Shown one piece after another: positions 1 through 64,000 of a DNA stretch of 64,000 bases. The position numbers and the translations under genes are program-made. How positions within the stretch are numbered: the first letter of the stretch is position 1; each line of letters opens with the position of its first letter. Under the pieces are notes generated by a model. It worked only from the letters and a program-made list of their open reading frames with translations, made no database searches and was not told where the DNA came from. The DNA comes from Acidobacteriota bacterium. GTDB lineage: Bacteria > Acidobacteriota > Blastocatellia > UBA7656. The DNA lies in assembly GCA_040754075.1 (NCBI GenBank), contig JBFMDH010000010.1, positions 97,830-161,829 of the forward strand. Reading direction: 5' to 3'.

Positions 1-3000
1 CGTTTGCCGCCGAAGTCACCCGCGTCGCCCGCGAAGTCGGCACCGAAGGTAAACTTGGCGGACAAGCCGAAGTGCCCGGCGTTTCCGGCACCTGGAAAGA
101 TTTGACCGATAATGTCAACTCGATGGCTGCAAACCTTACAGACCAGGTGCGCGGTATCGCAAAAATCGTTACCGCTGTCGCAAACGGCGACTTGAAACAA
201 AAACTCACAGTGCAAGCCAAAGGTGAAATCGCATCGCTTGCCGAAACCATCAACAACATGATTGATACGCTTGCGACCTTCGCTGATCAGGTGACTGGCG
301 TAGCTCGCGAAGTCGGTGTTGATGGACGGTTGGGAGGTCAGGCAGTTGTGCCGGGCGCTGCCGGCACCTGGCGCGATTTAACCGATAACGTCAATCAGTT
401 GGCGGAAAATTTGACCACACAGGTACGCGCTATCGCAGAGGTTGCGACCGCCGTTACCAAAGGCGACTTGAGCCGCACCATTCAAGTCGGCGCACGCGGC
501 GAAGTCGAAGAACTCAAAAACAACATCAACGAAATGATTCGCAACCTCAAGGAGACCACACAAACGAACGCTGAACAGGATTGGTTGAAAACCAACATCG
601 CGAAATTCACACGCCTCTTGCAAGGTCAACGCGATTTGCTGGAAGTTTCAAAATTGACGCTTTCGGAACTTGCGCCACTTGTCGGCGCGCAGCACGGCAT
701 CTTCTACATTATCGAAACCGATGAAGAGGGCGAGATGGTATTGAAGATGAAGAGCAGTTATGGCTATCGCGAACGGCGGGTGATTTCCAATTCGCTAAGA
801 CTCGGCGAAAGCCTCGTCGGGCAAGCCGCACTGGAAAAGCAAAGAATATTGCTCACCAACGTGCCCGCCGATTATGTGCGCATCAATTCCGGTTTAGGAG
901 AGGCATCGCCGCTTAACGTCATCATCCTGCCGGTGCTCTTTGAAGGCACCCCGAAAGCGGTTATCGAACTTGCGGCATTCGAGCGTTTCAACGCGACGCA
1001 CCAATCATTCCTCGAACAGTTGACCGAAGGGTTGGGCATCGTCATCAATACCATTCAGGCGAGTACGCGAACCGAAGATTTGCTCAAACAATCACAATCG
1101 CTTGCCAAAGAATTGCAGAGCCAGCAGGAGATTCTCAAAAAAACCAACGAAGAACTCGAAGACAAAGCCCGCCTCCTGGAAGAACAGAAAATCGAAGTCG
1201 AGCAGAAGAATCAGGAGGTTGAACTCGCCAAGAGCGCGCTTGAAGAGAAAGCCGAACAACTGGCGCTCACCTCGAAATACAAATCGGAATTCCTGTCGAA
1301 TATGTCACACGAGTTGCGCACGCCGTTGAATAGTTTATTGATTCTGGCGCAACAACTGGCGGAAAATCCGCAAGGCAATCTCGATGATAAGCAATGCGAA
1401 TATGCGCGAACCATTCAAAACGCCGGGCACGATTTGCTTGCTTTGATTAATGACATCCTTGACCTGTCGAAGATTGAATCGGGCACCGTGACGCTTGACC
1501 TGCATGACCTGCCGTTCAATGAAGTACAAAAACAGATGGAGCGGGTATTCCGCCATCAGTTCGAGCGCAAAGGTTTGCAATATGAAATCGACCTCTCGAA
1601 CAACCTTCCCAAGAAGATGTTTACGGACGCCAAACGTCTGCAACAAATCCTCAAGAATCTTTTGTCCAATGCTTTGAAATTTACCGAACGCGGCAAAGTG
1701 GTTTTGCATATCGAAAGAGCGACGGGCGGTTGGAGCAGTGACAATCGCTCATTGAATGAAGCCTCTGAAGTGATTGCCTTTGCGGTAGCCGATACCGGAA
1801 TCGGCATCCCGCAACCGAAACAGAAAATTGTTTTTGAGGCGTTCCAACAGGCAGACGGCGGCACCAGTCGAAAATACGGCGGCACCGGGTTGGGATTGGC
1901 AATCAGTCGCGAACTGGCGCAATTGCTCGGCGGTGAGATGGTTTTGCAAAGTGAAATCGGCGAAGGCAGCACTTTTACGCTCTACTTACCGTTGCGATAC
2001 ACCCCGCAAACGGCGATGCAGAGTAATCGTCGGATTCAGGATTTTGTCAATCGGGTTGCTGAATCAGCGCCGATACAAGAGATGTTGTCTCAGGTTGACC
2101 TGGCATTCGGCGAATTACCCGACGACCGCGAAAAAATCGAACCCGGCGATCTGGTTCTGCTCATCGTTGAAGATGATTACAATTATGCGCGCATTCTCCA
2201 CCAGGCAGCAAAACAGGAAGGGTTCAAAAGCATTATTGCTGAGTCTGGCGAATCGGCGCTGCAATTTACCGAGCATTACCGACCGACCGCCATCACCCTC
2301 GACATCAATCTGCCGGATATGAATGGCTGGGTGCTGCTTGACCGTTTGAAAGTCAATCTGAATACGCGACACATACCGGTTCGCGTGTTATCCATAACCG
2401 CGCTCGAAAAGACCCATTGGGCACAAGGATACGCGGTTTTGGATCAAAGCGATAAACCAACCAGTATCGAAGGCGTCGCCGAAGTTATTAAACAAATCAA
2501 AGATTATGTTCAAAAACCCCAGAAACACCTGGTTATTGTCGGGCAGGACGGAGATACACACCGCGACAATCTGGAAATTTCCGATAGCGGAGATATACAG
2601 GTTTCCGTTGCTTCATCTTTGGAAGATGGCATTGCAACTTTGAGTAAAGACAATGCCGACTGTTTGCTGGTTGATGCCGGGCTGCCGGATAAAGCCGCGC
2701 TTCGGTTACTGGAATCGATTGTCAAACAGCCGATGTTGAGGCGCATTCCTGTCATCATGCAGGGGCACCCGGATTTGACCAAACAGGAAGAGAAGAAATT
2801 GAAACGGCTGATGGAGCAATTGACCGTTAAAGAGGTCTTGTCAGAGGAACGATTATTTGCCGAAACCGCGTTGTTTTTGCATCGGTCAGCGACGAATTTT
2901 TCGGAAGCCAAACGCCGGTTGCTTTTCGATTTGTTCAGTCCCAATCAAATGCTCGCCGGTAAAAAAATTCTCATCGTCGATGATGACATCAGAAATATTT

Positions 3001-3326
3001 TTGCCTTAACCAGCCTGCTGGAAACTTACAACATCGAGGTGCTTTCGACTGACAATGGTAAAAGCGCAATAAATATTCTGAAACAGACGCCAGACATTAG
3101 CGTGATTTTGATGGATATGATGATGCCTGAATACGATGGCTATCAAACCATGAGTGAAATTCGCTCGTTGGAAAATTACCGACAACTGCCGATTATTGCG
3201 ATTACTGCGAAAGCCATGAAAGGTGACCGGCAAAAATGTATTGATGCAGGAGCTTCCGATTACATTGCCAAACCGGTGAATACCGATCAGTTGTTGTCGG
3301 CATTAAGAGTTTGGGCATATCGATAG
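1..3326 (+). CDS. Hybrid sensor histidine kinase (HAMP array, GAF, HisKA, HATPase, three receiver domains), 5' end cut by window edge
   Basis: The reading frame is open from base 3, so the N-terminus lies outside the window; the GTG at 72 is internal. The visible part starts with tandem HAMP units (repeated [11 protein letters not shown] and GDLKQKLTV-type blocks), then a GAF domain (about residues 200-330 from base 72), a charged coiled coil, a HisKA box with the phospho-accepting His in [10 protein letters not shown], and an HATPase domain with DTGIGIP and GGTGLGL. Three receiver modules follow. The first has a full phospho-Asp site ([10 protein letters not shown]). The middle one is degenerate (VDAGLPD, weak flanks). 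The last is canonical ([19 protein letters not shown]). Poly-HAMP hybrid kinases of this kind are usually cytoplasmic or membrane-anchored stress sensors; the signal is unknown. The next kinase gene follows in the same direction, suggesting one phosphorelay. Confidence 0.9.
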
Positions 3327-3488
3327 GCACGGCAGCGCGAAAACCTATTTGCATTGAGGTAATCGGCTCAAAGCCGATATGCCGCTGATTGAATGGTTAC
3401 TGCTGATAAACATTGACTGCGGGGGGGCAAAACGACGAAGGTGTCGTTTAAGAGATGGGGTGTCATTTCATCGTCATTGCATAGAGTT

Positions 3489-5252
3489 ATGAGTAAGGAA
3501 AATAAGGTTAATATTTTGGTGGTGGACGATAATGAAGCTAATCGTATCGCCATGCAGGCAACCCTTGATGATTTGGATGAAAATATCATTTCGGTCGAAA
3601 ACGGCAAGAAAGCGTTAAGGCGGTTACTGGATGATGAATTCGCCGTCGTGCTGCTTGATGTCGATATGCCTGTGATGGATGGGTTTGAAGTCGCCACCTT
3701 GATGCGCAAAGTGCAAAAACTAAAACACACACCGATTATTTTTATTACTGCGCTTTATCAACATGAAAGTCATATCGCCAAAGGTTATGAACTCGGCGCG
3801 GTGGATTACATTTTCAAACCGATGGAACCGGAAATCCTGAAAGCCAAAGCGCGTTTCTTTATCGAACTCCATCGCATGACTGCCGAAGTAAAAAAACAGG
3901 CGGAACTGTTACAGGAAACCAACCTCAAACTCGATGATTTGAATTTAAATTTGGAACGTCGGGTTGAGGAACGCACTCGCCAACTGAAAGAAGCCGTTGA
4001 CAAACTGGAAATCGAAATCGTCGAGAGAAAACGGGTTGAAGGTGAACGCGAAGAAGCGCTGATTCGCGAACAGAATGCCCGAACCGAAGCGGAAAATGCC
4101 AATCGTTTGAAAGATGAATTCTTAGCGACGCTTTCGCACGAACTGAGAACTCCGTTAAATGCCATTCTTGGCTGGGTCAGAATTCTCAATAGCGGCAAAG
4201 CCGATACGGAAACCGCAGCCAAAGCGATGGAGACCATCGAACGCAATGCCAAAATTCAAGCCAAGCTTATCGAAGACATTCTCGATGTTTCGCGCATCAT
4301 CTCCGGCAAGTTCCCTTTCCGGCTGGATGTTTTGACGCTGGATAACATTTTAAAATCTTCGATTGAAACTTTGCTGCCGGTTATTCAGGCAAAAAATATT
4401 GATCTACAGGTGACTGTGGATGAAAACATCTCACCGATTGTCGGTGATTCAACCCGACTGCAACAGGCAATCTGGAATTTATTATCCAATGCCGTGAAAT
4501 TCACCCCGTCGGGAGGAAAAGTGACGGCAAACTTGCAACAAAGCGTCGAGACCATCCGTTTGCAGGTGAGCGACACCGGGCAAGGGATTGAACCGGAATT
4601 TTTACCCTATATCTTTGATCGCTTCCGTCAAGCCGATGGGTCAATGACTCGCAAACATGGTGGGCTTGGATTGGGCTTGGCGATTGTCAGGCACGTCGTC
4701 GAATCACATGGCGGAAAGGTGATGGCTGAAAGTCCCGGCGTGAATCAAGGCGCAACGTTTACGCTGGAATTTCCCCGTAAAACGCTTCACACACCCAATG
4801 AAAAGCCCAGCGAGTTTACCAGTGCGAACAAAAATCCAACCTCGAATGAATTATTATTAATGCTCGAAGGGTTGCGTGTGTTGGTGGTTGATGACCAGAC
4901 CGACACCCGTGAGTTGACCTGCTTTATGCTGAGCGAACGCAAAGCTGAAATCGAAGCCGCCGAATCCGTTCAAAAAGCCCTTGAGATTTTGACTTACTGG
5001 AACCCGCATATCATCGTGAGCGATCTGGGAATGCCCGATGAAGACGGCTATTTCCTTATTCAACAGTTGCGCAATATGAACGATGGAAAACAGATTCCGG
5101 CGCTCGCCTTAACCGGCTATGCCTTCAATGAAGAACGTGAACGGGCATTAAAAATGGGCTTTCAGGGCTTTTTAACCAAACCCGTAAATCCCGAAATTCT
5201 TGTCGCAGAGGTCGTCAAATTGATCGCTGCCCGCGCCAAAACCGTGATGTGA
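3489..5252 (+). CDS. Hybrid histidine kinase with N- and C-terminal receiver domains
   Basis: The product of 587 residues begins with a receiver domain (about 8-125; VVDDNEANR, LLDVDMPVMDG, Lys in FKPME). A coiled coil (about 128-205) follows, then HisKA with the His near residue 217 ([10 protein letters not shown]), HATPase (NLLSNAVKF, DTGQGIE, GGLGLGLA) and a second receiver (about 457-575; VVDDQTD, SDLGMPDEDG, TKPVN). There is no membrane segment or periplasmic sensor, so it is a soluble kinase probably driven by phosphotransfer into its N-terminal receiver. I chose the ATG at 3489, which puts the receiver immediately after a short leader. A GTG at 3441 would add 16 residues but has its AAGG too close to the start. 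It is transcribed with the upstream hybrid kinase, separated by 162 bases. Confidence 0.9.
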   Translation: MSKENKVNILVVDDNEANRIAMQATLDDLDENIISVENGKKALRRLLDDEFAVVLLDVDMPVMDGFEVATLMRKVQKLKHTPIIFITALYQHESHIAKGYELGAVDYIFKPMEPEILKAKARFFIELHRMTAEVKKQAELLQETNLKLDDLNLNLERRVEERTRQLKEAVDKLEIEIVERKRVEGEREEALIREQNARTEAENANRLKDEFLATLSHELRTPLNAILGWVRILNSGKADTETAAKAMETIERNAKIQAKLIEDILDVSRIISGKFPFRLDVLTLDNILKSSIETLLPVIQAKNIDLQVTVDENISPIVGDSTRLQQAIWNLLSNAVKFTPSGGKVTANLQQSVETIRLQVSDTGQGIEPEFLPYIFDRFRQADGSMTRKHGGLGLGLAIVRHVVESHGGKVMAESPGVNQGATFTLEFPRKTLHTPNEKPSEFTSANKNPTSNELLLMLEGLRVLVVDDQTDTRELTCFMLSERKAEIEAAESVQKALEILTYWNPHIIVSDLGMPDEDGYFLIQQLRNMNDGKQIPALALTGYAFNEERERALKMGFQGFLTKPVNPEILVAEVVKLIAARAKTVM

Positions 5253-5386
5253 TGCGTTTCTCTTCAAATGCCTGTGCCAATCCACTTTTATGTTAAAAGC
5301 GCGAGATTTATATATATCTTCCAAACTTAATTGCCGCTGCTGTAGTCCAACAGACATCGCAATATAATTTTTGGAGGGATGATTCG

Positions 5387-5758
5387 ATGAAAGCATTTTT
5401 TAATTTCTGTCTTTTTCTGGTTCTTTGTTTGACTCCGATGGCAATCTATGGTCAATCCGACCCTACGCAGCAACCGGCGACGCCTCAAATTCAGCAACCC
5501 ACTGAGCGCCAAAAGCCGAGGCTTCGCAATCAACGACAACAGCGTCAGATGAAAATGCGCAAAGCGTGGCTGAGATTGGATATTAATCAGGATCAACGGA
5601 TTTCCCGCGAAGAGTGGAATAAACGACCAAAAGCTTTTGACCGCCTGGATGCTGACCACGATGGCTTCATTACCCGCGAGGAGATGAGAAAAATGCGAGA
5701 ACTTCGCCGAAACCGGAATCGGTCGAACCCAACGGCAACCAAACCGCCGGTGAATTAA
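5387..5758 (+). CDS. Small exported EF-hand protein
   Basis: This 123-residue protein starts with a clear signal peptide (hydrophobic stretch about 3-22, cleavage near YGQS). A Pro/Gln/Arg-rich segment follows, then two calcium-binding EF-hand loops: DINQDQRISREEW and DADHDGFITREEM. Both loops have Asp at positions 1 and 3 and Glu at 12, so calcium binding is plausible. The C-terminus is Arg/Asn-rich. GGAGGG lies about 10 bases before the ATG. Exported proteins with paired EF-hands occur widely in Acidobacteriota and Planctomycetota; the role is unknown. It is flanked by 134 bases after the kinase and 258 bases before the next gene, so it is probably monocistronic. Confidence 0.85.
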   Translation: MKAFFNFCLFLVLCLTPMAIYGQSDPTQQPATPQIQQPTERQKPRLRNQRQQRQMKMRKAWLRLDINQDQRISREEWNKRPKAFDRLDADHDGFITREEMRKMRELRRNRNRSNPTATKPPVN

Positions 5759-6016
5759 TCAGCAACCGGACGATTTTGTTTTATCAAACAGAGTAGAACC
5801 GCTCGCCACTAAAAATAAGTGTCCTCACACCAAAGGACAACATTAACTTCGGACTCAGCGGATGAGGCGGATAAACTGGCAAGACAATTCATCTCATCCG
5901 CGCAATTTGAAGACAGGCTTTCCCGTCAACCAGGCGACATTTTTTTTAAGCTACTCCCACGGTATTCAAAAAATCTCACAACTATCCTGCCAAGATTTTC
6001 TTTTACCTTTTAATGA
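5759..6016. other. Intergenic region with inverted repeats, no gene supported
   Basis: It contains a 9-bp inverted repeat (GCGGATGAG at 5858-5866, CTCATCCGC at 5893-5901) and a smaller dyad GTCCT/AGGAC near 5821. Neither is followed by a T-run, so neither is a convincing terminator. A 64-codon GTG reading frame at 5819-6013 covers this DNA but has no ribosome binding site or recognisable product. Confidence 0.4.
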
Positions 6017-6928
6017 ATGCCGATTAAAATCGACGCCATGAAATTTCTAAGAACGCCTGATGAATATTTCACCGATCTACCGGATTTCAATTTTGCGCCG
6101 CATTATCTGGAATTGCTGGGAATGCGCATGCATTACATTGATGAACCGGGAACCTCCGGCGAAACCGTGTTGATGTTACATGGTGAACCATCCTGGTCAT
6201 TTCTCTATCGCAAAATGATTCCCATCATCAAAGCCGCAGGACATCGCGCCATCGCGCCCGATCTATTTGGTTTTGGCAGATCCGATAAACCCATCGAAAA
6301 ATCGGATTACTCTTATCAATTTCATGTCGATGCGATTACCGAGTTCATTAAACAACTCGACCTCACCAACATCACATTTTTCGGACAGGATTGGGGCGGT
6401 TTGATTGGACTCAGAGTCGTTGCTGAAAATCCTGAACGGTTTTCGCGCATCGTTGCCGGAAATACTTTTTTACCAACCGGCGATAGACCACCTTCGGAAG
6501 CCTTTTTGCGCTGGCGCGACTATTCGCAATCGATTCCCGAATTTCACGCGGGCGGAATTATCAAAGGCGCTGTGGTAGGTAAACCTTCGCAGGATGTCAT
6601 TGACGCCTATAACGCGCCGTTCCCCGATGAAACCTATAAAGCCGGCGCGCGAGCTTTTCCGTTGCTCGTGCCGATTACCCCGGATGACCCGGCATCTGAA
6701 GCCAATCGCCAAGCCTGGGAAGTTTTAAAACAGTGGACGAAACCGTTTCTCTGCACTTTCAGTGATAGCGACCCGATTACGCGCGGCGGCGATGTAATCT
6801 TTCAAAAACTCATTCCCGGCACTCAGGGACAAAAGCACACGACCATCACTGATGCCGGACATTTCCTGCAAGAAGACAAAGGCGAAGAACTCGCCAGGGT
6901 GATTGTCGATTTCATCGCCAGCACCTGA
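6017..6928 (+). CDS. Haloalkane dehalogenase, subfamily I-like alpha/beta hydrolase
   Basis: This 303-residue alpha/beta hydrolase is close in layout to Xanthobacter-type haloalkane dehalogenase. Such enzymes hydrolyse carbon-halogen bonds to an alcohol and halide in the cytoplasm. The nucleophile Asp125 sits in GQDWGG, with Trp126 as a halide-binding residue. The oxyanion motif HGEP (55-58) carries Glu as in DhlA rather than the Asn of subfamily II. The acid is Asp250 or Asp252 in SDSDPITRGG and the base is His282 in DAGHFLQE. There is no signal peptide. ATG at 6017 is used; the in-frame ATG at 6038 is an alternative and neither has a strong ribosome binding site. True halide substrates are inferred, since related hydrolases also act on epoxides or esters. 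A distant subfamily-II relative lies at 14.8-15.9 kb. Confidence 0.85.
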   Translation: MPIKIDAMKFLRTPDEYFTDLPDFNFAPHYLELLGMRMHYIDEPGTSGETVLMLHGEPSWSFLYRKMIPIIKAAGHRAIAPDLFGFGRSDKPIEKSDYSYQFHVDAITEFIKQLDLTNITFFGQDWGGLIGLRVVAENPERFSRIVAGNTFLPTGDRPPSEAFLRWRDYSQSIPEFHAGGIIKGAVVGKPSQDVIDAYNAPFPDETYKAGARAFPLLVPITPDDPASEANRQAWEVLKQWTKPFLCTFSDSDPITRGGDVIFQKLIPGTQGQKHTTITDAGHFLQEDKGEELARVIVDFIAST

Positions 6929-7008
6929 ACGATTCCTTCAAAGTGAACCGGATTGTCGCCCTGCTGCCCGACCAGATAAAAATAGAATCCACCCGTTATC
7001 ACATTTTT

Positions 7009-8043
7009 TTATTTGGCGAAATAACCTTTGCGGGTTTTCGGTTTGGCATTTTCCCGATGGACTTTTATTGCGAGTTTGCGAAATTCGCCCGTTCCCATGC
7101 CCTTTTTCGGCGCATACGCCAGGCTATAGAAGAGATGTAATTCGGCGGCGACTTTCTCATAAACCGATTCGAGGTCTTCTTCCCGGTTGGCGGTAAACAA
7201 AGTTCCGGCGGTTGACTCGGCAAGGGCTTCCAGTTGCTGATGCGCCAGCGCGTAAATCATCTTTTCTTCGTTGTAAGCCCGCTCTCGATAAGCGTTCATC
7301 TCTTTGCCAAAGCCCAGTAATTTGCCGATAAAACCACCGCCTTTTGACGGCGGTTTCAAGGTATTCAGATAAATCGGATAAATCGAAGCATCCTCTTCTT
7401 CGGCGCGGTCGAGTAATTCCTCAAAAGAATGCGTGGTCGGCAGATACGAATAACTGCCGCGATTTTTATACAGTGAGCTATCGACGCCATCGGTTAATAC
7501 GACGATGGCTTTGCGCGAGTCGCGTTTGGACATTAATAAATCCAGCGTCTTCCACAGGGCATCGTAATAAGCCGTGCCGCCGCTGATTTCATCCGCATCA
7601 TCGATGCGTTTTTTAAGCAGGTTGTGGTCGTTGGTGAAATCGGAAATCAGATAATATTTTCGGGTAAACCCCGCGACCGCGATTTGATCGTCTTTACCGA
7701 GGGCGTCAACGAATTTCTTGGCGGCTTTGAATAATATTTTTCTTTTTTCACGTGTACTGCCGCTGAAATCCAACAACAAAACCAGATTGACAGGCGCGTT
7801 GACCGGTTGAAAAAAAGCGACATCCTGTTCAATTCCATCTTCAAAAATAACAAAGTCTTCTTTTTTCAAATCGACCAGCGGACGCGCCTGCGCGTCTGTG
7901 ACTTTGACATTGAGGTTGATGAGATTGGCTTGCAGGCGGATGGCTTGCTCTTCGCCGGATTGCGAAATTGGTTTTTCGGTTTGCGCCAAAGAACTGAAAC
8001 AACCCAGCAGGATAACTCCCAAGGTGAACAACAACGTTTTCAT
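7009..8043 (-). CDS. VWFA-related acidobacterial exported protein
   Basis: From the ATG at 8043 (GGGAGAG about 7 bases before it) the product is 344 residues. It starts with a signal peptide whose LLGC could be a lipobox, so it may be a lipoprotein. A beta-rich N-terminal segment with the phrase VDLKKEDFVIFEDG, typical of the acidobacterial VWFA-related family, leads into a von Willebrand A domain. The metal-ion-dependent adhesion site is visible as DFSGS, with a later TDG. The C-terminal part is basic. Proteins of this family are exported and thought to bind other proteins; no partner is known. The longer in-frame start 18 codons upstream lacks a ribosome binding site and would bury the signal peptide. 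The gene converges on the dehalogenase at 6928. Confidence 0.88.
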   Translation of the reverse strand: MKTLLFTLGVILLGCFSSLAQTEKPISQSGEEQAIRLQANLINLNVKVTDAQARPLVDLKKEDFVIFEDGIEQDVAFFQPVNAPVNLVLLLDFSGSTREKRKILFKAAKKFVDALGKDDQIAVAGFTRKYYLISDFTNDHNLLKKRIDDADEISGGTAYYDALWKTLDLLMSKRDSRKAIVVLTDGVDSSLYKNRGSYSYLPTTHSFEELLDRAEEEDASIYPIYLNTLKPPSKGGGFIGKLLGFGKEMNAYRERAYNEEKMIYALAHQQLEALAESTAGTLFTANREEDLESVYEKVAAELHLFYSLAYAPKKGMGTGEFRKLAIKVHRENAKPKTRKGYFAK

Positions 8044-8068
8044 GAAACTCTCCCTCTCAATGGTTAAG

Positions 8069-8089
8069 GATGCAAATCGCGCTTGCATC
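8069..8089. promoter_or_regulatory. Inverted repeat GATGCAA-N7-TTGCATC upstream of the VWFA gene
   Basis: Perfect 7-bp arms are separated by 7 bases, about 25 bases upstream of the VWFA start codon. The position and symmetry fit an operator for a dimeric regulator, but no regulator can be assigned and no -35/-10 pair is obvious. Confidence 0.3.
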
Positions 8090-8148
8090 ACTTGCAATGA
8101 TTAAGGGACTCCGAGTTGATCCCGTAAATAATTAGTCAATAACTTGAA

Positions 8149-8640
8149 TTAAACAATTAAACGGCTGCGGCGTTCAAGCAGCAAAACATCGCGCCACCTG
8201 TCGTTCATTTTTCCGATGCGCTCGCGCCGCCCGACTTCGCGAAAACCGCATTGCCGATGAATCGCCACACTTGCCTGATTTTCCGGAAAAATCCCGGCTT
8301 GCAACGTCCAGATGCCTGCTTGTTCCGATGCTTCAATCAAGGCGCTGAGCAATCTGCGCCCGATGCCGTGCCCGCGCGCTTTTTCAGAAACATAGACGCT
8401 GACTTCGGCAACCCCCGCGTAAACACAGCGACCGGATACCGGCGAAAGCGCCGCCCATCCATAGACTTCACCATCGAGTCGCGCCACCAGACGACAGCTT
8501 TTTAAATGCCCGGCATCCCACACTGTCCACTGCGGCGCGGTGGTTTCAAAGGTCGCATTCTGCGTGGCGATGCCTTCCAGATAAATCGCTCTGACCTGAA
8601 GCCAGTCGTCGGCGTTCATCAAATCAAGCTTTATTTCCAT
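8149..8640 (-). CDS. GNAT family N-acetyltransferase (PAT/BAR-like)
   Basis: The product of about 163 residues carries one GNAT fold. The acetyl-CoA pyrophosphate-binding motif A is visible as VSEKARGHGIGRRLL, preceded by a beta strand VAEVSVYV. It has the phrases of phosphinothricin-type acetyltransferases (ATFET, CGFREVGRRE), which acetylate a primary amine of a small molecule. Family members also acetylate methionine sulfone or sulfoximine and many have unknown substrates, so resistance should not be assumed. ATG at 8640 is preferred to the TTG two codons upstream. It lies 17 bases after the AlkD-like gene on the same strand, so the two are probably co-transcribed. Confidence 0.85.
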   Translation of the reverse strand: MEIKLDLMNADDWLQVRAIYLEGIATQNATFETTAPQWTVWDAGHLKSCRLVARLDGEVYGWAALSPVSGRCVYAGVAEVSVYVSEKARGHGIGRRLLSALIEASEQAGIWTLQAGIFPENQASVAIHRQCGFREVGRRERIGKMNDRWRDVLLLERRSRLIV

Positions 8641-8657
8641 CAGCAAAATCCGGAATT

Positions 8658-9374
8658 TTAAATGTGCCCCTTGAGAAATTTTTGCCGTAACTCTTCGGGA
8701 AATCGCTCAATCGCATACCTCAACATGGTGCGCGGCATACGTTGATAATGGATGCGCATAAAGGCTTCTTCGGCTTCAAAATGTTTTTTGCCAACTTCTC
8801 TGAGCATCCAGCCGACCGCTTTATGAATGAGGTCTTCGCGGTCTTGCAATAACATCTCGGCAATTTTAAAGGTCGTGTCGAAATGATAATTTCTGATGAA
8901 ATAATGTGTTGCAACGATGGCGATGCGCCGTTCCCAGAGGCTTTCGGATTTCGCTAACTTTGCAAGTATCACTTTATCTTTATCAATCAAAAAAGCCCCG
9001 ACCACATGCGGCGCGGAACAATCCACCAAATCCCAGTTATTGATATAAAGCGTATTTGCCAGATAAAAGCGATAAATCTCATGCTTTGCTTCATCCGAAG
9101 CTTTAAGAAATTGCAAACCTAAAATTAACAATGCCAGTAAACGTTCTTCATGAAATTTCGATTTCAACAGCGACAAGAGAATTTTAAAGTTTGCCGCCCG
9201 ATATTCTTTCGCCAGTTTTCTCAAGGTCGGCGAATCCAGTCCCAAAAAGAGGTCGCCTTCGCCGTATTCGCCGGGTCCGGTTTTGAAAAACCACTCAGAA
9301 ACCCGCGCCCGCTCTTCACTGCCCATTGCCCGCATTCTCGTCTGAATCTCTTTCGCATTCATAGGCGACATCAT
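8658..9374 (-). CDS. DNA alkylation repair protein, AlkD-like HEAT-repeat glycosylase
   Basis: This all-helical protein of 238 residues matches the AlkD/DNA_alkylation family over its whole length. Diagnostic segments are NWDLVDCSAPHVVG (centre), LWERRIAIVAT, and HKAVGWMLREVGKK near the C-terminus. The Trp and Asp positions correspond to the DNA-contacting concave surface of HEAT-repeat glycosylases, which excise cationic N3- and N7-alkylpurines. Two consecutive ATGs occur at 9374 and 9371. It is the first gene of a probable two-gene unit with the acetyltransferase downstream. The specific lesion repaired is not determined by sequence alone. Confidence 0.9.
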   Translation of the reverse strand: MMSPMNAKEIQTRMRAMGSEERARVSEWFFKTGPGEYGEGDLFLGLDSPTLRKLAKEYRAANFKILLSLLKSKFHEERLLALLILGLQFLKASDEAKHEIYRFYLANTLYINNWDLVDCSAPHVVGAFLIDKDKVILAKLAKSESLWERRIAIVATHYFIRNYHFDTTFKIAEMLLQDREDLIHKAVGWMLREVGKKHFEAEEAFMRIHYQRMPRTMLRYAIERFPEELRQKFLKGHI

Positions 9375-9704
9375 GCCATAAAAAAACTGCCGAAAAGAAT
9401 TGAATTAGCAAATTTGCATCGCTTATAAAAAATAGTGCCGAAGGCGAAGTGGCAATAAACCAGAAGATTTTTAATCGAAGAAAAACTCAAACGGTAACCC
9501 AAGCGGGCTTCTCAACGATTGTTAAACTCCTCTTATACTAATACCCAGCGTGGTATGCCAAAACACCTTCGGCAAATTCAATCTTTTAAAAGAAAGCGCT
9601 CAGCCGCAATTTTTTTTCGTTCCTGTCTTTTCAATCTCAGAAAACCAGGCAACAGGGAAAATTACCCCTGTAGTTTGATATTTCCCCTGTCGCCTTTTAG
9701 GAAA
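9375..9704. other. Intergenic spacer without a supported gene
   Basis: This is AT-rich spacer between the aspartic protease stop and the AlkD-like start. It contains alternating ACAGGG/CCCTGT half-repeats (about 9650-9690). A 7-bp stem with a GAAA loop (CTTTTAG / CTAAAAG, 9694-9711) overlaps the protease stop codon. This could end minus-strand transcription, but there is no clean U-tract. A plus-strand 88-codon frame here has no coding character. Confidence 0.4.
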
Positions 9705-11303
9705 CTAAAAGCGGATGCCGGCAACGATGTCGAAAAATTGATTCTGTTTTACAGGGCTATTCAAGGCTTTCGTGGGTTCCAGTAAAACCAGGGTGCGCTG
9801 AAAATCGAAGGTTACGCGAAAATTTCTCAAGACATTGCCGCCGATAATTCCGACCTGTTGAAACCCTGAAGTTTCATTAATCGGGCGTAAATTTAAAACC
9901 AGCGCGCGCACGTTTTCCTGAACATGACCGCCGAAATCCAGACGCGGAATCGAAAGCGTCGTGACATTTTCTTCAATGCCTGCCGCTCCTAATACATTGG
10001 CTTGCTCATTGGTGCGAAAAGCTTTCAATGCAGATTTCTCGACGATCTCCTGTGAAAGAACCGAAACCGTTGCGCCGGTATCAATGACAAAATTCAACGG
10101 TTGTTCAAAACCTTCGACCTTCACTTCTCCGCTCAACAAGCCATTTGAAGTCGTCCGCAATACGGTTCCCGTTTCAACGGAATCGAATTGCGCTTGAATC
10201 GCCTGCTTATCGGTTTGTCTGGTCAGGATTAATTGTTTTGCGCCGTAATCAACTGTGGTTAAAAATTCGGCAATGGCTGAAGTCCCCAGATAGCCGTCAA
10301 CCGGAAAGGCATCTTGAATAAACGGGCGAATGAATATCGGTAAGCCTTCGATTCGCGCGCCACCGATTTCCAATTGATGTAAGAAGCCATAAACGATATT
10401 GAAATAACCACCGATACCGCGACCTTTTCCGCCTTTAGCGACGGGTTTAATCTTTAACCGCTTGGCGGCTTCGTCGGAAATCACCGTCATATGCGAGCCG
10501 GTATCGAGCACAAATCGCAGAGGCTCTTTTCTGCCATTTATCCGAATTTTCAAAATCGGGCGATTGCTGACGATTTCAAAAGTGGTCGAAGATTTCTCTT
10601 CACCGACGGTTTCATAGACGCGCGTTTGTTTTCCCAAAAATCTGAGCAGTTCAACCTGCCCGCGCATTCGCGCCCGTCGCTCTTCATCGGTTTGCGGCGC
10701 GAGGTGAAGAAACCGGTCGAGCGCCTCGGCAGCTATGCCGTATTGTTTGCCGCGCGTTGCTGCCTGTGTGAGGTAATAAAAATAGTCCGGCTCTTTGCCA
10801 TCCAAATCGATGGCGCGACGAAACCCTTGAATGCTATCCATCAAGCGGTTTTCATACAGCGCAATCATTGAAAGCCCGGCAATCGCCATCGATTCTTTTC
10901 CATTGATATTCACTGCGAATTGAAAATCATGCCGCGCCTGATTCACCTCGCCCGAACCCAGCAGCGCCATACCTCTGACGGCATAGGCTCTCGCAGATTT
11001 CCGGTCAAGCGCAATGACCTCGTTTGCCACGGTGTAAGCCTGCGCGAGTTTACTCTGTTTCAGTAACGCGCAACCGAGTCCAAGCAGGGCATCGGGGTTT
11101 TGCGCTTCAACCACCAACCATTGACGAAAGCCGATTTCGGCATTTTCAAAATTGCCTTTGCGAAGCGCTTTTTCAGCCTCTTTTTTAAGTTTTTCAACGG
11201 AAATTTGCGCAGCCTGAATGGTAGATGTTGAAACCAGAAAAAGAAGAATTGTGAAAATCAACACGCTGATGGGTTGATTTCTCGTGATAGTTTTTGAATC
11301 CAC
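9705..11303 (-). CDS. Exported TPR protein with two retropepsin-like aspartic protease domains
   Basis: I use the GTG at 11303 because GGAGG sits 7 bases before it; an ATG 11 codons upstream has no ribosome binding site. The 532-residue product has a signal peptide (about 10-32). Several TPR-like helices follow (about 35-200; AEKALRKGNFENAEIGF, ALLGLGCALLKQ). Two aspartyl-protease modules complete it: FVLDTGSHMTVIS and FVIDTGATVSVLS, each with its own Asp-Thr-Gly and later hydrophobic Gly motifs (GYLGTS, GIIGGN). Retroviral-type proteases need two DTG motifs per active site, so the tandem modules could pair within one chain (inference). It acts outside the cytoplasm. A second protein of related design is encoded at 12.6-13.9 kb. 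Confidence 0.85.
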   Translation of the reverse strand: MDSKTITRNQPISVLIFTILLFLVSTSTIQAAQISVEKLKKEAEKALRKGNFENAEIGFRQWLVVEAQNPDALLGLGCALLKQSKLAQAYTVANEVIALDRKSARAYAVRGMALLGSGEVNQARHDFQFAVNINGKESMAIAGLSMIALYENRLMDSIQGFRRAIDLDGKEPDYFYYLTQAATRGKQYGIAAEALDRFLHLAPQTDEERRARMRGQVELLRFLGKQTRVYETVGEEKSSTTFEIVSNRPILKIRINGRKEPLRFVLDTGSHMTVISDEAAKRLKIKPVAKGGKGRGIGGYFNIVYGFLHQLEIGGARIEGLPIFIRPFIQDAFPVDGYLGTSAIAEFLTTVDYGAKQLILTRQTDKQAIQAQFDSVETGTVLRTTSNGLLSGEVKVEGFEQPLNFVIDTGATVSVLSQEIVEKSALKAFRTNEQANVLGAAGIEENVTTLSIPRLDFGGHVQENVRALVLNLRPINETSGFQQVGIIGGNVLRNFRVTFDFQRTLVLLEPTKALNSPVKQNQFFDIVAGIRF

Positions 11304-11509
11304 TGTCCGACCTCCACAGGTTATATCGGGTTGCATTGGGGCGCATCGGAAAAGGTCTTATCACAAAGTTGCGAAGAACACGAATTTTCAAAGCAGTTTT
11401 GTGTCCTTTTGTGCTTTTTCAAGACCTTTTGGGTTTTATCCGCTCGCGCCAAAATGCATTTTGCGATAGGTGTTCAGAGAACGAAAAAAATATCTCGGAT
11501 TGCACAAAA

Positions 11510-12436
11510 TCATGGGGCGGTTTTTTTCCTGATGTAGGTTCCATCAAAAAGTGGCGACCAGGTCTTGCCCTCATCAGTTGATTGCTCCCAGAATTGGCGA
11601 ACCTTATCCGAACCCAAATCAAAAAACGTCATTCGAGTTAAAACTTTGCTGCCGTCTTTGTTGACTTTGAAGCTCTCGTAAAGCAACTTGCGGTCTTGAT
11701 AAATGCCTTCAAATTCGGTGATATTGCCGCCGCTGCCAACCCATTTTTGATACCACTTGTGGGTTTCAGGATTATAAAAATTCAGGCTTTTGCCGCTGCC
11801 GCCAACCGTGTCACTCCAGTTTTCCAAGATGATGCATCCGTCGGTCACTTTTTGAATGACGCTGCTACCAACCCGTTGCCCCTGTGGATTGAACACCTCC
11901 CATTCGCCAACCCAGAAATCGAATTGTTTATATTCAGGGTTGACCAGACACGGCGTAGCGATTTTTGCGGCAGTCAACAACGCCTCTTGAAAGCGCGCAT
12001 CGTTGCGAAGATTATCAAAATCTTGGTCATCTTTGATGGCTCTCAGCTGCGGAAAACCGCCGTTAATCGCTTTATTCAACCAGTCAATCGCCTGGTCTTT
12101 TTCATTCAACCTTGAATACGCGCAAGCCAGGTTGTACATCGCCTGAGCATTTTTCGAGTTGATGGAAAGCACCTTTTGATAACCGGCAACCGCCTCTTGA
12201 TATTTACCTGTGGCGTGTAAGCTATATGCCAGCCGATACCACGCCTGTCCCGCTGTGGGATTATTTTTTACGATTTCCTGATAGGCGTTGATGGCTTCCG
12301 CCCATTTCTGTTCTTGAAATAATTTATTGGCATCTGCCATCGCTGCTGATGGCGGTTGTTGCGCCAAGCCGCTGCCGATAATCAGACCGAAAATGAAAAT
12401 TACTGCCAAACTATTTTTAACTGTATGCCACTGCAT
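11510..12436 (-). CDS. Exported TPR protein with C-terminal lipocalin-like (DUF1579-type) domain
   Basis: This 308-residue protein has a signal peptide (about 8-26) and three TPR units (about 30-135; AINAYQEIVKNNPTAGQAWYRLA and similar). A beta-rich C-terminal domain begins near FDFWVGEWEV and runs to the end. That WVGEW signature is typical of the DUF1579-like or lipocalin-like families found in Acidobacteriota; the ligand is unknown. GAGG is 10 bases before the ATG. The gene lies between the two aspartic protease genes on the same strand, with gaps of about 205 and 157 bases, so co-transcription is uncertain. Confidence 0.8.
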   Translation of the reverse strand: MQWHTVKNSLAVIFIFGLIIGSGLAQQPPSAAMADANKLFQEQKWAEAINAYQEIVKNNPTAGQAWYRLAYSLHATGKYQEAVAGYQKVLSINSKNAQAMYNLACAYSRLNEKDQAIDWLNKAINGGFPQLRAIKDDQDFDNLRNDARFQEALLTAAKIATPCLVNPEYKQFDFWVGEWEVFNPQGQRVGSSVIQKVTDGCIILENWSDTVGGSGKSLNFYNPETHKWYQKWVGSGGNITEFEGIYQDRKLLYESFKVNKDGSKVLTRMTFFDLGSDKVRQFWEQSTDEGKTWSPLFDGTYIRKKTAP

Positions 12437-12593
12437 TTTCTCAACCTCACAAATTCAAAATTATTAAAGCGATTTCATGCTTTTAGTCATAGCTGGGTTT
12501 ACGTACATTAGCGCGCTCTCAAGGATTCCTGGTTATCCTCGTTCTCAAAATCTTTGTTCCAATCATTCGCTCGGCGTCCGGGAACACAGTGTT

Positions 12594-13880
12594 TTATTCA
12601 AAAGCTACCGACATGGACTGAAAATTCATGGTCATCTTTTCAAATTGGTCAACCAGATCCCTGCCGATATTGCCATAAACATATTGACTTAAATCGGTCG
12701 TTTTTTCCGTCAAGACTTTTACTGTTGGAAATGTCGCCTCTTTGCCCGCGAAATAAATTTTGATGTCTTTCATTAAATAGGCTTTTATCTCTTTTGAACC
12801 GCCAACGCCCGATATTTTTTCGGGTTTTTGTGTTCCTTTCCTGATGACATCATCCTCAAATGCTTTGAAAAACGGTTGATAAAAACTGGTGTTGCTGGCA
12901 CCTGTATCGAAACCGAAAATCAGACGTTTTCCTTGATAATGCCCTTCAATCAAGGGAGTTAAATTATTGAGAGCCAGATTTTGTGCGGTGCGGCTAGGCG
13001 GTTTGGCAGGTATCAAAATCTTTTGATTTTTCACCCAAGTGATTTCCCGCAACGCGGCAATCAGGGGAAACCCGATAAATCCGGTCATCTGATAGGAGAT
13101 TGGCTCGATATACAATGCTTTATCGGGAAAAACCAGAAAGACGACGTTTTCCGCCAAGACATTGCCGAGTTTGAGTTTTTTGGCTACTGCAAGTTTTGCT
13201 CGGGTTTTCACTCCGGTAATCCCACCAACATCAATCCGGGCTTCGATAATTTGCAGGTTCAACTTTTTGGCAAGGGATTCCGTAACCACAGAGAGATTCG
13301 CGCCGGTGTCAAAAATCAAATATTCCTTCGGGCATCGGTTGATTTCAACCGGAACGGTTAGCCCAACCTCGGCTTTAACACCTTGAATTCTTGAATCGCC
13401 CTGGAACCAAACTTTCTGCGGACGAACTTTCCTCAAAGTGTTCCAAAGCCTAAAGCCGTTTTCATAATCAGCCTTATCTTTTCCATCCATTTCGCCGGAA
13501 AATTTTCGCAGCAACGTTTGGTAACTTTCGGCGGCTTTGGCGTATTGAAAAGTCTTCGCGTAGTTGTCGGCAAACAGCAAATAGCAGTCTTTCAAACGTT
13601 CGTCTTTCGGCGAAGCGTTTTTCAGAAACCGATTAAGCAAGGCGATTGATTCTTGCGGAGAATTGAATTTATTAGCGATTGCCCCGCGAAAGAAAATCAC
13701 TTCATTGGATTGATCATTTTGAAATTCGCGCAATTTATCGCGCAAATCAAAATACTGCTTTTGGTCATACAAATCTTGTAGTTCGGCAGTCGTAACAGAA
13801 AATGCCTGTTGAGTAAAAAACAGAATCAGCAAAAGCGCGAGATATTTATTTTTTGATAAAAATCGTATGTTCATTTGCAT
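12594..13880 (-). CDS. Exported retropepsin-like aspartic protease
   Basis: The 428-residue product starts with a signal peptide (about 10-28). A helical TPR-like region (about 32-150) follows. Two aspartyl-protease-like modules come next: YLIFDTGANLSVV and LIFGFDTGASNTSFY, each with an intact DTG. The design (signal, helical repeats, two DTG modules) matches the protein encoded at 9.7-11.3 kb, but similarity outside the motifs is low. Substrate and maturation are unknown; by family it should hydrolyse peptide bonds in the periplasm. ATGs at 13880 and 13874 are both possible. It begins a stretch of AT-richer genes. Confidence 0.8.
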   Translation of the reverse strand: MQMNIRFLSKNKYLALLLILFFTQQAFSVTTAELQDLYDQKQYFDLRDKLREFQNDQSNEVIFFRGAIANKFNSPQESIALLNRFLKNASPKDERLKDCYLLFADNYAKTFQYAKAAESYQTLLRKFSGEMDGKDKADYENGFRLWNTLRKVRPQKVWFQGDSRIQGVKAEVGLTVPVEINRCPKEYLIFDTGANLSVVTESLAKKLNLQIIEARIDVGGITGVKTRAKLAVAKKLKLGNVLAENVVFLVFPDKALYIEPISYQMTGFIGFPLIAALREITWVKNQKILIPAKPPSRTAQNLALNNLTPLIEGHYQGKRLIFGFDTGASNTSFYQPFFKAFEDDVIRKGTQKPEKISGVGGSKEIKAYLMKDIKIYFAGKEATFPTVKVLTEKTTDLSQYVYGNIGRDLVDQFEKMTMNFQSMSVAFE

Positions 13881-13947
13881 TACAAATTTCTCTCAATAGT
13901 TTTATCAATTCCTCAACGGCGCAGGCGATTTTTCCGTCTTTTCCACC

Positions 13948-14781
13948 TCACAACGATTCAATCAAATCAACTCTGATACCGTAATTATCTTGAAATGAAA
14001 AATATTGTCCGCCGATTGACGGCATCGGTTTGGATGTCTTGATACCAAGTTTTTTCAGATTCTCTTGCGCCTGAGCCAAATTCTTGGTCGAAAAAACCAG
14101 ATTAACTGCATTTTTACCATTCACATCTTTTCGCAAACCCCAATCCTTACGATTGAGATGGAGCATAAAACCAAACGAATTATCGGCGTGATAAAGCGGC
14201 ATATCTTCCGGCATATATTTTTTAGTCCGCTCGATAAAACCGATTTTAGTAGAATAAAAATCCATTCCTTTTTGTATGTCTGGAATGTAATAACCAAAAT
14301 TGTAGAGTTTAGGTTCATCAATGGTTTTGCGTTCGCCAATAGTAACCTCAACCATCGAAAAGATATTGCCGAACGGGTCGTAATAATGCAGCGAAAAACC
14401 TATACCTTCAGTGCGCTTTTCTTTTTCAAAAAATTTCACACCTTTTTCTCCCAATTTTTTCAACGTGCTATCAAGACTATTTACCTGCAAAGCGAATGAC
14501 GTGCATGAGTAATCGCCCTCATCAGGGAAAAGTTTTTCGGCAGTTTCCTTTAGAATAATTTTTCGATTATCGCCGCTCAAAAGATAAACTTCGCGGAGCG
14601 CAAGATTTATCTTTTCAATTTTGAAACCCATCACGCCGCTGTAAAATTCGACCCCTTTCTCAAGACTCTGAACATTGATTTTCACTCCGTAAACCTTAAA
14701 ATCGGTCGGACTTTCCTTAGCAAAAACTAAATTCGCGCTAATCAATAAAATAATTGCTAAAAATAAAACTTTTCCCATCAC
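13948..14781 (-). CDS. Exported VOC-superfamily protein with two glyoxalase-like modules
   Basis: This is a 277-residue protein with a signal peptide (about 4-21). Each half carries a beta-alpha-beta-beta-beta VOC module, starting at KVYGVKINVQSLEKGVEFY and at NFGYYIPDIQKGMDFY. Characteristic phrases are HYYDPFGNIFSMVE in the first half and FSFQDNYGIRVDLIE in the second. VOC enzymes coordinate a divalent metal; export of such a protein is unusual, and the metal ligands are not complete enough to name a reaction. GAGGAG lies 8 bases before the GTG at 14781 and 11 bases before an ATG at 14778, so either codon may start it. It follows the dehalogenase gene by 56 bases on the same strand. Confidence 0.8.
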   Translation of the reverse strand: MMGKVLFLAIILLISANLVFAKESPTDFKVYGVKINVQSLEKGVEFYSGVMGFKIEKINLALREVYLLSGDNRKIILKETAEKLFPDEGDYSCTSFALQVNSLDSTLKKLGEKGVKFFEKEKRTEGIGFSLHYYDPFGNIFSMVEVTIGERKTIDEPKLYNFGYYIPDIQKGMDFYSTKIGFIERTKKYMPEDMPLYHADNSFGFMLHLNRKDWGLRKDVNGKNAVNLVFSTKNLAQAQENLKKLGIKTSKPMPSIGGQYFSFQDNYGIRVDLIESL

Positions 14782-14837
14782 TAAAACATCTCCTCTTTTA
14801 TTGAACAGAATCGCTGATTGTTTAAAATCCGCTTGGG

Positions 14838-15881
14838 CTAAACCTTTTCAACTTTTTTTGATAATTTCTCAACCCATTCGGCAATCGCTTGTCCAACCTC
14901 AACGGGCGATTCTTCCGGCAAATAATGATTACCCTTGACCGAAACTTCCGTGATATTTTTCCAAGCCCGACAGATTCTTTCGCGCCCGCCTTGAATCAAT
15001 CCGCCGGGTTCGCCTTTGATAAACAGTTTCGGGATGTCATTTTTCGCCATCCATTCGAGATGCGCTGAAACCTTTTCGTGAACGTCTTTCGGCTCGCCGT
15101 CAAGCGGAACTTGACGGGGAAAAACAATCGTCGGACGACGCGCTTCGCCTTTTTCCAAAAACGGACGACGATATTCCGCTTTGTCTTCGTCGCTCATTTT
15201 CGGAAACTGTCGTAACAGCACTTTTTCGACGAAATAATTTTCTTCCAAAATCTGCTTTTCGCGTTCGGGGGTGCGAAAAGCCTTAAACCAATTTGAAACT
15301 TGCGGAGGGGTATTTTGGGCATTTTGCGAAACGATAAATGTCTCCATGAAGACGAGGCCTTTGACCTTTTCCGGGTTTCGGCTTGCCCATTCAAAACCGA
15401 GACTTCCGCCCCAATCGTGAACCATCAAAATGACATTTTTCTCTACCCCGATTTTTCTCAAAAGCTCTTCGAGATAGTTATAGTGTTCGGCAAAATGATA
15501 ACGACTGGCATCGCTTGGCGCGAGTTTGTCCGAATCGCCCATTCCGATAAGGTCAGGCGCAATACATCTGCCGAATTCTTCAACGTGAGGGATGACGTTT
15601 CGCCATAAAAAAGAAGAAGTCGGATTGCCGTGTAAGAAAACAATCGGATTGCCTTTGCCCGACTCGAAATAAGCCATTTTTGAGCCGAATACTTTGGCAA
15701 ATTTTTTCTTTTTTATGAATTCGGAAGGAGTCGTCCTCAGTTTGATATTCGCTAAATCCCTTGAAACGGAAATATTTTCTTGAGCAAAAACTTTTGCCGA
15801 ACCGCTTGAGTAAACCGAGATAGCAGTTGCCAAAACAGGTATTGATTTAAGAAGTTCTCTTCTGTTTATTATTTTTTTCAT
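14838..15881 (-). CDS. Haloalkane dehalogenase, subfamily II-like, with twin-arginine signal
   Basis: This 347-residue alpha/beta hydrolase has an N-terminal extension containing Arg8-Arg9 (NRRELLK) and a hydrophobic stretch ending near FAQ, so Tat export is predicted. The core is of DhaA/LinB type. HGNP (84-87) contributes the halide-binding Asn86, the nucleophile is Asp156 with Trp157 in HDWGG, the acid is Glu180 in FMETF, and the base is His319 in GNHYLPEESP. Enzymes of this group hydrolyse haloalkanes; some relatives act as luciferases or other hydrolases. Export of a dehalogenase is uncommon. It sits in the AT-rich block between DUF2911 (23-base gap) and VOC genes, probably in one operon. 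Confidence 0.87.
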   Translation of the reverse strand: MKKIINRRELLKSIPVLATAISVYSSGSAKVFAQENISVSRDLANIKLRTTPSEFIKKKKFAKVFGSKMAYFESGKGNPIVFLHGNPTSSFLWRNVIPHVEEFGRCIAPDLIGMGDSDKLAPSDASRYHFAEHYNYLEELLRKIGVEKNVILMVHDWGGSLGFEWASRNPEKVKGLVFMETFIVSQNAQNTPPQVSNWFKAFRTPEREKQILEENYFVEKVLLRQFPKMSDEDKAEYRRPFLEKGEARRPTIVFPRQVPLDGEPKDVHEKVSAHLEWMAKNDIPKLFIKGEPGGLIQGGRERICRAWKNITEVSVKGNHYLPEESPVEVGQAIAEWVEKLSKKVEKV

Positions 15882-15904
15882 CTCTATTGAATCCCAAACA
15901 GGTC

Positions 15905-16801
15905 TTACTGTTTCAACTTATTCCATTCACTTATTAGGTTCTCCGCCGCTTCAAGAGGCTTTATTTGTTTTTTATCGCGGTAGATTTTTACTGCTCTTTC
16001 CGCTGTTTCAATGGCTTCGCCGTAGCGTTTGAGTTCCGCCAGAATTTTTGCCTTGAGCATTAAATTCGAGCCGTTTTCATCAAACGCTAAAGCAGCATTT
16101 ATCCATTTCAACGCCTCATCGAGATTTGTCTTGTTTTGATAATAATAATCGGCGGCAAAATATCCCGATGCCGGGTCAAAAGAGGTTTTTGCTTTGGCGG
16201 AAGTCAGTTTGTCGGTTTCAACCGTTACGTTAAAAATAACTTTCACCTTTTCCCAATGCAAGGCGATTTGCGCCGCATAGTTGGACACATCGGGAAAATC
16301 GTATTTAAGTCTCTCTTGATGCTCGGATGTTTGAGGTTTGACTTTTATACGCAAAGCATCTTCCGTTTCGTTATAGGAAAATGAACCCCATTGTCTTGCC
16401 CGTTTATTAAAAATAATGGTCCACTCTGTTTCGGAAGGAATTATAAACAGCCCGTAGGTTCCGGCGGAAAGCGTCTGACCTTCGATAATGACAGGAGTGG
16501 AAAAAGTAATTGTCGTCGCGTCGTTAGCGCCGGCTCGCCAAACCTGTCCGTTCGGAACTAGGCATCCGTAATTTGTGCTTGGATTAGGTCTGATGTCGGT
16601 TGTCTGGCAACCCCAGATTTTACGTCCTTTAACCATCGGGCGATGATATTTAATCGTAATCTCGCTAACTCCAACCGTCTGCGAAACGCTTGCCGAAGGA
16701 CTTTCACGCGGAAAAACCCAGCCGTAACCGGCAGGAAACTGCGCGTTTGCTCCAACGCCCAAAAAGACAATTATTAAAACGCAATAAATTAGTTTTTTCA
16801 T
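15905..16801 (-). CDS. Exported DUF2911 protein with TPR tail
   Basis: The 298-residue product has a signal peptide (about 3-20). A DUF2911 domain follows (about 35-190), recognised by SPSASVSQTVG, VWRAGANDATTITF and GTYGLFIIPSETEWTIIFNK. A short helical TPR-like tail (about 215-295; AKILAELKRYGEAIETAERA) completes it. DUF2911 proteins are exported and of unknown function, common in Bacteroidota and Acidobacteriota. The ribosome binding site is weak (GTGAG). It stands 23 bases before the dehalogenase gene and 41 bases after the YceI gene, so the three are probably read together. Confidence 0.88.
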   Translation of the reverse strand: MKKLIYCVLIIVFLGVGANAQFPAGYGWVFPRESPSASVSQTVGVSEITIKYHRPMVKGRKIWGCQTTDIRPNPSTNYGCLVPNGQVWRAGANDATTITFSTPVIIEGQTLSAGTYGLFIIPSETEWTIIFNKRARQWGSFSYNETEDALRIKVKPQTSEHQERLKYDFPDVSNYAAQIALHWEKVKVIFNVTVETDKLTSAKAKTSFDPASGYFAADYYYQNKTNLDEALKWINAALAFDENGSNLMLKAKILAELKRYGEAIETAERAVKIYRDKKQIKPLEAAENLISEWNKLKQ

Positions 16802-16842
16802 AACTCACTTTTTTTTCAAAACTGTTTCTCAGACCGGATTGC

Positions 16843-17439
16843 TTACTCAATTTTGTTTGCTCTAGTGATAATGCTGAGTTCAATTTCGACCAAATCGCCA
16901 ATAAAATTCGGAACGCTTTGATGTTGATAATTGATTCCGAAATCGCGGCGATTGATGGTTAAATCCGCCAGAAAACCAAGTGTCAGCAGTTTTTCTTTTT
17001 CCTCAAACTGTCTGCCCGTAATCGTGAAAGGAAAACTTATTTCTTTTGTCACGCCGTGCATCGTAAAATCGCCGACGAGCGTTAGCTTTTTGCCATTTTT
17101 AATAACCCGTTTGCTTTTGAAAGTGATTTCGGGATATTTCTCTACATCAAAAAAATCTGCCGTTCGTAAATGTTCGTCGCGTTGGTTAATTCCCGTATCA
17201 ATACTTTTCACAGTAATTTTCACGTCAACAGTAGATTTGGTGATGTCTTTATCGTCATAATTCAATTCCATTTTGAACTCGGAAAACTTACCGCGAACTT
17301 TCGACAAACCGCCTGCAATCGGAACGGCAAAACCTATGTTTGAATGATTTACGTCTATCCGAATTGGTTTTGGTTCGCTTGTTAAAAGCGAAGCATTGAA
17401 CAACCCGAATAACAAAAAAATTAAACTCAAACTTTTCAT
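16843..17439 (-). CDS. YceI family exported lipid-binding protein
   Basis: This 198-residue protein has a signal peptide (about 3-20) and a single YceI beta-barrel. Typical strands include RIDVNHSNIGFAVP at the start, TADFFDVEKYPEITFKS in the middle and GDFTMHGVTKEISFP later. YceI proteins bind isoprenoid-type lipids in the periplasm and often accompany redox or stress functions. Its ATG overlaps the stop codon of the TlpA-like gene (ATGA), which indicates translational coupling, and AGAGGG stands 8 bases before it. Confidence 0.92.
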   Translation of the reverse strand: MKSLSLIFLLFGLFNASLLTSEPKPIRIDVNHSNIGFAVPIAGGLSKVRGKFSEFKMELNYDDKDITKSTVDVKITVKSIDTGINQRDEHLRTADFFDVEKYPEITFKSKRVIKNGKKLTLVGDFTMHGVTKEISFPFTITGRQFEEKEKLLTLGFLADLTINRRDFGINYQHQSVPNFIGDLVEIELSIITRANKIE

Positions 17440-18767
17440 TTAATTACCCTCTCATTTTGACTGCGAATTTCTTCAATCTTTTTATCAATAATCTTGATAA
17501 GGTCCGTATATGCTCCATAGCCTGAAAGCCTGATGACGCCTTTTTTATCAAGCAAATAATAAGTCGGCGTAATAGTTGGTCTGTTGTAAGTCTGCCAAAT
17601 CTCCTCGTTACTCAGGGCGACTTTGGCTTCCCTTGGATTCTGTGCCAGATATTTATTGACCTCTGCAATATCGTTCTCTCTGGCAACGGCGATGGCGACA
17701 AAATCCTCGTTTTTGTTTTTCTTAATGAGTGAATTTACTTCGGGCAGAATGCGTTGACAAAAAGGACAAGTGATTGACCAGAACTCCAGCAAAACGATTT
17801 TTCCTTTGAGGCTTCGCAAATCAAATGAGCTGTTATCGATTCCTTTGAGAGAAAAATCAGGGGCTTTGAAGCCGTTTGAGATAGAAGTTTCCTCATTTGA
17901 CGAGACAATTTTTAGTTTGGTTCCAGCTTCATCAAGTTCGGCAATCCTAAACCTTTCCCCATCAATCATAAAAGGGTTTGAGATTTTAATTTCTTCATTT
18001 GCAATAATTTCGCCTTTTGAGTCCAGTTGCCATCTTTCCGTAAATTCGCCATCTTGATTGAAATCGAGCAAACAAATTGTATTACTTGATAAGTCAAAAC
18101 TCGGATTATTTCTTGATGACGGGCGGATTATTATTTTGTAAGAATTTTGCCCGATTTTAATATTCCCCTGCCGATATTCACTAATTCGAGCATAGACATA
18201 ACCGTCTTTTGAGAGGATTATTTGATAATCTCCGATAGGCTTGAAATCCGGTCTAAAAGGAACATTGACCCGCACGCGAATCTTCACATCGGCAATCCGC
18301 ATATCTCCGAAAGTCTGAAACGTCAGTTTTTTTTCCCGTGTGAAATCAAAATCAGCGTCGGTGTCAACAACATATTCCGTTTCACCTGCACTATTCTTGT
18401 AGCGAATAATGCCTATCGGAACTAAGTCTGAAAAGAAATTGCGGGGTTTACTGTCAACCATTAAGGGATTTCTGGGGTTATTGTCAACAATAGTTGCATA
18501 TTCAACATCCTTCAGTTTCTTTGAGAAACCATAGGAAATTTTGCCGGATATTTTAGGTTTTGAGAAAAAGATATTGCTGATGCCAGTAAGTCCTCCTGTT
18601 GAAGGAAGGGTTCGTTTCTCAAGCGTAATGACTTTTTCAACGGGCGCGGAAATATCTGCCTTCTTTTGTTTTTCATTTTGAGCAGCAACTTGTGTAAACG
18701 CCAAAACTAAAAGCGTCAAAACAACAAAATACTTAGGTTCATTTATTTCAAGCTTCAATATTTTCAT
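17436..18767 (-). CDS. Exported TlpA-like thioredoxin-fold protein with large N-terminal domain
   Basis: The 443-residue product has a signal peptide (about 12-30) and an unassigned beta-rich region (about 60-290). A C-terminal TlpA/AhpC-type thioredoxin fold (about 298-435) follows, beginning KAPDFSLKGID. The redox site is CPFC in FWSITCPFC, and the cis-Pro is in TITPTYYLLD. Such proteins reduce or shuffle disulfides in the periplasm. The unusually long N-terminal part suggests a substrate-specific role, perhaps with the coupled YceI protein. GGAAG lies about 7 bases before the ATG. It is probably the first gene of the run down to the VOC gene. Confidence 0.88.
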   Translation of the reverse strand: MKILKLEINEPKYFVVLTLLVLAFTQVAAQNEKQKKADISAPVEKVITLEKRTLPSTGGLTGISNIFFSKPKISGKISYGFSKKLKDVEYATIVDNNPRNPLMVDSKPRNFFSDLVPIGIIRYKNSAGETEYVVDTDADFDFTREKKLTFQTFGDMRIADVKIRVRVNVPFRPDFKPIGDYQIILSKDGYVYARISEYRQGNIKIGQNSYKIIIRPSSRNNPSFDLSSNTICLLDFNQDGEFTERWQLDSKGEIIANEEIKISNPFMIDGERFRIAELDEAGTKLKIVSSNEETSISNGFKAPDFSLKGIDNSSFDLRSLKGKIVLLEFWSITCPFCQRILPEVNSLIKKNKNEDFVAIAVARENDIAEVNKYLAQNPREAKVALSNEEIWQTYNRPTITPTYYLLDKKGVIRLSGYGAYTDLIKIIDKKIEEIRSQNERVIK

Positions 18768-18903
18768 CTTTTTCTTCCCGCTTATTTTTCCTTCAATTTA
18801 AGCGTTGCCCATTTATTCAAGCTAACCAATAAAACGGCAGGTTCGGGATTTTTCATCGCTCAGCGTATGATTCCATAGCTTAGCCGGAACGATTTCGAGA
18901 AAA

Positions 18904-19509
18904 TTATTTTCCCTTGATCCGCTGCAATTTGATTTCCTCCATCCAGTTTTCCTTACCGTTTTGATACCATGTCCATTGCGTGGTGATGGTGTTTTCGTCA
19001 ATGAATTTGAAAACCGCTTTATCCATATGCCCATTGTCACGTGAGGGCAAATTGGTCGCATCCAGAAAAGTAAAAGAGATAGTTTTGCCATCCTCATCAA
19101 AAGACGACGCAACCAGACGCGGTTGGTTTTTGGCTACACAGTAATGCGTCAGCATTAAACGCCCTTGGTCCAAATAAAACATCGTCATCATGGTTTCGTT
19201 CGGGTGCGCATCGAAAGAGTTTTCCACCACGACTGAACCTTGCGCGATGGCGCGAAAGCTGACCTTCTCTTCCCAACCTTTGGTGCTGCGCCCCATCCAC
19301 TCGCCATTGAGTTTAGTGAACTTTTCAAACGCGGCGCGGGCTGATTCGGCGGTTGTCTTCGTCGAAGTCGCGCGATTATCTTTGGAAACCGACAAATTGG
19401 CTTCATGGTTGTGTTGCGCCTGACTGAATGCAAAGGTTACGGTGGTGATCAGGAATGCCACCAACAACCCAAAGCGGTACAAAATAATTCGTTTCATTAT
19501 GGTTTTCAT
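18904..19509 (-). CDS. Exported lipocalin-like protein of unknown function
   Basis: The product of about 201 residues has a signal peptide (hydrophobic stretch about 10-30 ending FAFSQA), a short His/Asn-rich linker (QHNHEAN), and a beta-rich domain beginning KFTKLNGEW. The layout resembles the C-terminal domain of the TPR protein encoded at 11.5-12.4 kb (Gly-Glu-Trp near the domain start, Trp-rich later strands), so a shared lipocalin-like fold is plausible. I do not recognise the exact family. The ATG at 19509 has AGAGGG 8 bases upstream, whereas the ATG two codons earlier is too close to that site. Confidence 0.7.
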   Translation of the reverse strand: MKTIMKRIILYRFGLLVAFLITTVTFAFSQAQHNHEANLSVSKDNRATSTKTTAESARAAFEKFTKLNGEWMGRSTKGWEEKVSFRAIAQGSVVVENSFDAHPNETMMTMFYLDQGRLMLTHYCVAKNQPRLVASSFDEDGKTISFTFLDATNLPSRDNGHMDKAVFKFIDENTITTQWTWYQNGKENWMEEIKLQRIKGK

Positions 19510-20084
19510 AAACATTACCCTCTGATGATTTGTCCCTTCTTTAGTGAAGTATCCGAACCGATTTATCAGGCACGGCTTTCAGTCACCAATAGGGTAAATT
19601 CAGTGGTTTAGATCAGCAGATAGTTGACGCTAAATAAGGCTCGCTGTTTCTCACTTAGCATCATTGAGTAGTAAATTTTTTTTGGCTATTGATAATTGGC
19701 AGGTTCCGCGATGCCACATCATAGTACAACTACCGGTAATTTCCAAAATGCAAACAGGTGTCCAGGCTTTTTAAAATCCCATTAAATCCCGAACGATTTG
19801 AGCGAACCGCACCGAAAAACAGTCCCAGCCTTGCATTGAAAGGTAATCCGTTTTCGATGCGGTTAAATTTGAAAGAACTGCGGGTCTCGGTTCTCTATTT
19901 CCGTAAAGGCAAAATCCCGAACACGATTTTTCACGACTGACCGAAAATAAAAACTCCAATCCCGCGCTTCATTCAACGCCAACATAGCGCCTTTCAAATT
20001 AAAAGTCCTGTAGACCTTTCTTAATAAATCTTAGGTTTTCTTGAATTATTGAAAAACCGTTGGAAAACCGCAATTTTTTGAGTT
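19510..20084. other. AT-rich intergenic region, no gene supported
   Basis: These 575 bases separate the lipocalin-like gene from the 3' end of the NtrY-like kinase. They contain poly-A/T runs, including one before the kinase stop side (about 20040-20085). No ribosome binding site precedes any reading frame of note and no dyad longer than 6-7 bp was seen. A 60-codon frame at 19758-19940 has no coding character. Promoters for the lipocalin-like gene presumably lie here but I cannot place them. Confidence 0.45.
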
Positions 20085-21497
20085 TTATTGAATCCGTGAA
20101 GCAGCCGTCAGGCGGGTCGGAATGCGCAGTTTCGCTTCGCATCCGTGACCGGTTTTTTTGTTGACCAAGGTCAGCGTCCCGCCATGAGCCTCGGCAATCT
20201 GGCGACTGAGCACCAAGCCGATTCCCGAACCGTTGGGTTTGGTGGTAAAAAACGGCACGAATAAATTGCTGGAATTGGCTATGCCATGCCCTTCATCCTC
20301 GATTAACACTTCAAGAAAATCGCCGCGTCGTCGCCAACTCACCTGCACATTGCCGCGCGTTTCCAGCGAAGCATCAACGGCATTGCGGATGATGTTAATC
20401 AGCAGTTGTTCAAGTTGGTCACTATCTGCGCGAATGACGATTTCCGGGTTTTCCAGCAAGCGAATTTTCATTCGCGTTTCGAGGTTCACCAACCGTTGGA
20501 TCAAGGCACCGATTTCAACCGGTTGATATTGCGGTGGCGGAAGTTTGGCAAGCCGCGAATAGCCTTCCATAAATCTTGTGAGTGATGCCACCCGACCGGT
20601 GATGATGGAAAAGCCGCGCCGGGCATCATCGCGCCAATCATCCGGCAAAGGGTCTTTGAAAATCATGCTCTCAAGACTTCCGGCAATAGATTTAATCGGT
20701 GCCAGCGAATTGTTCAATTCATGTCCGAGAACGCGAATGATTCTTTGCCAGGCAAGCCGCTCTTCTTCACGAAGAGCGCGACTCACATCCGAAATCACCA
20801 GTAATTGATGGGGCACGCCGCGTTCGCGAAACGTGGTGCGGCGAATTTCCCAACGACTCGCGCCACCGGGAAAAGTTTGTTGAACCGTGCGGATGGCTTC
20901 GTCTTCGAGATAATCGGCAAGTCCCAAATCACCCGCCGAACTTTTGGTCAAACGCTCCATCGGTTGCGCCAACAATTTCTCGCCGGCGCGATTTACCAGC
21001 CGTAATTTTTTTTCGTCATCAAACGCAAATACCGCAACATCAATTTCGGTCATCACGGTTCGCAGGAGTTGCGTCGCCTCAAAAGCTTCCAGGCGTTGTT
21101 CGCGCAAAATCTGTCCGAGCGAATTAACCTCAAATAACGCTTCGCCGAGCGCGTCGTTGTGCATTGCGCCGCGCGCGCGAATGGAAAAATCACCTTCACG
21201 CAGGGCTGCGAGTAAATTCGAGAGCGTTTGCAAAGGAAAGATCACCCGCTCTCTTACCGCCAGCGAACAACCGAACCAGAAGCCGATGATCAACAGCGAA
21301 AATGTCCATTGCACTTTAGCCGTATAATCGCCCTGCCACAAAAACACCATTGAAAAAATCACCGCAGGAAGTCCTGCGAGCATCGACATGAAAAATATAT
21401 AATTGGAATGCGAAAGTTTGCGGGTTCTGGGAGCAGGTTTTGCGGTTTTTAGATTTCCGGCTACAGTTTTATTGAGTTTTTGCGCCTTTGAAGCCAT
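20085..21497 (-). CDS. NtrY-like membrane sensor histidine kinase
   Basis: From the ATG at 21497 the kinase has 470 residues. Two membrane helices (about 34-56 and 64-84) lead to a HAMP segment (FPLQTLSNLLAALREGDFSI). A PAS-like domain follows (about 150-230; DVAVFAFDDEKKLRLVNRAG). The HisKA box carries His in LGHELNNSLAPIKS, an NtrY/NtrB-type sequence, and the HATPase domain has NIIRNAVDAS, DEGHGI and GSGIGLVLS. There is almost no periplasmic loop, so it probably senses a membrane or cytoplasmic cue. It starts 19 bases after the stop of the NtrC-like gene, so the pair is co-expressed and presumably cognate. A longer in-frame start at 21611 overlaps the regulator gene and has no signal. Confidence 0.9.
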   Translation of the reverse strand: MASKAQKLNKTVAGNLKTAKPAPRTRKLSHSNYIFFMSMLAGLPAVIFSMVFLWQGDYTAKVQWTFSLLIIGFWFGCSLAVRERVIFPLQTLSNLLAALREGDFSIRARGAMHNDALGEALFEVNSLGQILREQRLEAFEATQLLRTVMTEIDVAVFAFDDEKKLRLVNRAGEKLLAQPMERLTKSSAGDLGLADYLEDEAIRTVQQTFPGGASRWEIRRTTFRERGVPHQLLVISDVSRALREEERLAWQRIIRVLGHELNNSLAPIKSIAGSLESMIFKDPLPDDWRDDARRGFSIITGRVASLTRFMEGYSRLAKLPPPQYQPVEIGALIQRLVNLETRMKIRLLENPEIVIRADSDQLEQLLINIIRNAVDASLETRGNVQVSWRRRGDFLEVLIEDEGHGIANSSNLFVPFFTTKPNGSGIGLVLSRQIAEAHGGTLTLVNKKTGHGCEAKLRIPTRLTAASRIQ

Positions 21498-21516
21498 CGT
21501 CGAGAAAGAGAGTTTA

Positions 21517-22881
21517 TCACAGCCCGTAGCGTTGCAAACGACGATAGAGGGCGCTGCGACTGAGTCCCAACTTTTCAGCGGCGCGGCTGACATTGCCATC
21601 ACACTCGGCAAGGGTTTTTTGAATCAGGTAGGCTTCGACCTCTTCGAGGCTCATGTCTTCCAATCGCCGCGCCACCTCGCGCCCTCTCTGCAATCCCAAA
21701 TCAACTGCTTGAATCAGATTGCTCTGCGCCATTAAAACCGCGCGTTCGATGGCGTGGTCGAGTTCGCGGACATTTCCCGGAAAGGAATATTTCAACAATG
21801 CCTGTCGCGCCGAATCGTCAAACCCTTCGATATTTTTTCGGTAGCGCCGCGAATGTTGATGCAGAAAGTGAATCGCCAGAATAAGAATATCTTCGCGGCG
21901 GTCGCGAAGCGGCGGCAGGTGAATTTCCACAGTATTCAAGCGGAAAAGTAAATCGCGACGAAACCGCCCTTCTTCAACTTCCTGATTAATATCCGAATTG
22001 GTTGCCGACAGAATGCGCGCATCGGTCTTGCGGGTTTTCGAGGTGCCGACACGTTCAAACTCGCCGGTTTCCAAAACCCTCAACAGTTTCGGTTGCTGAC
22101 TGAGCGGCAGGTTGGCAATTTCATCAAGAAATAAAGTGCCGTTTTCCGCAAGTTCAAATCTGCCGACGCGGTCATTTTTCGCATCGGTAAACGCGCCTTT
22201 GACATGCCCGAACATTTCGCTTTCAAATACGCCTTCCGGAATGCTGCCGATATTCACCGTCACCAGAGGCTTGGCGGCGCGCAACGACATCGAATGAATG
22301 ACGCTTGCGAGCAAGCCTTTCCCGGTGCCATTTTCGCCGGTGATTAAGACATTGGCGTCGGAGGCGGCAACGCGGTTAACGATTTGCAACACCGGTTTCA
22401 TGGATTCCGATTCGGCAATCAGCCGGGGACGCGGTTGGTCGCGCAATATTCGATTTTCAGCTTCCAACCGTTGACCTTTTTTTAATGCTTGTCCGAGTTC
22501 TCGCTGAGTTTTGAGAATGGTCAGCAACCGCGCATTGTCCCAGGGCTTTTGAATGAAATCACGGGCGCCGCGTTTGATGGCTTCAACCGCAAGGTCAACA
22601 CTTCCCCAGGCGGTCATCACAATCACCGGCAGCGTGCTGTCCGCAGATTGAATGCGGTCAAGCAAATCCAAGCCTTCTTTTCCAGAGGTGGTATCCCGCG
22701 CGTAATTTAAATCCATCAACACCAAATCAAAATCCTGCTCTTCGAGCGCAGCCAACATCGCCTGCGGAGAGGTTACGGCTTCGACTGCATAGCCTTCGGG
22801 CTTCAGTAAAAATTTTAAAGCCTCCAGTACATCGGTCTGGTCATCAGCTATCAGAATTTTGGGGTTCTGTGAGTCTTTCAT
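21517..22881 (-). CDS. NtrC-family sigma-54-dependent response regulator
   Basis: This 454-residue activator has an N-terminal receiver (about 8-120; IADDQTDVL, LMDLNYARD, IQKPWDN). A sigma-54-interacting AAA+ domain follows (about 145-370) with Walker A GENGTGKG, the sigma-54 contact loop GAFTDA in place of the usual GAFTGA, Walker B GTLFLDEI and an arginine-finger region. The C-terminal Fis-type helix-turn-helix reads GNVSRAAEKLGLSRSALYRRL. It binds upstream enhancer sites and drives open-complex formation by sigma-54 polymerase. The gene is followed by its kinase and preceded by the ATPase gene. The repeated dyad plus -24/-12 elements at 25.1, 36.9 and 52.1 kb are its best candidate targets (inference). 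Confidence 0.93.
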   Translation of the reverse strand: MKDSQNPKILIADDQTDVLEALKFLLKPEGYAVEAVTSPQAMLAALEEQDFDLVLMDLNYARDTTSGKEGLDLLDRIQSADSTLPVIVMTAWGSVDLAVEAIKRGARDFIQKPWDNARLLTILKTQRELGQALKKGQRLEAENRILRDQPRPRLIAESESMKPVLQIVNRVAASDANVLITGENGTGKGLLASVIHSMSLRAAKPLVTVNIGSIPEGVFESEMFGHVKGAFTDAKNDRVGRFELAENGTLFLDEIANLPLSQQPKLLRVLETGEFERVGTSKTRKTDARILSATNSDINQEVEEGRFRRDLLFRLNTVEIHLPPLRDRREDILILAIHFLHQHSRRYRKNIEGFDDSARQALLKYSFPGNVRELDHAIERAVLMAQSNLIQAVDLGLQRGREVARRLEDMSLEEVEAYLIQKTLAECDGNVSRAAEKLGLSRSALYRRLQRYGL

Positions 22882-22936
22882 TAAATCTATATCAATTTCT
22901 GCTGAAATATTTTCGGTTGTTAAAATAAAGCGATAA

Positions 22937-22969
22937 CACCAAACCGACCACCGTAGCCGGTTTGGTGTC
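22937..22969 (-). terminator. Hairpin after the ABC ATPase gene
   Basis: An 11-bp perfect stem (ACACCAAACCG / CGGTTTGGTGT) with an 11-base loop begins 5 bases past the ATPase stop. On the minus strand it is followed by a T-rich but imperfect tract (TTATCGCTTTATTTT). It probably attenuates or ends transcription before the NtrC-like gene, or stabilises the upstream message. Confidence 0.55.
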
Positions 22970-22974
22970 GCAAA

Positions 22975-23667
22975 CTACCTCTGGTCATCCCAACCTTTGA
23001 CAATCCAGCCGTCAGCAATTTGAATGGTGCGGTCGCTGTAAGATGCATTGACTTCCGAATGCGTCACCTGAACGATAGTGGTTCCCGCTTCATTCAATTT
23101 TTTAAACAACTCCATAATTTCTTTCCCCTGCCCGGAGTGCAAATTACCGGTCGGTTCATCGGCAAGAATCATTTTCGGATTGGCAATCACCGCGCGCGCC
23201 ACGCCGACCAACTGTTGATGACCGCCGGAAAGCTGCGTCGGATAGAGGTCTTTTTTGCCGACGATGTTAAAGCGATCCAGTATGTCGCAGACGATGCTGT
23301 CGCGTTCACGCTTACCGATATTGCGATACGATAGCGGAATGTCAAGGTTTTCGTAAACCGTCAGATGGTCTAACAGGTGATAGCTTTGAAATACAAAACC
23401 GATATTCTGGTTTCTCAGTTCGGCGCGCTGTTTGGGATTGAATTTATGCACGGGTTTTTCGTCAAAGTAAAATTCTCCGGACCAACTGTTGTCGTGCATT
23501 CCCATAATATGCAGGAGGGTGGATTTGCCTGCGCCCGATGGTCCCATAATCGAAACGAATTCGCCATCCTTGATGTCGAGGTCAATTCGTCGAAGGATAA
23601 AGGTTTTGGAAATTCCGTGTTGATAGAATTTTTCAATGCCGCGCATTTGAATTAACGGTACACTCAT
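22975..23667 (-). CDS. MacB/LolD-type ABC transporter ATP-binding protein
   Basis: This 230-residue ATPase starts at the ATG at 23667 (GGAG 6 bases upstream). Walker A is GPSGAGKST, the Q-loop is FQSYHLL, the signature is LSGGHQQ where LSGGQ is usual, Walker B is MILADEPTGNLH, and the H-loop is VTHSE. The EPTGNLHSGQG stretch and overall length match the LolD/MacB/FtsE branch, which powers FtsX-type permeases by mechanotransmission. It is the only transporter ATPase in the window and stands between the MBL gene and the sigma-54 regulator. No adaptor (MacA-like) gene is present. It is a candidate partner for the neighbouring ADOP permeases, but nothing in the sequence proves this. Confidence 0.92.
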   Translation of the reverse strand: MSVPLIQMRGIEKFYQHGISKTFILRRIDLDIKDGEFVSIMGPSGAGKSTLLHIMGMHDNSWSGEFYFDEKPVHKFNPKQRAELRNQNIGFVFQSYHLLDHLTVYENLDIPLSYRNIGKRERDSIVCDILDRFNIVGKKDLYPTQLSGGHQQLVGVARAVIANPKMILADEPTGNLHSGQGKEIMELFKKLNEAGTTIVQVTHSEVNASYSDRTIQIADGWIVKGWDDQR

Positions 23668-23802
23668 TTTTAACTCCAATGTTTAAATTTAATCTGCATT
23701 CGGAAATTATCGGTTCAATTATAACTAACGATTCGCAGTTTGAATTTCCTGAATCGATAAAAATTCTTGAGCCGGAAGCCACGCTTACTTGCATAAGGTT
23801 AC

Positions 23803-24966
23803 TCACCGTTGATTTTCCTTGGCTTCACGAAAAGCCGCCGCTACCGCAGGACCTGCAACATACATATTAAAAGCGATTTTTTTCACTTTGGAATCACCGA
23901 CAAAGGATTTTCTCAACTCCTCCAGATTAATGGTTTTTCTGGCTTCCTCCAACGTCACCCCTTTGGCAACCGCGACCTCTGCCTGCTGTTTGATGGTCGA
24001 AAACAGATTCGCAAGTTGTCGGACATAGGCGTCATCGCGCATCAGTGAGCCGTGTCCCGGCACAATGATTTTTGCATTCAAGGCGATGATTTTTTCCAAA
24101 GTTTTCGCCCAATCATTGATATGTGATTGCGGGTTACCGACCAACGGAATCGGCGAAACCACTAAATCACCGGTGATGACAATTCCCTCTTTTGGCAAAT
24201 GCACAATCAGGTCTCCGGCTGTATGTCCGCTTCCGGGTTGCAAAATTTCGATGACGCGGTTTCCTCTTTGAAATGTCAGACGCTCTTTAACCGTAATGGT
24301 CGGGAGAATGGTTTGGGCAATTTGTCCTTCGCTTAACACCAAATCAATCAATTTCAAATCACTCGTCAGGCTGGCGCGCTCTTCGTCGGTCATCTCACCG
24401 CCGAGCAAACTTTTATTACTTTTCATCAGACCACGCAGGTCATCGGCAAATCGCGGCGCGCCTTCGAGAAAGTTTTTGCGATTCACTGCGCCTTGACTGC
24501 GCAGGTAATCCAAAGAAAAGTTGCTCGCGATAAATTCGACCTGGGGAAATGCCTCGCGGTAAACCTGATTGCCCCGGATGTGGTCATCGTGATAATGGGT
24601 GTTGATGACATAGCGCACCGGTTTATTCGTCAATTTACGAAGCGCCGCCAGCACCTCTCTGGTGATCGCCGGAGCGCCGTTGGCATCAATCACAAAAACA
24701 TCATCATCGTTGATGATAAATACATTATTGGCATCAACCATCAATCCCGGAAGGTCTTTTCGGATTACCGCAAAAACTCCTTCCGCCAGTTTTTGCACTT
24801 CAAAATTTCGCGCTGTTGCAATGAAGTCCTTGTTCAACTTTTCAAGCCGATTTTTTTTTCGCGGGTTGTGGTCTGATGCAAGATGGTTTTTTCCTTTTGC
24901 GAAAGCCGAGTATGCCAGCAAAGCAGAAATCAGGAACGCACACATGAAAAAGCGGTAACCAATCAT
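23803..24966 (-). CDS. Exported MBL-fold metallo-hydrolase
   Basis: The product of 387 residues has a signal peptide (about 5-23) and a metallo-beta-lactamase fold. The zinc motif is THYHDDH, further ligands lie in GSGHTAGD and TGDLVV, and a C-terminal His is in VPGHGSL. Length and motifs resemble the exported quinoprotein-relay or SoxH-like branch more than a true beta-lactamase, so antibiotic hydrolysis should not be assumed. ATG at 24966 has AGAGGA 8-9 bases upstream. It is the first gene behind the sigma-54-like promoter at 25.05 kb and is followed by the ATPase gene after 135 bases. Confidence 0.88.
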   Translation of the reverse strand: MIGYRFFMCAFLISALLAYSAFAKGKNHLASDHNPRKKNRLEKLNKDFIATARNFEVQKLAEGVFAVIRKDLPGLMVDANNVFIINDDDVFVIDANGAPAITREVLAALRKLTNKPVRYVINTHYHDDHIRGNQVYREAFPQVEFIASNFSLDYLRSQGAVNRKNFLEGAPRFADDLRGLMKSNKSLLGGEMTDEERASLTSDLKLIDLVLSEGQIAQTILPTITVKERLTFQRGNRVIEILQPGSGHTAGDLIVHLPKEGIVITGDLVVSPIPLVGNPQSHINDWAKTLEKIIALNAKIIVPGHGSLMRDDAYVRQLANLFSTIKQQAEVAVAKGVTLEEARKTINLEELRKSFVGDSKVKKIAFNMYVAGPAVAAAFREAKENQR

Positions 24967-25048
24967 CAATTTTTCCTCTGGTTCAATTAAAAGCGGTTCT
25001 TTGCCGGGTTTGGGTTCGCTTTAATCATCAATACAACAGATAGATTCA

Positions 25049-25064
25049 GTCAATTCGTATGCCA
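25049..25064 (-). promoter_or_regulatory. Sigma-54-like promoter before the MBL/ATPase/NtrC/NtrY run
   Basis: The minus-strand sequence TGGCATACGAATTGAC has the -24 GG and the -12 TTG at the correct distance, but A replaces the C normally found after TTG. Predicted transcription would start near 25040, giving a leader of about 75 bases to the MBL ATG. It is nearly the same sequence as the element at 36868-36883. Confidence 0.6.
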
Positions 25065-25142
25065 TGAAATTCCGGCAAAAAACCCGGAAATATTCAGGCT
25101 TTTATCAATATTTTTATGGAAAAAGATGTTCACCTGTGCGGA

Positions 25143-25164
25143 TGTGGGACGCCAAAATCCCACA
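25143..25164. promoter_or_regulatory. Putative activator site, TGTGGGA-N8-TCCCACA
   Basis: This is a perfect dyad with 7-bp arms (8 including flanking A/T) and an 8-base spacer. Its TGGGA core starts 81 bp upstream of the -24 element at 25064. Geometry matches the sites at 36966 and 52107, so it is proposed as an enhancer for the NtrC-like regulator encoded downstream. Confidence 0.6.
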
Positions 25165-25291
25165 TTTGAGAAAGGTGGGCTGAACAGGAAACAAGCCTGA
25201 ATGAATAAGAATAGTTGAGACCCGAGCCGCCCCAATTATTCTTTTTTTGAGTTGATGATTGAAAAATAGAGAAGCCTGAGTAAACTCCGGT

Positions 25292-26182
25292 CTAAAGTTT
25301 TTCCAGACGAATCGAACCATCGCCGGTCTTTAAATAAAGCATCTTGCCGCCGCTGTTGATACGCCCGCGAATTTCGTTGTTGCCGGTTCTCCCCACCACG
25401 CTCACCGGAATATTCAAATCAATGTGTCCGTCATTGGTGTGCATTTCAACATCTGCCGAGAGCGTTTCAGGAAGCCGCAAGGTAATATCGCCATCGCCGG
25501 TTTTCAAACTCCAGTTCGATTCGGTTTTTGATCCGTCCAAAGCCGTAGCCTCGATTCCTCCATCGCCGGTTCGGATGTCGAGCGCGTCAAACCGACCCTG
25601 GATTCGCAAGCGACCATCGCCGGTTTCGGCTCGAAAAGCGCCTTCCAACCCGGTTGCCTCAATGCGCCCGTCACCGGTGCTCATCGAAATCTCGCCTTTG
25701 ACATTGCGCATCTCGATATTGCCATCACCGGTTTTTGCACTGAGCCGCCCGTGAACGTCGGTCAGGTTGATTTTGCCGTCGCCGCTGCGCAAAAGGATTT
25801 CGCCTTTTACGCCCGATAAATCGATTCGACCATCCCCGGTATTTAAATCCAGATTGGTTTCGCGAGGCACATTGATTTCAATATCCACACGTTTGCTTCG
25901 CCAGTTCATTTGAAACCAGCGACGCGGGAAACGGACTTCGATTTCAACATTATCGCCATTTTGTCGGTCAATGATTTTGATGCCATCGTCGCCAATTTTA
26001 TAGCCATCGGAAATCACCCGAACATCAACGGTTTTGCTTTCCGACGCCAGCACGCGGATATTCGCGTCGCCGCTTTCAACACGCAATTTCGGAATGTTTT
26101 CGATGGTGAAACTCTTTTTCCATTCGTCAGTCGAAGCGGATGGAAAAAGCGATAAAAACGCAAAAACGAATGTCAGTAACAT
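25292..26182 (-). CDS. Exported DUF4097 beta-helix protein with TGDG ladder
   Basis: This 296-residue protein has a signal peptide (about 1-17) and a long right-handed beta-solenoid-like region. About ten rungs carry [TS][GN]DG followed by a short strand (NTGDGRIDL, RSGDGKINL, KTGDGNIEM and so on) at roughly 18-20 residue spacing. DUF4097 proteins resemble bactofilin or adhesin solenoids; their function is unknown. AGGAGG is 6 bases before the ATG, a strong site. It lies 204 bases downstream of an ADOP permease. The same ADOP/DUF4097 pairing recurs at 58.7-62.2 kb. Confidence 0.88.
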   Translation of the reverse strand: MLLTFVFAFLSLFPSASTDEWKKSFTIENIPKLRVESGDANIRVLASESKTVDVRVISDGYKIGDDGIKIIDRQNGDNVEIEVRFPRRWFQMNWRSKRVDIEINVPRETNLDLNTGDGRIDLSGVKGEILLRSGDGKINLTDVHGRLSAKTGDGNIEMRNVKGEISMSTGDGRIEATGLEGAFRAETGDGRLRIQGRFDALDIRTGDGGIEATALDGSKTESNWSLKTGDGDITLRLPETLSADVEMHTNDGHIDLNIPVSVVGRTGNNEIRGRINSGGKMLYLKTGDGSIRLEKL

Positions 26183-26227
26183 CTGACTCCTCCTGATTTT
26201 TTATTGGCAGTCCGAAATCACAAAAGC

Positions 26228-26254
26228 AAACCGGATTTTTTTATTGACCGGTTT
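26228..26254 (-). terminator. Possible hairpin between an ADOP gene and the DUF4097 gene
   Basis: A 7-bp stem AAACCGG / CCGGTTT encloses a 13-base T-rich loop. It lies about 130 bases past the ADOP stop, on the side of the DUF4097 start. The tail is not a clean U-tract, so this is a weak candidate. Confidence 0.3.
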
Positions 26255-26386
26255 TCAAATCTAGCTGATTGATTAATTTCGAGAAGCGAACGTTATAAAT
26301 TACGACCAAAACCCGTTGAGGTTCCTTTTATTACTTTTACCCGAACTCTATCCCGGCAAAGCTTATTTTTACCATCAACCGCTCGT

Positions 26387-28846
26387 CTATTCGTTCCTGA
26401 GCGCAATCATCGGATTGACCTTGATGGCGCGACGCGCGGGCACCAAACAGGCTACCAGAGCCACTCCTGTCAATATCAGAGTCACCGCAAAATAAACTAT
26501 CGGGTCGGTTACCTTCACCTCGAAAACCAGAGCGGTCATCAGTCGGGTTAAAGCCAAAGCCCCCATCAAACCGAACGCGACGCCGCTCAAGGTAATGAAT
26601 AACCCATCGCGGAAAATCAGCTTCATCACATCCGAAGGTTTTGCGCCGAGCGCCTGTCGAATGCCGATTTCCTGGGCGCGTTGGGCGACCGCAGAAGCCA
26701 TCACCCCATAAATACCGATGCCGGCAAGCGCCAATGCCAGACTTGCAAAAAATCCAAGCAAAATCATTTGAAAACGTTTTCGCGAAATCGATTCATCAAC
26801 CAGTTGCGCCAGCGGTTTGATGGAATCAACCGGAATATCTTTATCCCCTTTCCAAATCGCTTCCCGGATTAACGGAACCAGCGTTTGCCAATTACTATCC
26901 GCGTTGATGACAAAAGACATGCCAAGTTGTGGTCGCTGCATAAACGGATAATACACATGCGGTCTGGCGGGTTCGGTAATAGTGGAATGTTTCACATCAC
27001 CGACAACCCCGACGATGGTCAGATAAGGGCGATTGGAATTGGCGCTTCCCATTTTCAGCCGTTTGCCGAGCACTTCTTCATCCGCGAGATAGCGGCGCGC
27101 GAAACCTTCGCTCACAATCACCACGCCTGGTGAACCGGCGCGGTCAAATTCATTGAAATCCCGACCTTGCACTAGCGGAATGCCAATCGTCGAAAAATAA
27201 CTGGGCGTCACCGCGCGCCGGTCAACCATGGTCGATTGGTCAGGGTTTTCAACGGGTTTTCCTTCGATATAAAAGCCACCCATATTTTCCGAACCGCTCA
27301 ACGGCAGGTTCGAGGCAGCGGCGACGGCTTTCACGCCTTGAACTTCTTTTACACTTTCGAGGATTTGTTGATTGATCGCCAGACGCGCTTCATCGGTTGT
27401 GTATTTTTTTGCGGAGATTGCCGGGTTGAAGGTGATGACCTGGGATGCATTGAATCCGGTGTTCACATTTAAGAGCTTCGCAAAACTTTTAAGCATCAAC
27501 CCCGCGCCGATTAGCAGAATCATCGAAAGAGCAATTTCCGAAATCACAATCAGTTTGCGCAGACGACGATGGCGGAGATTTCCGCCTGCCGATTTGGATT
27601 CTGCTTTCAACGCCTCATTCAATTTAATGTCCGAAGATTGAAATGCCGGAACCAATCCGAAAATGATGCCGGTCAGCAATGAAATGGTCAGCGTGAAAAT
27701 TAACACGCGGCTATCTGTCTGGACATTTTCAATCAATGGGATATTTTGCGGCGCGAGTTTAATCAACAACTCGATTACCCACGGCGCCAGTAAACCGCCG
27801 CAAAGCCCGCCTATGGCTGATAGCAATAAACTCTCAGTTAATAACTGACGAATAACCCGCAAGCGGTTTGCGCCCAAAGCCAGACGAATTGCAATCTCTT
27901 TACGACGGGCAGCGGCACGAACAAAAAGTAAATTCGCGACATTGGCGCAGGCAATCAGTAACACAAACGCCACCGAACCCATCAGCACAAATAATGCCAG
28001 ACGAATATCACTGACCGCCTGTTCGCGAATCGGCACAATCCGAACGCCGAAACCCGCATTGTTATTGGGGTATTTTTCTTCGAGGCTTTTTGCAATGGCA
28101 CTGAGATCGGCTTGCGCCTGCTCAAGCGCAACGCCGTCTTTCAGTCGTCCGATGACGGTGTTGAAATGATTTGCGCGATCCGCTTTCTGTTCAGGCGTTA
28201 ATTGAATCGGAATCCAGATGTCGGTTTGATGATAGATGCCTGCGAGCTTGGGCATCTCGTTTTGACGCGGAAAATTGAACCCCGAAGGCATAACGGCAAC
28301 AATAGTGTAGCTTTCCTGGTCGATAAGGATTTTTTCACCGATGATCGATTCATCGCCGCCAAAGCGCGATTGCCACAGGTTATCGCTGATGACCGCGATT
28401 TTTTCCTTTAAGTTCTGTTCATCGACGCTTGCAAAGGCTGCGCCCAATCGCGGTTTAACTTTGAGGAGTTCAAAAAAATTCGTGGTGACGGTTGCTGCGC
28501 CAGCTCGCTGCGGGTCTCCGCTTCCGGTTAAATTCACCGACGACGAACCCATCAGCGAAATGGTTTCAAGCGTCTGGTTCTGCGCTTGCCAATCCACATA
28601 ATCGGCGACGGTCGGGGGAATTTGATTGGCAAAAAATTCGATTTTGGGATTGGTTTGCCAAATCAGCGTCAACCGGTCGCCATCAATGTAGGGCAAGGGT
28701 TTCAACAATACCGTATTGACGACACTGAAAATCGCCGTGTTCGCGCCAATGCCTAAGCTGAGTGTCAATACTGCAAGCAAAGTGAAGCCCGGCTTTTTTA
28801 ATAACATTCGCGCGCCGTAGCGCAAATCCTGCCAGATGGTTTGCAT
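26387..28846 (-). CDS. ADOP-type duplicated ABC permease (copy a)
   Basis: This 819-residue permease has the ADOP plan: a MacB-like periplasmic core and FtsX unit, each present twice. Helix 1 is about 18-43 ([14 protein letters not shown]). The first periplasmic domain runs to about 280 and the first FtsX unit spans about 283-405 ([16 protein letters not shown]). A fifth helix near 430-452 precedes the second periplasmic domain, and the last FtsX unit is about 692-812 ([25 protein letters not shown]). ADOPs are MacB-family inner-membrane proteins with no fused or adjacent ATPase; their cargo is unknown. The C-terminus is ALRNE where most copies here end ALRYE. GGAGG lies 5 bases before the ATG. 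It is separated by 260 bases from copy b, so it may have its own promoter. Confidence 0.93.
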
Positions 28847-28904
28847 GAATCCTCCGTTATCAAATTAAACCAATCATAGCCTATGCGAATCGTTACCACC
28901 TAAG

Positions 28905-28929
28905 CGGTTCAAATAGTCTATGTGAACCG
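28905..28929. promoter_or_regulatory. Inverted repeat CGGTTCA-N11-TGAACCG upstream of ADOP copy a
   Basis: Perfect 7-bp arms lie about 60 bases upstream of the copy a start codon. It differs from the TGGGA-N8-TCCCA sites. It could be an operator, but no promoter elements or regulator can be assigned. Confidence 0.3.
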
Positions 28930-29106
28930 TGCCTGAAGATTGCCTGGTTGAGGAAAGGTGATTTGAATCCGGTAATCGTTGATTGCGGGAAGTGAATATA
29001 CAAAGTAGCTTGCAGAGTTTTGGAGCTAAATGCTCACCCAGCCGATTTCTGCAAATTATTCAAATCCCGCAATCAAAATGGAAAACCGGTTCGACGAATT
29101 GCGGTT

Positions 29107-31542
29107 CTAGTCGTACCTCAAGGCAACCATCGGATCGGTTTTTGCCGCCCGCCTGGCAGGCACCAAACAGGCTACCAGAGCCACTCCTGTCAATATCAGC
29201 GGTACGATAATAAAGGTGACAAAATCGGTTGAACTGACCTCGAACAACAATTTCGTCATCAGTCTGGTTAAGCCATACGCCGAAACCAGACCGATCAATG
29301 TCCCTAAAAGTGCGAGGCTCAACCCTTCTTTGATAATCATCCGCAAGACATCACGGGTTTGCGCGCCCAGCGCCATGCGAATGCCGATTTCGTGGGTGCG
29401 TTGTGTCACCGCATAACTCATCACCCCATAAATCCCAACGCAAGCCAATACCAGCGCAAGCATTGAAAATATCGAAAGCAACAACATATTGAAGCGCGCG
29501 CTCACCAAGGTGTTGCCGACAATGCTTTCCATGGTGCGCACATCGGCGACCGGCTGATCAGCATCGAGTTCACCAATCACGGCACGCGCCGCACCCGCCA
29601 GATTCAAAGGGTCATTCTGGGTGCGGATAACAAAATTCATCGATGAATAGGTCAGTTCGGGATGCGGCCAATAAACCATCGGTTCGCTCTCACTGTTGAG
29701 GTTCATGTAACGAACATCGCCAACGACTCCGATGATTTCGGTCGGCAAATTTTCGTTTTTCATGGCAATCGTGATGCGTTTGCCGAGTGGGTTTTCACCA
29801 GGGAAATAGGTCTCAGCCAGCTTTTCATTAATGATCACCACGTGGCGCACTTGGGTGTTTTCCTGTTCATTAAAAAAGCGACCGCTTCTTAAAGGAATGC
29901 GCATGGTGTCAAAATAATTTTTATCGGTGACGCAAACCTTGGTGATCGGTTCTTGACCGACCACAGCTTTCGGTTGCCCCTCAATTTCAAACTTGGTGCC
30001 TGCTGGCGGTTGAACAAACGGTAAAGCATTGATAGCTCCGGCAGATTGCACGCCGGGCAGATTTCTCAAACGCTCAAGCGCCTGATTGAAAAACCCTGTG
30101 CGTTGATTATCCTGCGGATATTTACTGGCAGGTAACATTACGCGCATGGTGAGAAGGTTAGCGGTCTGAAATCCGGGGTCAACGGTTTGCAGACGACCTA
30201 AACTTTTCATCAACAACCCGGCTCCGATTAATAACACCAATGCCAGCGCCATCTCAGCGACGACGAAGGCGCTTCGCAAGCGATGCGTCCGCGAAGTTCC
30301 ACCAATATTTTTGCCGCCTTCTTTAAGGGTTTCCTGAAAATTATCGCGTGATGATTCATAAGCCGGAATCAGTCCGAAAATCAATCCGGTCAATAACGAA
30401 ATCACCAGCGAAAATCCGAGCGTCCAGACATCAAGTTTGACATTTTGAACGCTAAGCAGATTGGGCGGAGCCAGGGCAATCAGTGAATCTTTACTCCAGA
30501 TGGCTAACCACAGACCGAGTATTCCACCAATCAGCGATAGCACCAGACTTTCGGTGAGTAATTGTCTGGTGATCTGCCAGCGACTCGCGCCGAGAGCTTT
30601 GCGAATGGCAATTTCTTTTTGACGAGTTGAAGCGCGCGCGAGCAGCAGATTGGCGACATTGGCGCAAGCAATTAACAACACAAAAAAAACTGCGCCCGCC
30701 AAGATCAACAAAGCCGGACGAATTTCTCCTGACAACTGTTTCCTGAGCGGCACTACATTGATGCCCCAATTGGCATTGAAATCGTTATATTGCGCTTCTA
30801 ATCCTTGGGCAATCGCAGTCATTTCCGATTGCGCCTGTTCGATTGAGACATCCGGTTTCAAGCGCGCCACCGATGAGAGGTATCGCCCACGGCGAACCCG
30901 CGCTTGTTCAGGCAGCACATAAGGCAGAAACAGTTCCGCAGGTTTTCCGGTAATCGACCCCGATTTAATGAACCATTGGAAATTTTCCGGCAACACCCCG
31001 ATGACCTGACAATCGCGTTGATTCAAACTAATTGTTTGCCCGACAATATTTGCATCGCCGCCAAATCGTCTCTGCCATAAACCGTGTGTGAGAATAGCGA
31101 CTGCGGGTTGTCCGTCTGTTCCATCATCCAATGAAAAGACCCGACCACGCTCGGCATTTACGCCAAGCAGGGAAAAGAAGTTCGGCGAGGCATACTGAGC
31201 GATGATTTCTTCCGGGTCGCCACCCCCGACTAAATTGACCGGCTGGTCAATGAAAACCGCCATATCTTCAAAAACTCTGTTTTGTTCTTTCCAGTCGAGG
31301 TAGTTCGCAGGTGAAACCACATTCTGGTCGCGCCCGCGTTTAAAATTATGCTCCCAGACTATCGCCAGTTGATCGGCATTTTTATAAGGCAGTGCTTGAA
31401 TCAATACGGCATTGACGACGCTGAAAATCGCCGTGTTTGCGCCAATCCCCAGCGCCAAAGCAATGGTCGCCACCAGCGTGAACAGCGGATTTTTCAAAAG
31501 TACGCGAAGCGCAAATCGTACATCTTGCCGGAAAGATTGCAT
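29107..31542 (-). CDS. ADOP-type duplicated ABC permease (copy b)
   Basis: The product is 811 residues: N-terminal helix about 18-43, first FtsX unit about 275-400 ([36 protein letters not shown]) and second about 685-805. Its final residues are ALRYD. The start codon lies 13 bases after the stop of copy c, and its AGGAG overlaps that stop region, so translation is probably coupled. Its 3' end shares an 88-base stretch with copy c that differs at a single base, pointing to recent gene conversion or duplication between neighbours. It is the last gene of the run b-c-d read from the promoter at 36.87 kb. Confidence 0.93.
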   Translation of the reverse strand: MQSFRQDVRFALRVLLKNPLFTLVATIALALGIGANTAIFSVVNAVLIQALPYKNADQLAIVWEHNFKRGRDQNVVSPANYLDWKEQNRVFEDMAVFIDQPVNLVGGGDPEEIIAQYASPNFFSLLGVNAERGRVFSLDDGTDGQPAVAILTHGLWQRRFGGDANIVGQTISLNQRDCQVIGVLPENFQWFIKSGSITGKPAELFLPYVLPEQARVRRGRYLSSVARLKPDVSIEQAQSEMTAIAQGLEAQYNDFNANWGINVVPLRKQLSGEIRPALLILAGAVFFVLLIACANVANLLLARASTRQKEIAIRKALGASRWQITRQLLTESLVLSLIGGILGLWLAIWSKDSLIALAPPNLLSVQNVKLDVWTLGFSLVISLLTGLIFGLIPAYESSRDNFQETLKEGGKNIGGTSRTHRLRSAFVVAEMALALVLLIGAGLLMKSLGRLQTVDPGFQTANLLTMRVMLPASKYPQDNQRTGFFNQALERLRNLPGVQSAGAINALPFVQPPAGTKFEIEGQPKAVVGQEPITKVCVTDKNYFDTMRIPLRSGRFFNEQENTQVRHVVIINEKLAETYFPGENPLGKRITIAMKNENLPTEIIGVVGDVRYMNLNSESEPMVYWPHPELTYSSMNFVIRTQNDPLNLAGAARAVIGELDADQPVADVRTMESIVGNTLVSARFNMLLLSIFSMLALVLACVGIYGVMSYAVTQRTHEIGIRMALGAQTRDVLRMIIKEGLSLALLGTLIGLVSAYGLTRLMTKLLFEVSSTDFVTFIIVPLILTGVALVACLVPARRAAKTDPMVALRYD
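29112..29199 (-). repeat. 88-bp block near-identical to 31561-31648
   Basis: The 3'-terminal coding segments of ADOP copies b and c match at 87 of 88 positions, including third codon positions, while the rest of the two genes is clearly diverged. This is a signature of local gene conversion. Confidence 0.85.
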
Positions 31543-31555
31543 GAAATTTCTCCTT

Positions 31556-34012
31556 TTACTCGTACCTCAAGGCAACCATCGGGTCGGTTTTTGCCGCCCG
31601 CCTGGCAGGCACCAAACAGGCTACCAGAGCCACTCCTGTCAATATCAGGCTGGTAAACAAGAAAGTTAAAAAATCTGTCGAGCGAACCCCGTAAAGCATC
31701 CTGGCTAGCAGTTCGGTCAAATAATAGGCGCTCACGATGCCGATGCCTAAACCGATTGCCGTGAGCATCAACCCTTGTCGCAAAACCATTCTCAGAATAT
31801 TGCCGGTCTGCGCGCCAAGCGCCATGCGCACACCGATTTCCTGGGTGCGTTGCGCCACCGAATAAGCAATCACGCTGTAAAGACCGATGCTGGTCAATGT
31901 CAAAGCCAATAGTCCGAACATTCCCAACAGCATGGCATTGAAGCGGGGTTGGGCAATTGCCACGCCGAGATATTGTTCAAGCGTTTTCACACGCGAAAGC
32001 GGAATATCTTTATCAATGGCATTGACTTCGGCTTGTAATAATTTTGCCATCGCGCCCGGCTCGCCCGATGTGCGAATAGCCAATCCCATAAAATTGAACT
32101 GGCACTGCGTGTGCGGCAGGTAGATTTCCGGGTCCGGTTCGCGTCCGAGGATTTGGCTGTGCCGGACATCTTTGACGACGCCGATGATTTCCCGCCAAGG
32201 CTCTTCTTTTTCGCTGACCGAAACACCGGGTTTCACACGTTTACCGATGGGGTTATCATCGGGGAAATAATTTTTAACGAAGGTTTCATTGACGATTACC
32301 ACTTTGAGCGATTTATCGGTGTCGTGTTCATTGAAATCGCGTCCGCTCACCTGTGCGATTTTCAAGGTGTCGAAATAGCCGAGGGTGATGACGCGAAAAT
32401 GGGAACGCGGCGTCTCGCCTTGCGGATATTCCCGCCCTTCAAATTCAACACTGGTGCGGTAGCCATTGCCGCTGAGCGGCATCGGCGTAATCGCGCTTGC
32501 TTTTACCACTCCCGGCAGCGAATTCAACCGTTCGGTCAACTGCTGATAAAACGCGGCTGCCTGTTCGGGTTTGGGATAACGGGTTACAGGCAAATCGATT
32601 TCCGCAGATAAAACATTGTGCGTATCAATGCCGAGATTCACATCCTGGAGTTTGCGAAAGGTTTGCAGCAATAACCCTGCGCTAATCAATAACACAACCG
32701 CGATGGCAACTTCGGCAATCACCAATACGTTTCGCAAACGCGAACGATGACGCGATGCGCCGGTGCCGCGGGTGTTCTCTTTCATGGCTTCGGTTAATTC
32801 AACTTTGGTCGCCTGCCATGCGGGAACCAATCCGAATAAAATGCCGGTGGTAAGCGATACGACAAAAGTAAACGCCAGCACCCGCCAATCGATATTGATT
32901 TCCGCAAGACGCGGCACATCTTCGGGAATCAATCCAACCAGCGCCTCCGTGCCCCACCACGCGAGCAACAGACCCAGCACCCCACCGGCAACCGCCAGCA
33001 ATAAACTTTCAGTGAGCAACTGGCGAATGATTTGCCAGCGACTCGCGCCCAGCGCCACACGAACGGCAATCTCTTTATGACGCACCGTAGCGCGGGCGAG
33101 TAACAAATTGGCGACATTGGCGCAGCCAATCAGCAACACACAACCAACCGCGCCTAAAATAATCAGCAAAGCTTCGCGATAATCGATAACCAGCACTTCT
33201 TGAAAAGGAGAAATTTTAATGCCGCGATAGGTGTTCTCTTCCGGGTACTGTTTTTCGAGAGTGCTGGCAATCTGACTCATTTCAGCCTGCGCCTGTTCAA
33301 TCGAAACGCCGGGCTTGAGACGCGCAATCCCCTCGAAAAAATGCGCCCCGCGTTGTTCAGTCATTGGCGCGTCGTCGTCCTCGGTTTTCATACCATCAAC
33401 GGCGAGTGTGACCCAGAGGTCAACCGGGTCGGCTTTGATGGGAAATTGAAACCCTGCGGGCATCACACCGACCACTTGAAAGAGCCGGTCATTGAGTTTG
33501 ATGGAACGTGAAAGAATATTCGGATCGCCGCCGAATTGTTTTTGCCACAGGCGATGACTGATGACGACCGCAAGCCTGCCGTTGGGATTTTCTTCGTCTT
33601 CGGTAAACCAGCGACCGAGTTGCGGATTGGCTTTCAAAACCGCAAACAGGTTGGCTGAAACTGTAGCCGAAGGAATATCGACAGGCGTCTCCAGACCGGT
33701 GAGCGCCATGCTGTTGCGATAGTAGGAGGCGAAATTTTCAAAGCAGGTGTTTTGCTTTCGCCAATCGAAATAGTTGGGATAGGAAAGCGCCCCACGAATT
33801 TCAACCTTGCGCGTATCGGTTTCGGCAACCGCCACCAGTTGCTCGGGTTCGTTATAGGGCAACGGTCTAAGCAACACAGCATTGACGACACTGAAGATGG
33901 CGGTGTTAGCGCCAATCCCCAAAGCCAGCGTAATCACCGCCACCAGGGTGAACATCGGGCTTTTAATTAACTGGCGAAATCCGTAACGAACATCCTGTAC
34001 AAAATTTCTCAT
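31556..34012 (-). CDS. ADOP-type duplicated ABC permease (copy c)
   Basis: This is an 818-residue protein, with the first FtsX unit about 275-400 ([28 protein letters not shown]) and the second ending [16 protein letters not shown] and ALRYE. The periplasmic segment near 190-215 holds an acidic patch (TEDDDAP) absent from copies b and d. AGGAG stands 6 bases before the ATG, and the gap to copy d is only 15 bases. Downstream, its stop overlaps the ribosome binding site of copy b. It is the middle gene of a three-permease unit. Confidence 0.93.
31561..31648 (-). repeat. 88-bp block near-identical to 29112-29199
   Basis: This is the partner of the copy b block: one G/A difference in 88 bases at the extreme 3' end of the coding region. 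Confidence 0.85.
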
Positions 34013-34027
34013 AATACTCCTGGTTGT

Positions 34028-36496
34028 TTATTCATATCTGAGGGCAATCATCGGATCGACTTTCGTCGCCCGTCTGGCTGGCACGAAACAGGCTACCAGA
34101 GCCACTCCTGCCAAAATCACCGATACCGCAGCAAAGGTCGTGAGATCGGTTGGCTTGACGCCGAAAAGCATCCCTTCCATAAACCGCGTAACCGCAAAAG
34201 CTCCTGCGAGTCCGATACTCAAACCGATGACCGCCATCTTCATGCCTTCGCCAATCACCATCTTCATGACATCGGAAATCTGCGCGCCGAGCGCCATGCG
34301 GATGCCGATTTCATTGGTGCGTTGGCTGACGGCGTAACTCATTACTCCGTAAATACCAATCAGCGCGAGAATCAATGCCACGCCTGCAAAAATGCCTAAT
34401 AATGTGAGGTTCAATCTTTCGGTTGAGATGGATTCGGATTTGATTTCATCCATTGTGCGAATTTCATAAATCGGTTGGTCGTGGTCAACCGCAAGAATCT
34501 GCTGGCGCGCAGCGGCAACCATTTTAACGGGGTCGCCTGAACTTTTCACCACAACCGTCATGCCGCTTTGCGGGGTTTGCAGGAACGGAAAATACCCTTG
34601 CACGCGATTGGAATCGGTATTGAGTCCGTCCATCTTCACGCGACCGACAACGCCCACGACGGTTGCCACGGGATTTTTCGGATCGGTGCCACCCATCCGA
34701 ATATGTTTGCCAATCGGGTCTTCATCGGGAAAGTAACGACGGGCAAATTCTTCATCAATGATAATCGCGTTCAATCCCATATAGCTTGCCATATCCGGGC
34801 TGAGTCCACGCAGCTTCTCTTCGGTCAAATGCGCGCGATTGTCCTGTTCGGTGAAATAGCGTCCGCGAATTAACGGAATATTCATGGCTTTAAAATAATC
34901 GGGACTCACCAGACAGGCTTCCAGAAGCGGCGTTTGACCGGGCGCGGGAGGCGGTTGACCATCAATGGTGAACGAAGTCTGCCAGCCGTTATTGCCAAGC
35001 GGCAGACCCGATGCCAAGCCGACATGCTCTACCCCCGCTGTACTTTGCAGATTTTGAATGACCTGTTGGAAAAAGTTTATGCGTTGTTGATCAGTCTGAT
35101 ATTTCTTTTGCGGCAGAGAGACGCTGAAGCTTAACAGGTTATCGTAAGAGAACCCGGGATTGACCTGTTGCAATTGATAAAAACTGCGAATCAGTAAACC
35201 CGCGCCGACGAGCAGGATTAAGGTCATCGCCATTTCACCGATTACCAGTCCGCTTCGCAGCCAGTGATGTCTGCCGGTATTGCCGCGCCCCGTCTCTTTC
35301 AACGTGCCATGCACATCAAGACGGCTGGCTTGCAATGCCGGAATGATGCCAAACAATAACCCGGTCAACACCGCAATCAGCAAGGTAAAACCGAGCACGC
35401 GAAGATCGAGATCGACTTCACGCGAACGCGGAATGCCATTCGGGCTGATGGCGAGAATTAAAGCGACGCCCCAATTTGCCAACAACAAACCCAGTCCGCC
35501 ACCGACGAGCGCGAGCACCACGCTTTCGGTGAGCATCTGGCGAATAATGCGCCAACGACTCGCGCCCAGCGCCACGCGAACCGCCATCTCTTTTTGTCTG
35601 GTGGTGGCGCGCGCCAGTAAAAGATTGGCAACATTGGCGCAGGCAATCAATAAAACCATGCCGACCGCGCTTAATAGAATCCACAGCGCCGGACGAATGT
35701 CCTGCACATAATTTTCAAGCAACGGAACGATGCGAACGCGATTACCTTGATTGGAATCCGGGTATTGCTTTTCGAGATTTTCCGCGATGCTGTCCATATC
35801 GGCGCGCGCCTGTTCGATGGTTACACCGGGATTTAACCGCCCCACGCCATAAAGCCCCGGATGATTGCCGCGCTGTTTCCAGCTTTCCTGAGCCGAAAGC
35901 GGTCCCACCGGCACCCACATATCGACGCGGCTGGGAAAGAGAAAGCCTTCGGGCATAATGCCGATGACCGTATAGCTGCGATTATTCAAAGTGATGTCTT
36001 GATTGAGAATTTTTTCGTCGCTGCCAAAACGTCGTTTCCATAAACCGTGACTTAACATCACGACTGATTGTGCGCCGGGCTGGTCTTCGTCGTTGGTAAA
36101 TACACGCCCGCGCCAGGCGTTGACTCTGAGAACCGAGAACAGGTCTGCCGAAACCTGTCCGGCTTGCAAGCGTTCAGGCTCGCCGATTCCTGTCAGGTTA
36201 TAACTGCCGCGATTGAACACCGCGAAATTTTCAAACACACGGTTTTGCGCTTTCCAATCGGTAAAGTTGGGATAAGAGATGGACATCCCATCCATTTGTT
36301 CGCTGCGTTCATTCACCATCACCAATCGATCAGATTCTTCGTAAGGCAACGGTCTAAGCAACACGGCATTGACGACACTGAAAATCGCCGTATTCGCGCC
36401 GATACCCAAAGTGAGCGCCAGCACCGCTACCAATGTAAAAAGCGGCTGCTTCATCAGCATCCGCATGCCATATCGTAAGTCCTGAAAGAATGTCAT
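34028..36496 (-). CDS. ADOP-type duplicated ABC permease (copy d)
   Basis: At 822 residues this is the longest copy. The extra length is in the second periplasmic domain, around the stretch EKLRGLSPDMASYMGLNA (about 560-580), an insertion not seen in the neighbours. First FtsX unit about 275-400, second about 695-818, ending ALRYE. GAGGAG is 7 bases before the ATG. It is the first permease behind the promoter at 36868-36883, with a leader of about 360 bases that contains one small candidate gene. Confidence 0.93.
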   Translation of the reverse strand: MTFFQDLRYGMRMLMKQPLFTLVAVLALTLGIGANTAIFSVVNAVLLRPLPYEESDRLVMVNERSEQMDGMSISYPNFTDWKAQNRVFENFAVFNRGSYNLTGIGEPERLQAGQVSADLFSVLRVNAWRGRVFTNDEDQPGAQSVVMLSHGLWKRRFGSDEKILNQDITLNNRSYTVIGIMPEGFLFPSRVDMWVPVGPLSAQESWKQRGNHPGLYGVGRLNPGVTIEQARADMDSIAENLEKQYPDSNQGNRVRIVPLLENYVQDIRPALWILLSAVGMVLLIACANVANLLLARATTRQKEMAVRVALGASRWRIIRQMLTESVVLALVGGGLGLLLANWGVALILAISPNGIPRSREVDLDLRVLGFTLLIAVLTGLLFGIIPALQASRLDVHGTLKETGRGNTGRHHWLRSGLVIGEMAMTLILLVGAGLLIRSFYQLQQVNPGFSYDNLLSFSVSLPQKKYQTDQQRINFFQQVIQNLQSTAGVEHVGLASGLPLGNNGWQTSFTIDGQPPPAPGQTPLLEACLVSPDYFKAMNIPLIRGRYFTEQDNRAHLTEEKLRGLSPDMASYMGLNAIIIDEEFARRYFPDEDPIGKHIRMGGTDPKNPVATVVGVVGRVKMDGLNTDSNRVQGYFPFLQTPQSGMTVVVKSSGDPVKMVAAARQQILAVDHDQPIYEIRTMDEIKSESISTERLNLTLLGIFAGVALILALIGIYGVMSYAVSQRTNEIGIRMALGAQISDVMKMVIGEGMKMAVIGLSIGLAGAFAVTRFMEGMLFGVKPTDLTTFAAVSVILAGVALVACFVPARRATKVDPMIALRYE

Positions 36497-36574
36497 AATT
36501 TTCTCCTCTGCAAATCAACCTGTGAATGGTTGCGTAACCTCAAAGAAGCCACACGGAATTACCGAAAATCACCT

Positions 36575-36817
36575 CTATCCATGCAGTTGCGCCGCTTTTT
36601 CTGCGAGCTTCAACACGGAAGCGTTACCCGTGGGGTTTAAAGCATCATCTTCGGTTGTCATCACCGTGCGGGCTTTTGCTTGATTAATCAGGCATGAAGC
36701 CATATCCGGCTTTTCATTACCGAAGCCTGCGGATTGCATTAACAATTCGCAAGCCAGAATTAACAAGAGTATGCAATGACTAAACATCTTCAAACCTTTC
36801 CACAAACAGGTTTCCAT
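36575..36817 (-). CDS. Possible small exported protein in the leader of ADOP copy d
   Basis: An 80-codon frame from the ATG at 36817 starts with Lys-containing residues followed by a hydrophobic run (CILLLILACELLM), as in a signal peptide, then a short polar tail ending AAQLHG. A second ATG at 36787 has AAAGG 7 bases upstream. The frame is open further, to 36865, but that codon lies upstream of the predicted transcription start and is unlikely to be used. No family is recognised. It could be a short secreted factor co-expressed with the permeases, or chance. Confidence 0.3.
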   Translation of the reverse strand: METCLWKGLKMFSHCILLLILACELLMQSAGFGNEKPDMASCLINQAKARTVMTTEDDALNPTGNASVLKLAEKAAQLHG

Positions 36818-36867
36818 ATCTTTCAGGCCGGGTGTCTCGCGCATTTGAGAAATCGCAGAAAGCATTA

Positions 36868-36883
36868 GTCAATTCCTATGCCA
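36868..36883 (-). promoter_or_regulatory. Sigma-54-like promoter before the ADOP d-c-b run
   Basis: The minus-strand sequence TGGCATAGGAATTGAC has -24 GG and -12 TTG with correct spacing. It matches the promoter at 25049-25064 at 15 of 16 positions, and similarity extends about 13 bases downstream. Predicted start of transcription is near 36857. Confidence 0.6.
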
Positions 36884-36965
36884 TCGGGAGAGTTCAAAAA
36901 AATGCTGAAATAATTGATGTTATTGATTGGTTAGCGGATGAGCCTTGAACGTCGTTGTGCGCTTT

Positions 36966-36983
36966 TGGGAATTAGTTATCCCA
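36966..36983. promoter_or_regulatory. Putative activator site, TGGGA-N8-TCCCA
   Basis: The 5-bp arms are perfect; on the right the flank continues CAT, as in the 25.1-kb site. The core begins 83 bp upstream of the -24 element at 36883, compared with 81 and 85 bp at the other two sites. Confidence 0.58.
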
Positions 36984-37000
36984 CATGTGCAATTCAATTC

Positions 37001-37037
37001 AACCCCGCAACCAAACGGCTTTGCTGGTTGCGGGGTT
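37001..37037 (-). terminator. Strong hairpin after the last gene of the six-ADOP run
   Basis: A 13-bp perfect stem (AACCCCGCAACCA / TGGTTGCGGGGTT) has an 11-base loop. It begins 29 bases beyond the stop of ADOP copy e. A five-T run follows on the plus strand, while on the minus strand the tail is TTGAATTGAATT, so termination may be bidirectional or imperfect. It separates the six-ADOP run from the next promoter element. Confidence 0.65.
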
Positions 37038-37065
37038 TTTGGAATTAAAAACCAAATGTTGAAAT

Positions 37066-39516
37066 CTATTCATATCTGAGCGCGACCATCGGGTCGACTT
37101 TCGTCGCCCGCCTGGCGGGCACCAAACAGGCTACCAACGCCACACTTGCTAAAATTATAGAGACCAACGTAAACGTCCAGGGGTCTGTGGCGCTGGTGCC
37201 GTAAAGCAATCCTGACATTAATCGGGTGAGCGAAAAAGCGGCAACCAGACCAATAATCATGCCAATCACTGCCATGCGAATTCCCTGTTTCAAAATCAAC
37301 TGCAAAACATCACTACGCTTTGCGCCAAGCGCCATGCGGATGCCGATTTCACGCGTGCGTTGCGCGACAGAATACGACATCACCCCGTAAATTCCCAGGG
37401 TTGCCAAAATCAGCGCAACCAGACTGAAGCCACTCAATAAAGTTGCTGCAACTCGCGCCGGAAACAGCGTAAATCCGAGATGTTCTTCCAGAGTCTTTTC
37501 GCCAAAAACCGGAAGATTTTCATCAAGTTTCCTGAATTCATTGCGCACCAGCGGAATCAATGGACGGGCATCCGTCACACCACGGACAATCAGCGTGGTA
37601 TAAGAGTTATAGCTTTGCTGTAGCGGAGTGTAGGAAAAGGGTTGTTGTTCTTCGGTGATGTTCCAGTATTTTCCGTTTTTGGCGATGCCGATGATTTCCA
37701 TAAACGGACCTTCGCTGCTTCGATAACTGAACCGTCTGCCAATAGCTTGCGAAAGCGATTCGGCTTCCGGGAGAAATCGCCGCACGAAAGCTTCATTGAC
37801 CACCACCACACGCCGACTATTTTGTTCATCCTGCTCGGTGAATTCGCGCCCCTCAAGCACAGGAATTTCCATCGCTTTAAAATATTCGGGAGCCACAGAC
37901 CCAACCAGGGCATTGGGAACATTCATGCCGCGCGCGGTCGGTTGTCCTTCAACATAGATGCCGTTATTTGAATAATTCCCACTCAAGGGAAAAAGGTCTG
38001 AAAGCGAAGCCGCTTTCACACCCGGTAGCGACCTCACCTGATTTAATATTTGCTTTTGAAACTGCTGTCCGCGCGCCTCATCATAGCCCTGCAAGCCAAT
38101 ATCAAATGACATCACGATGCCATTACTGACCTGAAACCCGACATCAAGGGTTTGCAGTTGCTTGAGCGATTGCAACACCAGTCCGGCGGCAACCAGCAAG
38201 ATGAGCGACAGGGCAATCTGCGCCACCACCAGACTATTGCGAATCCGCGAACGATGGTGACCGCCGATTGTGGTTTCCGATTTCAGGGTTGAAACAATAT
38301 CGGTTTTCGTCGCCTGCAACGCCGGAATCAAACCAAACAAAATAGCGGTGATGAGCGAAATTGCCAGTGAAAAGACCATCACCCGCCAGTCGATTTTTAA
38401 TTCCAGAGTGACCGGCAAATCAATCGGGGGTTTGAGCGCCAGCACCGCATCAACAATCCACGAAGCCAGCAATAATCCGGCAGTGCCACCCAAAAGCGAT
38501 AGCAATAAACTTTCGGTGAGCAATTGTCTGATCAACTGCCAGCGACTCGCGCCCAGCGATTGGCGAATGGCAATCTCTTTACTGCGTTTGGTGGCGCGCG
38601 TCATCATCAAACTCGCGAGGTTGGTGCAGGCAATCAATAAAACCAGCGAAACGATTGCCAGTAAAATCGAAGAGAAACTGACAAAAGCGGTGCGAATACT
38701 GGGCAGAATAAAACCCGGCGCACCGAGTGAAAGATGCATGCCTTCGTTGGTATCCGGGTACTCGTTGGCGAGCTGGGTTGCCAGAATATTTAAAGCGGTT
38801 TCGGCTTGCGGTTGACTCACTCCTTCCTTGAGCCGTCCGCTGACAAAGATATTGTGCGTGCCCCGCTTTTCCAACCAGGTGCTGCCGGGTTCAATCCACT
38901 CCAGCATGGTCATGGGGACAAAAATTTCCGGCGAGAAAATTAGTTCGGTTCCCGTGAATCCCTCCGGGGTCACGCCAATCACTTTAAAGGTATGCCCGTT
39001 GATGATGACCTCTTTATCAATGATTGCCGCATCGCCACCAAAACGATTTTGCCAGCAGGCGTAGCTTAAAACGATGACCGGACTAGAGAGTTTGACGCGG
39101 TCTGCTTCGTTGGTAAAAATCCGACCTTTGATGGCTTGTATGCCAAGCACTTCAAAATAATTCCCCGATACTTCATAACCCCAGATGCGTTCATTGCTGC
39201 CTTTGTGACTGAGACTCATGGGCGTAATGCGCGTCGCATAGATGCCATCAAGAACTTCATTGCGCTCCTGAAAATCTTTAAAGTCCGGGTAAGAAAATGT
39301 CGATATCCCGCCGTCTTTCCCTTCGACATTCAAACTGACAAGTTGATCGGAATGATGCACCGGAAAGGGGCGCAATAATACGGTGTTCACCAGGCTGAAA
39401 ATCGCTGTGTTTGCGCCGATGCCAAGCGCCAGGGTCAAAACGGCAATCACCGAGAACAATGGATTTTTAATCAACTGACGAAATCCATAACGCACATCCT
39501 GTAAAAATGTATTCAT
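37066..39516 (-). CDS. ADOP-type duplicated ABC permease (copy e)
   Basis: This 816-residue copy is among the more divergent of the array. After helix 1 the usual PLPY is replaced by PFPVHHSD, and the first FtsX unit reads LLIACTNLASLMMTRATKRSKEIAIRQSLGA (shown here by its key residues Thr-Asn-Leu-Ala in place of Ala-Asn-Val-Ala). The 3' DNA block shared by most copies carries three mismatches here. GGGAGGAG lies just before the ATG. It is the last gene of the run starting at 51.9 kb and is followed by the 37.0-kb hairpin. Confidence 0.92.
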   Translation of the reverse strand: MNTFLQDVRYGFRQLIKNPLFSVIAVLTLALGIGANTAIFSLVNTVLLRPFPVHHSDQLVSLNVEGKDGGISTFSYPDFKDFQERNEVLDGIYATRITPMSLSHKGSNERIWGYEVSGNYFEVLGIQAIKGRIFTNEADRVKLSSPVIVLSYACWQNRFGGDAAIIDKEVIINGHTFKVIGVTPEGFTGTELIFSPEIFVPMTMLEWIEPGSTWLEKRGTHNIFVSGRLKEGVSQPQAETALNILATQLANEYPDTNEGMHLSLGAPGFILPSIRTAFVSFSSILLAIVSLVLLIACTNLASLMMTRATKRSKEIAIRQSLGASRWQLIRQLLTESLLLSLLGGTAGLLLASWIVDAVLALKPPIDLPVTLELKIDWRVMVFSLAISLITAILFGLIPALQATKTDIVSTLKSETTIGGHHRSRIRNSLVVAQIALSLILLVAAGLVLQSLKQLQTLDVGFQVSNGIVMSFDIGLQGYDEARGQQFQKQILNQVRSLPGVKAASLSDLFPLSGNYSNNGIYVEGQPTARGMNVPNALVGSVAPEYFKAMEIPVLEGREFTEQDEQNSRRVVVVNEAFVRRFLPEAESLSQAIGRRFSYRSSEGPFMEIIGIAKNGKYWNITEEQQPFSYTPLQQSYNSYTTLIVRGVTDARPLIPLVRNEFRKLDENLPVFGEKTLEEHLGFTLFPARVAATLLSGFSLVALILATLGIYGVMSYSVAQRTREIGIRMALGAKRSDVLQLILKQGIRMAVIGMIIGLVAAFSLTRLMSGLLYGTSATDPWTFTLVSIILASVALVACLVPARRATKVDPMVALRYE

Positions 39517-39547
39517 ACTCCTCCCAATTTCTTATTTGAAGATTGTT

Positions 39548-41965
39548 TTATTCATATCTCAGGGCAATCATCGGATCGACTTTCGTGGCTCGTCGCGCGG
39601 GCACCAAACAGGCTACCAGCGCCACTCCTGTCAAAATCAAAGAAATCACTGCAAAGGTTGAAAGGTCAGTTGGGCGAACCTCAAATAACAACTTCTCCAT
39701 CAACCTCATCAACCAAAGCGAAGCCAGTAAACCTAACGCGATGCCTACAACCACCAATCGCAATCCCTGCCCGATAACCATTTTCAGAATATCAGCACGC
39801 TTTGCTCCGAGGGCGAGGCGAATACCGATTTCGCGTGTACGCTGGGTTACGGAAAAAGCCAGCATCCCATAAATCCCGATACTTGCGGCAAACAACCCAA
39901 CCGCAGCAAAGATACCAAGTAAAATCGCATTCAACCGCTCAGGGGCAACCGATTTATCAATGCGTTCCGTCATGGTGCTCACCTTCTCAATCAACAGTTC
40001 GCTTTCTGCCGTTTTAAGTTCCCGGCGTACAGAAGGGAGTACGCTGGTGGGTTCAACATGGGTTCTCACTAATAAATTCATGGTCATGCGCGGTCGTTTT
40101 GAGTGCGGTTCAAAGGTAGCAAGGTCTGGTTCCGCATTCAGACCTTCGTGTTTGACATCACCGACAACCCCGATAATAGTCAACCAGGGTTCGTTTTCTG
40201 CCGGTCCAACTTTGATTCGTTGCCCAATCGCGGCTTCAGGGGTTTGCCAATAACGCCGCGCCATCGTTTCATTGATAATCGTCACATCGGGCGCGCCGCT
40301 TTCATCGCGCTTATCGAATTCACGACCGCTCAGTAAGACGATTCCCATTGCGCGAAAATAATTTGGCAAAATGCGGCGAAAGCTCGCCGCAGGCGCTTCC
40401 CCGGGATTAAATGGACGAGCTTCAATCGCTAGTTCGCCGTGGGAATCACCGCCGCTGATTGGCAGAGCATTTACGGCACTGACGGCTTGAACACCCGGAA
40501 CCGCTTCCAATCGTTCGGGAAGTTGCTTATAAAAATTGATGACCTGCTCGCGGCTTTGGTATTTCGTTCTCGGCAAAGAGATATTCAGGGTCAGCAGATG
40601 GTCTGCTTGAAATCCCGGATTGACGTTGGTTAATCGCCAGAAACTTTTCATCATCAACCCTGCGCCGATTAACAAAATGAGTGAAAGGGCGACTTCGGTG
40701 ATAATCAATACATTACGCGCGCGACTTCGCCCCGACGAAAGCGCCTTGCCACCATCTTTGAGCGTTTCGTTTAACTTTGCGCCTGCCGCTTTGACTGCCG
40801 GAAGCAAGCCAAATAGCACACCTGATAAAACCGAAACCAGAAGGGCAAAACCGAGAACGAACCGATCAACACCAATCTCTTTTACGCGCGGGAATGATTC
40901 GGGCAATTGATAAACCAGCACGTCAACCCCCCATAGAGCCAGCAACACGCCAAAAGCGCCGCCGCATAGGGCGAGTATTAAACTTTCGGTAAGTAATTGA
41001 CGAACAATACGCAGGCGACTTGCGCCAAGCGCTGCGCGAATTGCCAGTTCTTTTTGTCGCCCTAGCGCTCGCGTAAGTTGCAGGTTGGCGACATTGGTGC
41101 AGGCAATCAAAAGTAAAAAAGCAACCGCAGCGAAAAGCACAAGTAATGCAGTACGCAAATCGCCCACTATACGCGCTTGCAATGTCGTAAGTCGCAAGCC
41201 ATGTCCAGGGTCTTCACTGGCGTACTGTTGCTGAATGCGAGTAGCAAGGGTTTCAATATCAGCACGCGCCTGTTCAAGCGTGATATCGGGTTTGAGTCGC
41301 GCTATCGCCGAAAGAAAATGCACCGCGCGGTTTTTCATAAATGGTTCGTCAGCGAGGCGACCCACTGCCATCCACACCTCTATGCGCTCATCTGGCAATT
41401 TAAAATCTGCGGGCATAATGCCGATGACTGTATAAAGCTCATCGTCCAGATTAATGGTTTTGCCAATAAAATCAGGGTCGCCACCAAATCGTTGTTGCCA
41501 GAAATGATGGCTGATGACAACAACCGCTTCACCTCCCGGTCGGTCTTCGGATTCAATAAAGCTGCGCCCCTGTTCGACGGTTGCAGCAAGCACGGAAAAG
41601 AAATTTGCAGAAACCAGCATGGTTGAAACAGTTGCCGGTTCATCTTTGCCTTTCAGCACAGATTCGTTAAATCCGAAAGCGGCGACCTGCTCAAAGGATT
41701 GATTCTGTGATTGCAACTCAAGCAGGTTCGGATAAGAGATTTCATAGTCGATGGTCTTTTCATCAGGAATGGATTCGCCGAGAACCACCAACCTTTCGGG
41801 TTCCGCATACGGCAAGGGTCTCAGCATCACCGCGTTGATGACACTGAAAATCGCCGTATTCGCGCCAATGCCTAAGGCGAGAGTGATGATGGCTGCAATG
41901 GTAAAACTGCGATTTTGAAGTAACGAGCGCAGGCTATAGCGAATATCTTTAAATAATATCTCCAT
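39548..41965 (-). CDS. ADOP-type duplicated ABC permease (copy f)
   Basis: I place the start at the ATG at 41965, with AGGA 6 bases upstream; 12 further codons are open but lack a site and are not conserved in other copies. The product is about 805 residues, with helix 1 reading [19 protein letters not shown], the first FtsX unit about 265-390 ([27 protein letters not shown]) and the second ending ATKVDPMIALRYE. The ATG of copy f is 98 bases past the stop of copy g, and 31 bases separate it from copy e. Confidence 0.93.
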   Translation of the reverse strand: MEILFKDIRYSLRSLLQNRSFTIAAIITLALGIGANTAIFSVINAVMLRPLPYAEPERLVVLGESIPDEKTIDYEISYPNLLELQSQNQSFEQVAAFGFNESVLKGKDEPATVSTMLVSANFFSVLAATVEQGRSFIESEDRPGGEAVVVISHHFWQQRFGGDPDFIGKTINLDDELYTVIGIMPADFKLPDERIEVWMAVGRLADEPFMKNRAVHFLSAIARLKPDITLEQARADIETLATRIQQQYASEDPGHGLRLTTLQARIVGDLRTALLVLFAAVAFLLLIACTNVANLQLTRALGRQKELAIRAALGASRLRIVRQLLTESLILALCGGAFGVLLALWGVDVLVYQLPESFPRVKEIGVDRFVLGFALLVSVLSGVLFGLLPAVKAAGAKLNETLKDGGKALSSGRSRARNVLIITEVALSLILLIGAGLMMKSFWRLTNVNPGFQADHLLTLNISLPRTKYQSREQVINFYKQLPERLEAVPGVQAVSAVNALPISGGDSHGELAIEARPFNPGEAPAASFRRILPNYFRAMGIVLLSGREFDKRDESGAPDVTIINETMARRYWQTPEAAIGQRIKVGPAENEPWLTIIGVVGDVKHEGLNAEPDLATFEPHSKRPRMTMNLLVRTHVEPTSVLPSVRRELKTAESELLIEKVSTMTERIDKSVAPERLNAILLGIFAAVGLFAASIGIYGMLAFSVTQRTREIGIRLALGAKRADILKMVIGQGLRLVVVGIALGLLASLWLMRLMEKLLFEVRPTDLSTFAVISLILTGVALVACLVPARRATKVDPMIALRYE

Positions 41966-42099
41966 TACTTCCTCTCTTAACGGAAGATGTCGGTTGTGCA
42001 AGGCTGTTTGAGTGACGGTTGCGAATGATCCATGATTTTCTCGATAACCGGTTCCGCGATTGCTTGATTGAACCGAACATCTTTAACAGCTCATTGCAA

Positions 42100-44517
42100 T
42101 TACTCGTATCTCAGGGCAATCATCGGATCGACTTTAGTGGCTCGTCGCGCCGGAATGTAACAAGCAAGCAGTGCAATAGTGATGAGCAATATTGAAATTA
42201 ATACAAAGGTTAAAGGGTCTGTGGCGCTCACGCCAAACAGAAAACTTTTCATCAAGCGGGTCAATCCGAATGAAGCAATCAATCCCAAGCCAATCCCTGA
42301 GATGGCAAGCCCCAATCCGTATTTGACCACCAGTTTCACGACATCAACCGATTGCGCTCCGAGGGCGATTCGCAAACCGATTTCATTGGTGCGTTGCGCC
42401 ACGACATTTGAAACCACGCCATAAATTCCCACGGCTGCCAATAACAAACCGAGTCCCGCAAACAGCGCGAGCATCAACATATTGAAGCGTTGCGAAGCGA
42501 CTGAACGATTGGCGACCTCTTCCATTGTTAAAATCTGCGAGACCGGCATCGTCGCATCAAGCGTCGCAATTTCATTCTTAATCGCCTTGCTCAAACTGAG
42601 CGGCGCGACACGGGTTCGCACGGTGAAATTCGCTACCGTAAACGCACGAACCACCGCCATCAATTTGTCGGACATTTGCGGAATCGGTACGAAAACCATC
42701 GGCAGGGCATCACTGTCGAGACCCATCTGTTTGACATCGGCAATCACCCCAACAATCTGGCGCATCGGGTCACCCAGTCCGCGCCCGACGGTGAGTTGCT
42801 GGTTGAGCGGATTCTTTTCATTAAAGTAGCGGCGGGCAAAGGCTTCATTGATAATCGCCACCGACGCTGCGCCCGGGTTATCCGCTTCATTGAATTCTCT
42901 GCCCTGTTGCAAAGCGATTTTCATCACCTTGAAATATTCCGGTGAAATCATGCGCAACTGCACCGATTGCACCTTGTCGGGATTTTCGGGAAAAGTAACC
43001 GGCATGTTGAATTGCCAATCGAGCGGTAATTTATTCACCACCGCCGCTGATTCGACACCCGGCAGAGCTTTTATGCGTTCGGTAGCATCGCGATAAAAAG
43101 CCGCCGCTTCACTGGTCGTATCGTAACGCGCCCCGTTCAGGGCAACCTGAAAGGTCAATACATTGCGCGGGTCAAAGCCCGGTTCGACATTGAGCAGATT
43201 CGCAAAGGTGCGAATCAATAATCCAGCGCCGACAAGCAAGACCAGCGACAAAGCGACTTCGGCAACCACCAATGCGCCGCGCAATCGCCCGCGTGTGGCG
43301 GTGCCTCTGCCGGCGCTCTCTTTCAACGTCTGGTTGACATCGACTTTGCCCGCTTGCCACGCCGGAGCGAGTCCAAATAAGAGACCTGTGATGATCGCTG
43401 CCACGATTGCAAATGCCAATACCCAACCGTCGGCTTTGATCTGCGAGGCATTGGGCAAATAGCCTTGTGGCAAAGCGGCAATTAAAACTTCCGTACCCCA
43501 GACCGCCAGCAACAAACCGGCGGTGCCGCCGATGAGCGCAAGCAACACGCCTTCGGTCAGTAATTGTCGAATGATGCGCCCATTGCCAGCGCCAAGCGCG
43601 CGGCGCACGGCAATCTCTTTTTGTCGTCCGGCGGCGCGTGTGAGTTGCAAATTGGCAACATTGGCGCAGGCAATCAACAATAAAAAGCCGACCGCGCCAA
43701 ACAATATCCACAACAATTTTTCTACATCTTCGGTGAAAATTTCTTTGTAGGGTCTGACGCCTGCGCTTTCCCCCTCCTGCATCTGTTTGGGAAAAGCCTC
43801 GCGGTACTCGTCGGCAATCGATTGAAATTCGCTTGCTGCCTGTTCAAGGGTCACGCCCGATTTCAATCTCCCGACGACGGTGGCGTTCGGGTCATAATTG
43901 GCATTGGGTCGCGCCTTCAACGGCACGTATAAATCGATTGATTCACTGAACTGAAAATGCTTGGGCAAAATTCCGACGATGGTTACGGATTGGTCATTGA
44001 GCAGAACGGTTTTACCAAGCAAATCTTTGTCGCCGCCAAATCGCCTTTGCCACAATCCATCACTTAAAATCGCCACGGGGGCGCTGCCCGGTGTGTCTTC
44101 GGCTTGGGTAAACGGACGACCGAGCGCGGGGTAAACACCGAGCACTTGAAAGAAATCTTCGGAAATCCGCAACCCTCTGACGAATTCCGGCTCGTTTCCA
44201 CTCGATAAATTGCCACCCGCGCCGCCAAAATTTGAGTAAGCCGCGAGCGCTTCAAACGATTGATTGTGTTCGCGCCAGAAAAGAAACTTGGGTTCGCCCG
44301 AACCGGCTAAACCGCTCCTGAATTTCTGTCCGACATAGACCAATCGCTCAGCATCAGGATAGGGCAGCGGACGCAGCAACACCGAGTTGATGATGGTGAA
44401 GATTGCGGTGGTCGCGCCGATGCCGAGCGCCAGCGTCAATATGGCAATAAAGGTGAAGCCTGGTTTTTTCATGAGCATTCGTAAGCCATAACGTAAATCC
44501 TGTATCAAAGTTTGCAT
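42100..44517 (-). CDS. ADOP-type duplicated ABC permease (copy g)
   Basis: The product is 805 residues. Helix 1 has GIGATTAIFTIINSV instead of the common [11 protein letters not shown], and the C-terminal helix reads LLACYIPARRATKV instead of VACLVPARR. Its 3' end does not share the DNA block conserved in most other copies, so it has escaped the homogenisation seen elsewhere. First FtsX unit about 265-390, second about 680-800. AGAGGA precedes the ATG by 6 bases and the gap from copy h is 23 bases. Confidence 0.93.
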   Translation of the reverse strand: MQTLIQDLRYGLRMLMKKPGFTFIAILTLALGIGATTAIFTIINSVLLRPLPYPDAERLVYVGQKFRSGLAGSGEPKFLFWREHNQSFEALAAYSNFGGAGGNLSSGNEPEFVRGLRISEDFFQVLGVYPALGRPFTQAEDTPGSAPVAILSDGLWQRRFGGDKDLLGKTVLLNDQSVTIVGILPKHFQFSESIDLYVPLKARPNANYDPNATVVGRLKSGVTLEQAASEFQSIADEYREAFPKQMQEGESAGVRPYKEIFTEDVEKLLWILFGAVGFLLLIACANVANLQLTRAAGRQKEIAVRRALGAGNGRIIRQLLTEGVLLALIGGTAGLLLAVWGTEVLIAALPQGYLPNASQIKADGWVLAFAIVAAIITGLLFGLAPAWQAGKVDVNQTLKESAGRGTATRGRLRGALVVAEVALSLVLLVGAGLLIRTFANLLNVEPGFDPRNVLTFQVALNGARYDTTSEAAAFYRDATERIKALPGVESAAVVNKLPLDWQFNMPVTFPENPDKVQSVQLRMISPEYFKVMKIALQQGREFNEADNPGAASVAIINEAFARRYFNEKNPLNQQLTVGRGLGDPMRQIVGVIADVKQMGLDSDALPMVFVPIPQMSDKLMAVVRAFTVANFTVRTRVAPLSLSKAIKNEIATLDATMPVSQILTMEEVANRSVASQRFNMLMLALFAGLGLLLAAVGIYGVVSNVVAQRTNEIGLRIALGAQSVDVVKLVVKYGLGLAISGIGLGLIASFGLTRLMKSFLFGVSATDPLTFVLISILLITIALLACYIPARRATKVDPMIALRYE

Positions 44518-44540
44518 GGTTTTCCTCTTCTCAATTCGCG

Positions 44541-46982
44541 CTATTCGTAGCGGAGCGCAATCATGGGATCAACTTTGGTGGCGCGGCGCGCCGGCACCAA
44601 ACAGGCTACCAGAGCCACTCCTGTCAAAATCAAAGACACGACAATAAAGGTGACGGGGTCGGATGCCGTGACCCCGAAAAGCAGACTTTCGGTGATGCGA
44701 CCCAGTGCCAGCGCCCCAGCCAGACCTATGGCAATGCCGATGAATGTCAGTTTCAATCCGTGTTTGACAATCAGCCTTATTACATCGCCGGTCTGCGCGC
44801 CAAGCGCCATGCGCACACCGATTTCGTGGGTGCGTTGTGTCACCGCATAACTCATCACCCCATAAAGACCGACGATGGTAAGAAGCAGCGCGGCGCTGGC
44901 GAAAATGCAAAGCAGCAGCATATTGAATCGCGGTTGCGATACCGATGCCGAGATGTATTGATCAAGGGTTTTGATGTTGTACATCGGCAGGTCTTTATCA
45001 AGCGATTGAACTTCGCTGCGAATCGCCGCAACCGTAGCGGTCGGGTCATTGGTGGTGCGCACCACATAAAACATGGTCGGGCGGGGATTCTGTGGATAAG
45101 CGATATAGACTTCGGCGCGCGGTTCTTCATTCAAGGTTCGATGTTTGATGTCACTGACGACGCCGATAATCTCGCGCATGAGGATGCCGCGATCATCGGT
45201 CGCAAAACTCGGATTGATGCGTTTGCCAATCGGGTTTTGATTGGGGAAAAATTTATTCGCCAGGGTTTCATTGATGATGACGACTTGATTTGATGTTGAA
45301 GTATCGCGTTCATCAAAATCTCTGCCACTCAAAAGTTGAATTCCCATCGCGTGAAAATAACCGCTACTTACGGTTCTTAAATCCGTTTCATAGGGGAACG
45401 GACGATTGGGTTCGCCTGGCTCGCCTTCGATGGAAAAGCCCACGCCTGCGCCCTGTCCGCTAAATGGTAAAGCCGTAATGTAGGCGACGTCTTTTACACC
45501 GGCGATGCCTTCAATGCGCGAGGCGAGTTGGTTATAAAAATTCGTCAGATGTTGTTCCTGCGGATAGCGCGTATCGGGAAGTCCCAGACGAAAACTCAAC
45601 AGGTTGGTGGTTTCAAAACCGGGCTTGAGATTTTGCAAGCGAAAGAAGCTGTTGATTAACAGTCCTGCGGTTACCAGCAACGTCAATGCGATGGCGACTT
45701 CTGCGACCACGAAAACGCTGCGAATGCGATTGTGCTGTGCGCCGCCCGATGCACTACGTCCGCCTTCTTTCAAGGATTGCGTCAGGCTGGTTTTGGAAAT
45801 CTGCAACGCCGGAGCAATGCCAAAAAGCAACCCGGTGACTACCGAAATAAGCGTTGTAAAAATCAAAACGCTGGCATCAAAGCCGATGCTTGCGGCGCGC
45901 GGCAAGCCTTTCGGAACCAATGACAACACGAGGTCGGTTCCCCACATCGCAATCAACATTCCCAACATCCCGCCACTTACTGAAAGCAACAGGCTTTCGG
46001 TAATCAACTGGCGAATAATGCGCCAACGACTCGCGCCAAGCGCCGTGCGAATCGCCACCTCTTTTTGTCTGGTAGTGGCGCGCGCCAGTAAAAGATTGGC
46101 AACATTGGCGCAGGCAATCAGCAATACACAGGCGACCGCGCCGAACAGCAACCACAGCGCCAGACTGAAATCGCGAATCAGGTCTTGATGCAACGCGGCG
46201 ACTCGCACACCGAATTCCGAGTTGGTATCGGGAAACTGTTGAGCAATATCGCTGACTATCAAACTCATTTCGGCTTGCGCCTGTTCCGGCGTCACACCAG
46301 CTTTTAAACGACCGATAACCTCCAGCGCGTGATTGCCGCGTTGCGCAGTAAGCGGGGCGCGACCTTCCTGCATGGTTGCGGTTGTCGTCCATAGTTCGAT
46401 TACTGGTTCGGTCTGAATCGGAAAGACAAATCCAGCGGGCATCACCCCGATGACATTGTAATTTTGCCCGTTCAGGTTGATGGGCTTTTCAGGTAATCGA
46501 CCTTCGGAACCGAAATATTCCTGCCATACGCGATGGCTGAGAATCACTGCGCGCGCGCCCGGCTTATCTTCTTCGGCGCTAAAGAAGCGACCTTGTTCGG
46601 GACTCACGCCAAGCAGCGGTAATAATTCATGTGTGACCATCGCGCCGCGCAAACGAAACGGTTCGCCGACGCCTGTGATGGTGAAATCTCTGGTCGAATA
46701 GGCTGCCAGTTGGGTGAACGATTGATTGCGTTCGCGCCAATCATTAAAGTCCGGGTAGGTCGCGCTGCCCTGGTCTTCTTTACCCGAAGTGTTATAGACC
46801 ATCATCAAACGTTCAGGTTCAGGAAACGGCAGAGGGCGAAGCAAGACGCCATTGACCACACTGAAAATGGCGGTGTTTGCGCCAATCCCCAAGCTGAGAG
46901 TCATTATGGCAATCACTGCGAAAAATGGTTTTTTGAGCAAGGCTCGAAAGGCATAGCGTAAGTCTTGAATTAAATTATCCAT
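44541..46982 (-). CDS. ADOP-type duplicated ABC permease (copy h)
   Basis: This is an 813-residue permease with the first FtsX unit about 270-395 ([25 protein letters not shown], of which [10 protein letters not shown] is the family core) and the second about 690-810, ending ALRYE. Its first FtsX segment is especially close to that of copy d. The second periplasmic core carries the run GEPGEPNRPFP. AGAGA is the only ribosome binding site candidate, weaker than in its neighbours. A 72-base AT-rich gap separates it from copy i. Confidence 0.93.
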   Translation of the reverse strand: MDNLIQDLRYAFRALLKKPFFAVIAIMTLSLGIGANTAIFSVVNGVLLRPLPFPEPERLMMVYNTSGKEDQGSATYPDFNDWRERNQSFTQLAAYSTRDFTITGVGEPFRLRGAMVTHELLPLLGVSPEQGRFFSAEEDKPGARAVILSHRVWQEYFGSEGRLPEKPINLNGQNYNVIGVMPAGFVFPIQTEPVIELWTTTATMQEGRAPLTAQRGNHALEVIGRLKAGVTPEQAQAEMSLIVSDIAQQFPDTNSEFGVRVAALHQDLIRDFSLALWLLFGAVACVLLIACANVANLLLARATTRQKEVAIRTALGASRWRIIRQLITESLLLSVSGGMLGMLIAMWGTDLVLSLVPKGLPRAASIGFDASVLIFTTLISVVTGLLFGIAPALQISKTSLTQSLKEGGRSASGGAQHNRIRSVFVVAEVAIALTLLVTAGLLINSFFRLQNLKPGFETTNLLSFRLGLPDTRYPQEQHLTNFYNQLASRIEGIAGVKDVAYITALPFSGQGAGVGFSIEGEPGEPNRPFPYETDLRTVSSGYFHAMGIQLLSGRDFDERDTSTSNQVVIINETLANKFFPNQNPIGKRINPSFATDDRGILMREIIGVVSDIKHRTLNEEPRAEVYIAYPQNPRPTMFYVVRTTNDPTATVAAIRSEVQSLDKDLPMYNIKTLDQYISASVSQPRFNMLLLCIFASAALLLTIVGLYGVMSYAVTQRTHEIGVRMALGAQTGDVIRLIVKHGLKLTFIGIAIGLAGALALGRITESLLFGVTASDPVTFIVVSLILTGVALVACLVPARRATKVDPMIALRYE

Positions 46983-47054
46983 AAAATCTCTTGTCTCTTT
47001 TTTCTCTTTTGGCTTTGCTGAATTTGAATCATTAAAACAAAAATTTAGAAAATC

Positions 47055-49502
47055 TCACTCATATCTGAGCGCGATAATGGGTTCGACTTTGGTTGCGCGT
47101 CGCGCCGGAATTAAACTCGCTGCCACTGCCACACCGGCAAGCAGCAAAGGCAAAATGGCGAAGATAAGCGGGTCGGTGGCGCTCACACCGAATAAGAGCG
47201 TGGTCATCAATCGGGTTAAGCCGAATGCAGCGACCAGACCTATCCCTAAGCCAATGACCGCCAGCACCATTCCCTGCCCGACAACCATCTTCAATACATC
47301 GCCGGATTTTGCGCCAAGCGCCATGCGTATGCCGATTTCGTGGGTGCGTTGAGTGACCGAATAAGCCATCACGCCGTAAAGTCCAACCGATGCCAGAATC
47401 AACGCCACGAGCGCAAAAATGCCAAGCAAGGTCATGGCAAATCGCCTCTGGGTCATTGAATCGGTGACCACCTGTTCCATCGTCGTGACGCGATAAACCG
47501 GCAGGTCACGATCAACCGATTGAATAGCGCCGCGCACAGCGGACGCCAGACCGGAAGGCTCGTTTGCGGTTCGTACAATCACAAACATTCCGTTGCCTGC
47601 CAGTTGACGATGCGGCAGGTAATATTGCACGGGCGATTCACCTTCAAGTCCTCTGTGGCGCACGTGACCGACGATGCCAACAATTTCGCGCCAGATGGGG
47701 TTGCCTTGCGGGTCGCGTTGAAAACTGATGCGCTTGCCAACCGGGTCTTCATCAGGCCAAAACTTGCGCTGCATGGTCTCATCAATAATCGCTACGGGTT
47801 GCGAGGTCAGCACGTCACGGTCATCAAAAAATCGCCCTTTAATCAAAGGGATATTCAGCGTTTGAAAATAATTGCTTCCCGCCTGCCAGCGATTTCCCCA
47901 GGGAGCCATCTCGCCCGGTTGAACGGTTCTGCCTTCGATGGCAAAACTGCCGCTCGAATTGTTGCCGCTCATCGGCACAGTCGAGGCAACGCCTGCGGAT
48001 TGCACCCCTGGTAACGCTTGAATACTTTGCAGCGCCTGTTGGAAAAAATTGTCTATCTTTTGCGGCTCATTATATTGATTGCCGGGCAACGCCACCTGCA
48101 TGACCAGGAGATTTTCAGGATTGAAGCCGGGGCTTACGTCTTGAAGTTTTGTGAAACTGCGAATCAACAATCCCGCGCCAATCAAGAGCACCAATGCCAG
48201 AGCTATCTCTGCAACCACCAGCGCGCTACGGACATTGCGTTTGGTGCCGCTTGCGCCGCTTCGTCCGCCTTCTTTCAAGGTATCGTGCAAATCGGTTTTT
48301 GAAGATTGCAGCGCCGGAACCAAGCCGAAAAGAATTCCCGTCAGTAAAGAGATTCCCAGTGTGAATATTAGAACGCGACTATCGAGACCGATTTCCTGCG
48401 AGCGCGGAATCAAATCGTTATTGAGTTTTAACAGGGCGTTGATTCCCCAGATGGCAAGTAAGGTTCCGAGTGTACCGCCAATCAACGCCAGCACTACGCT
48501 CTCGGTTAAAAACTGGCGAATCATGCGCATACGACTGGCACCGAGCGCCACACGAATCGCCACCTCTTTTTGACGCGATGCGGCGCGCGCCAGAAGTAAA
48601 TTGGCGACATTGGCGCAGGCAATCAGTAACACCAATCCGACTGCTGCCAATAACACCAGAAGCGCCGGTCGAATATCGCCAACGATCAGTTCGTGAAGCG
48701 GTCTCAGGCGCAATCCCCAACTGCCGGGGTCGCTGGCATCGCTGCCGGTGAAATATTGTTGCCTGACATTGGCGGCAATAGAATCCATTTCGGTCTGCGC
48801 CTGCTCAAACGTCACACCAGGTTTTAGGCGCGCTAAAACCGTGAGGAATTCATTGCGCCAGCGATTGGGTTGCAATTGCGCTTCGGTGAAAGTCAGCGGC
48901 GCATATAAATCAACGGTCTGCGCAAACTCTCTGCCAAATTGAAAACTCGGAGGCATGATGCCAATGACGTTATAGCTTTCGCCGTTGAGGGTGATGGATT
49001 GATTCAAGATGTTCGGGTCAGCGCCGAATCGTCTGCGCCACAATCCGTCACTTAGAACAACTACTTTGTTGCGTCCCGGTTGATCTTCTTCGGCAAGAAA
49101 GACGCGCCCTTTTGCGGGGTCAATGCCAAGCGTCGGGAAAAAGGTCGGGGTTACGGTGAGACCTGACAATCGTTCAGGTTCACCTGCGCCTGTGAGATTC
49201 ACCTGCCACATATTAAACGCCAGGATGTTTTCAAAGCTCTGGTTTTGGTCACGGTAATGCGTAAAACCAACAGCAGAAACCGAAGCGTTCAAATCAAGTT
49301 TGGGGTAGCGATGATTCATCATCACCAGGCGTTCCGAGTCTTTGTATGCCAGCGGCGTCAAAAGCACTGTATTGACGACACTGAAAATCGCGCTGTTTGC
49401 CCCGATGCCGAGCGCCAGGGTAATCAGCGCCACGGCGGTGAAGCCAAAATTTTTAAAGAGCAATCGGAAGCTATAACGTAAATCCTGAAGCAGGTCTTTC
49501 AT
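47055..49502 (-). CDS. ADOP-type duplicated ABC permease (copy i)
   Basis: The 815-residue copy ends VAASLIPARRATKVEPIIALRYE (key departures are Ser-Leu-Ile-Pro and Glu-Pro-Ile). Like copy g, its 3' end lacks the DNA block common to the others. The first FtsX unit has [20 protein letters not shown]-type sequence near 290-315; the second unit covers about 690-812. GGAGG lies 7 bases before the ATG and only 15 bases separate it from copy j, supporting co-transcription. Confidence 0.93.
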   Translation of the reverse strand: MKDLLQDLRYSFRLLFKNFGFTAVALITLALGIGANSAIFSVVNTVLLTPLAYKDSERLVMMNHRYPKLDLNASVSAVGFTHYRDQNQSFENILAFNMWQVNLTGAGEPERLSGLTVTPTFFPTLGIDPAKGRVFLAEEDQPGRNKVVVLSDGLWRRRFGADPNILNQSITLNGESYNVIGIMPPSFQFGREFAQTVDLYAPLTFTEAQLQPNRWRNEFLTVLARLKPGVTFEQAQTEMDSIAANVRQQYFTGSDASDPGSWGLRLRPLHELIVGDIRPALLVLLAAVGLVLLIACANVANLLLARAASRQKEVAIRVALGASRMRMIRQFLTESVVLALIGGTLGTLLAIWGINALLKLNNDLIPRSQEIGLDSRVLIFTLGISLLTGILFGLVPALQSSKTDLHDTLKEGGRSGASGTKRNVRSALVVAEIALALVLLIGAGLLIRSFTKLQDVSPGFNPENLLVMQVALPGNQYNEPQKIDNFFQQALQSIQALPGVQSAGVASTVPMSGNNSSGSFAIEGRTVQPGEMAPWGNRWQAGSNYFQTLNIPLIKGRFFDDRDVLTSQPVAIIDETMQRKFWPDEDPVGKRISFQRDPQGNPIWREIVGIVGHVRHRGLEGESPVQYYLPHRQLAGNGMFVIVRTANEPSGLASAVRGAIQSVDRDLPVYRVTTMEQVVTDSMTQRRFAMTLLGIFALVALILASVGLYGVMAYSVTQRTHEIGIRMALGAKSGDVLKMVVGQGMVLAVIGLGIGLVAAFGLTRLMTTLLFGVSATDPLIFAILPLLLAGVAVAASLIPARRATKVEPIIALRYE

Positions 49503-49517
49503 TTCATTCCTCCACTG

Positions 49518-51944
49518 TCATTCATACCTGAGCGCGACCATCGGGTCGGTCTTGGCGGCGCGACGCGCGGGCACCAAACAGGCTACCAGAGCCACTCCTG
49601 CGATAATTGAGGCAACCAGAAAGAAAGTTGAAAAGTCTGTGGCGCTTACACCAAAGAGTAAGCTCTCCAGAAATCGCGTCGCGAAAAATGCGCCAACCAA
49701 CCCAATGACGATGCCAGTGCCGATAAGGTTTACGCCCTGCCCTAAAATCAATTTGATGACATCCAAACGCTGTGCGCCAAGCGCCAACCGTATGCCGATT
49801 TCCTGTGTGCGTTGGGTGACCGAATAAGAAATCACCCCGTAGATGCCAATCACTGCGAGCAACAAGGCAGTCAGGGCAAACAGTCCAATCAGATAAGCCG
49901 GATAGCGACGCGCAAAGGTCGAAGGTAAGCTATCGAGTATATTTTGAATGGTGGTTTCACCCGAAACCGCCAGGTCAGGGTCAAGCGATTGACATTCGCT
50001 GCGAATGGCTTGCGCCAGTTTGTTCGGGTCGGAAGTCGTGCGGGCGATAAAACCGATGACCGTGCTCGATTCCTGTAAGAACGGAAAATAGACCACGCCG
50101 GTGGTTGGCGAATCGGGACTATTTACTTTTTCGTCTCCGACAATGCCAACAATTTCAAACGGGGTCGGTGTGTCGCCGAAAAAGATCAACCGTTTGCCGA
50201 TAGGGTTTTCATTTGGAAAAGTTCTTTTGGCAATGGTTTGATTGACCACCACGACCGCTGGCGCTCGCTGATTATCGTTATTGGTAAATTCGCGCCCTTC
50301 AATAACCGGAATCTCCATGACATTGAAATAGCCTGGGCTGATGGTGCGGACATTGATTTCTGGCGATTGTCCTCTTTCAGGTTGCGGCGTACCTTCGACA
50401 TAAAAACTGTGGGTGTTGCCGCCAAGAAACGGGGTCACATCAATCGATCCGGCAGCTTTCACGCCGGGAACCGATTCAATATGTTCAAGAAGGGTTTGAT
50501 AGAAATTGGTAACTTTCTCCGCTTCGCTATATTTCGTTTGCAACAGGCTGACCTGAAAACTCAAGAGGTTTTCGGTATTGAAACCGGGGTCGACCTGCAA
50601 CAGTTTCAGTGTGCTCTTGAGCATCAAGCCCGCGCCAATCAATAGCACCAGAGATAAGGCGACCTCTGCAATGACTAAGGCTTTGCGGAAGTTTTGGCGA
50701 AGGTGTGTAGCCGAAGACTTGCCGCCTTCTTTCAAGGTCGATTGCAAATCGAATTTGGAAGATTGCAGGGCAGGAACCAGCCCGAAAAGTATACCTGTCA
50801 TAATCGACAGACCAACGGTGAAAAGCAAAATCGTGTTGTCGATTTTCAAGCCGCGCAGATAAGGCATGGTGTTGAGTTGCATCTGCGGTATCGCAGCAAT
50901 CAACGCCTCGACACCCCACATCGCCAGAAACAATCCCAAGGTTCCACCAATGAGCGCCAGCAAAACGCTTTCGGTCAGCAGTTGTTGAATCAACCTTGCG
51001 CGATTTGCGCCGAGCGCAAGGCGTATGGCAACCTCTTTTTGACGCGAGGCGGAACGCGCCAATAACAAGTTTGCAACATTGGCGCAGGCAATCAACAAAA
51101 CCAAACCGACAGCCGCAAGCAAGGCAATCATAATCGGTTTTACACTGCCGACAATCTGTTCGCGTAACGAAATCAAGCTGACGGTTGTGCCCGAATGCGA
51201 ATCGGAAAACTGTCCGGCAATCTGTTCACCGATTGCCTGCAAATCAGCTTGCGCCTGCTCTACGGTCACATTCGGTTTAAGTCGGGCAATGACTTTAACC
51301 CAGTGCATATAACGACGGCTGAGTTGTGCGGGTCCAGGTTCAACCGGCATCCACATCTCAACGCCGGGTCGCAATGCGAATTGAAAACTCTGTGGCATTA
51401 CGCCAACCACTGTGTAAGTTTGCCCGTTGAGCGTCATTTTCTCGCCGATGATATTTTCATCGCCGCCAAAAAGTCTTTGCCATAACCCATAATTGAGAAC
51501 CACGACGCGACCTACGCCGGGTTTCTCTTCTTCAGGAAGAAAGGTGCGACCGAGCATGGGGTCAACGCCAAGCACTGAAAAGAAATTGGCGCTGACACCG
51601 GTTGAAGCTATGCGTTGGGCTTCTCCGCGACCGGTTAAGGTGACGCCGCGACTACCGGTGTAGGCTGCAACATCGAGAGAACGCGCCTGTCGCCAATCGA
51701 GAAAATCGGGATAAGAAGCTTCGCGTTGTTTGTAGTCTCCCTGCGAGCGGGTTTCCCACAAGTGAAAAAGTTTATCCGGCTCTTTATAAGGCAAGCCGCG
51801 CAATAAAGTGGCATTGACCACGGTAAAAATTGCGGTGTTTGCGCCAATCCCTAAAGCAAGGGTGACGATGGCGACGAGGGCGAATCCCGGTGTCTTTAGA
51901 AATGAACGAATGGCATAACGCAGGTCTTGCCATAAGGTGTACAT
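49518..51944 (-). CDS. ADOP-type duplicated ABC permease (copy j), first gene of the six-permease run
   Basis: The start is set at the ATG at 51944 with a GGGGGG site 5 bases upstream; the frame is open six codons further but without a site. The 808-residue product has helix 1 near 17-42, the first FtsX unit about 268-395 ([20 protein letters not shown] core) and the second about 685-805, ending ALRYE. It is the promoter-proximal gene behind the sigma-54-like element at 52.02 kb, with a predicted leader of about 60 bases, and is followed by copies i, h, g, f and e. Confidence 0.93.
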
Positions 51945-52014
51945 AATTACCCCCCAGGACAAATTTTTTCTTTCAACCGAAAGACCAAGTTAGCGGCAGG
52001 GTGCAGGTTTTCAT

Positions 52015-52030
52015 ACCAAATGCCGTGCCA
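52015..52030 (-). promoter_or_regulatory. Sigma-54-like promoter before the six-ADOP run
   Basis: The minus-strand sequence TGGCACGGCATTTGGT has a perfect TGGCACG -24 block, and the -12 TTG is at the right distance; G replaces the C after TTG. Transcription would begin near 52003, about 60 bases before the ADOP copy j start. Confidence 0.68.
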
Positions 52031-52106
52031 CGTTGCGTAGTTGCTGCTAAACGATTGATTTATAAAGTAAGGAAAAGGGGTGATTGGCGGATGGTTTTCA
52101 AAAATG

Positions 52107-52140
52107 TGCGATTATGGGATTGATTAGTCCCATAATCGCA
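52107..52140. promoter_or_regulatory. Putative activator site, 13-bp inverted repeat containing TGGGA-N8-TCCCA
   Basis: The perfect 13-bp arms (TGCGATTATGGGA and its complement) have an 8-base spacer. The TGGGA core starts 85 bp upstream of the -24 element. It is not followed by a T-run on either strand, so a terminator is less likely, although as RNA it would fold well; it lies 90 bases beyond the repeat-protein stop. Confidence 0.6.
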
Positions 52141-52229
52141 ACATTGAAAGGTTTCGGTAGGTTGAAAAGCGCTGTCCGTTCGCTCTTTGACCATTTGGCT
52201 AAACGTTGTAAAGCGTATTGCATTTAGGA

Positions 52230-53297
52230 TTAATTGCCACGCATTTTCCGAATCGCTTCGGAATTGAAGCCATGAATTTTCAAGCGCACCAGTTCATCAA
52301 CCGTTACATTGGTAAACCCGGCGTCGCGCATCTCTTTAACGAATTTGCTGTCGATGCCGTGGATGCGCAACGTCACCAGTTTTTCGAGCGGAATATCGCG
52401 AAAACCCGCGTCTTCCATCTCTTTGATGAAATCTTTATTGACGCGATGAATTTTCAGAGAAACCAGTTTTTGCATAGGCAAATCGCTATAGCCCATCTCT
52501 TTGACGCCTTTAATAAACTCTTCATCAATTTTATGTATGCGCATGGTCATCAATTGATCGAGGGTCAAATCATTAAAGCCGAGCGCCTTGGCTTTGGCGA
52601 TAAATTCCCGATCAATGTTATGAATGCGCATGGCGACCAGTTTATCCGCAGACAATCCTTTGAAGCCCATCTCTTCGACATCTTTGATGAATTGCGCGTT
52701 CACATTATGAATGCGGAAAGCAATCAACTTGTCTTCCGAAAGTTTATCGAAACCGAGCGCCTTGATGCCGCGAATGTATTCGGCATCGACGCGATGAATG
52801 CGCATAGCGATTAATTTATCGAGCGAGACTTTGTCATAGCCCACCGACCGCAATTCATTAACCCAGTTGGTGCCTACGTCATGAAGCGCCATCGAAAACT
52901 GTTTTTCCGGCGTAATCCCTTCATAACCATAACTGCGCATGGTGTTGATGAAACCCGGATTCGGGGTGAATTTGAAATCGCCGACGCCTTTGCCATCTTT
53001 GAACAGTCCATCAAAGGTCACCGTGCCAGCTTCTCTTGCGAGAGAGAATTGCACATTCCCCGCCGCGTTGACATCCAGCCCGCGAAAATCCTGCAAAGGC
53101 ATTTCGCTGCCCCAGTTCATATAGCGGTAACGTCCATCCTTCTCCATACTGATATTGAGATAAAGCATACGTCCTTTGCTGGTGTCTCTGACTTTGGCAG
53201 TCCAATCACCGGCAAACGATTCCTGCGCAGCGTTCGAGGCTCCCGAAAAGCTATAAATCAGTAATCCAATAACTGCGAAGAATAATGTTTTTTTCAT
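52230..53297 (-). CDS. Exported protein built of 29-residue helical repeats
   Basis: From the ATG at 53297 (AGGAG 5 bases upstream) the product has 355 residues. A signal peptide (about 4-24) leads to a beta-rich domain (about 30-125). About eight copies of a 29-residue repeat follow (residues 135-350), each of the form RIHNVDxEFIKxVKxxGF with a Leu-Ser-x-Asp-Lys-Leu ending. The same repeat forms the C-terminus of the M56 peptidase encoded upstream on this strand, 117 bases away. Repeats of this type (pairs of short helices) look like protein-binding solenoids; no named family was recognised. It is likely the third gene of the BlaI operon and a partner or substrate of the peptidase (inference). 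Confidence 0.85.
   Translation of the reverse strand: MKKTLFFAVIGLLIYSFSGASNAAQESFAGDWTAKVRDTSKGRMLYLNISMEKDGRYRYMNWGSEMPLQDFRGLDVNAAGNVQFSLAREAGTVTFDGLFKDGKGVGDFKFTPNPGFINTMRSYGYEGITPEKQFSMALHDVGTNWVNELRSVGYDKVSLDKLIAMRIHRVDAEYIRGIKALGFDKLSEDKLIAFRIHNVNAQFIKDVEEMGFKGLSADKLVAMRIHNIDREFIAKAKALGFNDLTLDQLMTMRIHKIDEEFIKGVKEMGYSDLPMQKLVSLKIHRVNKDFIKEMEDAGFRDIPLEKLVTLRIHGIDSKFVKEMRDAGFTNVTVDELVRLKIHGFNSEAIRKMRGN
52242..52890 (-). repeat. 87-bp tandem coding repeats in the exported repeat protein
   Basis: About 7-8 units encode a 29-residue module each, recurring with Ile-His-Asn/Gly-Val/Ile-Asp starts. Units are diverged at the DNA level, so they are old rather than recent expansions. Confidence 0.85.
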
Positions 53298-53414
53298 AAC
53301 CACTCCTTGTGACAATCTTGGCTGGGATTACAAAACGAAATACTGAATTGCAGAAACTATAGACCTGTGGACAAACAATTCCTCTATCGGTTTCAACTGA
53401 CTGAAGCGTCTGTT

Positions 53415-55799
53415 TTACTTACTGTTTCTTAGAAGAATTTCGTCCAAACCGTGCATTTTCATTTCAAGCAATTGATTGAGCGAAACATTTTTGAATCCGG
53501 CGGCGCGAATCTTTCGCACGTAATCCGGGGTGACGTTGTGAATTTTCAACCGGAGGACTTGTTCAAGCGTCAGGTTATCAAACCCCAGTCCGCGCATCTC
53601 TTTTACGAAGTCGGCGGTGATGCCATGAATTTTTATTTGTAACAACTTCTCGAATGAGACATTGTCGAATCCCATCGCTTTCACTTCATTTGCAAACGCC
53701 GGGGTCAAATTATGAACCTTGATTTGCACCAATTGATTCAAGGTCAATTTCTCGCCTGTCCAACTCTCTGCCTGGCGAATGAATTCTTCATTGATATTTT
53801 GCGAACGCAAACTGATGACTTGATTCAAGGTCAGTTTTCCGAATCCGAGTTTACGCAGCGCGTCAATATATTGCGGCGTGACATTGAAGGTTTTTAAACT
53901 GGTGAGCTGGCGAACCGTAAGCTGCTCGAAACCGGCTTTTTTTATTGACGAAATATAATCGCCGGTGACGCCCGAAACTTTCAGTTGGATGAGGTCACGA
54001 ACCGTAGGTTTATCAAAGCCCCAGTTTTGCACCTGACGAACATAGGCTTCATCAATGTTATGGATTTTCAGTTCGGCTATCTGATGAACGCTTAAATTAT
54101 CGAACCCCATTTTTTTAAGCGATTCGATATATTCCGGCGTCACATCAGCCATTTTCAAGCGGATGAATTCATTCGGGGTTAGCGGCTTGGTCGATTTATT
54201 TTTTGATTCGGAATTCTGTCCGCTGCCGATTCCTGCTCCGCCGCCAACGCCATAACCTGCGCCCGCTCCGGTGCCGGTTCCTGCGCCACTTCCTGCGCCG
54301 ATACCTGTACCGCTTCCCTGCCCTCTGCCTTGACCTTCGCCAGTTGTCACCTCACCGGGGTTTGCTTCATTAGTAAAATTCACAGCGATGACCGGATTCG
54401 GTTGATTTTCGCTTTTGCTCGAAACCTGTGCGGCGTTCTGGGTTTGCAGGGAAGCTTTAATATCATCCAGGCTTCTTAAAATCGCCGGTTGGTTATCCGC
54501 GCCGGCGACTTCATTGACTTCATAAGGGTTTTCAACAATCGCTATTTCATTATCGGCGTTGGCAGAATTTACCTCCGCGATGTGGGCTTCAACCTTGCTT
54601 CGCGGTTGAATTATCGCCAGCGGAATGATTAACAAGGTCGCGATTAACGTTGTAAAAGCCACACGCTGGCGAGAATTGGTTTGGCGTTTAATGTTGGTAT
54701 TCAAAATGGTGCGCACACGGTTTTCGAGTTCCGAACACGCCATGCCAACCGCAAACGGCGAGACACAGACGTTGGCTTTAAATGACCGGGCGATTTCAAC
54801 CAGATACCCCGCATAATCGGAAGGTCGTGTGCCGATTTGCAAAACTTCATCATCACAGGCGAGTTCACGTTCAACCCGCAACCGCGCAGCCAGTTTCCAC
54901 ACCTGCGGATTGAACCAGTAAATCGCGCAAGCCATCTGTGCCAGAGTTTGCGTCAAACAATCGCGCCTTTTGACATGCGCCAGTTCGTGAAGCAACACGA
55001 TGCTTCGACCTTTCAATGACCAATCATCTGCGGCTTCGGGCAGTAAAATTACCGAACGAAATGCGCCCCAGGTCATCGGCAATGAAACGCGCTCGGTCTT
55101 TAAAATTTTTACCCCTTTATTCAATGACAGCCGGTTGCTCAAACTGTGCGTAAGCGTTACCCAGGAAATATCGGTGACCGGTGTTGCCTTGAGCGCGATA
55201 AACCAGACATTGAATAAGCCGAATGCGAAGCGGCAGGAAACCATTAAAAATCCGCCCAGCCAGATTGCCAGGATAAGCCCTCCCCAGTTGAATTCATTTG
55301 CCGACTGACGCTTTTCGGTTTCCAGATGCGAGGCGACATCCGGTAGCGCCATCACTGGCGGCAGCGATAACTCATCAACTCTGTAAAGCTCTGTTTGCTT
55401 GGCTCTCGATGAAGCCATCGGTTCCTGAGCCGTAAACCTGGTTTCGTTCCGGTCAGTTACCGGTTTATTGATTTCGGCAGGAGAAGAATTGGTCGGCTCC
55501 ATACTCATTTTATTCTGATTTTCAATGTGGACATCGGCGACAGTTGGTGAAATCAACGTCGGTAAAACCGGGAAGCGAATTGCCGGTAAACTCAACGCCA
55601 GCACCGGAATCAACAGCACGGCGGCGATTGACACACTCAAAATCAGGTGCCGGGTCGCGGCTGAATATTTTTTGAGCAAGGCAACCATAACTTGAGCCAA
55701 CGTGAGGACAAGCAAACTTTTCATTGCCACATCAAAAAGTAATTGCAGTCCGTCGTTGGTGTTTAAATTAAAGAAAACCAGATTGAACATTGCGGTCAT
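53415..55799 (-). CDS. BlaR1-like M56 family metallopeptidase with C-terminal 29-residue repeats
   Basis: This 794-residue integral membrane peptidase has N-terminal helices (about 23-42, 48-72), a third near 170-200 and a fourth near 376-392. The zinc motif HELAH (about 269-273) is followed by the typical RRD, and a downstream ERELACDDEVL supplies the third ligand. M56 peptidases of the BlaR1/MecR1 type sense an extracellular signal and inactivate the cognate BlaI repressor. Instead of a penicillin-binding sensor domain, the C-terminal part holds a Gly-rich low-complexity linker (about 484-528) and about eight 29-residue repeats (540-790), the same unit as in the neighbouring exported protein. 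The ATG lies 3 bases after the BlaI stop, with AGGA inside the BlaI end, so translation is coupled. Confidence 0.92.
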   Translation of the reverse strand: MTAMFNLVFFNLNTNDGLQLLFDVAMKSLLVLTLAQVMVALLKKYSAATRHLILSVSIAAVLLIPVLALSLPAIRFPVLPTLISPTVADVHIENQNKMSMEPTNSSPAEINKPVTDRNETRFTAQEPMASSRAKQTELYRVDELSLPPVMALPDVASHLETEKRQSANEFNWGGLILAIWLGGFLMVSCRFAFGLFNVWFIALKATPVTDISWVTLTHSLSNRLSLNKGVKILKTERVSLPMTWGAFRSVILLPEAADDWSLKGRSIVLLHELAHVKRRDCLTQTLAQMACAIYWFNPQVWKLAARLRVERELACDDEVLQIGTRPSDYAGYLVEIARSFKANVCVSPFAVGMACSELENRVRTILNTNIKRQTNSRQRVAFTTLIATLLIIPLAIIQPRSKVEAHIAEVNSANADNEIAIVENPYEVNEVAGADNQPAILRSLDDIKASLQTQNAAQVSSKSENQPNPVIAVNFTNEANPGEVTTGEGQGRGQGSGTGIGAGSGAGTGTGAGAGYGVGGGAGIGSGQNSESKNKSTKPLTPNEFIRLKMADVTPEYIESLKKMGFDNLSVHQIAELKIHNIDEAYVRQVQNWGFDKPTVRDLIQLKVSGVTGDYISSIKKAGFEQLTVRQLTSLKTFNVTPQYIDALRKLGFGKLTLNQVISLRSQNINEEFIRQAESWTGEKLTLNQLVQIKVHNLTPAFANEVKAMGFDNVSFEKLLQIKIHGITADFVKEMRGLGFDNLTLEQVLRLKIHNVTPDYVRKIRAAGFKNVSLNQLLEMKMHGLDEILLRNSK
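53430..54190 (-). repeat. 87-bp tandem coding repeats at the 3' end of the M56 gene
   Basis: About eight diverged units of the module seen at 52242-52890 (for example LKIHNVTPDYVRKIRAAGF). Shared unit length and Ile-His-Asn core show common origin of the two repeat arrays. Confidence 0.85.
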
Positions 55800-55802
55800 A
55801 AA

Positions 55803-56192
55803 TTAACGTCCTTTTTTACGGGCATCTTCAATCAACCCGGAAAGTCTGTCTAATTCATCCTGCGAGAGTTTGGAACCGGAAATATCGAGAAGCGTGGCGA
55901 CGGCTTCTTCGGTTGAGCCGTCAAAGAAGGTTTGCAACATCTGTTTCAATGCCGATTTTCTGGCTTTTTCGCGCGCCAGTGTGGGAATGAAAATGTATCG
56001 CGGCCCGTCCTGTTGATGCTTTAAATACCCCTTTTCTTCAAGCAACCTGAGCATAGCGCGGACTGCCGAATAACTGGGCGGTTCCGGCAATTGCTCCAAC
56101 ACTTCGGCAGCGGTTGCCTGTCCGAGTTTATAAATAACATCCATGATTTGCCGTTCCCGACGGCTCAGCTTATGGTGCGATTTCTGCGTCAT
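55803..56192 (-). CDS. BlaI/MecI/CopY family repressor
   Basis: From the ATG at 56192 (GAGAGG about 4 bases upstream) the product has 129 residues. A winged helix domain occupies the N-terminal half (LSRRERQIMDVIYKLGQ, AAEVLEQLP, YSAVRAMLRLLEEKG, YLKHQQDGPRY). The C-terminal helices (FFDGSTEEAVATLL) form the dimer interface. BlaI repressors bind paired dyads and are cleaved after signalling by the partner M56 peptidase, which is encoded immediately downstream. A GTG at 56240 would add 16 residues but has no ribosome binding site and lies next to the operator. Confidence 0.93.
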   Translation of the reverse strand: MTQKSHHKLSRRERQIMDVIYKLGQATAAEVLEQLPEPPSYSAVRAMLRLLEEKGYLKHQQDGPRYIFIPTLAREKARKSALKQMLQTFFDGSTEEAVATLLDISGSKLSQDELDRLSGLIEDARKKGR

Positions 56193-56243
56193 ATCTCCTC
56201 TCAATCTTGTTTGCGTTGTCGCCTGGTTTTTATTATTCACCAG

Positions 56244-56265
56244 GGGTGCTAAATTTCTAGCACCC
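56244..56265. promoter_or_regulatory. BlaI operator candidate O1 (GGGTGCTA-N6-TAGCACCC)
   Basis: The perfect 8-bp arms have a 6-base spacer. It has the same geometry as O2, with dyad centres 25 bp apart, and lies just downstream of the predicted start of transcription, where bound repressor would block elongation. Confidence 0.75.
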
Positions 56266-56269
56266 GATT

Positions 56270-56289
56270 GGTGCTAATTTTTTAGCACC
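56270..56289. promoter_or_regulatory. BlaI operator candidate O2 (GGTGCTA-N6-TAGCACC)
   Basis: The perfect 7-bp arms have a 6-base spacer. The predicted -10 hexamer at 56279-56284 lies within it, so repressor binding would exclude RNA polymerase. Confidence 0.78.
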
Positions 56290-56307
56290 TTGCAAAACCC
56301 AAGTCAA
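56279..56307 (-). promoter_or_regulatory. Sigma-70-type promoter of the BlaI operon
   Basis: On the minus strand -35 TTGACT (56307-56302) and -10 TAAAAA (56284-56279) are separated by 17 bases. The -35 differs from consensus at one position and the -10 at two. Transcription would start near 56272 and read blaI-like, M56 and repeat-protein genes. Confidence 0.65.
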
Positions 56308-56632
56308 GCACTAAATGCATGAAGGATAGTTCTTCGTAAAATATCCAATGAATACAGCTAAACCAGAATGCAGAAGCTTGATAGGCTCTACATTGTGATG
56401 AAGCCTTGTTTATGGGGTATAAGTATTCTCGCCTTATCGAGAGTGCCGATGTCTCGATTTCTGGGTTAGAATATCGATTGTCTCATTCGTTCAAGTTGGT
56501 ATGTCTTATTCAATAACAACCCTATAAGTCAAAACCAAGGTTACAGAATTTACTTTTCTAACTCGCCAACAAGAGTGGTATTGATTAAGATTGGCAAGGA
56601 AGATGTAAAGAAGTGTAAAGGAGTTTGTCTTT
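56308..56632. other. AT-rich intergenic region between the BlaI operon and the HNH cassette
   Basis: Divergent promoters must lie here. A weak plus-strand pair TTGATT-17-TGTAAA (56581-56609) precedes the first cassette gene but leaves a very short leader. No repeats, integrase or attachment-like duplication were recognised; the base composition is lower in G+C than in the flanks. Confidence 0.35.
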
Positions 56633-57241
56633 ATGCCAACAAATAACATTGAAACCGACCAGCTACTAGTTGCGGCATCACAAATGTCATCAACAGAATT
56701 GGAACAATTTGTGAACAAACTTTTTGCTATTAAAGTCAAAAAAGGTGCGCCATCTCTACCTGCGAAAGAGCTAGAGCTTCTACAGAAAATCAATCAAGGG
56801 TTTCCTCCTGCAACCTTTACTCGAATGCAAAACTTGATTGCCAAACGGCAATCTCGCACTATCAGTGATAAGGAACTACAAGAGCTAATTGGTATCACCG
56901 ATGAAGTCGAACGGGTGAACGTAGAAAGAATAAAGTATCTAATCGAACTTGCGGCTTTACGTAACCTCACTCTTGATAAATTAATGGATCAACTAGGTAT
57001 CAAACCCTCACCTAACCTTTTAAATGAAGAGCAAGAAGTTAATGAAACCACTAGCGAGTTACAAATCTCTGAAGGTTTAATAAAGGAATACGCCGGTAAA
57101 AATAGTAGTCAAAAAGGGCTTGAACCTGAAAAATCACTTACACCAAGAGTTCGCTATATAAATGACTATAAAAGACCTCAAAAATCTTTAATTAAAGGGA
57201 ATAGAAATCAAAATGCGGCAGATTCTTTAACAGGAACGTAA
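56633..57241 (+). CDS. Conserved protein of the HNH-endonuclease gene pair, function unknown
   Basis: This is a 202-residue soluble protein. Residues about 15-125 resemble the small helical proteins often encoded just before an HNH endonuclease in cyanobacteria and other phyla (key phrases: KGAPSLPAKELELLQKINQG, LIAKRQSRTISDKELQELI, EVERVNVERIKYLIELAALR, each within the conserved core). The C-terminal 75 residues are polar, basic and probably disordered. AAGGAG lies 9 bases before the ATG. Family resemblance is from memory and the function is unknown; an accessory or antidote role to the HNH enzyme is speculative. It starts a plus-strand trio inside a minus-strand region. Confidence 0.75.
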   Translation: MPTNNIETDQLLVAASQMSSTELEQFVNKLFAIKVKKGAPSLPAKELELLQKINQGFPPATFTRMQNLIAKRQSRTISDKELQELIGITDEVERVNVERIKYLIELAALRNLTLDKLMDQLGIKPSPNLLNEEQEVNETTSELQISEGLIKEYAGKNSSQKGLEPEKSLTPRVRYINDYKRPQKSLIKGNRNQNAADSLTGT

Positions 57242-57266
57242 ATACCGTTAGAAGAAAGGATACTTC

Positions 57267-57947
57267 ATGGAACTCGTATCAGTTGTCATTGCCAGAGCCG
57301 TTTGGTTCGTCAACGCTCGCGATATAAACCCTCGCGGATTAAATCTATGGCATACGTTTTTACCTACTCTTACAGAAAAATATAAATTCATTCAATATCC
57401 TAAGGAAATGAGCCTTGACCTACAAAGAGAGGCAGGTGACAGGTTTGTAGGCGGTACTTATAAAAATACACAGGGAGCAAATATATTAATTAATTTCACA
57501 AGTTTTGACGACGGAATGGTAGCAGAGACACGTTCTTCTACACAGGATAGTGAGGCTTTTCTCGAAGAAATTTCTCAGTGGATAGGAGAATTTGGCCTTG
57601 TATTTCGTCCAGAAATGGTGAGGAGGAAGGGGTATGTTAGCGAGCTAATCGTTAAATCGGAGTATAGGCTCAATGCGCTAAATCCTAAGCTGGAAAAATT
57701 TGCTGCCCGATTATCTAAACTCACATCTGGTGAGCGGTTATCATCTTTGCCAAGTGAGTCCTTTACCTTTGAGACTTCCGGGTTAGTATTTACAGCAGAT
57801 GGATTAGGACTGAAGCCTTCACCGTTTCGGTTTGAAAGAGAAAATGATACTCTCTTCTCAGAAAATAAATACTACTCCCAAGCACCTTTGCAAACAGATA
57901 CCCACTTGGAGTTGTTGAACGAATTGGAACAAATACTGTCTTCTTAA
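57267..57947 (+). CDS. Hypothetical cytoplasmic protein in the HNH cassette
   Basis: This 226-residue protein has no signal peptide or membrane segment. It reads as an alpha/beta protein, with conserved-looking blocks MVAETRSSTQDSEAFLEE and PEMVRRKGYVSELIVKSEY and a C-terminal FSENKYYSQAPLQTDTHLE. I do not recognise a named family. AAAGGA is 6 bases before the ATG, 26 bases after the previous gene and 49 bases before the HNH gene, so it is an insertion between two genes that are normally adjacent. Confidence 0.75.
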   Translation: MELVSVVIARAVWFVNARDINPRGLNLWHTFLPTLTEKYKFIQYPKEMSLDLQREAGDRFVGGTYKNTQGANILINFTSFDDGMVAETRSSTQDSEAFLEEISQWIGEFGLVFRPEMVRRKGYVSELIVKSEYRLNALNPKLEKFAARLSKLTSGERLSSLPSESFTFETSGLVFTADGLGLKPSPFRFERENDTLFSENKYYSQAPLQTDTHLELLNELEQILSS

Positions 57948-57995
57948 AAAGAGTCTTAATATCCATGTGTTTTTTGTCCAACAATCTCGCATCTC

Positions 57996-58439
57996 ATGAA
58001 TAAGCGCAAGATTTCTCCGCAATTGAGACAGTTGGTGAAAGAACGTGCTCATTTCTGCTGCGAATACTGTTTGAGTAACGAAGATTTTTCTCCAACGACA
58101 TTCTCAATTGAACATATCGTGCCAATAGATAGTGGCGGACTAAGCATACAAGACAACCTCGCACTTGCTTGTCAAAGTTGTAACAATTTTAAATATAATA
58201 AAATTTCTACTATCGACCCAATAACACAGGAGGTTGTGCCTTTCTTTAATCCGAGAACCGACCTCTGGCATGAGCACTTCACCTGGAATCAGGATTTTAC
58301 CGAACTACTTGGGCTTACCCCTATTGGGCGCGCTACTATTGAAGGGTTAAAATTGAATCGGGTTAACGTGGTTAATTTACGGCGTGTTCTAATAATTGCA
58401 GGAAAACACCCCCCTTTACATCATCCCAATTACAAATAA
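57996..58439 (+). CDS. HNH endonuclease
   Basis: The 147-residue protein has a compact HNH fold. Zinc-binding Cys pairs are CCEYC near residue 25 and CQSC near 63; the catalytic HNH core is EHIVPIDSGG followed by NLALACQSCN. The C-terminal part (VPFFNPRTDLWHEHF, LTPIGRATIEGLKLNR) is typical of the stand-alone HNH group common in cyanobacteria and Acidobacteriota. Such enzymes nick or cut DNA, but the target is unknown. No good ribosome binding site is visible. Its stop codon ends one base before the stop of a truncated ADOP gene on the other strand. Confidence 0.85.
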   Translation: MNKRKISPQLRQLVKERAHFCCEYCLSNEDFSPTTFSIEHIVPIDSGGLSIQDNLALACQSCNNFKYNKISTIDPITQEVVPFFNPRTDLWHEHFTWNQDFTELLGLTPIGRATIEGLKLNRVNVVNLRRVLIIAGKHPPLHHPNYK

Positions 58440-58625
58440 TCATTCGCAACGAAGCGCCACCATCGGGTCGGTCTTGGCGGTGCGGCGCGCCGGCACCAAA
58501 CCGGCTACCAGAGCCACTCCTGTTAAAATTACCGGTACGAAAGCAAATGCCAAAGCATGGGTTACGCCCCTGCCAAAGAACTGGGGCAATCCGAAACTTT
58601 CATCAGGGTAAAGGCAATACCTTTA
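58440..58625 (-). pseudogene. 3' relic of an ADOP permease gene
   Basis: The minus strand encodes the last ADOP helix and tail: [18 protein letters not shown] and [12 protein letters not shown] followed by TGA. Going upstream the frame continues through [12 protein letters not shown] and then breaks (a frame shift relative to the LTRLMK-like segment), after which homology fades near 58.6 kb. At least 97 percent of the gene is missing. The relic sits directly between the HNH gene and the second DUF4097 gene, showing that an ADOP copy was lost here. Confidence 0.85.
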
Positions 58626-58657
58626 AAGAGGTTTTGCCTGGTTTTCCCCTTCCCGAA

Positions 58658-59530
58658 TTATTGACGTTTCAGTTTGATGGTGCCGCGGTCAGAGCGTATG
58701 AGCAGACGCGGACCGCCGCCATTGATCGTGCCTTCAAAGCTGGCGCGGTCAAGCGTCGTGGTCGCAATCGGGAAGTCACTATTGAAGCGCGTGCGTTTAC
58801 TGAATTCGGTTTTAACGCTCAACCCCTGCGATTCGGAAAGTCGCAAGTCGATTTCCCCGCGATCAATATCAATGGTTGAATCGCCGTTGATTTGCGCGGC
58901 AAGAATTTCACCGTCGGTTCTATCGGCATCGAGTTTGATACTGCCTTTGAGATTGGCTAAGTTTGCCGTTCCTCTATCGACATTCAAACGAAAATCGCCT
59001 TCAATGTCGCGCGCGGTTACCGGTGTTCTATCGGCTTCGAGGTTCACACGCCCTTTGAATCCTTCGATGGAAAGGTTTGACCTGTCGAGTTCGATATGGA
59101 TATTCAAATTTCGCGGGGCGCGAATTTCGTAATGAACGTCGGGCAGATTTCTTGAGCGTGAAAGTCTCCCTAACGCCTGGTTTTTGTAAGGAACGTCCTC
59201 GAAATTCGAGCGCACGGTGAGCGACCCGCCGCCGCCCAATACTTCAATGCGAACCGCTTCAACGGCGCGTGTCTGGTAATCTGTGGATTCATTTTCAGGC
59301 GGATCGATGCGCGCTGAAATTTCTACCTGATTGCTATCCCAGGCGGTCAACCGGACGCTGCCCTTGTCTGTCTCCAAGCGAAAATCCGCGCCGTTATCAA
59401 CCGCCACTGTCTTCTTAAAATCTTTGCTCTGCGTAGCAGATACCGTTTCCATACGCGCGACTGTTGGTTGTGACAGTTGCGCGATGGCAACCAGAAAAAG
59501 AAGCAAAAATAATCCGAAAACCCTTTTCAT
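58658..59530 (-). CDS. Exported DUF4097-like beta-solenoid protein
   Basis: From the ATG at 59530 (GGAGG 7 bases upstream) the product has 290 residues with a signal peptide (about 4-25). A beta-solenoid follows, with rungs recurring as D-R-[SGT] turns (ELDRSNLSIEG, NVDRGTANLAN, DADRTDGEIL, DIDRGEIDL). It is the same protein type as the TGDG-ladder protein at 25.3 kb but uses a different turn motif. The frame is open 23 codons further upstream without a ribosome binding site. It lies 187 bases after an ADOP gene on the same strand. Confidence 0.83.
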   Translation of the reverse strand: MKRVFGLFLLLFLVAIAQLSQPTVARMETVSATQSKDFKKTVAVDNGADFRLETDKGSVRLTAWDSNQVEISARIDPPENESTDYQTRAVEAVRIEVLGGGGSLTVRSNFEDVPYKNQALGRLSRSRNLPDVHYEIRAPRNLNIHIELDRSNLSIEGFKGRVNLEADRTPVTARDIEGDFRLNVDRGTANLANLKGSIKLDADRTDGEILAAQINGDSTIDIDRGEIDLRLSESQGLSVKTEFSKRTRFNSDFPIATTTLDRASFEGTINGGGPRLLIRSDRGTIKLKRQ

Positions 59531-59717
59531 TGAAAACCTCCGAAATTGATTTGAAATAAGACTGGTGTGTAAGTGGTGGTTGACCACAATTCGTTTCAAT
59601 AAATTTTGGACTAATTTAAATGCGAGGATGGTCTGCTTTCACGCGCATCACTGATAACCTTCTACAGTGATAGCTTCCTCCAATCGCTATAGTGCAACAG
59701 CCATCCGAAATCCCCAA

Positions 59718-62156
59718 TCATTCATACCTGAGCGCCACCATCGGGTCGGTCTTGGCGGCGCGACGCGCCGGCACCAAACCGGCTACCAGAGCCACTCCTG
59801 TCAAAATTACCGATACCGCAGCGAAGGTTAAAATATCGGTCGCGCTCACGCCGAACAACAAATCTTTCATCAACCGCGTCAGAAAAAACGAACCAGCCAG
59901 ACCGATGCTGACGCCGATAACCGCAAGCCTCAGCCCCTGGTTGATAATCATTTGCAGGATATCTTTTTTCTGTGCGCCGAGCGCCAACCGTATGCCGATT
60001 TCGCGCGTTCTCTGACTGACGGAGTAAGCCATCACGCCGTAAATTCCGATGCTTGCGAGAATCAACGCCAGCAGTCCGAACATGGCAAAAAGCGTGGTTA
60101 AAGCTCTCGGCTCCGTTACCGATTCGGACATCAATTGCTCCATAGTTTTGACATTCGATACCGGCAAATCTTTATCGACAACCCAGACTTCATTGCGAAT
60201 TGCGGCAACCGAACCGAGCGGGTCGCCTTGTGTACGCACCGCTACATACATCGAGCGCCACCACAGATTCTGCAAAAAGGGCGTATACAGGGTCGGCTTC
60301 GGTTTTTCATTCAACCCGGCGTATTTCACATCATCAACCACGCCGACTATCAAATCATACGGAAATTGCGGGCTGTAATCGCCGGTTTGCAGTCGTTTGC
60401 CAACCGGGTCTTGACCGGCAAAATAGAGTTCAGCCATTGTCTTGTTGATGATGATAGCCGCCGGCGCATCCTGATTATCCGCATCGGTAAACACCCGTCC
60501 GTTAATTAATCGGATGCCGAGCGTTTTGAAATAATCGGGACTGACCAACAGATGTTCGGCAAGCGGTTGCGCTTCACCGGTGGCAGGCGGATTTCCCTCT
60601 ACCGTAAAAGGGTTGGTCATAATTAACAGATTCGGCGGCAATGCCATCGAAAGGCTTGCCGATTCCACACCGGGCAAGGATTCAACACCCTGTAAAAACC
60701 GTTGTTGAAATGTGGCAACCTGAGCAGCATCCGGGTATTTATTGCGCGGCAAATTGATTTGCAGGCTGACCACATTGTGGGGATTGAAACCGGGATTGAC
60801 CTGTTGCAGAGTTTGAAAACTGCGAATCATCAAACCCGCGCCAACCAATAAAATCAAGGCGAGTGCGAGTTCAGAGACTACCAATAAATTTTTGAGTCGG
60901 CGTTTGGCAAAACCTTCCGTATCACTGCGCCCGCCTTCTTTGAGTGCTGTCTGCAAACGAACCTGGCCGCTTTGAATTGCCGGCGCGAGTCCGAAAATCA
61001 ATCCGCTCACCATTGAAATCAAACCGGTAAATAAAAGCACTCGACCATCAAGTTGCATTTCGTCCAGGCGCGGCAGATTTTCCGGTTTGAAGGCGACAAT
61101 CAAATCCATTCCCCAGGACGCAAGAAATAATCCAAGCGTTCCGCCGATGAGCGCCAATAATAAACTTTCAGTTATCGATTGGCGAATCAACCGCCAACGA
61201 CTCGCGCCCAGCGCCGCGCGAATCGCCATCTCTTTTTCACGACCGGTTGCGCGTACCAGTAATAGATTGGCGACATTGACCGAAGCGATAAGCAACACAA
61301 AAACCACTGCGCCAAGCAGCACAATGAGTGGCAATTCGGAATTGCCAACAATTATGGTCTTGAGCGGTCGCAAGACGGTTTTGCTTTTGCTTTCATCATT
61401 ACTGCCAGGCGTAGCAAAGCGTTTGCCGATTTCGTTGACGATGGCGCTAGTGTCGGCTTGCGCCTGTAGTTGTGTGACTCCATCCTGTAACCGACCGATG
61501 ACCCCCAGATAATAAGGCGGGCGATTTTGCGGCGGCGCAATTTGAATCGTCGCCCAAAATTCTGAAGTTCCGGTTCTGGCAAAGCGAAATTCTTTGGGCA
61601 TCACGCCAATCACTGCATAGCTTTGGTTATTGAGGGAAATCGATTGCTCGCTGGCGCGAGGGTCACCATTCAGATGTTTTTGCCAGAAAGCGTAACTGAC
61701 AACCACCACACGCTCTTTGCCGGGTTGGTCTTCATCCGGTAAAAAGGTTCGACCTAACATCGGCTTCATTTGCAAAACTTCAAAAAAGTCTGCGGTCACA
61801 AGTGAACCGATGACCTGTTCGGGAACCTCTTTGCCAGTGAGGTTGAACCCGTTACGCGGCGTTGAAAAACCAGCAACGTGAGAAAAGCTTTGATTGTATT
61901 CTTTAATGGCGAGAAAATCAGCATCGCCAAGGCTGCCTCGACCGCCTTCCAATTGCGAATTGAACAAGCCGATGTCCATCACGCTTTCGGAATTCGGATA
62001 AGGCAAGGCTTTGAGCAGCACAGCGTTGACGACCGAAAAAATTGCCGTATTCGCGCCGATGCCAAGCGCGATGACAATTACCGCAATGAAGGTAAAGGTC
62101 GGGGTTTTCAAAAGCATCCGCGCACCATAACGAATATCTTGCAAAAGCGTATCCAT
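59718..62156 (-). CDS. ADOP-type duplicated ABC permease (copy k)
   Basis: This 812-residue copy lies outside the main array. The ATG at 62156 has AAGGAG 5 bases upstream; a GTG two codons earlier is closer than optimal. Helix 1 reads [19 protein letters not shown], the first FtsX unit (about 275-400) has [20 protein letters not shown] instead of the common [11 protein letters not shown], and the second ends [16 protein letters not shown]. The final VAGLVPARR matches the relic at 58.44 kb, so the relic is probably its closest relative here. The gap to the agmatinase gene upstream is 28 bases, with a DUF4097 gene downstream. Confidence 0.93.
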
Positions 62157-62184
62157 AATCACTCCTTAAAGCCTTTGTCGATTA

Positions 62185-63066
62185 TCACGTTTCCGCCAAT
62201 TCATCGGTGAAATGCGGCGGTGATGTGGTATTGGCATTCCGCAAAATTTGCCCGGCTACTTCTTTTAATAACTTGGCTGCGGTCATCGCCGTCATGTCCA
62301 TCACATCTCTTACCGGGTTGAATTCGACAATATCCGCGCCGACAATCGGCGCTTGAATTGCGTGAATTTGTTGAATCACTTCCCGCGTCGAAAGTCCGCC
62401 GGGTTCGTGATGCGAAACGCCCGGCGCAAATGCCGGGTCGAGGCAGTCCATATCAATCGAGAGATAAACCGGCGTCGCAAATTGCAAATCCATCGCGCCG
62501 CGCCAATCTTTCATCTCGTGGATTTCGACGCCGAATCGGTCAGCCTGTTCACGTTGATGACAGGTCAATGCGCGAATGCCGATTTGCACCAGACGGTCAG
62601 CAAGTCCCGCTTCACAAATTCGCGCAAACGGTGAAGCGTGTGAAAAACGATTACCGCCGAGTTCATCGTAAAGGTCAGGGTGGGCGTCGAAATGCAGGAT
62701 GCTCAGCCGTGAATATTTTTTTCGGAAAGCTTTAATAATCGGATAGGTGATGGAATGGTCTCCGCCTAGCGAAACAACCGGCAGGCTCGATTCGAGCAAG
62801 GATTCGATAGTCTGTTCGATTTCAGCGAAGACGTTTGCAGTTGGCGTGAATTTTAAATCGCCCGCATCGTAAATTACATCCTCGGTTCCGAGATTAAAAC
62901 CAAGCTCTGTCCAGTCGTTGCTGGAATCCGAATGAAAGGCTTTTCTAATCAACGGTGGCGCTTGAGCCGCGCCTTTTAAAAACGAGGAATGGTCATCAAG
63001 TGGAATGCCAATCAAGGCGATTCGGCTGGATAGTGTCATTCGATTTGATGGTTGACCGTTTGCCAT
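62185..63066 (-). CDS. Agmatinase-type ureohydrolase
   Basis: The 293-residue enzyme carries all ureohydrolase manganese motifs: GGDHSITYP, HFDAHPDLYD, and SIDMDCLDPAFAPG followed by the substrate-binding SHHEPGGLS. Enzymes of this family hydrolyse agmatine to putrescine and urea, or related guanidino compounds; the G-x-SHHEPGG loop favours agmatinase over arginase, but substrate specificity is not settled by sequence. I start it at the ATG at 63066; a TTG three codons upstream and ATG at 63039 are alternatives, none with a clear ribosome binding site. It is cytoplasmic and follows the M28 peptidase gene by 86 bases on the same strand. Confidence 0.88.
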   Translation of the reverse strand: MANGQPSNRMTLSSRIALIGIPLDDHSSFLKGAAQAPPLIRKAFHSDSSNDWTELGFNLGTEDVIYDAGDLKFTPTANVFAEIEQTIESLLESSLPVVSLGGDHSITYPIIKAFRKKYSRLSILHFDAHPDLYDELGGNRFSHASPFARICEAGLADRLVQIGIRALTCHQREQADRFGVEIHEMKDWRGAMDLQFATPVYLSIDMDCLDPAFAPGVSHHEPGGLSTREVIQQIHAIQAPIVGADIVEFNPVRDVMDMTAMTAAKLLKEVAGQILRNANTTSPPHFTDELAET

Positions 63067-63151
63067 GAACTTCAAAGCGCTTCAACTTGGACAAATATCG
63101 GGCAAGGACGCGCCTTGCCCTTATAAAGAGTTGCGGGTCTTAGACGGCGCG

Positions 63152-64000
63152 CTAATTCCCGGCTTCAAGCGAAGGAATTTTATCGACCTTGGGACGATTG
63201 GCGCGATTTGCCAACTCCCACGCGGTTGCGAAAATGGTTCGCGCAATTTTTTCCATATTTTGAAAATCGATTTTGTCTACATGGTCAGATGGTCGGTGAT
63301 AATCTGCGTGCTCGCCATCCATGTAAAAGATGATGGGTATTCCTTTTCTTGCATAGTTGTAATGGTCGCTGCGGAAAAAGAAATTGTCGGGATGTTTGAT
63401 GTCATCATAGCGATAATCGAAATTCAATTTGAGATAGGATTGGTTGATGGCTTCGCTGATGCCCTTCAACTCTGTGCTCATCATGTTGGGACCGATGAGA
63501 AAAACTTCACCGGGTTTTGGCAAGGGTTGATTTGCCGGTACATCATTCTCTTTTTTGGTTCGCCCAATCATATCAATGTTGAGACAGGCAACGATTTGAT
63601 TGAGCGGAATCGTCGGATAGTCCGTGAAATAGCGCGACCCCCACAAACCCTTCTCTTCGCCCGCGTGCCAGATAAACAGTATCGAACGTTTCGGGCGGGT
63701 GCCTCTGGCAAAGGCTTCTGCCATCGCCAGCACCGCTACGGTTCCCGAACCATCATCATCCGCGCCGTTATAAATCGCATCACCGTTGACGGGAAGCCCG
63801 ATGCCAACGTGGTCATAATGCGCGCCGATGGCGACATATTCATTTTTCAATACCGGGTCGCTGCCTTCTAAAACGCCGATGACATTTTGGGTTCCCGTGG
63901 GTTCCGATCTGGTTGCGATTTGCATGCTGACTTTTTTCTCTGCCTTGAATTCAAAAGCTTCAATCGAATCGCTCGCGGCAGCGCGATTGAAAATCATCGT
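63152..64000 (-). CDS. M28 family zinc metallopeptidase, 5' end cut by window edge
   Basis: The frame is open to the window end, so the N-terminus, including any signal peptide, is missing. The visible 283 residues hold the M28 di-zinc core: GAHYDHVG, NGADDDGSG, HAGEEKGLWGS with the catalytic Glu pair, NIDMIGR, and a late His in FFRSDHYNYARKGIP. These peptidases remove N-terminal residues from peptides in the periplasm or outside the cell. A dimerisation-like insert lies between about 155 and 200. The order M28 peptidase, agmatinase, ADOP, DUF4097 on one strand with short gaps suggests a single transcription unit, but the products have no evident common pathway. Confidence 0.88.
   Translation of the reverse strand, partial: TMIFNRAAASDSIEAFEFKAEKKVSMQIATRSEPTGTQNVIGVLEGSDPVLKNEYVAIGAHYDHVGIGLPVNGDAIYNGADDDGSGTVAVLAMAEAFARGTRPKRSILFIWHAGEEKGLWGSRYFTDYPTIPLNQIVACLNIDMIGRTKKENDVPANQPLPKPGEVFLIGPNMMSTELKGISEAINQSYLKLNFDYRYDDIKHPDNFFFRSDHYNYARKGIPIIFYMDGEHADYHRPSDHVDKIDFQNMEKIARTIFATAWELANRANRPKVDKIPSLEAGN

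Follow-up and report, generated by a model that had tools for sequence, protein, structure and literature searches.

The DNA analysed here, a stretch of 64,000 nucleotides from an Acidobacteriota genome (the window), carries ten ADOP permease genes on the minus strand, arranged as a run of six (run 1, genes j to e) and a run of four (run 2, genes d to a), and downstream of them a predicted operon with an ABC ATPase, an NtrC-type activator, and a histidine kinase (Table 1). All ten ADOPs of the two runs score above the TIGR03434 cut-off of 622.3 bits and cover the full profile with no fused ATPase—a lack that is part of the ADOP name, so that this point is not new. The protein encoded at 59718–62162 also exceeds the cut-off, and with 29 ADOPs that do so, the family is strongly multiplied in the genome. 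The gaps of 15 to 98 nt given for run 1 in the initial annotation agree with the ORF ends. For ADOP j, the sequence favors a start at ATG 51944 over the listed TTG 51962; the true start of ADOP f probably lies later than listed, since the family match begins at residue 17, and that of the histidine kinase is probably later than its listed TTG as well. The 96-residue ORF ahead of ADOP d features a hydrophobic stretch past an internal methionine and could encode a small secreted protein or a leader. A remnant of an ADOP C terminus lies at 58443–58580 on the minus strand (profile positions 758–803, in an open frame of 60 residues) and is a decayed copy. Beside the ADOPs, the minus strand at 52230–56240 carries a trio of BlaI repressor, M56 (BlaR1-like) peptidase, and repeat protein, which is also found beside ADOPs in a relative (L154, 3254–6831).

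Table 1. Features of the two ADOP runs, the regulator genes, and the three copies of the promoter module (positions in the window).
Feature	Position	Strand	Evidence or remark
UAS 1, 36 bp, TGCGATTATGGGA-N8-TCCCATAATCGCACA	52105–52140	-	dyad, genome pattern search; matrix score 37.5
Sigma-54-like -24/-12 site 1, TGGCACGGCATTTGGTA	52014–52030	-	84 nt after UAS core; 10/10 consensus positions
ADOP j, first gene of run 1	49518–51944	-	TIGR03434, 1004.8 bits
ADOP i	47055–49502	-	TIGR03434
ADOP h	44541–46982	-	TIGR03434
ADOP g	42100–44517	-	TIGR03434
ADOP f	39548–42001	-	TIGR03434
ADOP e, last gene of run 1	37066–39516	-	TIGR03434
13-bp hairpin between run 1 and UAS 2	37001–37037		T-run on plus-strand side
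UAS 2	36956–36991	-	pattern search; matrix score 35.4
Sigma-54-like site 2, TGGCATAGGAATTGACT	36867–36883	-	82 nt after UAS core; 8/10 consensus positions
96-residue ORF between promoter 2 and ADOP d	36575–36865	-	without homology support
ADOP d, first ADOP of run 2	34028–36496	-	TIGR03434
ADOP c	31556–34012	-	TIGR03434
ADOP b	29107–31542	-	TIGR03434
ADOP a	26387–28846	-	TIGR03434
DUF4097 protein behind run 2	25292–26182	-	domain search
UAS 3	25135–25170	-	pattern search; matrix score 26.0
Sigma-54-like site 3, TGGCATACGAATTGACT	25048–25064	-	80 nt after UAS core; 8/10 consensus positions
Metallo-beta-lactamase-fold protein, first gene after promoter 3	23803–24969	-	PF00753
ABC ATPase behind third module copy	22975–23679	-	nearest models DarD, MacB, and LolD, all below curated cut-offs
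NtrC-type activator	21517–22881	-	receiver PF00072, AAA+ PF00158 with GAFTDA, Fis-type HTH PF02954
Histidine kinase	20085–21611	-	domain search; listed TTG start overlaps activator gene

Ahead of ADOP j, the minus strand reads TGGCACG-GCAT-TTGG at 52030–52015, and farther upstream lies a perfect 13-bp inverted repeat with arms at 52107–52119 and 52128–52140 and a loop of 8 nt. The initial annotation had located both as a sigma-54-like site and a dyad, and both can be read directly from the sequence; the observation was right, if understated, as the pair is one unit of three in the genome. The exact dyad core TGGGA-N8-TCCCA occurs in the window at 25145–25162, 36966–36983, and 52115–52132, and is followed on the same strand by TGGCA-N6-TTG at distances of 80, 82, and 84 nt, respectively. 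These are the only pairs with a gap of 65 to 95 nt in the 7.58-Mb genome and the reversed-pattern control yields 0, so that the combination is not due to chance. Seven of the ten TGGCA-N6-TTG occurrences in the window lack such a dyad, and the -24/-12 site alone stays at chance level: TGGCACG-N4-TTGCW is found once with one mismatch (0.80 expected in the 64-kb window) and eight times with two mismatches (14.0 expected). A matrix derived from 42 sites outside the window—one further site, L168, being left out because it lies at a contig end—returns these three places only when run over the window, with scores of 64.6, 50.3, and 39.1, and nothing on the opposite strand or upon reversal of the sequence.

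One copy of the module precedes each of the two ADOP runs, of six and of four genes, and the third precedes the predicted operon that encodes the ABC ATPase together with activator and kinase. The earlier proposal of one enhancer-dependent promoter for six permeases stands insofar as a candidate for such a promoter is found ahead of the run and the element recurs before the ADOPs of relatives, but it is too narrow, as the module also heads run 2 and the regulator operon. The module was not found at the other 19 ADOPs of the genome in a matrix scan of the 29 ADOP loci with flanks of up to 1.5 kb. A sigma-70 promoter for run 1 was considered as well and rejected: the search gave 16 sites against 15.9 in shuffles of the region 36.3–53.5 kb, and 0 between 51944 and 52140.

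Recurrence of the module was followed in 118 relatives (of 120 sought), ranging from the bacterium's own family to its own class. The composite pattern of the dyad about 80 bp upstream of TGGCA-N6-TTG, for which the initial annotation had suggested such a scan, has 43 matches in 16 of the 118 genomes (one place is listed twice) against 1 in the reversed control. The composite matches have a further common element downstream of the dyad. The extended 28-base element derived from them, TGGGA-N8-TCCCA-NNANYGNNCA, gives 54 matches in 20 of the 118 genomes against 0 in the control, with no promoter condition imposed and full palindromes counted on both strands. The initial annotation had stated that lack of the element ahead of related ADOP runs would refute the proposal; in relatives, the element is present upstream of ADOP genes. 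A full nested palindrome, TGTnCG...TGGGA-N8-TCCCA...CGnACA, forms the UAS at G048:C456, G049:C332, G003:C10, C40, C154, and C161, and G011:C168. Beyond the class, a scan of the phylum with the composite pattern returned 22 rows against 14 control matches, so that most of those rows are chance; six of them with a CGnAC-type half-site were examined, and five have a -24/-12 match of at least 9/10. In Verrucomicrobia records the UAS has weak matches only (L225, L226, and L231).

Fifty-five regions were fetched for comparison, comprising the sites of the class except the window's own and that of G054 (which has no CGnACA), together with 6 of the 22 out-of-class rows. Sites were kept if they had both the tail nnAn[CT]Gnn[CG] and a -24/-12 match scoring 9/10 or more, which gave a set of 44. 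The tail filter removes window UAS 3, L141, L147, L163, and L164; the -24/-12 filter removes window UAS 2, L129, L131, L133, L134, L135, L136, L145, L149, L161, and L179, the 11 UAS sites without a match of at least 9/10 within 260 nt.

The spacing between UAS and promoter is nearly fixed and phased. From the UAS core to TGG, the gap is 82 to 85 nt in 25 of the 44 sites, 71 to 73 nt in nine, and 93 to 95 nt in four, and the remaining six gaps are 59, 60, 64, 107, 122, and 172 nt. The clusters around 73, 83, and 94 nt, which hold 38 of the 44 sites, are one helical turn apart. The 17 gaps of 50 to 115 nt outside the main cluster share its helical phase (mean cosine 0.65, p ~1e-4 from 20,000 draws), a p value that is optimistic, given the common descent of many sites and the permitted gap of 65 to 95 nt under which most were collected. 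The gap of 172 nt belongs to G006:C175 (L162), where a full-consensus promoter follows the UAS with no labelled gene behind it and few on the contig.

The genes behind the module are strongly biased. Forty-three sites outside the window have a -24/-12 match of 9/10 or better. The first gene downstream of them on their strand encodes an ADOP in 22 cases, a MacA-like adaptor in eight, a receiver-SpoIIE protein in five, an ABC ATPase in three, and another protein in three, and two sites have none; the labels come from a simple longest-ORF script, which performs poorly in GC-rich genomes, and the neighborhood count was repeated by tblastn. At two of the three sites with another protein (L146 and L158), ADOPs come next. 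At L128, L170, one of L156, and L180, more than 800 nt separate the site from its first called gene, and these four genes may lie outside the regulon. Domain checks of example targets returned receiver and SpoIIE domains (four of the five such sites were scanned), a HlyD adaptor, and an M28 peptidase, and an OEP outer-membrane protein is encoded behind L164, which lies outside the 43 sites. Judged by these domain assignments, the genes behind the module read as a MacAB-TolC-like export regulon. The receiver-SpoIIE (PP2C-type phosphatase) proteins follow the module at L138, L165, L168, L174, and L175, so that the regulon may also feed a partner-switching or phosphatase output.

The usual loop of NtrC-type activators reads GAFTGA. 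The activator of the window carries GAFTDA instead, and GA[FY]TDA is found in 14 of 14 aligned orthologues, in which the recognition helix and HTH core are invariant. Orthologues with at least 64% identity occur in 34 of the 118 genomes. They are present in 14 of the 20 that carry the extended UAS against 20 of the 98 others (Fisher p=3e-5, an optimistic value as the sites are related by descent), and in 14 of the 16 that match the composite pattern. In G019 and G049, the operon of the orthologue is itself immediately preceded by the module, and a weaker candidate is present in G027 (L074). In the best 80 of the 588 orthologue loci found, many of them on short contigs, tblastn places the kinase close by in 71, an ABC ATPase in 44, an ADOP in 30, and MacA in 24, and at least one of the latter three in 50. 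Among the matches listed, records bearing the label Verrucomicrobia or Opitutaceae also have the family near MacA, ABC, or ADOP genes; among the best 25 NCBIfam models listed, no equivalog model of the activator family exceeds its cut-off.

These observations are best accounted for by a sigma-54-dependent two-component regulon with three promoters for MacB-like (ADOP) exporters, which we consider likely on the grounds of sequence comparison. Upon its presumed signal, the kinase would activate the NtrC-type protein; the activator would bind the 36- to 38-bp palindrome TGGGA-N8-TCCCA-nAAnCGnACA and, once bound, loop to sigma-54 RNA polymerase at TGGCA(CG)-TTG, 80 to 84 nt downstream. Switched on in this way would be the six ADOPs, the four ADOPs, and the predicted operon of ABC ATPase, activator, and kinase—the activator operon being among its own targets, which would amount to positive feedback—and the co-produced ATPase would power the permeases in trans.

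An alternative is that the module is real and its UAS is bound by another activator of the genome, the NtrC-type protein of the window being only a target. With 31 strong activator-domain matches in the genome another protein could bind the UAS, and the correspondence between element and protein is incomplete: 6 of the 20 UAS genomes (some of them incomplete) have no close NtrC orthologue, and 20 genomes with the orthologue have no exact UAS. We regard this assignment as rather unlikely, given that the co-occurrence of UAS and orthologue is significant, that the activator gene lies in the cluster and behind a module copy, as it does in G019 and G049, and that its family sits beside ABC, ADOP, or MacA genes in the 50 of the best 80 of 588 loci mentioned above.

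Transcribed into RNA, the UAS 1 dyad forms a hairpin of -24.6 kcal/mol (z -7.7) with a short T-tail, CATTTTTG following the stem; it hence features the stable hairpin and the directly adjoining T-run of an intrinsic terminator, and its stem is the longest in a terminator scan of 36.3–53.5 kb. The gene that precedes the dyad on the minus strand ends at 52230. The dyad at 52107–52140 could accordingly be nothing but the terminator of the upstream BlaI-M56-repeat operon, with the -24/-12 site as a chance match, yet this is very improbable: the core recurs at a like distance from a -24/-12 site at two further places in the window, where UAS 2 and UAS 3 fold more weakly (z -2.7 and -1.3) with no T-run after them; TTTT comes soon after the UAS at only 3 of 43 UAS sites; and CGnACA is conserved outside the hairpin core. 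A reading as terminator only was dropped once the same core with a -24/-12 site had been seen three times in the window. Given its strong folding and its T-tail, the UAS 1 dyad may additionally end the upstream BlaI-M56-repeat transcript and so have a double role as terminator and UAS. The hairpin that had been taken as the end of run 1 exists with its 13 bp, but it is not a canonical terminator of a minus-strand run because its T-run is on the plus-strand side. That dyad and -24/-12 site should be paired by chance can be practically dismissed: the -24/-12 matches taken singly are about as frequent as chance would have them and the out-of-class matches are mostly chance, but within the class the controls already contradict it for both patterns (43 against 1 and 54 against 0), the genes downstream are biased, and the spacing is phased.

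The textbook -12 element of sigma-54 promoters is TTGC, with GC ten bases after GG. The sigma-54-like site of the initial annotation is present where it had been located, but its -12 element reads TTGG and departs from that form. After TTG, 34 of the 44 sites have G, four have A, four have C, and two have T, and three of the four sites with C are out-of-class (L175, L176, and L180). Compared with the textbook GC, the G is at the right spacing, as required by the search, and the second base is mostly G; the promoter of the regulon is therefore filed as a variant that would work like a sigma-54 promoter and not as a textbook member. Sigma-54 promoters also have an invariant GG at -24, in TGGCA(CG). 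Here TGG is fixed by the search, and the four positions of CACG are matched in 43, 43, 44, and 39 of the 44 sites, an outcome that the 9/10 filter favors. The genome has one RpoN gene, and both the HTH and the RRTVAKYR box are intact in an alignment to sigma-54 proteins of solved structures.

Genome-wide counts of TGGCACG-N4-TTGC and TGGCACG-N4-TTGG were obtained for 19 genomes. By family, TTGC is found against control 29/17 times in f1, 6/10 in f6, 70/16 in f4, f5, and f7 together, 5/12 in f3, and 4/5 in f2; the respective numbers for TTGG are 43/25, 14/17, 41/28, 9/11, and 4/4. These noisy counts hint that f4, f5, and f7 keep TTGC, with f1 and f6 having no clear preference. The full-consensus TTGC promoter is about four times above control in f4, f5, and f7 and not in f1 or f6, a possible lineage shift of the -12 element. 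Changes in RpoN as the cause of TTGG were considered and rejected, as a comparison of 24 RpoN loci yielded no residue of the HTH or RpoN box that separates the groups.

The initial annotation described the permeases as having no dedicated ATPase. This is probably wrong, since a MacB/LolD-type ATPase is encoded in the same regulon, behind the third module copy, and relatives have closely similar ATPases adjoining their ADOPs. MacB and LolD are among the PDB relatives of this ATPase. By script ORF calls, ATPases 65 to 77% identical to it occur in six of the 55 regions; in L178 and L153 the ATPase gene overlaps an ADOP gene and in L133 it lies 87 nt behind one, and these three ATPases are 71 to 77% identical. 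A second ATPase clade (~44%) is found in MacA-ABC operons, several of which have ADOPs. In 7 of the 55 regions, an ABC and an ADOP gene are on the same strand and no more than 400 nt apart. Shared regulation and gene neighborhood suggest that the ATPase of the window may power the ADOPs.

Sigma-54 two-component regulons are of a textbook kind. The regulon proposed here resembles those of NtrC, AtoC, and ZraR in its activator of receiver, AAA+, and Fis-type HTH domains encoded beside a histidine kinase, in a palindromic UAS about 80 nt upstream of the -24/-12 site, and in having the activator operon as a target; it differs in its multi-permease, MacB-like export target, the TTGG at -12, the GAFTDA loop, and the long palindrome with an outer CGnACA half. 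MacAB-TolC is similar with respect to MacB-like permease domains (in the protein at 59718–62162; in the ADOPs of the runs MacB stays below cut-off), the HlyD-type adaptor and OEP protein behind the module of relatives, and the MacB/LolD-type ATPase, whereas the permease here has no fused ATPase and occurs as ten copies arranged in two runs. In Salmonella and E. coli, MacAB is under PhoPQ control (PMC5985334). The darobactin exporter DarBCD shows likeness too: the ATPase is closest to the DarD model (247.6 bits), the adaptor at L157 matches DarC, and the ADOPs match DarB weakly—all with scores below the curated cut-offs.

A prediction of sigma-54 enrichment upstream of COG0577 FtsX-type permeases in gamma-Proteobacteria, Opitutia, and Bacteroidia, and upstream of COG1136 ATPases in Opitutia, has been published and called first evidence (PMC12316311, 2025). 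Both that work and ours predict sigma-54 to act on these broad families of permeases and ATPases; in its passages on them, no UAS, no activator pairing, and no ADOP is given, and Acidobacteri* is absent from its main text. In the open-access literature (with few subscription papers covered), neither an ADOP regulon nor this UAS was found described, nor a known ATPase or control for ADOPs; within the reach of this search, the regulon, its UAS, the form of the -12 element, and the link to the ATPase are new.

The recurrence of the module suggests what regulates and powers the so-called orphan ADOP permeases: a regulon of ten ADOPs, one ATPase, and its own activator is a concrete candidate for both the ATPase and the control of ADOPs, and the UAS is a candidate binding site and a motif for reading exporter regulons in related genomes. 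A wider reading, which we put forward tentatively and consider possible but doubtful, is that ADOPs are not orphans at all—one sigma-54 regulon would make a shared ATPase, in relatives along with MacA-like and TolC-like parts, and up to ten interchangeable permeases as a mix-and-match exporter, and in the lineages with the module the promoters of the regulon, perhaps sigma-54 promoters generally, would have moved from TTGC to TTGG at -12.

Elsewhere in the window, the minus strand at 9705–11336 encodes a TPR protein with two retroviral-type aspartyl protease stretches.
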